A DNA stretch of 41,957 nucleotides. Origin: an uncultured Pseudomonadota bacterium (GTDB taxonomy: Bacteria > Myxococcota_A > Bradymonadia > Bradymonadales > GCA-2716585). Within the stretch, counting starts at the first letter, position 1. Every line of letters begins with the position of its first letter. Shown here one piece after another: positions 1-41,957 of the stretch. A program made the translations under genes and the position numbers. The notes under the pieces are model-generated. The model worked only from the letters and a program-made list of their open reading frames with translations. It had not been told where the DNA came from and searched no databases. The DNA is taken from the NCBI GenBank assembly GCA_937890335.1, contig CALBXO010000162.1:1-41957 (forward strand), given 5' to 3'.

Positions 1-117
1 AACGGCGCCAACAACGGCGCCAACAACGGCGCCAACAACGGCGTGAACAACGGCGTGAACAACGGCGCCAACAACGGCGTGAACAACGGCGTGAACAACG
101 GCGTGAACAACGGTACG
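1..117 (+). repeat. 12-bp in-frame tandem repeat (Asn-Asn-Gly-Val/Ala)
   Basis: Nearly perfect copies of a 12-base unit (aacaacggcgcc or aacaacggcgtg) run from the window edge to about position 117, the last copy decaying into aacaacggtacg. About ten units are visible and more may lie upstream. Each unit encodes Asn-Asn-Gly followed by Ala or Val. The period keeps the reading frame, so copy-number change by slippage would lengthen or shorten a flexible linker without breaking the protein. Confidence 0.93.
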
Positions 118-444
118 CCGCCACAGATCTGCAGCGACATTGGCGCCGAAGATTGTTTCACCAACTACGACTGTCCCGAGACGATGCGCTGCGAGAACGT
201 CAGCGAGGACGAGTTTGAGCTGCCCTGTTGCGTGGAGGGCGAGCGCGGCACCGGCGAGCTCGGTGTCACCTGCGAGCTCGGTGAGGAGTGCGCGTCGAGC
301 CTGTGCATCGACGGGGGCGCCAACGGCGACCAGGGGCACTGTTCCGAGCCCTGCGAGTCCGATGAGGACTGCCACGAGAACCTCCCGCAATGCATCGAGA
401 TCTTTGGCGGCGAGGCCTACTGCTTCCCGGCGGGTGAGGGTTGA
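1..444 (+). CDS. Cys-rich surface protein with Asn-Gly repeat linker, 5'-truncated by the window
   Basis: The frame is open from base 1, so the gene begins outside the window and only the last 147 codons are seen. The first ~38 residues are the NNGV/NNGA linker. The rest is a Cys-rich module (about 14 cysteines, including a CC pair and CEL-GEECASSLC spacing) like the disulfide-stabilised domains of myxobacterial secreted lipoproteins. Such linkers usually follow a lipoprotein signal peptide and lift the folded domain off the outer membrane; the signal itself is not visible here. The stop overlaps the next start by one base (TGATG), so the two genes are probably co-translated. The module has no recognised catalytic motif and its function is unknown. 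Confidence 0.85.
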   Translation, partial: NGANNGANNGANNGVNNGVNNGANNGVNNGVNNGVNNGTPPQICSDIGAEDCFTNYDCPETMRCENVSEDEFELPCCVEGERGTGELGVTCELGEECASSLCIDGGANGDQGHCSEPCESDEDCHENLPQCIEIFGGEAYCFPAGEG

Positions 445-1253
445 TGCGCGCGACGTTTCTCGGACTGTGCCTGTTGGCGCTGGTCGGCTGCAGCGATGAC
501 GGCGGCGGAACCACGCCGGAGCCCGACAACAACGGGATTCCTGAGCCTGAGCTGACCACGACGACCGTCGGCCGCGACGGGGGCGTCGTCACGCTGGGCG
601 AGGCCAGCCTGGTGATCCCGCCCGGCTCCCTGCTCGGCGAAATCGAGATTGGGATCGAGAAGCTCGAGCCGCCACCGCTCGATGTACTTCCCGGCTACCG
701 CTACGTGGGCGATGCCTACGCGTTCACGCCCCACGGCACCCAATTCATCAAGCCCGTCATCGTGAAGGTGCCGTACACCGTGGCCGAGGAAGACCGCCTG
801 GCGATCCTACGGCTGGACGACGAGGAGGACCGCTCCTGGGACGTTCTGGAGGGCGGCGAGTTCCGCGACAACACCGCCTCCTACCAGACCCAACGGCTGA
901 GCATCTTTGTCGCCGCGCAGGAGGACCCCTGCACAGAGGACACCGCGCCGACCTGGTACAAGGACGCCGACGGCGACGGCTTCGGCACCGACGACGACAC
1001 CGAGGTCTCCTGCACCCGCCCGGCAGGGTACGCGGGCAAAGGCGGCGACTGCGACGACTCCAGCAGCCGCTACAACCCCGGCGCTGTCGAGGACGACTGC
1101 ACGGACGACGTCGACTACAATTGCGATGGCAGCAGCGCGTTCGAAGACTTTGACGACGACGGCACCCCGGCCTGCGAAGACTGCAACGACCAGCTCGCCG
1201 ACATCGGCGCGTGCCCCAATGGCACCACCTGCGTGGACGGCGGCTGCGAGTAA
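444..1253 (+). CDS. Lipoprotein with ZU5-like domain and MopE-type metal-binding module
   Basis: ATG at 444 is preferred over the in-frame TTG at 441. It gives a short lipoprotein signal peptide with lipobox LVGC (Cys16). After a Gly/Pro/Asn linker, residues ~32-150 resemble a ZU5-like beta domain: a GGVVTLG strand, an IPPGSL motif and a strand ending in VIVKVPYTV. Residues ~165-225 match the putative metal-binding motif family (MopE type): YKDADGDGFG, GDCDD, NPGAVE and YNCDG. A short Cys-rich tail follows. It is probably anchored in the outer membrane and binds Ca2+ or Cu through the Asp-rich loops. That it acts as an adhesion or scaffold protein is inference. It directly follows the Asn-Gly-repeat protein, with a one-base overlap. 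Confidence 0.9.
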   Translation: MRATFLGLCLLALVGCSDDGGGTTPEPDNNGIPEPELTTTTVGRDGGVVTLGEASLVIPPGSLLGEIEIGIEKLEPPPLDVLPGYRYVGDAYAFTPHGTQFIKPVIVKVPYTVAEEDRLAILRLDDEEDRSWDVLEGGEFRDNTASYQTQRLSIFVAAQEDPCTEDTAPTWYKDADGDGFGTDDDTEVSCTRPAGYAGKGGDCDDSSSRYNPGAVEDDCTDDVDYNCDGSSAFEDFDDDGTPACEDCNDQLADIGACPNGTTCVDGGCE

Positions 1254-1351
1254 TCGCGGGGCGCGGACTGGGTGCCGTGCAGGCGTGCTTCCGCCATGAC
1301 CCGGTCGCACGGGCAACGGTCAGACTCCGCACTCCCACCACGGAGGCAACC

Positions 1352-1849
1352 ATGGCCCGCTCCAGCACGCCCCCGCTTGACGAAGGACAGCCGTTTCCCA
1401 CGTTCGGGTTTGGTACCGTGGCCCACGGCCACGTGGTCTTGCCCGGTCACTTCCAGGACACTTGGGGTGTGCTCCTGCTCTACCGAGGGCATTGGTGCGG
1501 GTATTGCCGCCGGCAGTTGGCGGAGTTTGAGGCAGCGTTGGACCAGCTGGCAGCCGAGAGGGTCCGGGTGGTCGCAGCGTCGGCCGACGCCCTCGAACAT
1601 GCGACCACGACGGCGCAGGCGCTGAGGTTCCCTGTTGGGTTTGGGCTCAGCCCGGAAGGGACCTCCGCGGCCCTCGGGACCTTCCGCGAGCCAGCGTACG
1701 AGAGCATCGGAGCCACGGGCTACCTCGTACGCCCAACCGGGTACGTGGCGGTCGCAACGTACAGCACGGGCCCCATTGGCCGCCTCACACCGGCTGATGT
1801 CATCGGCTGTGTGCGCTACTACGACCGGGTGGCGGCCGGGGCGCCGTGA
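1352..1849 (+). CDS. Peroxiredoxin-like / thioredoxin-fold (AhpC-TSA type) protein
   Basis: ATG 1352 has a good ribosome site (GGAGG at 1342-1346, five bases away), so upstream in-frame starts are rejected; the product is 165 aa. It has the redoxin layout: an N-terminal strand region, LLLYRGHWCGYC at the start of the first helix (CxxC active site), VVAASAD, and a cis-Pro-like region near GFGLSPEG. Members of this redoxin family act as thiol peroxidases or disulfide reductases in the cytoplasm. There is no signal peptide. The CGYC pair suggests a thioredoxin-like two-Cys mechanism rather than the single peroxidatic Cys of classical Prx, but the substrate cannot be inferred. It is a single gene with no obvious partner. 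Confidence 0.85.
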   Translation: MARSSTPPLDEGQPFPTFGFGTVAHGHVVLPGHFQDTWGVLLLYRGHWCGYCRRQLAEFEAALDQLAAERVRVVAASADALEHATTTAQALRFPVGFGLSPEGTSAALGTFREPAYESIGATGYLVRPTGYVAVATYSTGPIGRLTPADVIGCVRYYDRVAAGAP

Positions 1850-1977
1850 CCGTGTCGGCTGGTCCGGGCGGTGGCGTGGCTGAACTCGAGCAGGAGATTC
1901 GGTTCGTGGTCGGCGTGCCGTGGACCGTCGTTGCAAAAACGCGGAAACTGCTCGTATCGTCGGGCTCACCGGGGTAG
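1846..1977 (+). CDS. Possible 43-aa small protein (very tentative)
   Basis: A short frame starts at GTG 1846, overlapping the peroxiredoxin-like stop by four bases (GTGA), and ends at TAG 1975-1977. The product begins MTVSAGPGGG and contains an amphipathic stretch (ELEQEIRFVV). The only support is the GTGA overlap geometry, which is common among real coupled genes in this window. No family was recognised. The rest of the 1850-2139 gap holds no convincing gene on either strand, no clear terminator and no repeat. Confidence 0.18.
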   Translation: MTVSAGPGGGVAELEQEIRFVVGVPWTVVAKTRKLLVSSGSPG

Positions 1978-2139
1978 CTGGCCGATGAACCGAGGTGGTT
2001 CGACGCTTGCCGGGGCACCCGCTCCGACCCGGCCATCACGGGACAGCCCGGACTCGCCAGGGAGGCGAATGATCCATCGACAAGCAGTGGCCTGCGCCGC
2101 CTCCACTCCAATCTGGGACCCGCCCAGTGTTTCGCGGTG

Positions 2140-3510
<1,371 letters not shown>

Positions 3511-3511
3511 G

Positions 3512-3539
3512 AGGCCGGCCGGCATTCGCTGACCGGCCT
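3512..3539 (+). terminator. Terminator-like hairpin after the AmpG gene
   Basis: Seven-base arms (aggccgg at 3512-3518 and ccggcct at 3533-3539) can pair just after the AmpG stop, with a 14-base loop. There is no T-run after it, so it is a weak candidate for an intrinsic terminator. Confidence 0.3.
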
Positions 3540-3619
3540 GTGACCGCCAGGCACGCTGTCGGAATTCTCGGAACATCTCGTGATTTTGACTCTCTCTACA
3601 AAGGGCCGATACGGGAGTG

Positions 3620-6085
3620 ATGGTGAATCCACAAGGGGATGCTGGGGTCCGGGCGCCGGCGGGTTTCCGGAATGTTGCTCTGGTGGGAACCGGGGCGACC
3701 AGCCGCGTGTACCGCGCGGTTGCATCAGACACCGGCCAACCGCGCGCGCTAAAGCGTCTCAACCGCCACCTGGTTCGCTCGCAGGACGCGCTGGCGCGGC
3801 TGCGCAGGGAGCTGGAGCTGCTGCGGAAGCTCCGCCATCCCGGCATCGTCTCCGTGTACGACGTGTTCCGGTGGGATGGCGACCCGACTCTCGTGATGGA
3901 CTTTGTCGAGGGCGCCGACCTTGAGGCGGTGGTGGCGGAGGCGGGCCGCCTTGCGCCCGCAGAGGTGGAGCGGATCGCGCGGTCCCTCTTTGACATCCTG
4001 GGCGCGACCCACGCGGCGGGCATCGTGCACCGGGACATCAAGCCGCAGAACGTGCGGCTGGGCTCCGACGGGCGCGTCTTCCTGCTGGACTTTGGGTCCG
4101 CACGCCTGGACGCTGCGTCGCAGCTCACTGCCACCGGCACGACCGTCGGCACGCCAGACTACATGGCCCCGGAGCTCTTTGCGGGCTCTGCGTACGACCC
4201 ACGCGTGGACATCTACGGTGTGGGGGCGACACTGTACGAGGCGCTCACTGGCGCCCCGCCGCAGTCCGCCGACAGCCTGGCCGCCCTGACGTGGCTGCGA
4301 CAGACCGAGGATGTGCGGCCGGTCTACCTCAAGGCGCCCGATACCCCGGCGCCTCTGGCACAAGTGGTGGATCGGTGTCTGGCCCGCGAGCCTGGGGCCC
4401 GGTACGCGTCGGCCTCGCATGCCGTGTGGGCGCTGGACAACCCGGCGGTGGAGCGGGCGTTCGCGCTGCACCGGTCGCGCTATCCACCCTGCGTCGAGTG
4501 CGACGCCCCGCTGCCGCCGACGTTGCGCAATTGTCCGAGCTGCGGGCGCGCTGGCGCGTTCTCGTTTGCACCGGGCGTCCACCACGTCGAGGTGGCCGGC
4601 CTGTCGGACCCCGCGCCATTCCTGCGCTGGGTGACCGGACGCTTCCCGGAGCTTCTGTCCGACCGCGCACGGATGATGGAGTGGTGCGCGGCCCTGTCTA
4701 CGGGCGGACGACGCTACCTCGCCTTCGTCTCGAAAGAAGATGCGGACGCGGAGGTAGCTCGACTGGCGGACGTTGGGGTCAGCGCAAGGTCCTTCCCGCA
4801 GCCTGTTGTGTCCCTGGTTGTGACGGTGGTTGCGGTCGCGCTGGTGTTGCACGGCCTCTCCTGGTTGCCCAACACCCTACTGGCCTCGGTGCTCTGCCTC
4901 GCGGTCGGTGCGAACTATTTTCTGACCGCGCTCTCGCGATACATCGGCAGCCGCGGGTCCCTGCTCGGCATGGGATGGATGGGCGCGTGGATCGGGGGTG
5001 GGGAATGGATCGCGATGGCGGCTGTCAGCGTGGCCTGGATGCTTCCCAAACGCTGGATGCCACAGGGTGACGCGTGGAGTTGGCTGACCTTCCCATGGAG
5101 AGTCCCGATTGAGATCCCACTCGACCCCGGGCTTGCCATCGCGGGCATCGCGCTGCCCGTGATGTTCGCTGCCATCCCTGCGACGTTTCTGGTTGCGAGG
5201 TTGCGCGGCAGCCGGCTGTACAGTGCCTCGTCGCCGCAGCCAAGTGTGCGGGTAGCGAGTTTGTTTGGGCAGATGCCTGAACGCAAGAGGCGCTCGGGGT
5301 CGCTGGTTCGCACCGGGGGCATGGCCCTGCTCATTGTGTTCGTGCTCACCCTGGAGGCGATGGGCGGGGGCGCGCTGGTGGGTCCGTTCTACAACGCCAG
5401 ACCAGAGATCAATCCGGTATCAGAATGGGTCGAGAGGCTGGGACGTGACCCACTCACCGAGGACAGTGATTTCGCCCCGGTCGCGTCGGTCGCGTCCGGC
5501 GCGGGTTCGGCGAGCGAGTCGGAGATCTCCGGGCCAGTGGATCTGCGCTCAGGTTTGGCCGTCGAACCCCAGACCGAGGTCGAAAATGAAGCCAAGAGCG
5601 CGTCCGTGGAGCAACCCGCAGGCGCCCAGTCCTGGCTGCTGCATCGAACGTCGTTCTGGTGGCTGTTGAACCTTGTACCGCTGTTGGTCTGTCTCGGCCT
5701 TGGAGTGCGCGCCTATCTGCGGCGACGCAGGGTTGCCGTGGAGGCGCGCGCACTCTCCTCGGAGGTCGGCGAGCTGTGGGGACCCGATCCCCCCACGGGC
5801 CGAGAGGAGGGTAGCGAGGACTGGGGGCCACCCGACGCCGACGGCTTTGTGCGGGCGGCGCTCGTGCGCACGCGACGCCTGTCGGCCTACCTTCCGCCCA
5901 GGCTCATGGACGAGGTGACGGCAGATCTCGATGGCTCGGCCCGGGGGTCCAGCCACGACGACAGCCTGTTGGCACAATGTGTTCTTGAGACCGACGACGA
6001 GCAGCTCGCGCGGTTCCGGTTTCTGTCCCTGGAGGGGGAGCTGGAGGCCGAGGCCGCCCAGGCATGGTGGGAGGCGCAGGCGTGA
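3620..6085 (+). CDS. Membrane Ser/Thr protein kinase with zinc ribbon (kinase A of tandem pair)
   Basis: The ~821-aa protein opens with a complete Hanks-type kinase domain (~17-275): a Gly-rich loop (GTGATSRVY), ATP lysine K45 (ALKRL), helix-C glutamate E64, HRDIKPQN with catalytic D139, DFG D157 and APE E185. All invariant residues are present, so it should be active. A zinc ribbon follows (C291, C294, C305, C308), then a ~75-residue alpha/beta region. The C-terminal half has about five or six hydrophobic helices, with an acidic Ser/Ala-rich stretch before the last one and a soluble tail. The start could be GTG 3617, ATG 3620 or GTG 3623; a GGGAG at 3613-3617 fits GTG 3623 best by spacing. 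It overlaps the next kinase by four bases (GTGA), so the two are translationally coupled. Confidence 0.93.
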   Translation: MVNPQGDAGVRAPAGFRNVALVGTGATSRVYRAVASDTGQPRALKRLNRHLVRSQDALARLRRELELLRKLRHPGIVSVYDVFRWDGDPTLVMDFVEGADLEAVVAEAGRLAPAEVERIARSLFDILGATHAAGIVHRDIKPQNVRLGSDGRVFLLDFGSARLDAASQLTATGTTVGTPDYMAPELFAGSAYDPRVDIYGVGATLYEALTGAPPQSADSLAALTWLRQTEDVRPVYLKAPDTPAPLAQVVDRCLAREPGARYASASHAVWALDNPAVERAFALHRSRYPPCVECDAPLPPTLRNCPSCGRAGAFSFAPGVHHVEVAGLSDPAPFLRWVTGRFPELLSDRARMMEWCAALSTGGRRYLAFVSKEDADAEVARLADVGVSARSFPQPVVSLVVTVVAVALVLHGLSWLPNTLLASVLCLAVGANYFLTALSRYIGSRGSLLGMGWMGAWIGGGEWIAMAAVSVAWMLPKRWMPQGDAWSWLTFPWRVPIEIPLDPGLAIAGIALPVMFAAIPATFLVARLRGSRLYSASSPQPSVRVASLFGQMPERKRRSGSLVRTGGMALLIVFVLTLEAMGGGALVGPFYNARPEINPVSEWVERLGRDPLTEDSDFAPVASVASGAGSASESEISGPVDLRSGLAVEPQTEVENEAKSASVEQPAGAQSWLLHRTSFWWLLNLVPLLVCLGLGVRAYLRRRRVAVEARALSSEVGELWGPDPPTGREEGSEDWGPPDADGFVRAALVRTRRLSAYLPPRLMDEVTADLDGSARGSSHDDSLLAQCVLETDDEQLARFRFLSLEGELEAEAAQAWWEAQA

Positions 6086-7923
6086 CCGAGTTGGGTTTCA
6101 ACCTGCTGCCCTCGGGCGCACGGGTCGCGGAACGGTACCGGGTGGTGTCCCTGCTGGGCGAGGGCGCCTACGCCGCCGTCTACCTGGCGCAGGATGAGAA
6201 GCTGGGCGTGGACGTGGCGCTCAAGGTCCTGGACCCGCTCCGCAGCGCAGACCCGGTGGGCCGCGGCCGGTTTGAGCGCGAGTACCAGATCCTCTCCCAG
6301 CTCGATCACCCGAACGTCGCGCGGAGCTACGCGGTGGAGCACACCGATGGCCTGGACGTGCTCGTGATGGAGTACGTGGAGGGCCCCACGCTGGAGGCGC
6401 GGCTCGAGTTGGGTCGCATGGAGGTCGCCGAGGCCCGCGCGGTGGGGGTGCAGCTGGCCGATGCCATGTGCGCCTGTCACGCCCAGGGCATCCTGCACCG
6501 CGACCTGAAGCCCGCCAATGTGGTCCTCCACCCGACCCGTGGGGCGGTGATCCTCGATTTTGGTGTGGCTTGGTTCAGCACGGCGATGAACCTCACCCGC
6601 ACCGGAGCGGTGGTCGGGTCGCCGCAGTACATGGCCCCGGAGATTTTTGCGTCGTCGGTGAGCGATGAGCGTGCCGATGTCTTCAGTCTCGGTGTCTGCC
6701 TGTTTGAGATGCTGTGCGGGTACGCGCCCGCCGTGGGAGCCAGCGTGGCCGAGTTGGCCACGAACACCTTGGGCCAGCACACTCCGCGGGTCGCCTCGGT
6801 GCGTCCTGGGATGGATCCGGGCATGGACGACATCGTCGCCAAGGCGTTGGAGCCCAACCCGCGCGACAGGTTCGCGACGGCGGACGAGCTGCGCGATGCG
6901 CTGCGCAGAAACATGGTGCGACGCACGGCGGCGCAACGGACGAGCCTGACCTGCGACCGCTGCACGACGCCCTGCATCATCGACGTGCCCTTCTGTCCGG
7001 GATGCGGCGCGCGCGTCGCGTGGACGTTGGAGGCCGGGCCCTACGCCGTGCAGATCGTTGAGGTGAAGGAGCCAGGCGCGTTTGCCCGGTGGCTGTCTCG
7101 GCGTCACTCCGAGCTGACGCGTCGGTCGGTTGCTGGAGCGACGAGCCGGCTGCGGCACCTCCCAGCGCCCCTGGCCGTGGGGGTGTCTGAGCGCAGCGCG
7201 CACCGCTTGGCGGCGGAGGCGGCGGACGTGGGCGCCAAGGTGGAGATCGTGCGGGCCTGGGGATTTGTGGGCGCGCGGGTGGAGGGGTCCGCCGCGACTG
7301 CCATGGAGACGTGCGTCGCGATGTTCTTCCACCTGGTGGTCACGCTCGCTCTGATGGTGTTGGCGGCGTGGGCCGGAGCGGGCTGGATCGCGGTCGCTGT
7401 GACACCGCTTGTGGGAGCGCTGCTGGGCGTTGTGGCTCTGCAGCCCTACATCCGGCTCGCGCTCTTGCGCCTACCGCGCGCGCAGGTCGAGGACGAGCGG
7501 GCGGATTGGACCGGGCCCCTGCGCGCCAGTCTGGGTACGCTGGAGAAGCCGCGAGCGAGGGCGTTGGCGGCGGCGGCCGTCACCCGAGCGTCCTCAATGC
7601 TGACCGGAGCCAGGGCTCCCAGCGCAGAGGCGCAGGCCGCGTTGTTTGACGCTGTCGATGCGGCGAAACGTGCAGACATTCACCTGCGTCTGTTGATGGC
7701 GCGGCCGCGTTCCCGGTTGGCCGCAGAACTTGTGGTCGCGCAACGTCAGGCTGAGGGGGGCAGCGCGGAGGCGCGACTCCGGGTGAACGCACTGGAGGAG
7801 GAAAAGGAGAGGCTCCTCGCCGCCTCCATCGCGCATGATCTGGAGACGCGGCGCGCGTTGGCGGCGTGTACCGAGATCAGCGCTGTGCTTGACCTGGTGG
7901 CTCCGTCTCCACACCCCGTCTGA
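6082..7923 (+). CDS. Membrane Ser/Thr protein kinase with zinc ribbon (kinase B of tandem pair)
   Basis: GTG 6082 is chosen because GGGAGG at 6069-6074 lies seven bases upstream and the start overlaps the previous stop as GTGA; an upstream ATG at 6064 would add six residues. The 613-aa product has a full kinase domain: GEGAYAAVY, lysine K48, HRDLKPAN with D141, DFG D159 and MAPEIF. A zinc ribbon follows with cysteines at 291, 294, 305 and 308, the same residue numbers as in kinase A. Next come an alpha/beta domain homologous to kinase A's, a two-helix membrane hairpin (~410-460) and an Ala/Arg/Glu-rich helical tail. It is convergent with the peptide importer operon. Its phosphorylation targets are not evident. 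Confidence 0.93.
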   Translation: MTELGFNLLPSGARVAERYRVVSLLGEGAYAAVYLAQDEKLGVDVALKVLDPLRSADPVGRGRFEREYQILSQLDHPNVARSYAVEHTDGLDVLVMEYVEGPTLEARLELGRMEVAEARAVGVQLADAMCACHAQGILHRDLKPANVVLHPTRGAVILDFGVAWFSTAMNLTRTGAVVGSPQYMAPEIFASSVSDERADVFSLGVCLFEMLCGYAPAVGASVAELATNTLGQHTPRVASVRPGMDPGMDDIVAKALEPNPRDRFATADELRDALRRNMVRRTAAQRTSLTCDRCTTPCIIDVPFCPGCGARVAWTLEAGPYAVQIVEVKEPGAFARWLSRRHSELTRRSVAGATSRLRHLPAPLAVGVSERSAHRLAAEAADVGAKVEIVRAWGFVGARVEGSAATAMETCVAMFFHLVVTLALMVLAAWAGAGWIAVAVTPLVGALLGVVALQPYIRLALLRLPRAQVEDERADWTGPLRASLGTLEKPRARALAAAAVTRASSMLTGARAPSAEAQAALFDAVDAAKRADIHLRLLMARPRSRLAAELVVAQRQAEGGSAEARLRVNALEEEKERLLAASIAHDLETRRALAACTEISAVLDLVAPSPHPV

Positions 7924-7973
7924 AGGGGCCGGACCGCGCATGCTGGGTCGGAGCCGCCCTCGCGATCGTCCGG

Positions 7974-9269
7974 TCAGCTCTGGCTTTCGCTGTCGTCGCT
8001 CTCTTCCAGGTCGCCCCAGGAGGCCGCGTCGGGAAGATCCATCGCGCTGAACGCATCGGCTGGGGCATCCAGACTGACGGATGTCTCCGGCGCGGCGGGC
8101 TCGGCTGGCGCGGCAGCGGCTGGCGCAGCGGGTTCCGGCGGTGCGGCTACCGCGGCTGGTGCCACTGCCGCGGCTGCGGCCGCAGGGGTCGGCGAAGGAG
8201 CGGGCTCCGGCGCGGTCTTTTTGGCCTTTTGTCCGGCCAACTCCACCAGGAACGACTGGCTGATGCCGTCCGGGACCATCGCGCGGTACTCCGGGTCGTA
8301 GAGGTGGCACTTGACCAGGTGCCCGTTGTCCACGTCCAGCAGCTTGGGCTCCACCGTGTCGCACGGCTTGAAGCGTGCGGGGCAGCGGGTGTGGAAGCGG
8401 CAGCCGCTCGGCGGGTTGATGGGCGTCGGCACGTCACCGGTGAGGATGATGCGCTTCTTCTTCTTGCCGGGCACCGGGTGCGGAATGGCGCTGAGCAGCG
8501 CCTGCGCGTACGGGTGCAGCGTGTTCTCGTACAGTGCCTCGCACTCGCTCAGCTCCACCACCTGGCCCAGGTACATGACGGCCACGCGATCGCTGATGTG
8601 CTTCACGACGCTCAGGTCGTGGGCGATGAACATATAGCTGAGATTGTACTCCGCCTGGAGCTCCTCGAGCAGGTTGATGATCTGCGCCTGGACCGACACG
8701 TCCAAGGCGCTGACCGCCTCGTCGCAGACGATGAGGTCCGGGTTGAGTGCCACGGCGCGGGCGATGCCGATGCGCTGGCGCTGGCCGCCGGAGAACTCGT
8801 GGGGGTAGCGGTTGATGTAGCTGGGCTGCAGGCCGACGCGGACCAGAAGGTCCTTGATGCGGTCCCGGCGCTCGGACTCGGCCACGAGGCCGTGGTACAT
8901 CATCGCGTCCCCAATGAGCGAGTCCACGGTCATGCGCGGGTTCAGGCTCGAGTACGGGTCCTGGAAGATGATCTGCATCTTGGGCCGCAGCTTGCGCAGC
9001 GGCTCTCGGGCGAGATCAAAGATGTTCTGTCCGTCGAATTCGGCGCTGCCGGCGGTGGGCTCGATGAGCCGGAGGATCGTTCGGCCCACCGTGGTCTTGC
9101 CGCACCCCGACTCGCCCACGATCCCCAAGGTCTCGTTGCGACCGATGGTGAAGCTCACGTCATCTACGGCTTTGACATGTCCCACAGTCCGGCCAAACAG
9201 GCCGCGTTTGATGGGGAAGTACTTCTTGAGGTTATCGACCTTGAGCAGCGGCCGGTTCGTGGCGCTCAT
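7974..9269 (-). CDS. Peptide ABC importer ATPase, DppF/OppF family, with long C-terminal tail
   Basis: ATG 9269 overlaps the preceding ATPase stop as ATGA, which fixes the start; 431 aa. It has Walker A GESGCGKT (52-59), a Q-loop before DPYSSLNPR, signature [14 protein letters not shown], Walker [13 protein letters not shown] and switch His in FIAHDLSVV. The oligopeptide-family C-terminal signature with clustered cysteines follows (GCRFHTRCP, then CDTVEP and KCHLY), as found in Dpp/Opp ATPases that carry an Fe-S cluster-binding motif. The last ~90 residues are an Ala/Pro-rich segment ending in an acidic Ser/Asp patch, absent from typical members of about 330 aa. It powers peptide uptake as a heterodimer with the DppD-like ATPase. 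Confidence 0.93.
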
Positions 9270-10375
9270 TTTGCCCCCACTTCGGCCAGCGCCTCGGCGG
9301 TGCGGATCTCCACGGTGCCGCCGCCCTTGTACGGGCCGGTGCGCTCCTTGGTCTCCGCGATGACCTCGTCCGTGTAGTGACACGCGACAAAGTGGCCGGG
9401 GTGGATCTCGCGGTTGGGGGGCAGCTCGCAGCACTTCTCCGTGGCGAAGTCGCAGCGGCTCCGGAACCGGCAGCCCGTGGGGAACTCCAGCGGGCTGGGC
9501 ACCAGCCCCTCGATGGTCTCGAGCTTCTCGCTGCGACCGGCGATGTCCGGCAGCGAGCGGAACAGGGCCCGCGTGTAGGGGTGCGACGGACGCTCAAACA
9601 GCGTGTACACGTCCGCCTGCTCCGCGATCTGGCCGGCGTACATGACGACCACGTGGTCGCAGGTCTCCGCGACGACGCCCAGGTCGTGGGTGATGAGCAG
9701 CACGCTCATGCCGGTCTCTTCCTGGAGCCGGTTGATGAGGTCCAGGATCTGCGCTTGGATGGTGACGTCGAGCGCGGTGGTGGGCTCGTCCGCGATGAGC
9801 AGCTTGGGGTTGCACGCCAGCGCCATGGCGATCATGACGCGCTGCTTCATGCCGCCCGACATCTGGTGCGGGTACTCGTTGACGCGCTGCTCGGGGGACG
9901 GGATGCCGACCTTGCGGAGCATCTCGACGGAGATCTCGTGTGCCTCTTCGGGCTCCTTGCCCTGGTGCAGCATGATGGCCTCCGAGATCTGATTCCCGAC
10001 CGTGTAGACGGGGTTCAGGGAGGTCATCGGCTCCTGGAAGATGACGGAGATGTCGTTCCCTCGAATCCGGCGGAGGCCGTCGTCGTCGAGCTTCGCCAGG
10101 TCCTCGCCGTCAAACATGATCTCCCCGGCGACGATGCGTCCCGGGGGTTTGGGGATGAGGCCGATGATGGACATGGCGGTGACGGACTTGCCGCAGCCGG
10201 ACTCGCCGACGACGCCGAGCGTCTCACCTTTGAGGATGGAGTAGCTGACGCCATCCACGGAGCGCACGGCGCCCTGGTCGGTCAGGAACCACGTGCGTAG
10301 GTCCTTGAGCTCAAGCAGGCGCCTGGACGGCTCGCCGCGGGCACCACCGGTTGTCGCTTTTGAGGCGCTCGCCAT
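9266..10375 (-). CDS. Peptide ABC importer ATPase, DppD/OppD family
   Basis: The 369-aa cytoplasmic ATPase has Walker A GESGCGKS (57-64), the family-typical PMTSLNPV after the Q-loop, signature [15 protein letters not shown], Walker [13 protein letters not shown] and switch His in LITHDLGVV. The C-terminal oligopeptide domain has the [11 protein letters not shown] cysteine signature. Length and motif order are normal for DppD/OppD. Its start lies three bases after the permease stop and its own stop overlaps the next ATPase (ATGA). This is tight coupling, consistent with equimolar assembly of the two ATPases on the permease pair. Specificity (di- or oligopeptide, nickel, glutathione) cannot be read from the ATPase. 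Confidence 0.95.
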
Positions 10376-10378
10376 GAA

Positions 10379-11665
10379 CTACCTGCGCAGCTTCGGGTCG
10401 AGGGCGTCACGCAGACCCTCGCCGACAAGGTTGAGGAGGCTGACGGTGATGAAGATCGCGAAGCCTGGCGCCAGGATCATGATCAGCTCACCGTTCTGCT
10501 TTCCGATGTTCAGGGTCTCGCCCCAGCTGGGTGCGGACGCGTCGCCCAGGCCCAGGAAGCTCAGCGTCGCCTCGATGAGGATGCAGACCGCCACGCCGAA
10601 TGTGGCGTTGACGAGCACCGGGCTCAGCGCATTGGGGAGCACGTGCCGGAAGATGACTCGCCACTGGGGCACGCCACTGGCGACGGCCGCCGCGACAAAG
10701 TCCTCGCCGCGCAGCTTCAAGAACTCGCCGCGCACAAGGCGTGCCGGTCCCGTCCAACGCACCACGCCTATGATGAGCATGACATGCCATATCGTTGGGT
10801 CGTCCACGAAGGCCACGAGGGTCATGATCAGGAGCAGGGTGGGGAAGCAGCGCATGATCTCGATCAAGCGCAGCACGGCCATATCGACCTTACCGGCGAA
10901 GAAGCCGGCGAGCGCGCCGAGAATGACGCCGATGAAGAGGTAGATGGAGACCGCCACGACGCCGATGGTCAGGGCGATGCGCGTCCCGTAGATCATGCGG
11001 GCGAAGACATCGCGCCCGCGGTTGTCCGTGCCGAGCAGGTGGTTGCCGCCGGCGTCTACGAGGACCTCCGACAGCTCCGCGTTGCGGAATGACTGCGCCA
11101 CGGGCGGGAAGATCGCGGAGGGAATCTGCGTCGCCTCCTTGCCCGTGACCTTGGCCAGCTCCGACTGCGCCACGCCCTGCGCGTAGATGTCGCGGTAGTC
11201 CACAAACGGGTAGCTGGACGGATTCAGGCTGACGACGACAGTGACCACGACAAGCAACACCAGCCAGGTGCCCACCAGACGCCTCCACAGCTTGGAGCGG
11301 ATCTTGACGGGGTTGCCCTTGGCCATCCGCGCGATGACGAACCCGGACAGGATGGCCAGCGGCGACGCGACGAGCAGGATGTTGAAGAAGACGTCGATCC
11401 CGTTCTCGAACAGGAGGCGGTCGAACAGTGACCAGAACCACGGGAACTCGGTGACCGAGACGCCTTCTGCGTTGGCGTAGCTGATGTAGAACGGACGCTC
11501 GAGCACGATCACGGGCGCGTAGATGGCGAGCGCTACCAGGCCGATGGTGGCCCAGAAGCCGCCGTACGCGAGCTTGTTCTTCTTGAACTGGCCCCAGACG
11601 ATGGACCAGTAGGTCACCTCGTCTATGGCGTCGATGGGGACGCCGCCGTCTTGTTGTGAATCCAC
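10379..11665 (-). CDS. Peptide ABC importer permease, DppC/OppC family, enlarged
   Basis: GTG 11665 sits behind a GGGGG run that overlaps the upstream permease stop; 428 aa, compared with about 300 for typical DppC. After the family N-terminal helix there is an added region with two further hydrophobic segments (roughly residues 90-160) and a periplasmic stretch containing YRDIYAQG. The conserved core then follows: HLLGTDNRGRDVFAR, the membrane helices and the EAA coupling loop (EDFVAAAVASGVPQWRVIFRHVLPN). It ends in the family-typical GEGLRDALDPKLRR. It forms the inner-membrane channel with the DppB-like subunit. Confidence 0.93.
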   Translation of the reverse strand: MDSQQDGGVPIDAIDEVTYWSIVWGQFKKNKLAYGGFWATIGLVALAIYAPVIVLERPFYISYANAEGVSVTEFPWFWSLFDRLLFENGIDVFFNILLVASPLAILSGFVIARMAKGNPVKIRSKLWRRLVGTWLVLLVVVTVVVSLNPSSYPFVDYRDIYAQGVAQSELAKVTGKEATQIPSAIFPPVAQSFRNAELSEVLVDAGGNHLLGTDNRGRDVFARMIYGTRIALTIGVVAVSIYLFIGVILGALAGFFAGKVDMAVLRLIEIMRCFPTLLLIMTLVAFVDDPTIWHVMLIIGVVRWTGPARLVRGEFLKLRGEDFVAAAVASGVPQWRVIFRHVLPNALSPVLVNATFGVAVCILIEATLSFLGLGDASAPSWGETLNIGKQNGELIMILAPGFAIFITVSLLNLVGEGLRDALDPKLRR

Positions 11666-11674
11666 CTCGACCCC

Positions 11675-13429
11675 CTATTTGAAGCTGATGCGTGGGTCGA
11701 CCAACGCATAACTGAGGTCGCTGATCAGGAGGCCGAGCAGAGTCAGCGCGCTCTGGATCAAGAAGATGCCCATCACCGCGTTGTAGTCGCGCAGCGTGAT
11801 GGACTCGAACAGGTACAGACCCAGGCCGGGGATACCAAAGATGATCTCGATGACGATGGAGCCGCCGATGAGCGACGGCAGCACGCTGCCGAGCAGCGTC
11901 AGAATGGGAATCATTCCGTTGCGCACGGCGTGCTTGATGATCACGACGCCCTCGCTCAGGCCCTTGGCCCGCGCAGTGCGGATGTAGTCGGCGCGGATGA
12001 CGTCCAGCAGTCCGCTGCGCGCGTAGCGACTCAGCGCGGCCAGGCCACCGTAGGTCAGGCAGAACACGGGCAGGACCAGGTGGTACGCGATGTCCACCAG
12101 GTGCTCCAGGGTCGTGAACTCGGCCGCGGCCTGCGGTGACTCAAAGCGTCCGGTGGGGAACATGTTCACGGAATCAAACAGCACTACCTGCACGATGGTC
12201 GAGACGGACGCGAAGATGATAAGCGCCACGATGCCGGTGCCGAGGATGCGCCAGGGGCCGCGCCGCTCGGGATTCTTGATCATTTTGTGGGCGCTGAACG
12301 CCACGTAGAACAGCGTCACCGCCAGGATGATGCACTGGCCGACCGTCACGCCGGTCTGGGTGACCTCCGCGCCGGTGGCGGCGAGCTCCTGTGGCGTGGG
12401 CAAGCCTGGCCATAACTGCCAGTCTGGTCCGACTGTGAGCCAGTGCAGCAGCAGCACGCCCACAAAGAAGCTGGGGAGCGAATAGAGGGCGAACAGGACG
12501 ACCGTGAGCACCTTGTCCGCGAAGGTATCCTTCTTGACCGCCGAGAAGACACCCAGCGGTACCGCGATGAGGTAGATGAGCAGGACCGTCCCGAAGCTCA
12601 ACGTCAGCGAGTATTTGAGCTTGCCGACGATCTTCTCGAGGATCGGCTTGCGGTCCAGGCTGCTGACGCCGAGGTTCGGCGGCCAGCTGGCCAGGTTGTC
12701 CCAGTAGCGGAAGAAGCGCGTGTCGACGACGGTCTTGGCGGCGGTCTGACCGCCCGACAGCTCGTAGCGCCCCTTGTGTTTGGTGTACCAGGTGTCCCAA
12801 TTGGCCATCACCGCGGCCTTCTCCTCGGCCGTGGCGTCCTGCTCGTAGCGCCAGGTGAAGACGAGCGTGTTCTCCTGATCGACCTCGCGGTTGAACTGCT
12901 TGGTCTCGTCGGAGAGCTTGCCGGTGTCGAACTCACCGACCAGCTTGCGCTTGGAATTTACGGCCAGGCGTTGGACCGCGTACCAGCGGTACCGCTCGTC
13001 CGGGTGCGTCTTGGCGATGGAGTAGAGGTGGGCGACGATGTCGTTGCCCAGGTCCTCAATCTCGTCCTGGGTTCGGACCACATCGCCGATGGGCGGCTTG
13101 ACGCGGCAGTCGGCGCCGTCGGCGGGCTCGCAGGCCTCCTTGGCGTTGGGGTGCGTGAAGTCCAGGTACACCGACATCAAGGCGATGACATCGTCCTCGG
13201 ACATGGCCCAGCGCGTGTTGAGCAGGATGGGCTTGTCGAGGTTGAACTGCTCCTTGAAGATCCGGTAGCCCTCGTTGGCGTTCGCACTCTCGGCGGTGCT
13301 ACGGATCCCCTGCTGGCCGGCTTGTCCCGGTCTGCCAGGGGCAAAGTTCAGCACCAGAAAAATGATCAGAGACACGACGAAGAACGTCGGGATCATGATC
13401 AGCAGGCGCTTGACCGTGTAGGTGAACAT
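11675..13429 (-). CDS. Peptide ABC importer permease, DppB/OppB family, with large periplasmic insertions
   Basis: The protein is 584 aa, against about 310-340 for normal DppB. The N-terminal helix (KRLLIMIPTFFVVSLIIFLVL) and FAPGRPG are standard. The next recognisable helix (YSLTLSFGTVLLIYLIAVPLG) begins near residue 275 instead of near 100. The intervening ~175 extra residues are soluble and charged, rich in Trp/Tyr/Arg, with a WDTWYTKHKG motif. A second, smaller insertion of hydrophobic helices lies before the C-terminal core. The EAA loop (DYIRTARAKGLSEGVVIIKHAVRN) and the terminal DPRISF are intact, so the channel function is expected to be preserved. The insertion points to the periplasm, where it could contact the substrate-binding protein. 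Confidence 0.93.
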   Translation of the reverse strand: MFTYTVKRLLIMIPTFFVVSLIIFLVLNFAPGRPGQAGQQGIRSTAESANANEGYRIFKEQFNLDKPILLNTRWAMSEDDVIALMSVYLDFTHPNAKEACEPADGADCRVKPPIGDVVRTQDEIEDLGNDIVAHLYSIAKTHPDERYRWYAVQRLAVNSKRKLVGEFDTGKLSDETKQFNREVDQENTLVFTWRYEQDATAEEKAAVMANWDTWYTKHKGRYELSGGQTAAKTVVDTRFFRYWDNLASWPPNLGVSSLDRKPILEKIVGKLKYSLTLSFGTVLLIYLIAVPLGVFSAVKKDTFADKVLTVVLFALYSLPSFFVGVLLLHWLTVGPDWQLWPGLPTPQELAATGAEVTQTGVTVGQCIILAVTLFYVAFSAHKMIKNPERRGPWRILGTGIVALIIFASVSTIVQVVLFDSVNMFPTGRFESPQAAAEFTTLEHLVDIAYHLVLPVFCLTYGGLAALSRYARSGLLDVIRADYIRTARAKGLSEGVVIIKHAVRNGMIPILTLLGSVLPSLIGGSIVIEIIFGIPGLGLYLFESITLRDYNAVMGIFLIQSALTLLGLLISDLSYALVDPRISFK

Positions 13430-13444
13430 GCGGGAGGGCCCTGC

Positions 13445-15400
13445 CTACTTCTCTTTGATCCAGCCAAGCCGGTGCAGCGCGTGCGGGCGGGGCTTTTGAA
13501 TCTTGAAGTTCTGGTACCGCTCATTGGTGACGAACACCGTGGTGGGTACCGAGAAGAAGGTGTACGGCTGCTCCTCGTGCATGATCGCGTGGAATCGGTG
13601 GAACAGCTTGGTGCGCTCGGCCGGATCAAAGGTCTTGCGGCCTGTGTCGATGATCTCGTCGGCCTCGGCGTTCTTGAACGAGATGAAGTTGGAGGCCTTG
13701 GGCGCGTCGGCCTGGCTGGAGTGCCACAGCTGGTGCGGGTCCGGCTCCCAGTCCAGGCCCCAGCCGCCGGTGAACGCCTCAAAGTCCTTGTCCTCCATGC
13801 GCTTCTGCATGATGGGCCAGTCCAGCGGCGTGACGTTGAGGACGACGCCAATCTTGACCAGGTCCTCTTTGTAGATGTCGGCCAGCGCCTTGTACTCGGC
13901 GGAGTTGTTGTAGATGTAGAGTCGGAACTCGAATTTGGTCTTCTTGCCGCCGATGACCTTGTCACGGATGCCGTCACCGTCGCTGTCTACCCAGCCAGCC
14001 TCCTCCAGCAGGGCCTTGGCCTTGTTCAGGTCGAACGGGTACGGCTCGATGCTCTTGTCGTAGGCCGGTGACGAGTAGAAGAAGCCGCTGGTCACGACTT
14101 TGCCGAGACCCACCCAGACCTCGGAGAGGATGCGTTCGCGGTCAAACGCGTGGGTCATCGCCGTGCGGACGCGCTTGTCCTTGAACAGCTCGCTCTTCTG
14201 GTTCCAGCCGATGTAGCGGTAGGCCAGCCGGAGGAATTTGGTGATGGTGTAGCGGCCGTTCTTGAACGGCGAGTCGTCCTCACCCTCAAGGATCTCCTGG
14301 CGGTATTGGGTGGGGGTCATGGAGAAGAAGTCCACCTCGTTCTTCTTGAACATCAGGAGGCGGCGGTCGTTGTCCTTGACGACGTAGATGTTGATCTTGT
14401 CGATGGCCACGCGGCCGCCGAAGTAGTCCGGGAAGCGCTCCAGCTTGACGTACTCGCCGGGCTTGGCCTCGACGAAGCGGTAGGGACCGATGCCGATGGC
14501 GCGGTCGTTGTACCAGTGGCTGTTGAACTTCACGCCGATGATCTCGGGGGAGTAGGCGTTGCCATCCTCGTCATAGGCGTAGAGCCACCGCGGGACCGGG
14601 AAGATCTCCAGGGAGTAGGCCTTGGACTGGTAGGTCTTCTTGTTCCAGTGAAGCTTGAACTCGTAGTCGTTGATGATCTCGATGCGGTCGAAGTCGTCCT
14701 TGTAGTAGCCACGCTTGGACGCCGCGCCCTGCACCTTGTCGTCCAGCAGCATCTCAAAGAAGAACTTGAAGTCGTCGCTCGTCAGCTCGTGGTCTTTGTC
14801 CAACCACTTGTAGCGCGGGTTGGAGAAGTCCACGGCGGGCTTGTGCCATTTGACGCCCTTGCGCAGCTTGACGTGGTAGGTCTTGAAGTCGTCGCTGACG
14901 ATGACGCTTTGGGCCAGGTCTGCGTGCCACTTATTGGGGTCGGCGTAGCTGCGACGCGCGAGCAATCCGTGCACGAGCACGTCCTGGACGGCGCTCACGT
15001 CGGTGCTGCTCTCCACCAGGAAGTTCCAACCCTTGAAGTCGGACCCTGCCGGGATGTTGAGCGTTCCGCCGGGGACGGCGTCCGGTGCCATCAGGGGGGT
15101 GGGGTCCACGGAGACCAGCTGGCCCTTGGCGTCCGGGTCTTCCACGGTCAGTTTGACCGCGCCCGAATTGTCGCCACCGGCGTTCGCGGTCGTCCCGCCT
15201 CCGCCGTTGCCCACAGACACGCCCTTCTTGAGCCGGTCCTGGATGTCCGCCAGGTCCTTCTGGTTCTTGTCGACCTTCTGGCGAATCTCCAGCGTGGTCG
15301 CCTCGATGGAGTTGAACTGAACGACGTTGATCACGATCGCGATGAGCAGAGCCAGCATCAAGCCGGCCGTCATCAGCTGAACAGTGAGGTTCCTCGACAT
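13445..15400 (-). CDS. Peptide ABC importer substrate-binding protein (SBP family 5), membrane-anchored
   Basis: The 651-aa protein is the first gene of the importer operon, with AAGGG six bases before ATG 15400. It has an uncleaved-type signal anchor (~9-28) with no lipobox Cys, then a charged helical stretch (~31-60) predicted to be coiled coil, then a Gly/Asn linker. From ~105 onward it matches periplasmic family-5 binding proteins: GGTLNI, HVKLRKGVKWH, LTSDDF, GIGPYRF, the MFKKNEVDFF region, an LNKAKALLEEAGW repeat-like motif and a final WGLDWEPDP-type segment. Family members bind peptides, nickel or opines. Anchoring by a transmembrane helix rather than a lipid is unusual for a Gram-negative. 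All five importer genes are spaced by 15 bases or fewer, or overlap. Confidence 0.93.
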   Translation of the reverse strand: MSRNLTVQLMTAGLMLALLIAIVINVVQFNSIEATTLEIRQKVDKNQKDLADIQDRLKKGVSVGNGGGGTTANAGGDNSGAVKLTVEDPDAKGQLVSVDPTPLMAPDAVPGGTLNIPAGSDFKGWNFLVESSTDVSAVQDVLVHGLLARRSYADPNKWHADLAQSVIVSDDFKTYHVKLRKGVKWHKPAVDFSNPRYKWLDKDHELTSDDFKFFFEMLLDDKVQGAASKRGYYKDDFDRIEIINDYEFKLHWNKKTYQSKAYSLEIFPVPRWLYAYDEDGNAYSPEIIGVKFNSHWYNDRAIGIGPYRFVEAKPGEYVKLERFPDYFGGRVAIDKINIYVVKDNDRRLLMFKKNEVDFFSMTPTQYRQEILEGEDDSPFKNGRYTITKFLRLAYRYIGWNQKSELFKDKRVRTAMTHAFDRERILSEVWVGLGKVVTSGFFYSSPAYDKSIEPYPFDLNKAKALLEEAGWVDSDGDGIRDKVIGGKKTKFEFRLYIYNNSAEYKALADIYKEDLVKIGVVLNVTPLDWPIMQKRMEDKDFEAFTGGWGLDWEPDPHQLWHSSQADAPKASNFISFKNAEADEIIDTGRKTFDPAERTKLFHRFHAIMHEEQPYTFFSVPTTVFVTNERYQNFKIQKPRPHALHRLGWIKEK

Positions 15401-15426
15401 GGGATGCCCTTGGAAGGGTTAACGGC

Positions 15427-15523
15427 TTCGATGCCGATGGTCACGGGGTTTATATGAAAACGCGGCGTAGGTTATGTCGAAGTCCACCCGCCAGTCAACC
15501 GGTCCGATGCCGATAGTTGCGGG
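15427..15523. promoter_or_regulatory. Direct repeat in divergent promoter region (candidate regulator sites)
   Basis: Two 21-base copies in the same orientation lie at 15427-15447 and 15503-15523, identical at 17 of 21 positions (shared core cgatgccgat). They are spaced 76 bases start to start, between the importer operon and the extensin-like gene. The second copy overlaps the predicted -35 element of the + strand promoter. The arrangement suggests a bound regulator, but the protein is unknown. Confidence 0.4.
15469..15498 (-). promoter_or_regulatory. Possible promoter of the peptide importer operon
   Basis: On the minus strand TTGACT (15498-15493) and TAACCT (15474-15469) are separated by 18 bases. 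The -35 is a 5/6 match to sigma-70 and the -10 is poor. A TATAAA further downstream (15454-15449) is an alternative -10 but lacks a good -35. Confidence 0.28.
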
Positions 15524-15546
15524 CAGGCCCCTGCATTTCATATAGT
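15517..15546 (+). promoter_or_regulatory. Predicted sigma-70-type promoter of the extensin-like lipoprotein gene
   Basis: TTGCGG (15517-15522) and TATAGT (15541-15546) are separated by 18 bases, in one of the few AT-rich spots of this region. Transcription would start about 17 bases before ATG 15570. The -10 is a 5/6 match. Confidence 0.45.
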
Positions 15547-15569
15547 GCGCGCGCTGTAACGAGGGTTGG

Positions 15570-16784
15570 ATGATGATGCGGATTGCACTGGTTGGACTGC
15601 TCGCGCTCACGTGCGCATGTGCGGATATAGAAGAGAAGGGCGGCGAGGCCGACGTGGGTGCCTGGCCCGGCGACGACGCCGGCGGTGTTCCGGACAGCAC
15701 CGCGCAGGTGGAGCCCGACACTCGGCCGCAGGACACAGGTGGCGCGGACGCGCGCGAGCCCGACGTATCCGACGAGCCGGACGCGCCCGACGAGCCGGAC
15801 GTGCCCGACGAGCCCGATGTGCCCGACGAGCCCGATGTGCCGGAGGGGCCCGTGCCCAATGAAGGCTGGATTGGTGGGCCGTGCGACGGCGTGTCGGATT
15901 GCACCTACGACGACGCCATCTGCCTCACCGACGAGCAGGGCTTCCCGGGAGGGACGTGCACCCAGGAATGCGATCGGTTCTGCCCCGACAGGGACGGCAT
16001 GAACAGCGTCACGTTCTGTGTGGACACCACCGCCGGTGACGGCCTGTGCGTGTCCCGCTGCGACCACGACCTGTACCCGGATGGCGGCTGCCGCGAGGGC
16101 TATCGCTGCCGGATTCTGCCGCGCTCCGGCGACCCGGGCACCTCCCAGGGCGCCTGTGTCCCGGACGACGGCACTGGGCCGGACCCGGACTCCGATTGTC
16201 TGGCGGCCATCGACGACGCCGGCGTCATCTGGACGCAGTGGGACTATTCGGTCCAATCCGACGGCAACCTGCGCTGCGACGTGCCGGACCCCGTGCGCGT
16301 GCAGAGCCCGATTGGCGGCGTCTCCTACCGGTATGTGAGCAACGACACCCCCACGACCATGTCCATGGGCTGCCCGCTGGCGCGTGCCCTCGTGCGGCTC
16401 AGCGCCGACCTGCGCGAGTACGACATCGCGCAGGTCATCCACATCGGTACCTTCAACTGCCGTCGCATCTCCGGCACAAACACCCTGTCGCAGCACGGCT
16501 ATGGCCTGGCCATCGACATCTACGGCGTCGTGGACAGCCAGGGTCAGGACTACATCCTCGAGAGGGACTGGGAGCACGACACGGACAACCCGCAGACCGA
16601 GAAGGGGCGCTTCCTCTACGAGCTGGCCCAGCGGATGTACCAGGACCGGATCTTCAACATCATCCTGACGCCGAACTTCAACTCGGCGCACGACAACCAC
16701 TTCCACGTCGACCTGACGGAGGGCTCACACTTCATCGGCTACGGTGGATCGAGCAGCTACATCGGACCCAACGAGGGCCATTGA
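15570..16784 (+). CDS. Cys-rich lipoprotein with extensin-like C-terminal (LAS-fold peptidase-like) domain
   Basis: 404 aa from ATG 15570 (ATGs at 15573 and 15576 are also in frame). A short signal peptide ends in LTCAC, an imperfect lipobox. An acidic linker carries four DEPD(A/V)P repeats, followed by a Cys-rich module (~100-205). The C-terminal ~150 residues match the extensin-like family: GCPLA, IHIGTFNCRR, then SQHGYGLAIDI (H309, D316) and HDNHFHVDL (H374, H377, H379). The spacing of H309, D316 and H377/H379 fits the zinc site of LAS metallopeptidases such as DD-carboxypeptidases, so a peptidoglycan-cleaving role is plausible but not shown. The protein is probably at the outer membrane. 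It is transcribed divergently from the importer and ends 13 bases before the convergent methyltransferase. Confidence 0.88.
   Translation: MMMRIALVGLLALTCACADIEEKGGEADVGAWPGDDAGGVPDSTAQVEPDTRPQDTGGADAREPDVSDEPDAPDEPDVPDEPDVPDEPDVPEGPVPNEGWIGGPCDGVSDCTYDDAICLTDEQGFPGGTCTQECDRFCPDRDGMNSVTFCVDTTAGDGLCVSRCDHDLYPDGGCREGYRCRILPRSGDPGTSQGACVPDDGTGPDPDSDCLAAIDDAGVIWTQWDYSVQSDGNLRCDVPDPVRVQSPIGGVSYRYVSNDTPTTMSMGCPLARALVRLSADLREYDIAQVIHIGTFNCRRISGTNTLSQHGYGLAIDIYGVVDSQGQDYILERDWEHDTDNPQTEKGRFLYELAQRMYQDRIFNIILTPNFNSAHDNHFHVDLTEGSHFIGYGGSSSYIGPNEGH
15771..15842 (+). repeat. 18-bp in-frame tandem repeat (DEPDVP) x4
   Basis: Four consecutive 18-base copies (15771-15788, 15789-15806, 15807-15824, 15825-15842) encode Asp-Glu-Pro-Asp-(Ala/Val)-Pro in the linker of the extensin-like lipoprotein. 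The last two copies share cccgatgt and look like the most recent duplication. Confidence 0.9.
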
Positions 16785-16797
16785 CCGGCGCGTCCGG

Positions 16798-17907
16798 TCA
16801 GGGCTCGCCTGCGCGGTCTCGCTTTCGCCACAGAGACACAAAACTCTGGGTCTGCTGGTTGTAGCGGTCGTGGATGCGGACCACGCGTGGAAGCGGGTCG
16901 ATGATGGCGACGGCGTCGTAGTCGAGCTTGAGGTCCGGGCAGACCTTTCCTCCGAGCATGTCCTTGATGAGCAGCTTGTCGGGGCGTCGCACGTGCGGCA
17001 CCGCAGCCGCCAGCCGGTTGGCCCGCGGCGTGACCGCGGCGTCCCAGCAAAACGACGACGTGATCAAGAGCAGGCCACCGGGCGCCAGGAGCCGGTCCAG
17101 CACCCGCAGCAGCCGCAGGGGTTCGGACAAGGATTCGAGGAGGTCCACGGCGACGACCAGGCCGAAGATGCCGGGCGCAAACGGGGGATCGAGCGCGTCT
17201 GCGCAGACGATCTGGATGAGGTCGGACGCTCGCTTGAGGGCCCTGGGCAAGCTTACGTCCACCGGCGTGTGCCACCGGTCCGCGGAGGCGCGCAGGAGGA
17301 ACGGGTGTGAGTCGGTCTGCGGGTCCACCATCTGCGCGAGCATTCGCAGCTGCGCCGCGTCGTTGTCGAGCGCGACGACGGTGGGGTAGTTGAAGGGCAT
17401 CGTCTCGTTGGCGGCGTCGGGCTCGTCTTCTTCTCGCCGCATCAACCGGGTGACGAGCTCGAGGGCCTCGCGGCCCGGGCCACAGCCTGCCACGAGGGCA
17501 GTGCAGTCTTCCGGAAGCTCCGCCTCGTCCAGTATCGCCAGCGCGCGTTGGGCGAACGGCGCCGGGTGGGCGCCGTCCGGCAGCCATTGGTTGCCCAGGT
17601 AGTCGTGGTAGTGGCTCCAGCCCCACGTGGACTGGGCCCCCAGCACGTCCAGGAGCGGGGAGTCAGGCTCCAGCGTGGCGAGCATCATGCCGAGGGCGGG
17701 CAGTGGGATGCCCGCGGGCATCTCGAGCAGGCGGCTCAGGGCGTCGCCGGGCTGACGCAATACCATCGGGAACGGCTCGCGCAGAAACCTGCCCTGGCAG
17801 CTCGGGTTGCTGCATCGGAGCAGCCCCGGACGCCGGACGAATCGCCAGGAGCGGTATTTGCCTTCGTGAGTTCCCCGGCAGAGGGGGCAGACGAGCGAAA
17901 CTGGCAC
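16798..17907 (-). CDS. Class I SAM-dependent methyltransferase with N-terminal zinc ribbon
   Basis: 369 aa from GTG 17907; an AGGAG overlapping the spike stop lies 13 bases upstream, a slightly long spacing. The N-terminus holds a four-Cys zinc ribbon (C7, C10, C32, C37) like Trm112-type or RlmA-type zinc modules. A Rossmann methyltransferase domain follows: motif I LVAGCGPGRE (GCGPG 141-145), motif II acidic residue in VVALDND (D181), a later CADALDPPF and VVAVDLLES, and the post-motif LLAPGGLLLITSSF. The substrate is not apparent; protein, RNA and small-molecule targets are all possible. It is last in a probable operon after the spike gene (16-base gap), so modification of a spike or secreted protein is a speculative option. 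Confidence 0.85.
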   Translation of the reverse strand: MPVSLVCPLCRGTHEGKYRSWRFVRRPGLLRCSNPSCQGRFLREPFPMVLRQPGDALSRLLEMPAGIPLPALGMMLATLEPDSPLLDVLGAQSTWGWSHYHDYLGNQWLPDGAHPAPFAQRALAILDEAELPEDCTALVAGCGPGREALELVTRLMRREEDEPDAANETMPFNYPTVVALDNDAAQLRMLAQMVDPQTDSHPFLLRASADRWHTPVDVSLPRALKRASDLIQIVCADALDPPFAPGIFGLVVAVDLLESLSEPLRLLRVLDRLLAPGGLLLITSSFCWDAAVTPRANRLAAAVPHVRRPDKLLIKDMLGGKVCPDLKLDYDAVAIIDPLPRVVRIHDRYNQQTQSFVSLWRKRDRAGEP

Positions 17908-17923
17908 GTCAGTGCGCTGGCTC

Positions 17924-18757
17924 CTAATTGAGGTTGATCTGGGGAGCCTTGGCCGACATGACGGCGCCGGCTTTCATGTCCATCGTGGCGCCTGCCTCCT
18001 GCTTCCAGGTTGTGCCGGCTTTGAAATCCGTGGAGGTCCCCGACTCACATTTGATCGACATCATCGCCTTGATCTCAAGGTCCTTGCAGTCGAGCGTAAT
18101 GGTCTTCTTGGCCTTGATGAGGATGTCGCCGGTGTCGGTCTGGATCGTGATCAGCTTCTTGGGGACGTCGATCTCGAGCCACTGCTTGTTGTCCTTGTCG
18201 TAGAGCTGGATCTTCTCCTTGCCGTCCGTGTCGTCGAGCACGAGCTCGTTGGAGGCCTTGCTGCGAAGGCTGATCCTGCACTTGCCCTCTTCGTCGCTGA
18301 ACATGAGGACGTGGCCGCACCGGGACTGGAAGAAGCGGTAGTCGTTCTTGCCGTCCTGGTCGATGTTGGGGATTTTGCAGCAGGTGTCGTCCGGGGTGAC
18401 TTTGACCTTCTGCGGGAACTTGTCCTTGCCGTTCCAGACCTGGCCCATGAGGAACGGCTGGTTGGGGTCGCCGTTGAGGAAGGAGACGAGCACTTCGTCG
18501 TCCACCTCGGGCAGGGTGTAGAAGCCGCGGTCCTTGCCGGCCATCGGCGACGTGATCCGGGCCCACCAGGACTCGTCTTTGTCCGGGTCGAAGAAGTACG
18601 GAAGGCGAACCTTCACCATGTACTCGCCGTCCGGGTGCTTGTTGTTGGTGACGATGGCGACATGCACGCCAAAGAGGCGCTCAGCGGCGAGCTTGCCCTC
18701 CATGTTCTGGGCAGAGCCGCCGAGGCCAAAAATCGAACGGTAGGTTCCTCTCGACAC
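17924..18757 (-). CDS. Phage-tail/VgrG-like spike protein (baseplate gpV family)
   Basis: GTG 18757 with GGAG eight bases upstream is preferred over TTG 18796, giving 277 aa. Residues ~27-112 are the gpV/VgrG OB-fold: VAIVTNN, YMVKVRLPYF, WWARITSPMAGKDRGFYTLPEVDDEV as three short strands, and FLNGDPNQPFLMGQVWNG. The rest is a repetitive beta-rich needle with short valine/isoleucine/lysine strands (ITLDCKDLEIK, GTSTDFKAGTT, ATMDMKAGAV) typical of the trimeric spike helix. It lacks the large N-terminal hub domains of full VgrG (600+ aa), so it resembles the small spike of phage P2 or extracellular contractile injection systems. No sheath, tube or baseplate gene is in the window. It may supply a distant contractile machine. 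Confidence 0.86.
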   Translation of the reverse strand: MSRGTYRSIFGLGGSAQNMEGKLAAERLFGVHVAIVTNNKHPDGEYMVKVRLPYFFDPDKDESWWARITSPMAGKDRGFYTLPEVDDEVLVSFLNGDPNQPFLMGQVWNGKDKFPQKVKVTPDDTCCKIPNIDQDGKNDYRFFQSRCGHVLMFSDEEGKCRISLRSKASNELVLDDTDGKEKIQLYDKDNKQWLEIDVPKKLITIQTDTGDILIKAKKTITLDCKDLEIKAMMSIKCESGTSTDFKAGTTWKQEAGATMDMKAGAVMSAKAPQINLN

Positions 18758-18814
18758 GTGTCTTGCTCCGTCGTCGACCCAAGCAGTAGCCTTCAAGGTA
18801 GTCTGCTGTGGCGG

Positions 18815-20971
18815 TCACGGCAAGGCTTGGTAAATCGCCACGCGAAGGCGGCGCACGTCCGGCTCGTTGAGCCCACATGTGTTCTTGGGTCCGGGTCCCG
18901 CGACGATGGCCTCGCCGTCGGCGCTGGCGTCCCACCCGACGAAGATCTGGGCGTCGTTGGCCTCGGTCCCCGCGAAGATGTCGTTGCAGGTATAGCCCTC
19001 GCCGTCGCACAGGCAGCTGCGGTCGTCGCGCGCGTCGTGCCGCCACAAGGTGATCCCACAGGTGATGCTGGGTGTGTCGTCGGCGCAGGTGTGCATGCCA
19101 AGTGATCCGCCGTGGTTGGTCGCGCGGCTGTGGAGGGCGGTGAAGTTGGCGTCCGCGCGCGTGGTCAACTCGGCATCCCAGAGCAGCTCGTCCGTCTCGT
19201 CGTCCCAGCCGCGCAGCCGGAGGTCGGCGGCGACGCCAAAGCAGTTGTTCTCCCAGTTCCAGTCGATGTCGTCCGCCAGGGTATTGCGGAATCCTGCGCA
19301 TTGGACCCAGCCCTCCGGCGGCGCGGGGTCGACGAAGCGAGCGTCGGGGCTCAGCGTGGTGCCAGGGGGGTTGCAATCGTCGCGCAAGCCGCCCAGGCAG
19401 GGGCCGTCGAGCGGCGGCTCGCACACGTCTCCTACGTCGTCACCGTCGGTGTCGGTTTGCTCTGGGTTGATGTCCTGCGGGCAGTTGTCGCACGCGTCCC
19501 CCGCGCCGTCGCTGTCTGAATCGGCCTGCTCGGGATCGAACACGGTCCGGCAGACGTCGCAGAGATCGCCTGCGCCGTCCCCGTCGCCCCCATCCGTGTG
19601 GAAACGCGCCGTGTCTACGGCCGAGAAGCTGACCTGGTTGCGATCGGCTGGGGTGAGGCCGGTGGCGCCCGTGTCGGACTCGATGCCCTGGGTGTGGGTG
19701 CCACCGTCGGACGGACAGTCGATGCACACGACATCCACCGCCGAGTCCGCTTCACGCAGCACGATCTGGAAGCTGACGGGGTGGTCGTTGGGCCAATGCG
19801 GGACCTCGCTGAACATGACCACGAACTCGCGGTCCGGAGCGCGCCCCTGGACACCGTACCGGATGGACCCGCCGGCGGAGGGGTCGAGGTCCTCCCAATA
19901 GCCGGCGATCAGGGCGTTGGGCGCGGCGCTGTCTGGGAGCGTCTGGCCACCGGTGCCGGGCGAGGTGTCGTCGGCGAACGTGACAAAGCCGTTGCTTCCG
20001 ATGCGCACGCGCTCGCGAACGGTCCCATAGAATCGGAAGGTGAACGGAATCGTGAGCCAGCCGGACACCTGGTCGTCCCCCATTGCGATGGTCGTGGGCG
20101 GTACCGGTCGGACGCTGTGTTCGGCGAACGCAGCACGGGAGAAGAAGCGGTCGGAGTCGGCCTGGTCTGGGTTCTCGATGTGGGGGCAGTTGTCGCAGTT
20201 GTCGCCAAGTCCGTCGCGGTCGGAATCGACCTGGTCTGGGTCTTCAATCTGTGGGCAGACGTCACACGTGTCGCCGACCCCGTCGGCGTCAAAGTCGGAC
20301 TGGCCGGGATTGGACGCCGACGGACAATTGTCGCACGCATCGCCGAGCCCGTCGTCGTCGTCGTCCAACTGCTCTTCGTCGGACACGGAGGGACAGACAT
20401 CACAGGCGTCGCCCACGCCGTCGTCGTCTTCGTCCTGTTGGTCCGGGTCGGGGGTGTTGGGGCAAAGGTCGCAGGCGTCGCCCACGCCGTCATTGTCGGC
20501 GTCGCCCTGCGCCTCGTCCTTGAGCCCAGGGCATGTGTCGCACGCGTCACCGATCCCATCGGCGTCTGTGTCGCCCTGGTCGGCGTTGGCTGTGTCGGGG
20601 CAATTGTCGTCGGCGTCGGAGACCCCGTCGTCGTCCCCGTCTTCCGGTTCCGGCGTGTCCGGCGTGTCGGGAACGTCCGGTGTGTCCGGGATGTCCGTGA
20701 GGTCGGGCGCATCCGGGATGTCCGGGTCGTCCGGGTCGTCGTGTGCGTCAGCGATGTCCGAGGGATCTGAGGCGAGGTCGCCGCCGGAATCCGCCGCGCC
20801 AAGGTCCGGCTGGACGTCGCCTGCGACGTCGGGACTGTCGTCCTCGAGGTCCACGGTGCCATCGGCGACACCGCCATCCGGATTGTTGGTCATCTCGAGC
20901 TCGGGAACCGAGGGTGCGCCACCGGCGCATCCCACCAGCACGAGCAGTACGCAAAGAATCGAGCGAAACAT
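18815..20971 (-). CDS. TSP3-repeat lipoprotein with nested nidogen-like domain
   Basis: 718 aa from ATG 20971, signal peptide with lipobox LVGC (Cys15). An acidic Asp/Pro linker (DPDIPDAPD-type) is followed by about six calcium-binding thrombospondin type 3 repeats (pattern DxDxDGxGDxCDxCP, ~110-270). A beta domain follows (~273-455; IGSNGFVTF, IAGYWEDLDP, IRYGVQG, EFVVMFSEV, TQGIESDTGATG) resembling NIDO-type domains, then two more TSP3 repeats. The Cys-rich C-terminal ~190 residues (GWVQCAGFRNTLADDI, NNCFG, LWRHDARDDRSC) contain a module common in myxobacterial secreted proteins. It is probably a rigid, Ca2+-stabilised surface rod. It is first of the TSP3-spike-methyltransferase run and ends 57 bases before the spike start. 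Confidence 0.92.
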   Translation of the reverse strand: MFRSILCVLLVLVGCAGGAPSVPELEMTNNPDGGVADGTVDLEDDSPDVAGDVQPDLGAADSGGDLASDPSDIADAHDDPDDPDIPDAPDLTDIPDTPDVPDTPDTPEPEDGDDDGVSDADDNCPDTANADQGDTDADGIGDACDTCPGLKDEAQGDADNDGVGDACDLCPNTPDPDQQDEDDDGVGDACDVCPSVSDEEQLDDDDDGLGDACDNCPSASNPGQSDFDADGVGDTCDVCPQIEDPDQVDSDRDGLGDNCDNCPHIENPDQADSDRFFSRAAFAEHSVRPVPPTTIAMGDDQVSGWLTIPFTFRFYGTVRERVRIGSNGFVTFADDTSPGTGGQTLPDSAAPNALIAGYWEDLDPSAGGSIRYGVQGRAPDREFVVMFSEVPHWPNDHPVSFQIVLREADSAVDVVCIDCPSDGGTHTQGIESDTGATGLTPADRNQVSFSAVDTARFHTDGGDGDGAGDLCDVCRTVFDPEQADSDSDGAGDACDNCPQDINPEQTDTDGDDVGDVCEPPLDGPCLGGLRDDCNPPGTTLSPDARFVDPAPPEGWVQCAGFRNTLADDIDWNWENNCFGVAADLRLRGWDDETDELLWDAELTTRADANFTALHSRATNHGGSLGMHTCADDTPSITCGITLWRHDARDDRSCLCDGEGYTCNDIFAGTEANDAQIFVGWDASADGEAIVAGPGPKNTCGLNEPDVRRLRVAIYQALP
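20108..20660 (-). repeat. Tandem TSP3 coding repeats (Asp-rich, ~72 bp/unit)
   Basis: The coding region for the first six TSP3 modules shows diverged tandem units of about 66-75 bases, each carrying gtcgcacgcgtc-like codons for GDACD/GDNCD. Units differ at many third positions, so this is old duplication, not a fresh expansion. Confidence 0.6.
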
Positions 20972-21043
20972 CGAACACCTGAGGGCAGGACGCGTGCGCG
21001 TCAGCAGTCCGTCAGGCCAAACCCACCTGGGGTCTGTCTAGCG

Positions 21044-21454
21044 TCACACCAACTTGGTGTCGAGGGTGTAGCTCGTTTTCTCCGGTGAGGAGACTTCAAT
21101 GTAGTAGATGCCGGGGCTGACAGCGATGGTGATGCTGCGCGTACCGGCTTTGGCGGGCTTGGCTTTGGAGATGATGTTTCCCTTGGCGTCCGTGACCGTG
21201 AGCTCGGCTTTGGCGGTGCCGGGTTCAAAGGACACCGTGATCGTGAGATCTCCGGTTCCCTCTACGCGCACGTAGCGCCAGTCCGCGGCGTCCCCTGGCC
21301 CCAGGTTGTCCTGGACGGCGGCGCCAACGGCGGTCCGCCGGGCGCGGGTGCGCTTGCCGTCGATGTCTTTGGGACCGGCAACTGCGCTCGACGTGAGCGC
21401 GACAGCGCACAGCATCGCAAGCGCGGTGAGGAAGGGCCTGGCGGTGGACATCAT
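21044..21454 (-). CDS. Small secreted protein with PPC-like beta domain
   Basis: 136 aa with a clear Sec signal peptide (LTALAMLCAVALTSSAVA, cleavage after AVA). The mature part resembles bacterial pre-peptidase C-terminal (PPC) domains: ADWRYVRVEGTGDLTITVSFEPGTAKAELTVTD as separate strands, then the TRSITIAVSPGIYYIEVSSP strand pair ending in YTLDTKLV. Such domains are usually appendages to secreted enzymes; here the domain stands alone, probably periplasmic or secreted. Its start overlaps the EcsC-like stop by four bases (ATGA), a coupled pair. A second ATG at 21451 is also possible. Confidence 0.82.
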   Translation of the reverse strand: MMSTARPFLTALAMLCAVALTSSAVAGPKDIDGKRTRARRTAVGAAVQDNLGPGDAADWRYVRVEGTGDLTITVSFEPGTAKAELTVTDAKGNIISKAKPAKAGTRSITIAVSPGIYYIEVSSPEKTSYTLDTKLV

Positions 21455-22125
21455 GCGGCCTCGATGAAGTAGTCGCGAGCCCGTCGGCCCACGTACCGGG
21501 TCAGTTTCTTGTTGGACGTGTATCCGAGCACCACGCCGACCCCAAATGGGATCGCGCGCAGGAGCCCCCTCTGCGTAAAGCGCAGGCCGATCATCTTGAA
21601 CAATTGGATGAGCCAGCGTTTGGCCCGGGTCTTGAGCATGCGCTTGGCGACCTCAGTCAGGCTCTTGACGCTGAATCGTTTGAAGCTCAGCAGGCCCGCC
21701 TGGGTCGCGACGCCGAGTCCGGCGACCGCGTAGCACAGCCGCTGCTCGTCCTCCGTGCTGATGTCGCGCCCATACAGATGGGCCAGCGCCATCACCATCT
21801 CGATCTGGTACTTCATCGAGATGGCGAGGTCGGCGGCGGTCGCGCCCACGAGGGCCACCACAGTGCCAATGCCGGGGATGATGGAGGAGGCTGCGGTGAG
21901 CGAGCCCACGCGGCCGCAGGTGCGTGCGTAGCGCTCGATGATCTCGTTGGCCACGCTCAGGGTCTGGTCGTCGCCCTTGAGGTGGCGGGTCTTCTTGTGG
22001 GTGGAGACCTTCTCCTGCGCCTCTTGAACCACGGACTTGATCTCCGTGGGGCCGGCTACGATCGCCTCGACGGCGCGCAGCAGCAGGGGCTTGTCCTGGT
22101 CGGCGTCGGTCGAATCGAGAAACAT
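21451..22125 (-). CDS. EcsC-like family protein
   Basis: ATG 22125 has GGAG four bases upstream; an ORF extension to 22149 lacks one. 224 aa, with a Gly/Ala-rich hydrophobic core (SIIPGIGTVVALVGATAADLAIS) followed by ALAHLYGRDI and a second Gly-rich helix (YAVAGLGVATQAGLL), as in EcsC proteins, which are thought to be membrane-associated but have no known activity. The basic C-terminal part (KRMLKTRAKRWL) is cytoplasmic-like. It overlaps the PPC-like gene by ATGA and lies 79 bases after the flavoprotein gene. Function is unknown. Confidence 0.7.
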   Translation of the reverse strand: MFLDSTDADQDKPLLLRAVEAIVAGPTEIKSVVQEAQEKVSTHKKTRHLKGDDQTLSVANEIIERYARTCGRVGSLTAASSIIPGIGTVVALVGATAADLAISMKYQIEMVMALAHLYGRDISTEDEQRLCYAVAGLGVATQAGLLSFKRFSVKSLTEVAKRMLKTRAKRWLIQLFKMIGLRFTQRGLLRAIPFGVGVVLGYTSNKKLTRYVGRRARDYFIEAA

Positions 22126-22169
22126 CGGACTCCTTGCGTCAGGTCGCACTTGGCGACGCGTACAACACT

Positions 22170-22179
22170 AGAACGTTCT
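22170..22179. promoter_or_regulatory. Short perfect palindrome upstream of the EcsC-like gene
   Basis: AGAACGTTCT (10 bp, fully symmetric) lies 45 bases upstream of the EcsC-like start, in the only AT-moderate part of the 79-base gap. It could be an operator half-site pair. No adjacent promoter elements stand out. Confidence 0.2.
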
Positions 22180-22204
22180 TCGTCCGAGATCGATTCAGAG
22201 AGCG

Positions 22205-23314
22205 TTACAATCCCTTTGGAAGGGGCAGGGTAGCCCACTCGCCCCCGGTCCTGCCGGCGCGCGCCCACTCTCCCATCACCGCCAGTTTCTTGGTGAATGT
22301 GGGGATGGTTCCAGCGACCAGAAGCCGCGCCACTGATCGCGCAAGCTCGCCGCGCAGCTTCATCCCCGCGACCTGCGCGCGGCCGTCGTTGGGTCCAAGG
22401 CGGAGCACGCGCTCGATGGGCCAGGCGACCAGCGGCTCGTGGCTCGCACCGACGAGCTCCATCCGGGCGTTGTCCGCGGCCAGGTTGCCCATCTGCCAGT
22501 CGGTCACGGAGGTGGCGGGCCACGCGCGTCCCGACGACCGTGCGATCAGCGGGCCGACGCCAAAAACGTCGTGGCGTCCACGCACGGCGAGGTTGTCGGC
22601 GACGAGCAGGCGGCCCGCGTCATCGACGGGGAGGTCGGTGTCCGCAATCCAGCCAGGCGCCGAGCCCTCGCGCGCGTCGATCCGTAGGGACGCGTCGACC
22701 TCCTCGGTCACGATGCGGACCTGCGCCTCGTCGCCAAGGTCCACCTCTTCATCGGTCCACAGATAGACTTCAAACGGCGCCATCGCGCGGCTGGCCAGGG
22801 CGGTGCCGCAGCCCCATGCGAGCGCCGTCACCAGCTCGATGGCTCGCCTGCCGCTGCCCCGCACGAGGATGCGCTGCGAGCGCGCGTCCGCCACGGGCGC
22901 CGCGGCCAGCGAGAGGATCGAGCGGCTGATCCTGGCGGCGTCCGCCACGCGCGCGTAGGGCAGCCAGCCACCCGTCACTGGAGGAAGCACGGGCTGCGGG
23001 GCCAGGATCAAAAGATCGAAGTGGTACTCGGCGCCGGCGCCAAGGACGGTGCGTCGGTCCAGATCCAGCCCTGTGACGCGATCGTCGACACATTGCACGC
23101 GGCCGTCGTCGAGGAGGTCGTCCAGGCGAAGGCGTGCGGTGCGTGCCGTGGTCAGACCCGAGGCGATCTCCGGCAGCAGCGGGGTCCAATCCGCATACGC
23201 GCCGTCGTGCACGAAGACCGCGCGCACATTGCGACGGCCGTACAGGCCATCATCCAGGGCGCGCGCAGCGATGAGCGCCGCGCTCCCGCCACCGGCGATG
23301 CAGATTCGTTTCAC
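22205..23314 (-). CDS. NDH-2-like FAD/NAD(P)-dependent oxidoreductase, degenerate motifs
   Basis: 369 aa from GTG 23314, overlapping the Cys-rich lipoprotein stop as GTGA. The N-terminus is a dinucleotide-binding fold (RICIAGGGSAALIAARAL; GGGSAA in place of the usual GxGxxG with a following acidic residue), then WTPLLPEIASG as in type II NADH dehydrogenases, a DLLILAP strand and a second Rossmann segment (ILVRGSGRRAIELVTALA). The late FAD-contact motif is VFGVGPL, lacking the Asp of the usual FAxGD. The C-terminal ~60 residues have an amphipathic helix typical of membrane-peripheral NDH-2. It could be a flavoprotein with altered cofactor geometry, or a non-redox FAD-fold protein. Coupling with a secreted lipoprotein is unusual. 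Confidence 0.75.
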   Translation of the reverse strand: MKRICIAGGGSAALIAARALDDGLYGRRNVRAVFVHDGAYADWTPLLPEIASGLTTARTARLRLDDLLDDGRVQCVDDRVTGLDLDRRTVLGAGAEYHFDLLILAPQPVLPPVTGGWLPYARVADAARISRSILSLAAAPVADARSQRILVRGSGRRAIELVTALAWGCGTALASRAMAPFEVYLWTDEEVDLGDEAQVRIVTEEVDASLRIDAREGSAPGWIADTDLPVDDAGRLLVADNLAVRGRHDVFGVGPLIARSSGRAWPATSVTDWQMGNLAADNARMELVGASHEPLVAWPIERVLRLGPNDGRAQVAGMKLRGELARSVARLLVAGTIPTFTKKLAVMGEWARAGRTGGEWATLPLPKGL

Positions 23315-24405
23315 TGCGGGAGGCAGCCGTTCTCGTCTGCGCCCTGGTCCTCAGGCGCGCACACCGCGCCTGGGTTCTGGATGCTGCAGAACGCCGCAGA
23401 CGGCAGCCCGGAGCACGTGCCGTTGGGCTGGCAGACGTCGTTGGCCGTGCAGGCCACCTGGTCGTCGCAGGGGCTGTCGGGATCGAGGAACATTCCGACT
23501 TCGCGCATGCAGGTGAAGCCGGTGGACGCATCGCAGGTGAACACGCCGCAGGCGTCGTCGGGGTTGGCGGCGCGGCAGTCGGCGGGTCTGCGGCACTCGC
23601 AGCTCTGCGTCGGGCTGTGGACCGCTTCGCCGGCGTCCTCGTCACAGAAAGTCTGGGTGCAGTCGTTGTTGTCGTCGAAGGCGGCGTCGTCCTCGACGCG
23701 CGTGCCGGCAAGACAGCCGTTCGTGTCCGCGGCCTCCGACGAGGGGTTGCAGGACTCCACGCCGTTGCAGAAGACATCGTCGTCGCAGGCCCCGTCGTCC
23801 GTGCTGCCACCACCACAGGCGCCGATCGCGTCGCAGCTCGTGCCGCTGGTGCAGTCGATGCCGTCGTCACACTCCGTACCCTCGGGCTTGAGCTCGCTGA
23901 CACAATTGAGTGTCGCCGGGTCGCAGGTCGCCTGGGAGACGCAGGGACCACCGTAGAGGATGTCGCATTGGCGGTCGCCGCCGTCGCGGGAGCACTCGCA
24001 ATTGTGGTCGAGGTGGACAACCACGCCACCCTCCTCGTCACAGTGGTCCTCCGTACACTCGATGCCGTCGCTGAGATCTCGCGAGATCACCAGGCAGCCG
24101 CGGGCGTCGGCCCCCCCGTTTTCGGGGTTACAGACCTCGTCTCCGTTGCAGTAGATGCCGTCGTCGCAGAAGGCGTCGCCGGACTCACCACTCAGCGGGT
24201 CGTCGCAGGTCTCCTGGAAGATGATGCAATACCCACCCTCTTTGGGGTCGGTGTTGTTCAGGCACCGGTACTCGGTCCCGAAGCTCTCGATGCACGCCTG
24301 GTCGTTGAGGCAACGGCGCTCGTCCAGTGACCCTGCGTCAAAGAAGCAGCCGGTCAAGCAAGCGGCGAGGGCGGCGAGGAGTGTGGCTCTGAGGAGGATG
24401 CGCAT
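23311..24405 (-). CDS. Cys-rich disulfide-repeat lipoprotein (smaller paralogue)
   Basis: ATG 24405 with GGAG just upstream is preferred over TTG 24414; 364 aa. The signal peptide ends with lipobox LTGC (Cys20). The mature part is a string of Cys-rich modules with the repeated pattern CNGxExCNPxxxxADxxGC and CDDGxxCTxxxxC, found in disulfide-repeat proteins of Myxococcota. The module grammar matches the next upstream gene (1198 aa), so the two are tandem paralogues. It is probably extracellular, facing outward on the outer membrane; no enzymatic motif is seen. The stop overlaps the flavoprotein gene (GTGA). Confidence 0.9.
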   Translation of the reverse strand: MRILLRATLLAALAACLTGCFFDAGSLDERRCLNDQACIESFGTEYRCLNNTDPKEGGYCIIFQETCDDPLSGESGDAFCDDGIYCNGDEVCNPENGGADARGCLVISRDLSDGIECTEDHCDEEGGVVVHLDHNCECSRDGGDRQCDILYGGPCVSQATCDPATLNCVSELKPEGTECDDGIDCTSGTSCDAIGACGGGSTDDGACDDDVFCNGVESCNPSSEAADTNGCLAGTRVEDDAAFDDNNDCTQTFCDEDAGEAVHSPTQSCECRRPADCRAANPDDACGVFTCDASTGFTCMREVGMFLDPDSPCDDQVACTANDVCQPNGTCSGLPSAAFCSIQNPGAVCAPEDQGADENGCLPQ

Positions 24406-24418
24406 GATCTCCAATCGG

Positions 24419-27400
24419 CTACTCGGTGATCGTCACGTAGTACGGCGCCGAGGCGATGGTGGGGGTATCTTCGGTTCCTGGCAACTGCCAGTAGCACTGC
24501 ACGTGCACGAGCCCATCGTGCTCGCTGGTCATCGTAACCTCATGCACCGTGGAGTCGTAGTTCTGCGGCCCGGTGCCGGCGAAACTCATGTACTCGCTGT
24601 TGCTGCGGACGTAGAGGTCCACGTCGTCCAGGTACCCGTCGTGGTCTGCGCCTCCGCGCCCGGGGCGCGCCAGTCCGAGCCTGCGGCCGAGGAGGGGTTT
24701 CATCTCCTCGGGCAGCTCAGACACAAAGCGATGTCGGATCTTGTGCGAGCCGTCGCGGTTTCCACCGGCCTCGTACTGCGTGAGGTAGGGGCCCGCCGTG
24801 TCCTCGGGCAATGCGGAGCCGATCTTGCGGTACGAGGCAACGTCGTCGCCGACGCCAAAGACCGTGTGCATGGCGTCGCCCGCCAGCCATTGGGCGCGGT
24901 TTCTCATCGCCATGGCCCAATCCAGTCGCATCGAGCGGCTGCGGTCGAGCGCTTCGGGGACTTCGGTGACGGGCGGTAGGAGGATCGATCCGGGCACGGG
25001 GCCGTTGATCCATGCCAATCCGAGGCTACCTGTGTGCTTGGCGCGAGCCTCCAAGGAGATGGTGTGTCCCTGCGGCGGCGCTTTGTCGGCGAAGAAGAAC
25101 GCGGCGATGTCCGCCTCCTGATCGATGTCCTCAAAGTACATGATCGCGTCTTCTGTAATGTTGTTCCAGGTCCATCGCAGGTAGTCGAGCTCTTCGGGGA
25201 TGGCATCTGCGTCGGCGCGCCACCACGGCACTTCGTAGATGCCCACGCTGTCTACGAACGCACAGCGGTCCGGGTCTGTGACACCGTTGCGCTTGATGAG
25301 CTCGAGCCGGATGGTGACGGACCCAACCCCTTGCGCGTTGAAGAATACGTTCTGGTAGTCGTTCATCGTGACATCGAGTGAATCCAGCGCGATCACCGGC
25401 AGGAAGAGGTCTTCGCCGTCGTTGCCTGTGAGCGAATTGCGGTAGCTGACCACGAAGTGTTCCTCAGCCCCGAGTCCGGTGGGGTTCATGTTCTTCATCC
25501 GGACGCGGAGCATCAGCCCGAGCTGGTCGGCGAGGGCAGGCTGGGCGAAGGGACCGAGCAGCAGCCCTTTGCCATTGCAGACCTTGAGCCCCGTCGCCCC
25601 GTCATGGCTCACGCCGGAGGCGACATCGTCGCCAAGGACGCCGATGGGAGTAATCTGCGGGTTCTCCTCGTTTTCCAGGTCCGCGATTACGGCGGGGTCA
25701 TCAAAGCTCTCATACCACCGCTCGAGCCGGCCGACGCAATAGAGGTTGGCCGCCTGGTTGGTGGCGGTGGTGGCGGTCACGGTCAGGGTCACGGGCTGAC
25801 CCACCGTGCCTGTCTCCTCTCCGCCTACCACGACGGTGTCGGGCGTGGCGCAGTCGCTGTCGTCGCCGTCCTGTTCTCCGTCGCAGTCGTTGTCCTCGAG
25901 GTCGTCGCACAAGTCGGTGCCGGTCGGGCCCTCGGGCGGCGCCTGGCAGGTGCCGACCACACAGGTCCCATCGATGTCGCCGTTGCCGCAATTGACCACG
26001 CAGGCGCCCTCGTTGGCGGGCTCGTAGACACAGCCGTCCGCGTCCGCATCCACATCCCCGGGTGCGCACGTCGCGCCGGCGCGGCAGGAGCCGGCACAGA
26101 CGTCGTTGTTGAGGATCACGTCGCACTGGCCAACGCCGTCGCAGGTGCTGCCGGCGGTGCAGGTCAATTCGCCGCACGCGGTGTCGTCGCTGGCGAAGGT
26201 GTACTGGCACACGCCGTCCGAACAGGCGCCGGCGAGGATGCAGACATTATCGTCGTCGTCGGTGCAGTCGGCGTTGACCTCGCAGTCGCAGTTGTCGGTC
26301 TGGGGCACGCAGTTCTGGTCGGCGTCGCACGCGTCGCCGTCGGTACACGCAAGGCCGTCGTCGCAGTCGGTGCCGACCTGGGCAGGCTGGACGTTGCAGG
26401 TGTACGAACCACGGTTGCAGCTGGCGAGAAAGCAGACATCAGCCTGCTCTGCGCAGTCCACGTCGTTGATGCACTCGCAGCGCTCCGTTGGCGTGTTCAG
26501 GAAGTCGCCCTCCAGACCGAGAGTGCAGTTGTTGTCGTCGGGGTCGCACTCGACGCACGTGTCGTCGGTGCAATCCACGTCGTCGTCCGGGTCCGGCGCG
26601 GGACCGGGGCGGCAGCCGTCCGCGTCCGCTTGCTGGTGGTTGGGCTGGCAGATCTCGATCCCATCGCACCACATCTGGTCGTTGCAGAAGGTGTCGTTGG
26701 GGTCTCGGCCCACGCACTGGCCGTTGGGATCGCAGGTGTCGCCGTCTGTGCAGCCGCGGCCGTCGTCGCACATCGTCCCCTCTGGCCGGGGTTCGGTCAT
26801 GCAGATGTCGTTGCAGAAGTAGCGAAGACACGGGTTGGCGTCGTTGTCCGGGAGGCACTCCGCGTCGTTGTCGCACAAGGCGCAGCCGTCGGGCACGTGC
26901 ATGATCTGTCCGTCCGTGCAGCTGTCGATGGTGCAGTCGATGCCGTCGTTGATGTTGGGCGGATTGCCGCTGATGCAGCCGTTGATGTCGTTCTGCGGCG
27001 AGTCCGGATCGCAGATCTCCTCGCCATCGCAGAGGTCGAAATTGCTGCACAGGTTGTGGTCCAGGCTTCCGCCGCAGGCGCCGGCGCCATCGCAGATGTC
27101 GTCGAAAGTGCACGCCACGTCGTCGTTGCAGCTGGTTCCTGCGGCGCGGAACGCCACGTCGTCAGCGCCGCAGGTGTAGTTGTCCGAGCAGATATAGCCA
27201 ACGCATTGGTTGCCTGGCTGGCAGCGCTCGCCGACGCAGTCGCAGGCGGCGCCGGGCTCGATGCAATCGCAGGCCGACGCGTCGTTGATGATGCTGCCGT
27301 CCGCACAGCTATCGACGGTGCAGGCGATGCCGTCGTCGGGGTCGACCTCGTCGCCCGCAGCGCAGGTTCCGTCGGGATTGCAGGTCTCGGCGCCGTTGCA

Positions 27401-28015
27401 GGCGTCGGCGTCGTCGCACATGGCGTCGTCCCGACTGCGCTGGCATTGGCCGCCGTCGTCGCATTGGCCCGCGCTCAGACAGCCCTGGGCCTCGCCGCAG
27501 ACCGTGCCCGCCATGGCCGGAGGGAAGTCGCAACCCAGCTGGTCGTTGCACGTCGCCGTGACACAGGTCAGGCCCTGCTGATTGGCCACGGCGTCGCACG
27601 CCTGGTGGTCTTGCTCGGTGGCACAGATACAGCCAGCACCGCGGATGTGGCGGACTTCGCCGGCGGCCTCGTCACAGATGTCTTCGGTGCAGTCGTAGCC
27701 GTCGCTGAGGGTCGGCGCGGCGCCGGCCAGGCACCCATTGACGTCGGCCGAGCCAGCTTCTGGGTTGCACGTCTCGGCGCCGTTGCAGAACAGCCCGTCC
27801 GAACAATCCGCGTCGGCGCCACAGACACCGGCACCGTCCACCTCCAGGCAGTAGCCCTGGACACAGGTGCGCGGACTGTCGCAGTCCGCGTCCGTCGTGC
27901 AGGTCAGGGACTCGAGCGCGGAGTCGTCGAACGTGCAGCCCCCCAGCTGCGCGCCGGCGGCGAGGGCAATGGCCAGAAACCCAATCGGGAGGCCGCGCGT
28001 TGCATGGATGGTCAA
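24419..28015 (-). CDS. Giant Cys-rich disulfide-repeat lipoprotein (1198 aa)
   Basis: TTG 28015 with GAGG six bases upstream is used; no in-frame ATG precedes the signal peptide (lipobox LGGC, Cys27). Residues ~35-725 hold many repeated Cys modules (CSDGLFCNGAETCNP, ADVNGCL, DGYDCTEDICDE and close variants; the same order recurs at least six times). The C-terminal ~450 residues are nearly Cys-free and beta-rich: an Ig-like TLTVTATTAT start, EDLFLPVIALDSLDV, IRLELIKRNG, WRWTWNNITEDAIMYFEDI and LVHVQCYWQLPG, an unrecognised domain. It is likely a large stalk plus a distal binding head. It is first of the minus-strand run and is followed 13 bases later by its paralogue. Confidence 0.92.
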   Translation of the reverse strand: MTIHATRGLPIGFLAIALAAGAQLGGCTFDDSALESLTCTTDADCDSPRTCVQGYCLEVDGAGVCGADADCSDGLFCNGAETCNPEAGSADVNGCLAGAAPTLSDGYDCTEDICDEAAGEVRHIRGAGCICATEQDHQACDAVANQQGLTCVTATCNDQLGCDFPPAMAGTVCGEAQGCLSAGQCDDGGQCQRSRDDAMCDDADACNGAETCNPDGTCAAGDEVDPDDGIACTVDSCADGSIINDASACDCIEPGAACDCVGERCQPGNQCVGYICSDNYTCGADDVAFRAAGTSCNDDVACTFDDICDGAGACGGSLDHNLCSNFDLCDGEEICDPDSPQNDINGCISGNPPNINDGIDCTIDSCTDGQIMHVPDGCALCDNDAECLPDNDANPCLRYFCNDICMTEPRPEGTMCDDGRGCTDGDTCDPNGQCVGRDPNDTFCNDQMWCDGIEICQPNHQQADADGCRPGPAPDPDDDVDCTDDTCVECDPDDNNCTLGLEGDFLNTPTERCECINDVDCAEQADVCFLASCNRGSYTCNVQPAQVGTDCDDGLACTDGDACDADQNCVPQTDNCDCEVNADCTDDDDNVCILAGACSDGVCQYTFASDDTACGELTCTAGSTCDGVGQCDVILNNDVCAGSCRAGATCAPGDVDADADGCVYEPANEGACVVNCGNGDIDGTCVVGTCQAPPEGPTGTDLCDDLEDNDCDGEQDGDDSDCATPDTVVVGGEETGTVGQPVTLTVTATTATNQAANLYCVGRLERWYESFDDPAVIADLENEENPQITPIGVLGDDVASGVSHDGATGLKVCNGKGLLLGPFAQPALADQLGLMLRVRMKNMNPTGLGAEEHFVVSYRNSLTGNDGEDLFLPVIALDSLDVTMNDYQNVFFNAQGVGSVTIRLELIKRNGVTDPDRCAFVDSVGIYEVPWWRADADAIPEELDYLRWTWNNITEDAIMYFEDIDQEADIAAFFFADKAPPQGHTISLEARAKHTGSLGLAWINGPVPGSILLPPVTEVPEALDRSRSMRLDWAMAMRNRAQWLAGDAMHTVFGVGDDVASYRKIGSALPEDTAGPYLTQYEAGGNRDGSHKIRHRFVSELPEEMKPLLGRRLGLARPGRGGADHDGYLDDVDLYVRSNSEYMSFAGTGPQNYDSTVHEVTMTSEHDGLVHVQCYWQLPGTEDTPTIASAPYYVTITE

Positions 28016-28248
28016 ACAGACACCTCGTCACAGGCCCCCGTGCGCGGGAGCGGAACGTTAGCACGGAGGGAAAATCGCACCCTTGAGCGGGGAGTCTACT
28101 GCGGTAGCGCCGATGTTTCCAGTGGTTTCCCACTGCGAGACCACGCGCGACCCACAGGGTGACCCGCCCGCCGGTTGATGTATGGCGTTCTGCGCGGTAG
28201 TTGGGTAGTCTTCTCTTGCCTGGGTGTGAGGTTGGGGCCTCACTTCGC
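28016..28248. other. Divergent intergenic region, lipoprotein operon / MBOAT gene
   Basis: No gene was seen in these 233 bases. A six-base-arm hairpin surrounds agtggtttcccact (28121-28134). Candidate promoters on both strands are weak, the best being TTGATG 28175-28180 with a poor -10 (28198-28203) for the MBOAT gene. Confidence 0.4.
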
Positions 28249-29673
28249 ATGATCTTCAATTCCTGGGAGTTTCTGCTCTTTTTCGTCGTGGTGTTCGCGG
28301 TCTACGCGAGCGTGAAGCTGCGGTGGCAGAACCTGCTCCTCGTTGTTGCGTCCTACTTCTTCTACGGATGGTGGGACTGGCGGTTCTTGTCGCTGCTGCT
28401 GTTGTCGACGGTCGTCGACTACGCGGTCGGACGGCTGATGGACCAGGCACCGGACGAGCGCCGCCGCAAGGCGTTGCTGCTGGTCAGCGTGTTCACGAAC
28501 CTGGGAATCCTCGGGTTCTTCAAGTACTGCAATTTCTTCGTGGACTCGGCGGTGGGCGCCCTGACGAGCATGGGCCTGGAGGCCCACGCGCCCACGCTTC
28601 AGATTGTCCTGCCGGTCGGGATCAGCTTCTACACTTTCCAGACGATGGCCTACACGATCGACGTGTACCGGCGGCGGATGCCGGTGGTGAAGGACCCCGT
28701 TGCCTTCGCAGTGTATGTCAGCTATTTCCCGCAGCTGGTCGCCGGCCCCATCGAGCGCGCGCAGCATTTGCTCCCGCAGTTTGAGGCGCCGCGGACGATC
28801 ACGATGGAGAAGCTGTCCAGCGGCGCGCTCCTGGTCCTGATTGGCCTGGTGCGCAAGGTGGTGATCGCCGACGTGGCCGCAGGTGAGGTGGACGCCGCCT
28901 TCGGCGATCCTGGCAGCCTGGGCAGCTGGGCCCTGTTGCGCGCGGTGCTCCTGTTTGGCCTGCAAATCTACGGCGATTTTGCCGGCTACACCGACATCGC
29001 CCGCGGGATCAGCCGCATGCTTGGCATCGAGCTGATGCGCAACTTCGAGCACCCGTATTTCTCCACGAACATCACCGTCTTCTGGCGGCGATGGCACGTC
29101 AGCCTGAGCTCCTGGTTGCGCGACTACCTGTACATCCCGCTGGGCGGCAATAAGGGGCCAGCCTGGTTTGTGTACCGGAACCTGTTGCTGACCATGCTGC
29201 TGGGCGGGTTGTGGCACGGCGCTGCGTGGACGTTCGTCGTCTGGGGCGCGATCCACGGCGCGGCGCTGTCCATCCACAAGCTGCTGCTGCGCGGCAAACG
29301 TCCGCCGATGTGGCCCGAGATGCCCCGGACGGCCGGCGGCGTGGTGAAGACCGCGGCGTCGTGGCTGCTGACCATGGTTGTGGTCTACGTCGCGTGGGTC
29401 TTCTTCCGCGCGACGAGCTTCGGCAACGCCTACGACGTGCTGGCCGGGATCTTCAGCTTCCAGGGCGGATTCTCCGTGCGCAGCCTGGTGATGCCGGTGC
29501 TGCTGACGGCGCTCCTGCTGTTTCTGGACGTGCCCCAATACCTGTCGCGCGAGCACATCGTGATGCGCCGCTGGCCCTGGCCGGTGCGCGGCGTCGTCTT
29601 CGCTGTGCTCATCTTGATCCTGGCCATCTTCCGGAGTGAGAGCGATGTCCCGTTCATCTACTTCCAGTTCTGA
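28249..29673 (+). CDS. MBOAT family O-acyltransferase (AlgI/PatB-type)
   Basis: ATG 28249 (MIFNSWEFLLFF) fits the family N-terminus; an upstream in-frame ORF start at 28201 is rejected. 474 aa, about 10-11 membrane helices. Signatures are WDWRFLSLL, YFPQLVAGPIERA, FGLQIYGDFAGYTDIARGIS, then RRWHVSLSSWLRDYLYIPLGG (H283) and GGLWHGAAWTFVVWG with the catalytic His (H323). Family members move acyl groups, usually acetyl, from the cytoplasm to the periplasmic side onto polysaccharides such as alginate or peptidoglycan. The next gene overlaps it by 29 bases and encodes an SGNH-type protein that would complete the transfer. The glycan or lipid acceptor is not evident. Confidence 0.94.
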   Translation: MIFNSWEFLLFFVVVFAVYASVKLRWQNLLLVVASYFFYGWWDWRFLSLLLLSTVVDYAVGRLMDQAPDERRRKALLLVSVFTNLGILGFFKYCNFFVDSAVGALTSMGLEAHAPTLQIVLPVGISFYTFQTMAYTIDVYRRRMPVVKDPVAFAVYVSYFPQLVAGPIERAQHLLPQFEAPRTITMEKLSSGALLVLIGLVRKVVIADVAAGEVDAAFGDPGSLGSWALLRAVLLFGLQIYGDFAGYTDIARGISRMLGIELMRNFEHPYFSTNITVFWRRWHVSLSSWLRDYLYIPLGGNKGPAWFVYRNLLLTMLLGGLWHGAAWTFVVWGAIHGAALSIHKLLLRGKRPPMWPEMPRTAGGVVKTAASWLLTMVVVYVAWVFFRATSFGNAYDVLAGIFSFQGGFSVRSLVMPVLLTALLLFLDVPQYLSREHIVMRRWPWPVRGVVFAVLILILAIFRSESDVPFIYFQF

Positions 29674-30688
29674 GCCGGTGGCCGCGGGGCAGGGCAGGGC
29701 GACGGGGCCAGCGCCGAAGGCGGCTCTGGTTGCGGTGTTGATCCTCTTTGCCTTCGAGGTCGCCGTCGCGCGGCAGGAGTGGGTCTGGGATCACGTCCTG
29801 GCGTCTCCGAGCGGCATCATCACGGCGTTGGAGCGCCAGGTAATCTCACAGGCGCAGCCGCGTGTTGTGGTGATGGGCTCCAGCCGGGTGCGCGACGGCG
29901 TGGCACCGCGACAGCTGGAGGCGCAGCTGGGTCTGCCGCAGGGTGCGGCGCTGAACCTGGCCGTGACCAATGGTTCCACCTTTGACGCGCTGACGATCTA
30001 CCGCCGCAACCGAGCCGTTCTGTCCAGGGCGGATGTGCTCGTCGTAGGCATCGAGGACCGCACGTTCAACGCCGGGTGGACGCCGAATGACCGGGACAGG
30101 CGGTACATGACGCTGACTGAGCGGGTGGGTGCGTACGACTCGGAGCACACGCTGTCGCTGCTGGCCGGCTGGGTGTGGCGGACCTACGACGCGCGAGGGC
30201 CGGTCCAGGCGGCGATCAAATCGGTGATCAAAGGGCGAGACGCGACGTTGCCCATCGCGGAGGACGGTCGTGTGAAATGGCGCGACGAGGAGATTGAGGT
30301 TGGCCCAGCGGAGCTGCCGGACCCCAAAGCCTATGAGCGCTTCTACCGGCGCTGGGAACCCACGGACGGTCGCAAGCGCTTCTTGGAGCAGCTGACGGCC
30401 CTGGCCGGTGAGGACGGTGTCAAAGTGCTCGTAGTGAAGCTGCCGTGGCGCCGGCAACACCTGGATCTCATCGCCGAACACCACCCCGAGAAACTGGCGG
30501 AGTACCGGCGGCGGGCCGCGACGGTCAGGGGCGCACAGGTGGTCCTCTGGGACGACCCCGCGCAGATCGGGATGCGCGACGATCAATTCTACGACTACGG
30601 CCACCCGACCACCCAGGGGGCCAAACTGGTCACGACCGCCCTCGCTGGCGAGCTCAAGGCAAGATTCGGCGATGCTCTGCGCCATTGA
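29645..30688 (+). CDS. SGNH/AlgX-like protein, partner of the MBOAT acyltransferase
   Basis: ATG 29645, behind GAGTGAGAG, starts inside the MBOAT gene. 347 aa with one N-terminal membrane anchor (~27-45) and a periplasmic domain. SGNH-type residues are Ser80 in the GSSR block, and D317 and H320 in DYGHP (DxxH block V), giving a plausible Ser-Asp-His triad. The tail GAKLVTTALAGELKARFG fits such folds. In AlgX/PatB-like systems the MBOAT passes the acyl group to such a protein, which acylates the acceptor. The 29-base overlap with the MBOAT gene supports this pairing; the acceptor is unknown. It is followed 78 bases later by the acyl-CoA ligase. Confidence 0.82.
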   Translation: MSRSSTSSSEPVAAGQGRATGPAPKAALVAVLILFAFEVAVARQEWVWDHVLASPSGIITALERQVISQAQPRVVVMGSSRVRDGVAPRQLEAQLGLPQGAALNLAVTNGSTFDALTIYRRNRAVLSRADVLVVGIEDRTFNAGWTPNDRDRRYMTLTERVGAYDSEHTLSLLAGWVWRTYDARGPVQAAIKSVIKGRDATLPIAEDGRVKWRDEEIEVGPAELPDPKAYERFYRRWEPTDGRKRFLEQLTALAGEDGVKVLVVKLPWRRQHLDLIAEHHPEKLAEYRRRAATVRGAQVVLWDDPAQIGMRDDQFYDYGHPTTQGAKLVTTALAGELKARFGDALRH

Positions 30689-30766
30689 CGTCTTGCCCCG
30701 GTTGGGACTAGGCTCCCGCGCATTTGAAAAAGTCCCGCGCTCACGCGCGCACAGAGAGGATGTGTG

Positions 30767-32545
30767 ATGGCCCACGATACGATTCCTGCACGCTTTATGG
30801 CGCAGGCCAAGACTCGCCCCGACGCTCCCGCGTACTACGCCAAAGAGGGCGGCAGCTACAAAGCCGCGAGCTGGGGACAGTACGTCGCCGAGGTGCGCGC
30901 GGCGGCCAAATCCCTGATTCAGATGGGCGTGGAGCCGGGTGGGACCGTAGCCATTCTCGGGTTCAACCGCCCCGAGTGGGTCATCTTCGACATCGCTGCA
31001 ATGTGCATCGGCGCCGCGCCCGCGGGCATCTACACCACCTGCTCACCCACCGAGGTGCAGTACATCATCGACCACTGCGAGGCACCGGTGGTGCTCCTCG
31101 AGAACGAGGGCCAGTGGGAGAAGGTCAACGCCGAGCGGGAGAACCTGCCGAAGCTGCGCAACGTCGTGATGATGAAGGGCGCGAGCATCGACGACGAACT
31201 CTGCATGGATTGGGACGCGTTCATGGCGGCCGGCGAGGGCGTCTCAGACGAGGACCTGGACGCCCGCATCGACGCGCTCGAGCCCAGCGCGCTGGCCACG
31301 TTCATCTACACCTCGGGCACCACAGGGCCGCCCAAGGGCGTGATGCTCAGCCACGAGAACCTGAGCTGGACCGCGAGCTGCGCCCAGGGAATCACCGGCC
31401 TGACGCACAGCGATGTGTCCATGAGCTACCTGCCGCTGAGCCACATCGCCGAGCAGATGTTTACCATCCACTGCCCGGTCACCGCAGGCAGCGTGGTGTA
31501 TTTTGCGGAGTCCATCGAGAAGGTCCCCGACAACCTCAAGGAGGTCCGGCCTACGGTGTTCTTCGCGGTGCCGCGCATCTGGGAGAAGTTCTACGCCGCC
31601 ATCTCCGGCAAGCTCAAAGAGGCCACGGGCTTCAAGGCCACGATGGCCGGCTGGGCACAGGAGACGGGCCGCGAGGTCTCCAACCTCAAGAACCAGGGGC
31701 AGGAGGCCGGCGGCTGGCTCAAGATGAAGCACAACTTCTTCAACGGGAAGGTCTACACCCCGCTGAAGGAGAAGATCGGCCTGGACCGTGCGCGCGTCTG
31801 CGTGTCTGGCGCGGCGCCCGTGGCCAAGGAGATCCTCGAGTTCTTCAGCGGCTTTGACCTCATCGTGCTGGAGGTCTACGGACAGTCCGAGGACACCGGG
31901 CCCACGTCGTTCAACGTCCCAGGCAAGACCAAGTTTGGTTCGGTCGGGCCCGCGCTGCCCGGCGTTGAGGTCAAGATCGCGGAGGACGGCGAGATCTGCG
32001 TCCAGGGCCCCAACGTCTACCTTGGTTACTACAAGGACACGGCGGCGACGGACGAGGCGCTCATCGATGGCTGGCTGCACTCCGGTGACCTCGGCGAGGT
32101 CGATTCGGAGGGCTTCCTGCACATCACGGGTCGCAAGAAGGACATCATCATCACCGCCGGCGGCAAGAACATCGCGCCCAAGAACATCGAGGCGGCGATG
32201 AAGAACCAGCCGCTCGTGAACGAGTGCGTTGTCATTGGCGACCGCCGCAAGTTCCTGAGCGCGTTGGTCACCATCGACCCCGACGCCATCGGCAAGTGGG
32301 CCGCGGACAACGGGCAATCCACCGAGAACCTGCACGAGAATGAGAAGCTCATCGCCGAGGTGCAGACCTACGTGGATGCGACCAATAAGCTCTTTGCCCG
32401 CGTGGAGCACATCCGGAAGTTCCGGATCCTCACCCGGCAGCTGACCATCGAGGACGGCGAGCTGACGCCGACCCTCAAGGTGAAGCGGTCCAAGGTCAAC
32501 GACCACTTCGCGGACACCATCGAGTCGATGTACGCGGACGCCTGA
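30767..32545 (+). CDS. Long-chain fatty-acid-CoA ligase (AMP-binding, FadD15-like)
   Basis: ATG 30767 has AGAGAGGA six bases upstream. The 592-aa product has the AMP-binding signature YTSGTTGPPKG (from Y181), then LPLSHIAEQ, GAAPVAKEILEFF, YGQSEDTG, and the adenylation hinge GWLHSGDLGEVDSEGFLHITGRKKDIIITAGGKN read in pieces, with the catalytic lysine region near LTPTLKVKR. It lengthens like long-chain ligases of the FadD15 type. It activates fatty acids to acyl-CoA in the cytoplasm with ATP. It ends 13 bases before a strong terminator. Neighbours are envelope acylation genes upstream; the etfBA operon lies ~5 kb away on the other strand, consistent with lipid metabolism but not a proven pathway link. 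Confidence 0.95.
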   Translation: MAHDTIPARFMAQAKTRPDAPAYYAKEGGSYKAASWGQYVAEVRAAAKSLIQMGVEPGGTVAILGFNRPEWVIFDIAAMCIGAAPAGIYTTCSPTEVQYIIDHCEAPVVLLENEGQWEKVNAERENLPKLRNVVMMKGASIDDELCMDWDAFMAAGEGVSDEDLDARIDALEPSALATFIYTSGTTGPPKGVMLSHENLSWTASCAQGITGLTHSDVSMSYLPLSHIAEQMFTIHCPVTAGSVVYFAESIEKVPDNLKEVRPTVFFAVPRIWEKFYAAISGKLKEATGFKATMAGWAQETGREVSNLKNQGQEAGGWLKMKHNFFNGKVYTPLKEKIGLDRARVCVSGAAPVAKEILEFFSGFDLIVLEVYGQSEDTGPTSFNVPGKTKFGSVGPALPGVEVKIAEDGEICVQGPNVYLGYYKDTAATDEALIDGWLHSGDLGEVDSEGFLHITGRKKDIIITAGGKNIAPKNIEAAMKNQPLVNECVVIGDRRKFLSALVTIDPDAIGKWAADNGQSTENLHENEKLIAEVQTYVDATNKLFARVEHIRKFRILTRQLTIEDGELTPTLKVKRSKVNDHFADTIESMYADA

Positions 32546-32557
32546 TCGACAGGCGAG

Positions 32558-32595
32558 ACGCAAAACGCCCACCGCATGCGGTGGGCGTTTTGCGT
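32558..32595. terminator. Bidirectional intrinsic terminator between convergent genes
   Basis: A perfect 38-base palindrome: left arm acgcaaaacgcccaccgca (32558-32576) and its exact complement 32577-32595, with gcatgc at the tip. Each side ends in a T-run (gcgtttt or its mirror), so it can stop transcription of both the acyl-CoA ligase and the opposing unknown membrane protein gene (stop at 32628). It is the clearest terminator in the window. Confidence 0.92.
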
Positions 32596-32627
32596 TCTTG
32601 CCAGCCTGGGGCCGGTGATTTTGTGGG

Positions 32628-34538
32628 TCAGTCGTCGAGGAGCTTGTAGAGCTCGGCCCGATCCGGCGGCACCTCGCCCTGGTCGGACGCGCTGCCTGCG
32701 TCCATGGCCTCCAGGGCGGCGATCAGGTCGTCATCGCTCATTCCAGAGGCCGGGTTGTCGTCTGCGGCCACGGTCTCTTCCGCCGGGTCGAGATCCATCT
32801 CTGGCTCGGGCGTCGGTGCGGATTTCGGCTCCGGCTTGCCCTTGGGCTCCGCCGCGGGCTTGGGGTCCGGCTTGGGCTCGGGCTTCCCGCCTTGGACGGC
32901 CTCCGGCTCTGGGTCCTTGGGATCTTTGTCGTCCGCGCCCTCTTGCGCCTCGGAGGCCGCGGGACCGGCCTGGTCGCCCGTCCGCCACAGCTTCACCAGG
33001 AAGGTCACCCCCAGCAGTCCCACGATCCCCAGGCTCGGGAACAAGAAAAAACTCGCCAGCGTGCCAAAGAACGCCAGGACGATGGAGTTGACTACGGCGA
33101 GCACGATGACGACGGCGCCGCCCCACTTGCCCCATTTGCGCATCAGTTTGCGGGCGGCCAGCTGGTCCTGGGTGTCCAGGCGCGACAGCATGACCACGAA
33201 AACGGCGAACAGATAAATGGGCCAGAGCAGCAGGAGCGCCCAACGGTTTGCCAGCAGCTCCAGATTGCTCGGCCGCAGGACAGCCGCCGCGCCCAGGCAT
33301 TCAAAGACCAGGATCAGCGTCGCTACAGCCAGCGTGCGGTTGGCCAGGCGCAGGTAGGCTGTGGGGTTCTTGCGGCGCCGCAAGAACCACAAGACCGCGA
33401 TCCAGAGCCAGGGAACAACCACCGCGACGCCGAGGATGATCCAGCCGGTGTAGGTCACCTCCTCGATCTCGGTGTGGGGCTTGGCCGTCGCAGCGTCGCC
33501 GCCGCTCGTCGAGGCCACTCCGGCGTCCGGCGTGGAGGGCGCAGCCGCTGCATCCGGGGTCTTGGGCTCAGCCGGGACGGGATTCTTGGTCCCGACGTCG
33601 GGGCTCGCCGCAACGACGGCGGTCTGAACGGCGCCTGCGTCGGGCGTGTCGGGCGTTGGCCTGGCGGATGCGCCAGCGTCGGGTGCGGCGGCGACGGAGC
33701 CCGCGTCCGGTGAGGGCGCCGGCGTTTTGCCAACGGTAGACAGCGATGCGTCGTAGGCCGGCGCCTTGACCGCCGCGGCCGCATACAGGGCCTTCATGGC
33801 TGGAATTCGCTGGTGCGCCGCGATCATCGCCGCCGACGGCGTCGGTCGGCGCGCGCTCAGTTTGGCCAGGGCCGCTTCGGCTCGCTCCCAGAGCAGGCGC
33901 AGCGCGTCGATGTGTGCGGCGGAGCTGGTCAGGCGCGACCAGACGGCGGGATGCTTTTCCTTCGCGAGTTCGATGTAGAGGGCGGTCGACAGCAGGGTCA
34001 CTGTCATCTGGGCGCCCGGCGCGCGCTTGACGAGCGTCGCGTCGTCCAGAGTCGCAAGCTGTGCTTCGAGCAGGTGGGTCCGGGCGTTGATGTCTCGGAG
34101 GAGCGCATCCCAGCTGATGCTTCCATCCGGTGCCCACCACGGGGCCACCTCCACGACGGCGCGGAGAATCTCCTCCTCGGGGACGCCGCCGTCGACGACC
34201 TTGATCTCGACTCGCTGGGAGGGGGAGAGGTAGAGCGAGTGGAGTCCTGGGCCCGGTTTGTTGCCGGCGTCGTGGGCGCGTACGGCAGCTTCCACGACCG
34301 CAGCCAGGTGCAGGTCCGGTACGTCGCATTGGGCCGTGGCCACGGCCTTGGCCGCCGCCTCGGGGCCGATCGCCTCCAGCAGAATGTTCAGGCCGAGGCC
34401 CTTGGCGTCGGAGGCTTGTATCAGGCGGTCCCGGCAGCCATCCGCGGGCGCATCCTGGGCGTGGACCGCCGCGGGGCTGGCCAACAGCAGGCACAGCGCG
34501 GCGCAGAACAGCGTGGGCAGCTTGGTGTGCGGGGTCAT
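32628..34538 (-). CDS. Unknown secreted/membrane protein with PDAG linker and acidic tail
   Basis: ATG 34538 gives a Sec signal peptide (cleavage near VHA|Q); a longer reading frame to 34643 has no signal logic. 636 aa: a helical, Asp/Ala-rich periplasmic domain (~25-270), an Ala/Pro linker with repeated PDAG units (SPDAGSV, APDAGAS, TPDAGAV, TPDAGVA), then a set of about four or five membrane helices (from GWIILGVAVVVPWLWIAVLWFL), and an acidic cytoplasmic tail with PEPKPDPK-type and EVPPDRAEL segments. No enzyme motif or recognised domain was seen. It is convergent with the acyl-CoA ligase across the terminator. A role in envelope sensing or secretion is conceivable but unsupported. Confidence 0.8.
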   Translation of the reverse strand: MTPHTKLPTLFCAALCLLLASPAAVHAQDAPADGCRDRLIQASDAKGLGLNILLEAIGPEAAAKAVATAQCDVPDLHLAAVVEAAVRAHDAGNKPGPGLHSLYLSPSQRVEIKVVDGGVPEEEILRAVVEVAPWWAPDGSISWDALLRDINARTHLLEAQLATLDDATLVKRAPGAQMTVTLLSTALYIELAKEKHPAVWSRLTSSAAHIDALRLLWERAEAALAKLSARRPTPSAAMIAAHQRIPAMKALYAAAAVKAPAYDASLSTVGKTPAPSPDAGSVAAAPDAGASARPTPDTPDAGAVQTAVVAASPDVGTKNPVPAEPKTPDAAAAPSTPDAGVASTSGGDAATAKPHTEIEEVTYTGWIILGVAVVVPWLWIAVLWFLRRRKNPTAYLRLANRTLAVATLILVFECLGAAAVLRPSNLELLANRWALLLLWPIYLFAVFVVMLSRLDTQDQLAARKLMRKWGKWGGAVVIVLAVVNSIVLAFFGTLASFFLFPSLGIVGLLGVTFLVKLWRTGDQAGPAASEAQEGADDKDPKDPEPEAVQGGKPEPKPDPKPAAEPKGKPEPKSAPTPEPEMDLDPAEETVAADDNPASGMSDDDLIAALEAMDAGSASDQGEVPPDRAELYKLLDD

Positions 34539-34671
34539 GGCTCTCTCTCTTCCTCGGTACGCCACTGGAACCGAGCATGGGACCGATTTCGTCCCCGTGG
34601 GCTGCCCGGCGCCCGTTCCGTCGCGACCGGTGGGACGGCTCACCTGCGTGGCCGTGGCCGCGGCGCGGCGT

Positions 34672-36243
34672 CTAGTCCGCGATTCGCGCCGACTTGTCGG
34701 GCTTGCAGCCCTTGCCCGCGGCGAGGTGGTCGATCAATGCGTCGCGCAGCATCTTGCCGTCGGTGGTGTGCTTGCCCCGCGTAAAGACAACGTGCCCGTC
34801 GCCGCCGCTGGCGAGGAACGAGTTCGTCGCGACTTTGTACGTCTGCTTCGGGTCAGCGACGCGGCCATCGATGACCAGCTCCTTGACCCGCTTGCCGGGC
34901 TCAGCTTTGAGGTCGTAGCGGACCTTCATATTGCTGGCCTCCAGGTACGTGCGCCCATCCCCCGCGGCGTGGTCCATCAGCGCCATGAGCTGCTCGCCTG
35001 TCAGCTCTACCACCACGATCGTGTTGTCAAACGGAGCGACCTCGTACAGTCCGCGAACGGCCACATCGCCAGCTTCGAGGTCCGCGCGGATCCCCGTCTT
35101 ATTGTGCAGTGCTGCGTCCGCACCGGTGGCGGTGCGCATCACGTCGGCGATCCAGTTTCCGAGCGTCGAGCTGCGAACTTTGCCTCGGACCCGCCGAAGG
35201 GCGTCCGGACACGTGCCCACCTTGCGCGCCATGAGCTCGTCGATCGTCGGCGCGTACCGTCCGAGGATCTCTGCGACCTTGGGATGTTTGGGCCACTCGG
35301 AGGTTCCCAGGGAGACGAGCTGCCCGTCGGTGACCTTGACGCCGTCCTTGGTGACCTGGAGCACCAGGTGGTCGATCCCTGCGGTCTTGGAGCCCGACTG
35401 CATCACGATGATACCGGTCTGGTCGTCGCGGTAGGGAGGGTCCAGGGGTGTGTGCGAGTGGCCGCCGAGGATGGCCACCACCTCGGGTGGTGCCACGGCC
35501 GCGAGCTTCTTTTCGTCCTCGACGCCGAGGTGGGACAGCACGATGACGAAGTCCGCCCCCTCCGCCTTGAGGCTTCCGATCGCGTCCTGCAGGCCGACGG
35601 TGGGATCCCCGAACTCGAAGGCGTCCCCGGCGTCCTTGTGGGTCAGCTCCGGCGTGGACGGGGCAATCAGGCCGACCAGCCCGATCTTGATGCCCCCTTT
35701 CTCGACGATCGCCAGCGGCGTAATGGCCGAGGAGGCTTTGGTGCCGAGGTCGCCGGTCTTCGGAAGGATGTTGGCTGCCAACAGCGGGAAGTTGAGCGCG
35801 GCGGCGAAGCTGACGAGCTCGTCCACGCCGTAGTCAAACTCGTGGTTTCCCAGGGCCGCCGCGTCGTAACCGAGAGCGTTCATCAGCTCGGCCGGCAATT
35901 TCCCTCGGGTCAGGTTGCCCTCGGGGGTACCCGCCCAGATGTCGCCGCTGTCCACCAGCAGGACATTGGGGTGCTCGGCACGGATGTCGTCGACATAGGC
36001 AAAGAGGCCGTCAAAGCCGCCCTTGCCCTTGCGTGGGTACACCTGACCGTGGAGGTCGTTGGTGTGCAGCACGTGGATCTCGACCACGTCGGGGGTGTCG
36101 GCCGGATAGAGTGGGCTGGTATCGAACGCCGGGCCTGACAGGCTCGCGGGAGATTGGGGCGGAATCCCGGAGCCGTCGGGTGTACCACACCCAAGCAGTC
36201 CGAAGAGGAGCACGAGCGCCGCGGCGCGAGCCGGTCGAATCAT
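34672..36243 (-). CDS. Lipoprotein 5'-nucleotidase/2',3'-cyclic phosphodiesterase family (UshA-like)
   Basis: 523 aa; signal peptide with lipobox LLGC (Cys19). The N-terminal metallophosphoesterase domain shows HTNDLHG (D63, H65), VDSGD (D98), GNHEFDYG (N133, H134), VLSHLG and GGHSHTPL, the two-metal site. The C-terminal 5'-nucleotidase domain starts near LGNWIADVMR and includes FDNTIVVVELTG and FLASGGDGH, the nucleoside-clamp region. Family enzymes hydrolyse extracellular nucleotides, UDP-sugars or cyclic nucleotides in the periplasm to allow uptake. Lipid anchoring rather than a soluble periplasmic form is the unusual part. It is transcribed alone, after the LURP-one-like gene (45-base gap) on the same strand. 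Confidence 0.94.
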   Translation of the reverse strand: MIRPARAAALVLLFGLLGCGTPDGSGIPPQSPASLSGPAFDTSPLYPADTPDVVEIHVLHTNDLHGQVYPRKGKGGFDGLFAYVDDIRAEHPNVLLVDSGDIWAGTPEGNLTRGKLPAELMNALGYDAAALGNHEFDYGVDELVSFAAALNFPLLAANILPKTGDLGTKASSAITPLAIVEKGGIKIGLVGLIAPSTPELTHKDAGDAFEFGDPTVGLQDAIGSLKAEGADFVIVLSHLGVEDEKKLAAVAPPEVVAILGGHSHTPLDPPYRDDQTGIIVMQSGSKTAGIDHLVLQVTKDGVKVTDGQLVSLGTSEWPKHPKVAEILGRYAPTIDELMARKVGTCPDALRRVRGKVRSSTLGNWIADVMRTATGADAALHNKTGIRADLEAGDVAVRGLYEVAPFDNTIVVVELTGEQLMALMDHAAGDGRTYLEASNMKVRYDLKAEPGKRVKELVIDGRVADPKQTYKVATNSFLASGGDGHVVFTRGKHTTDGKMLRDALIDHLAAGKGCKPDKSARIAD

Positions 36244-36254
36244 ATTTTTTCATC

Positions 36255-36275
36255 CCGGGCCCCAGGAGGGCCCGG
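36255..36275. other. Hairpin between the LURP-one-like and 5'-nucleotidase genes
   Basis: Eight-base arms (ccgggccc at 36255-36262 and gggcccgg at 36268-36275) with a 5-base loop. The side downstream on the minus strand is A-rich (gatgaaaaaatatg), so it is not a standard terminator. It sits just before the 5'-nucleotidase start and could affect its translation. Confidence 0.4.
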
Positions 36276-36288
36276 TGGGGGCTGTGGG

Positions 36289-36879
36289 CTACTGCTGGCG
36301 ACCCTCGATGGCGAGCATCATGACGGTGGCCACGATGCCGAGCCGGCGGTCGAGCATGCCCTGGGTGTCGGCGGAAAAGTCCACGTCGTACTTCAGGACG
36401 AACGGGTTGAAATGCTGCTTGATCTTGCCCACGTGCTGGTCGTTGACCTTCAGGTGGTAGGTCTGCGGAATCCACTGGCCCATGGGCATGAAGCGCCGGA
36501 TGATGGCCATCGCGGCGGAGTCCTCCTGCACCAGGCCGATCTCGTTGTCGTTGGCGTCCAGGACGAGCCACTCGTCGCGAATGATGGACTTGAGGCCCTT
36601 GCGGCGCAGCGCGCCGACCTTCTCGCCGCTGACCTCGTCAGTCACGTCGTAGGTGGCGGAGATGTCGAGGATCTGGCGGGCCTTGATGGACAGCAGCACC
36701 TCGTTCTTGCTCTCGTCGGAGAAGACCTTGATGTCCTCCTTGAGCTTGAAGGCCTTGCGCTCGACGTAGAACTGGGTCGAGCCGTCCGCTCCATAGATCC
36801 AGAACTTGCGACCGAGGAAATTGAAGAGGGGCTTTTTGGCGAGCAATTTCGGCTGCTCGTACCGGACCAGGTCACTCAT
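36289..36879 (-). CDS. LURP-one-related / scramblase-like (Tubby C-terminal-like) protein
   Basis: 196 aa with the two-layer beta pattern of LURP-one/Tubby-like proteins: KFWIYGADGSTQFYVERKAFKLKEDIKVFSDE read as strands, SIKARQILDISATYDVTDE, and the central hydrophobic helix near MAIIRRFMP and MLAIEGRQQ at the C-terminus. Members bind phosphoinositide-like lipids or act as phospholipid scramblase-type proteins in eukaryotes; bacterial function is unknown. No signal peptide. It is the upstream member of the pair with the 5'-nucleotidase. Confidence 0.82.
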   Translation of the reverse strand: MSDLVRYEQPKLLAKKPLFNFLGRKFWIYGADGSTQFYVERKAFKLKEDIKVFSDESKNEVLLSIKARQILDISATYDVTDEVSGEKVGALRRKGLKSIIRDEWLVLDANDNEIGLVQEDSAAMAIIRRFMPMGQWIPQTYHLKVNDQHVGKIKQHFNPFVLKYDVDFSADTQGMLDRRLGIVATVMMLAIEGRQQ

Positions 36880-37023
36880 TGTGGGACTCCTTCAGACATC
36901 ATTGTAGCGCGCGCGCATTGTGAACAAGCGGGCGGAGTATAGGAACGCATCTCGTCGCTGGCAAGGTGCAGGCGGCGAGAAGGCGAGGTCGTGCTTCAGG
37001 TCGAGTGGCTGGGCGGGTGTTTG

Positions 37024-37047
37024 GCTCGCCCCGGTGTCGGGGCGAGC
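37024..37047 (-). terminator. GC-rich terminator-like hairpin after etfA
   Basis: Ten-base arms (gctcgccccg 37024-37033 and cggggcgagc 37038-37047) with a gtgt loop lie 16 bases past the etfA stop on the minus strand. There is no T-run; it may act as a transcription pause or a protecting 3' hairpin. Confidence 0.5.
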
Positions 37048-37063
37048 GGCGCCAGTCGGGGGC

Positions 37064-38032
37064 TCAGTCCAGGGACTTGAGCTTCTCGGTCAGCTCAGGG
37101 ACGGCCTTGAAGGCGTCCGCCACCAGGCCGAAGTCCGCCACCTGGAAGATCGGGGCTTCCGGGTCGGTGTTGATGGCGACGATGGTCTTGGAGCCCTTCA
37201 TGCCGGCCAGGTGCTGGATGGCACCTGAGATGGCGACGGCGAAGTAGAGGTTGGGGGCGACGATCTTGCCCGTCTGGCCGATCTGCCAGTCGTTGGGGGC
37301 CATGCCGCTGTCGACCGCGGCGCGACTGGCGCCGACGGCTCCCTTGAGCTGGTCCGCGAGCTCCTCGAGCATCACGAAGTTCTCACGGGCCTTGAGTCCG
37401 CGCCCGCCAGCGACGACGACGTCGGCGTCGGAGAGCTCCGGTCGGTCGGATTTGACCTCGTCAAAGCTCAGGAACTCCGCGTTGTCCGCAGCGCCGGTGC
37501 CGGGGTCCACGGACTCGATGTCCGCCGCGTCTCCCGGCTCCGGGGCCTCAAACGCGGTGGTCCGCACGGTGACGCAGGTCACGTCCGCGTCGGAGATCAC
37601 GTCCACCAACACATTGCCGGCGAGCATCGGCCGCTTGTAGGTGATGCCCTCTTCGCCATCGAAGATCTCGATGGCGTCGGAGACCTGGGCTGCGTCCATC
37701 TGCGCGGCGACGCGCGGCAGGAAGTCCTTGCCCGTTGTGGAGGCTGGCGTCGCGATGATCTCGCAGCCGTACTCCTCGGCGATGGCGGCCACGGCGGGCG
37801 CCCAGTTTTCAGCCAGGTAGTTGGCGTACGCGGGATCGTCGGCCACCAGGACCTTGTCGGCGCCGTACGCTGCGATGGCTTCGGCGACGCTGCCGATGCC
37901 GGAACCCAGCACCAGCACGTAGATCTCACCGTCGGTGAGCGCCTGTGCCGCTTTGGCGAAGCCCATGACGGGCAGAGAGACTTTGCGGAGCTTGCCACCT
38001 TGGTGCTCCGCGACCACGAGAATGTTCGACAT
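37064..38032 (-). CDS. etfA: Electron transfer flavoprotein alpha subunit
   Basis: 322 aa from ATG 38032, with TAGGAGG in the etfB stop region five bases upstream. N-terminal ETF fold ([18 protein letters not shown]), a central [11 protein letters not shown] loop of the FAD domain, and the C-terminal FAD signature [21 protein letters not shown], ending [16 protein letters not shown]. EtfA binds the FAD of the heterodimer and passes electrons from acyl-CoA dehydrogenases and other donors to the membrane ETF-quinone oxidoreductase. No ETF-QO or acyl-CoA dehydrogenase gene lies in this window. Confidence 0.97.
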
Positions 38033-38041
38033 GAGTTCCTC

Positions 38042-38791
38042 CTAGAGCACCTTGGCCGTGTTCTGCAGACGATCGATGAGCGAGTCGACATCGTCGACGA
38101 TCTCGCCTGCTGCGCGCGCGGGCGGCAGGGAGTAGCCCTGAATGATGAGCTGAGGCTCGAGCTCGACCCCGAGGTCGTCCGGCGTCAGTTCCTCAATGGG
38201 CTTGCGCTTGGCCTTCATGATCCCCGGCAGGGAGGCGTAGCGCGGCTCGTTGAGCCGAAGGTCGGCGGTGACGATGGCCGGCAGCTTCACACGGACGTTG
38301 GCGGTACCGCCATCGACCTCGCGACCTACGGTGGCCCAACCGTCGGCCACCTCGCAGGTGAACGCGAAGGTAGCCTGCGGCCAGCCGAGCTTGGCGGCGA
38401 CGCGCTGTCCGACCTGGTTGTTCTCGGAGTCCACGCTGAGCTTGCCCATCAGGACAATGTCCGGCGCCTCTCGCTCGATCACCGCGGCCAGGAGGTCGGC
38501 GACGCCCTTCGGGTCGATCTCGGACATGTCCGCCGTGACGAGGACGCCGCGGTCTCCGCCCATGGCCAACGCCGTGCGGATCTCCTTGGTGCCCGCCGAG
38601 TCGCCGATGGACACGACGATGACTTCGCCACCGTGGGCTTCCTTGAGCTTGATGGCCTCCTCGACACCGTATTGGTCAAAGGCGTTCATTTTCGCCTCCA
38701 AACCCTCGGTGACGAGCCCGGAGTTGTCCGAGTTCAGCCGTACTTTCGCGTCGGGATCCACGACGCGCTTGACCGTGGTCAAAATCTTCAA
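38042..38791 (-). CDS. etfB: Electron transfer flavoprotein beta subunit
   Basis: 249 aa. The start is TTG 38791: AAGGAGG lies eight bases upstream and the product begins MKILTTVKRVVDPDAK, the conserved EtfB N-terminus; an ATG does not exist in the right place. It then has YGVEEAIKLKEAHGGEVIVVSIGD, the GVLVTADMSEIDPKG region and the AMP-site segment NNQVGQRVAAKLGWP. EtfB supports the AMP-binding fold of ETF. Ten bases separate it from etfA. A TTG start limits translation rate, though with this strong ribosome site the effect may be small. Confidence 0.96.
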   Translation of the reverse strand: MKILTTVKRVVDPDAKVRLNSDNSGLVTEGLEAKMNAFDQYGVEEAIKLKEAHGGEVIVVSIGDSAGTKEIRTALAMGGDRGVLVTADMSEIDPKGVADLLAAVIEREAPDIVLMGKLSVDSENNQVGQRVAAKLGWPQATFAFTCEVADGWATVGREVDGGTANVRVKLPAIVTADLRLNEPRYASLPGIMKAKRKPIEELTPDDLGVELEPQLIIQGYSLPPARAAGEIVDDVDSLIDRLQNTAKVL

Positions 38792-38812
38792 CTTCGCGCC
38801 CTCCTTCAGGGG

Positions 38813-39418
38813 TTATCTCTGTCTGAGTCCGTCTACGAACAGCCGCTCTAGCGCAGCTACCCGCGACTCCACAAGCTGTGGGGTGACCTCCTTGCGCAGC
38901 ACCAGCGCAAGAAGCATCTCATCAAGGGCCCCGAACAGCGCTCGGGTGGCGATCCAGGGCTCCATGTCGCCCCGCAACTCACCCCGGCTCTGCCCCTCCT
39001 TGATCACCTCGACCACGATGGCGAGGTACTCGTGGAACTTCTGGTTGTCGTACTCTTTGATGAACTTGGACGACTGTCGGAGCTCAACGGTGATGAACTC
39101 CGCCAGGTCCGGCGCCTCGATCGCGAGCAGCAAGTGCAGCTGGAGGCATTTGCGCAGCTTGGTCACCGCAGACCCCTCGGTCCGCGACAGCTCCTGCCGC
39201 AGACGCTCGTTGAGCATCTGCATGCGATCTTCGAACGCCGAAATCAGCAGGTCGTCCTTGTTCTTGAAATAGAGGTAGATCGTACCGTCTGCGACACCGG
39301 CAGCGCTGGCCACCTCCGACACCTTGGCGTTGTAGAAGCCGCTCTTGGCGAACGTCTTCACGGCTGCTGCGAGGATGCGCTCGCGTTTGTCTCCGCCGCG
39401 TTTGGGGGTGTCGGCCAT
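38813..39418 (-). CDS. TetR/AcrR-family regulator of the etf operon (FadR-like)
   Basis: 201 aa with GGAG four bases before ATG 39418. N-terminal helix-turn-helix (~12-58): ILAAAVKTFAKSGFYNAKVSEVASAAGVADGTIYLYFKNKDDLL as split motifs, including the TetR IYLYFKNK signature. The C-terminal ligand domain is helical. It precedes etfB by 21 bases in the same orientation, and an inverted repeat overlaps the predicted transcription start. Bacillus FadR is a comparable TetR regulator that shares an operon with etfBA and is relieved by long-chain acyl-CoA, so autoregulated, lipid-responsive control is likely. Confidence 0.9.
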   Translation of the reverse strand: MADTPKRGGDKRERILAAAVKTFAKSGFYNAKVSEVASAAGVADGTIYLYFKNKDDLLISAFEDRMQMLNERLRQELSRTEGSAVTKLRKCLQLHLLLAIEAPDLAEFITVELRQSSKFIKEYDNQKFHEYLAIVVEVIKEGQSRGELRGDMEPWIATRALFGALDEMLLALVLRKEVTPQLVESRVAALERLFVDGLRQR

Positions 39419-39431
39419 TGATCTCCGGTTG

Positions 39432-39451
39432 GACTGAATGGCAATTCAGTC
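39432..39451. promoter_or_regulatory. Operator-like inverted repeat for the TetR regulator
   Basis: GACTGAATggcaATTCAGTC: exact 8-base arms around a 4-base spacer. It spans the predicted start of tetR-etfBA transcription and lies 13 bases before the tetR start codon. The arm sequence resembles the TGAAT/ATTCA operators bound by FadR-type regulators. Confidence 0.75.
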
Positions 39452-39458
39452 ACCGGGA

Positions 39459-39486
39459 TTTATAGGCAGTGCGGCGGCGGTGTCAA
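39459..39486 (-). promoter_or_regulatory. sigma-70 promoter of the tetR-etfBA operon
   Basis: On the minus strand a perfect TTGACA (39486-39481) and TATAAA (39464-39459) are separated by 16 bases. Transcription would start near 39452, directly at the edge of the inverted repeat, so a bound repressor would block it. Confidence 0.72.
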
Positions 39487-39493
39487 TAGGCAA

Positions 39494-39509
39494 GTGAGCC
39501 GCGGCTCAC
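39494..39509. other. 16-bp perfect palindrome upstream of the tetR promoter
   Basis: GTGAGCCGCGGCTCAC is exactly symmetric and lies just upstream of the -35 element of the tetR promoter, in the divergent region toward the kinase. It could be a second regulatory site or a hairpin. The remainder of 39510-39681 holds no convincing gene. Confidence 0.45.
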
Positions 39510-39681
39510 ATCGGCGCCGGCGGCGATGGAGCGGCCGTGTCGGGATTTTCCCTGCGGGTGTGAACAAGACCAGTGCGGGTCGGCGTTGTACGACCGGTAG
39601 GGTGGCGGGGCGGCAGGCTTCTCGACTCGCCCGCGTACGCGCGGTAGTATTCGGGCCGGTGTCACGAGCGTACGGTAGGTA

Positions 39682-41271
39682 ATGGACTTCCTGAAGTTGG
39701 AGCCGGGAACGAATATCGCCGGGCGGTACGAACTGCTGGACAAGCTGGGCGCGGGCGCCTTTGGGGCCGTGTACCGCGCCAGGCAGCTCGGGATCGACCG
39801 CGCGGTGGCGATCAAGCTTCTGATGCCCGACGCTGACGCCGTCGACAGCACCGCGGTGCAGCGCTTCCAGCGCGAGGCGAAGCTGTCCAGCTCGCTGGAA
39901 CACCCCAATACGATCACGATTCACGACTACGGGCAGTGGGACAACATCCTCTACCTCGTCATGGAGTATGTCCGCGGCGAGAGCCTGCGGCAGCTGTGCA
40001 CGCGCGAGGTCCGTCTGGACCCGACGCGGGCGTTGGCGATCACCCGACAGATTCTGCTGAGCCTTCAGGAGGCGCACTCGCGCGGCATCATCCACCGCGA
40101 CATGAAGCCAGCCAACATCATGCTCTTTGATCGCGTGGGCGAGAAGGACGTGGTCAAGGTGCTGGATTTTGGCATCGCGAAGTTCATCTCCAACGACGCC
40201 GAGGTCATGGGCGCAGAAGCGGCCCAGAAGGACCTGACGGTCGCCGGAAGGATCGTGGGGACGCCCCGCTACATGGCGCCGGAGCAAATCCGCGGTGGCA
40301 AGCCTTCCCCCACGAGCGACCTGTACGCCATGGGGCTGATTCTGTTTGAGATGATCGTCGGACAGCGCGCGGTGCACGGTGACTCGACCATCAGCCTGAT
40401 CGCCATGCAGCTCAGCGACGCGCCCGCGGTAGACCCCAACGATCCGCGGATTCCGGGGCCGATGCGGGACCTGATGCGCCGAGCCACCGCCAAGGACCAG
40501 GAGGAGCGGTTCTCGACGGCTGCGGAGTTCATCGGCGCGATCGACGAAATCGACAAAGGCGCTCTGGCCGCCGCGAGCAACGCCGCCGCCGCGGCACCGC
40601 CGCCGGTGCCTGGCGCGTCGTCGAACGTCGGCCTCACGCCGCTCGGCGACGCCGACCTGGAAGTTGTCGAGGCCCAGGCAGGCCCGCCCGTGGTTCCCAT
40701 CCTTGCCGCGGCCGCGGCCGTGTTGCTGCTGGTTGGCCTTGGGGTCGTCGGCTGGGTTGCCTTTGGTGGGGACGGAGTCCCGGCTGACGCGACGCACGGC
40801 GCGGTCACCAACGATACCGCAGGCGTCGGAGACGGCGCCGACGGCGCTGGTGCCGTGGCAGGCAGTGGACGCGCAAACGGGGACGATCAGCTGGCCGTGG
40901 CCGACGGTGCCGTGGCCGAAGCGGATGGTGCCGGCAAGGAAGTGGGCGACGGGGCCGATGATGGTGTTGTCGTGGCAGACGGCGACGGGGCCGCGGAGGG
41001 AGCCGAGGGTGCCGAAGGCGCCGTTGTGCCGCCTGGCGCGAACGGTGAGCCTGCCGACGACAAGGCCGCGGCCGACGCCGAGGCCGAAGCCCAGAAGGCG
41101 GACGACGAGGCAGTCGCAGGTGCCGCCGCTGACGCCGCCGATGATGCGGCCGCCAAGAAGGCCGCCGCCAAGAAGGCGCGCGACAAGAAGAAGAAAGACA
41201 AAGAGAACAGAGCTCCGGCGGATCCTCCAAAGGAGAAGAAGGACAAAAACAACCCCTACAAGCCGTTTTGA
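39682..41271 (+). CDS. Membrane Ser/Thr protein kinase (PknB-like) with Asp/Ala-rich extracellular tail
   Basis: 529 aa from ATG 39682. Kinase domain (~14-295): GAGAFGAVY, lysine K45 (VAIKLL), helix-C Glu, HRDMKPAN with D140, DFG D162 and MAPEQIRGG. It is followed by an Ala/Pro-rich linker, one membrane helix (~337-362, PILAAAAAVLLLVGLGVVGWV), a low-complexity Asp-Gly-Ala stretch and a Lys-rich end finishing NPYKPF. All catalytic residues are present, so it is predicted active. It lacks the zinc ribbon of the other two kinases. It overlaps the next lipoprotein start by four bases (TTGA). Confidence 0.93.
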   Translation: MDFLKLEPGTNIAGRYELLDKLGAGAFGAVYRARQLGIDRAVAIKLLMPDADAVDSTAVQRFQREAKLSSSLEHPNTITIHDYGQWDNILYLVMEYVRGESLRQLCTREVRLDPTRALAITRQILLSLQEAHSRGIIHRDMKPANIMLFDRVGEKDVVKVLDFGIAKFISNDAEVMGAEAAQKDLTVAGRIVGTPRYMAPEQIRGGKPSPTSDLYAMGLILFEMIVGQRAVHGDSTISLIAMQLSDAPAVDPNDPRIPGPMRDLMRRATAKDQEERFSTAAEFIGAIDEIDKGALAAASNAAAAAPPPVPGASSNVGLTPLGDADLEVVEAQAGPPVVPILAAAAAVLLLVGLGVVGWVAFGGDGVPADATHGAVTNDTAGVGDGADGAGAVAGSGRANGDDQLAVADGAVAEADGAGKEVGDGADDGVVVADGDGAAEGAEGAEGAVVPPGANGEPADDKAAADAEAEAQKADDEAVAGAAADAADDAAAKKAAAKKARDKKKKDKENRAPADPPKEKKDKNNPYKPF

Positions 41272-41957
41272 CTACCCAAAAAACGCTGTTTCAGCTCGTT
41301 GTCGTCGGACTTCTCACCGGTTGCCTGGCCTGCGGAGGCCCGCAGCAGAAAGACGATGAACCCGTGGGTCGCCCGCCCAGCGCGGACGAACTCGGGCCTC
41401 TGGACACCCGCGACGCAGATGACCAGGGCCAGGGTGGCGCGGACGACGACGGCGAGCGCGCCTCCCAGGATGCCGACTCGGAGGACGACGAGCGGTCGTC
41501 CCGGCAGGACCCATGGACAACCAAGTCAAGGGCACAGAGCCAGGCGGAAATCCGAGAGGACCTGACCTTCGAGGGTGAGTCCCGGCTGGGCACCCTGGTG
41601 CAGCTCAGCAGCGGTGGTCAGAACGCGGAGGCCTACTTCAGCCCCTCCGGCGAGCGACTGAGCTTTCAGTCCAGCCGCGGGGACGTGAACTGCGACCGCA
41701 TCTTCACGATGAAGCTCGACGGCAGCGACCTTCAGACCGTGAGCAACGGCATGGGCGTCACCACCTGCGCCCACTACATGCCGGACAACCGTCACGTAGT
41801 GTTCGCGTCTACGCACCGCGAGCAGCTCCACTGCCCACCCAAGCCGGACCCCCGCGAGTTTGGCGGGTATGTCTGGCCCGTCCACCCCGAGTACGACATC
41901 TTTGTGGCCGACCCCGTGGATGGGGGCGAGCTGCGACAGCTGACCAACGCGAAGGGG
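41268..41957 (+). CDS. Lipoprotein with PD40/TolB-like beta-propeller, 3'-truncated by the window
   Basis: The frame opens at TTG 41268, overlapping the kinase stop (TTGA), and stays open to the window end (230 codons seen). TTG is inferred because a lipoprotein signal begins at once: LVVVGLLTGC, Cys19, then an acidic Ser/Asp-rich linker. Propeller units start near residue 105: LVQLSSGGQNAEAYFSPSGERLSFQSSR, then IFTMKLDGSDLQTVSNG and DIFVADPVDGGELRQLTN, as in WD40-like PD40 repeats of TolB-type proteins. It is likely a periplasmic or surface binding protein coupled to the kinase. No ribosome site sits close to the TTG; translation may rely on the coupled stop. Confidence 0.82.
   Translation, partial: MTTQKTLFQLVVVGLLTGCLACGGPQQKDDEPVGRPPSADELGPLDTRDADDQGQGGADDDGERASQDADSEDDERSSRQDPWTTKSRAQSQAEIREDLTFEGESRLGTLVQLSSGGQNAEAYFSPSGERLSFQSSRGDVNCDRIFTMKLDGSDLQTVSNGMGVTTCAHYMPDNRHVVFASTHREQLHCPPKPDPREFGGYVWPVHPEYDIFVADPVDGGELRQLTNAKG

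Follow-up and report, generated by a model that had tools for sequence, protein, structure and literature searches.

The stretch of DNA analysed here (the window; 41,957 nucleotides) encodes two adjacent Hanks-type Ser/Thr kinases, kinase A and kinase B, in which the kinase domain is followed by the same succession of parts: a predicted zinc ribbon, a domain of about 75 residues and a transmembrane (TM) hairpin. On the evidence of profile searches and structural models, the domain behind the ribbon is a divergent relative of the C-terminal domain (CTD) of ribosomal protein L7/L12. Given that the paired layout recurs in other Myxococcota, A and B probably work as one membrane-bound signalling unit. 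The genes and their junction are as follows.

3620-6085 (+): kinase A, 821 aa; kinase, zinc ribbon, L12-like domain, TM hairpin, more TM helices and a predicted cytoplasmic tail
6082-7923 (+): kinase B, 613 aa from the GTG at 6082 (619 aa from the ATG at 6064); kinase, zinc ribbon, L12-like domain, TM hairpin and a helical tail
6082-6085 (+): GTGA, the start of kinase B over the stop of kinase A; 4-bp overlap

The tandem arrangement had been reported in an earlier note on this DNA, and both reading frames were found where that note had placed them. The GTG at 6082 is the likely start of B, because it yields a 4-bp overlap with the stop of A like that in both orthologous pairs, and the overlap is a sign that A and B may be translationally coupled. 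Both proteins belong to the Hanks-type Ser/Thr kinases (PF00069) by their Pfam E-values and complete set of motifs, and are 35% identical to each other.

3671-4408 (+): kinase domain of A, aa 18-263; Pfam Pkinase, E = 2.1e-46
6136-6882 (+): kinase domain of B; Pfam Pkinase, E = 8.4e-44; catalytic motifs intact

In A the catalytic motifs read GTGATSR, ALKRL, HRDIKPQN, DFG and APE, and the claim that the catalytic residues are intact holds for the G-loop, VAIK Lys, HRD, DFG and APE of both kinases alike. The top NCBIfam match of both kinase domains is NF033483, the PknB/Stk1 PASTA kinases, which likewise combine an N-terminal Hanks-type kinase with a membrane anchor. However, this family scored 203.8 and 246.4 bits over the kinase part alone, against a cut-off of 450, and a Pfam search detected no PASTA repeats in A or B; moreover, PASTA kinases have a single TM helix and an outside sensor, whereas the anchor of A and B is a hairpin or a multi-TM segment.

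Directly behind the kinase domain, both proteins carry four cysteines with identical spacing.

4490-4543 (+): predicted zinc ribbon of A, CX2CX10CX2C; Cys 291, 294, 305 and 308
6952-7005 (+): predicted zinc ribbon of B, CX2CX10CX2C

The earlier note had placed these cysteines at the same residue numbers in A and B. The common spacing is confirmed, and the B cysteines (297/300/311/314 from the ATG at 6064) do become 291/294/305/308, as in A, when counted from the GTG at 6082. The equality of numbers is nevertheless partly coincidence, as the first ribbon Cys of the B orthologs lies at residues 341 and 298; judged by sequence, the real signal is the spacing CX2CX10CX2C, and the absolute residue number is immaterial. 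Two conserved CXXC knuckles, as in a zinc ribbon, are present in A, B and related units, and the ribbon cysteines are invariant across a 12-row alignment of related proteins. Like the zinc ribbon and DZR families (PF12773, PF13240), these are four-Cys ribbons with CXXC pairs; they differ in that a single CX2CX10CX2C ribbon is fixed right behind the kinase and stays under the Pfam cut-off, DZR matching weakly at 15.7 bits in A (cut-off given as 27.3) and 12.4 bits in B.

The segment after the ribbon aligns between A and B with a local score of 69-79, compared with 27-32 ± 5-6 for shuffled sequences, and none of 2,000 shuffles reached that score, so the co-linearity noticed earlier is far above chance.

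4580-4798 (+): post-ribbon L7/L12-CTD-like domain of A, aa 321-393; order E-H-H-E-H-E in the AlphaFold2 (AF2) model
7033-7254 (+): post-ribbon L7/L12-CTD-like domain of B, by AF2 and Foldseek

AF2 models, built on six-row alignments, predicted a beta-alpha-alpha-beta-alpha-beta order in both domains, which is also that of the ribosomal L7/L12 CTD (PF00542; 1ctf). In the B model the pLDDT of the domain is mostly 80-89, with the elements E37-47, H50-60, H69-76, E81-87, H89-101 and E104-110. When the B domain was compared with the PDB by Foldseek, ranks 1-12 were all ribosomal L7/L12, followed by ClpS, which has the same fold; against 1ctf the TM-score was 0.83 by target length, with an rmsd of 1.9 Å over 71 alignment columns. 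For A, ClpS was the best match and L7/L12 was also found, all at lower confidence than for B, so that superposition on 1ctf is clear for B and weaker for A, and the L12-like fold is less certain for A. Matches of the A model to PBP3 were dismissed (TM-score 0.1 by target).

Sequence profiles pointed to the same family. A 12-row profile of the post-ribbon domain that contained no L12 row, searched against 177,635 PDB sequences, gave E. coli L7/L12 (1ctf) as its best match (E = 1.7e-5), and in hhalign a 45-row profile scored 24.2 against ribosomal L12 and 35.8 against other non-ribosomal L12-like domains, compared with 8.2 ± 1.7 and 8.4 ± 1.5 for column-shuffled controls. PF00542 itself matched neither A nor B, and one of 12 aligned relatives matched at E = 0.087. 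Were the domain instead ClpS-like, that is, an adaptor for N-degrons or an AAA protease, the kinases would be tied to regulated proteolysis; the common fold and the Foldseek ranking of A (ClpS falls behind L12 for B) speak for such a reading, but it is very improbable, because L7/L12 was the only coherent family in the profile search and ClpS was absent from its matches up to E = 10 in the same set of PDB sequences, leaving no sequence relation to ClpS detectable.

The earlier note had taken the domain to be unnamed, while accepting that a match to a known family without a zinc site would count against this. The L7/L12 CTD is such a family, and the domain is therefore no novelty in itself; what had looked unnamed is now read as the stalk fold of the ribosome put to another use, which Pfam overlooks in A and B. 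Unlike its ribosomal relative, it stands between the zinc ribbon and the TM hairpin of a kinase, and the sequences of A and B lack both features of a functional bL12, the N-terminal dimerisation domain and the GLGLKEAK segment; a ribosomal role is thus not implied. In the ribosomal stalk, the L7/L12 fold docks translation GTPases. By analogy, we infer that the domain in A and B may be a protein-docking surface rather than a ribosomal part. It might still dock to a translation GTPase factor or to the ribosome, so that the pair would sense translation or the state of the nascent chain at the membrane, and its homology to the very region with which L7/L12 touches translation factors argues in this direction. 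We regard this as improbable, however, since the GLGLKEAK signature is conserved in neither A nor B, surviving (as GLGLKEVE) only in the kinase-less relative L106, and since non-ribosomal L12-like domains are spread over numerous unrelated proteins in these genomes.

The L12-like domain is followed in both proteins by a pair of hydrophobic helices, beyond which A and B part company.

4805-4933 (+): TM hairpin of A, aa 396-414 and 420-438, by hydropathy; kept in both orthologs
7312-7440 (+): TM hairpin of B, by hydropathy and AF2 helices
5138-5707 (+): extra membrane part of A, TM helices 507-525, 569-587 and 678-696, with a 90-aa loop (588-677)

The matching hairpin described earlier is borne out by hydropathy and conserved in the orthologs, as are the extra helices of A, of which there are about four. 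Two TM helices were predicted for B and its two orthologs, compared with five strong ones in A and six in its orthologs; the sixth, near aa 450-475, is weak in A and clear in both A orthologs. A long loop of 57-90 residues precedes the last helix in A and its orthologs and, in A (588-677), is probably periplasmic. The extra membrane part is missing from B and its orthologs, and past the hairpin the alignment of A with B is near chance (1.7 sd; 145 of 2,000 shuffles).

Orthologous A-B pairs with the same membrane asymmetry were found in two other Myxococcota genomes.

L144:3472-5952 (-): A ortholog, 44% identical to A over its whole length
L144:1451-3475 (-): B ortholog, 44.5% identical to B
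L165:5968-8367 (+): A ortholog, Myxococcota bacterium IP29b_bin.29

The 44% and 44.5% identities of A and B are to the copies in Myxococcales bacterium isolate HKST-UBA02 (G336; pair at L164), and IP29b_bin.29 also has the B ortholog at L165. In a kinase tree, A and B formed two clades of three genomes each, both supported at 100/100, that were joined to each other with a support of 49/77. The sequences thus place A and B only weakly as sister kinases, and indicate that the A/B split is ancient and predates the divergence of the three genomes that keep the pair, which argues against a fresh local duplication. Of the gene duplication proposed in the earlier note, common descent stands, with ribbon, domain and hairpin kept and the membrane part diversified, whereas a recent, local event does not, and the sisterhood of A and B carries the weak support given above.

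Searches with bare sequences gave almost nothing and had made the post-kinase part look like an orphan, a view that was dropped when profile searches found relatives. These searches covered Myxococcota and favour units with the same ribbon spacing; at the GC-rich loci L144, L148, L151, L153 and L156, reading frames were assigned by frame. Across the phylum the module occurs in kinases from several families and in kinase-less proteins; the arrangements are tandem pairs (n = 13), single reading frames that hold two units (n = 6), single-unit kinases and the kinase-less proteins. The tandem pairs comprise the three orthologous A-B pairs and ten pairs in family f34, and 12 of the 13 have an exact 4-bp stop/start overlap. 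The two-unit reading frames come from six loci in order f2 and are roughly 1100-1440 aa long (some cut by contig ends). In the f34 pairs the G-loop and the VAIK Lys are missing from the second partner, and in four of the f2 fusions unit 1 reads HRN and GFG and has lost the aspartates of HRD and DFG, so both are pseudokinases by motif. As the dead units of f34 and f2 fall in different clades of the kinase tree, partner degeneration to a pseudokinase probably happened at least twice.

Single-unit kinases with the kinase, ribbon, L12-like domain and hairpin (L147, L154, L161, L162 and L163) show that pairing is not obligatory. Kinase-less proteins of about 440 aa from the window's class, whose tail is long and helical, also have the ribbon, L12-like domain and hairpin; in the coiled-coil proteins L074-L078 and L110, the ribbon spacing, domain and hairpin are as in A and B and the kinase domain is absent. 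In two further proteins, L081 and L089 (G055 and G038), a zinc ribbon, an L12-like domain and a TM helix precede a long region that appears trypsin-like by eye.

Taking these arrangements together with the asymmetry of the membrane parts, we favour, as fairly likely, a model in which A and B are two halves of one heteromeric membrane-anchored Ser/Thr kinase system. The observations that bear on it are the three orthologous pairs, the ten f34 pairs, the six fusions and the overlaps in 12 of 13 pairs, and it rests mainly on the fusions and the retained dead partners. Weighing against it are the single-unit kinases, the lack of a conserved third gene, the weak sisterhood of A and B and the less certain fold of the A domain. 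The hairpin topology and positive-inside charges would put both kinase domains on the cytoplasmic side, along with the ribbons, the L12-like domains and the tails. A and B would pair through the hairpin and tail and through the ribbon-L12-like module, which might lie directly beneath the membrane and serve for docking or coupling, and one partner would regulate the other, allosterically or by trans-phosphorylation. The extra helices of A, with their loop of about 60-90 residues, would provide the input and are a likely candidate for the sensor that B lacks.

Alternatively, A and B could be independent kinases that each answer a separate signal and act on separate targets, and that have stayed side by side since an old tandem duplication merely through operon inertia; the ribbon and L12-like domain could be mere inherited spacers or membrane adaptors. 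That all catalytic motifs are kept in both, that single units exist and that the regions past the hairpin no longer align would fit such independence, but we think it unlikely, as it accounts poorly for three A-B pairs kept over deep divergence, for the exact overlap in nearly every tandem pair, for the two-unit fusions and for the dead partners retained in two lineages. The heteromeric pair remains our preferred reading.

No conserved third gene accompanies the pair. An AmpG/Acatn-like MFS transporter (2137-3510, +) lies directly upstream of the kinases in the window, and an oligopeptide ABC transporter (Opp) operon (7974-15400, -) lies downstream on the opposite strand. Neither neighbour is found beside the pairs at L164 and L165, and a link to peptidoglycan recycling was dropped for this reason.

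Because none of the three components (kinase, ribbon and L12 fold) is of a new kind, A and B are a variant of membrane Ser/Thr kinases and not a categorically new system. The suggestion that the layout may be undescribed has so far held, in that we found no paper describing it in the open-access literature searched; within the phylum, however, it is widespread. More tentatively, and with the balance slightly against it, the pairs may represent an undescribed Myxococcota-wide class of two-partner kinases in which a ribbon plus an L7/L12-CTD fold couples or docks kinase and pseudokinase units at the membrane, with repeated dead partners and fusions. Myxococcota kinomes are very large and their wiring is mostly unknown, the genome of the window (an 8.6-Mb draft) having at least 155 kinase matches; recurrent pairs, coupled genes, natural fusions and kinase-pseudokinase pairs offer a concrete, testable prediction of partners.

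L12-CTD-like domains also occur in other settings. Non-ribosomal proteins of the window's class carry one N-terminally in multi-TM proteins of about 360-880 aa (L043, L047, L048, L055, L059 and L063) or C-terminally in proteins of about 400-930 aa (L042, L045, L046, L049-L053 and L056-L058). Two genomes from the family to which the window belongs have such a domain inside the RNA polymerase beta' subunit (RpoC): at aa 503-569 of L044 (G003:C23:1605-1805) it matches PF00542 with 35.8 bits, above the cut-off, and in the window's own genome, at aa 195-255 of L062 (G000:C661:12637-12819, -), it occupies the same site as in G003 and scores 13.7 bits, below the cut-off. Elsewhere in the window, a third kinase (39682-41271, +) has another layout, with a single TM helix and a low-complexity, Ala/Asp-rich C-terminal part. 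By eye, the region 18815-28015 (-) holds large Cys-rich and Asp/Pro-rich secreted or lipoprotein reading frames (718 and 1198 aa) with many repeated motifs, and is adjoined by a Vgr-like tip protein at 17924-18796.
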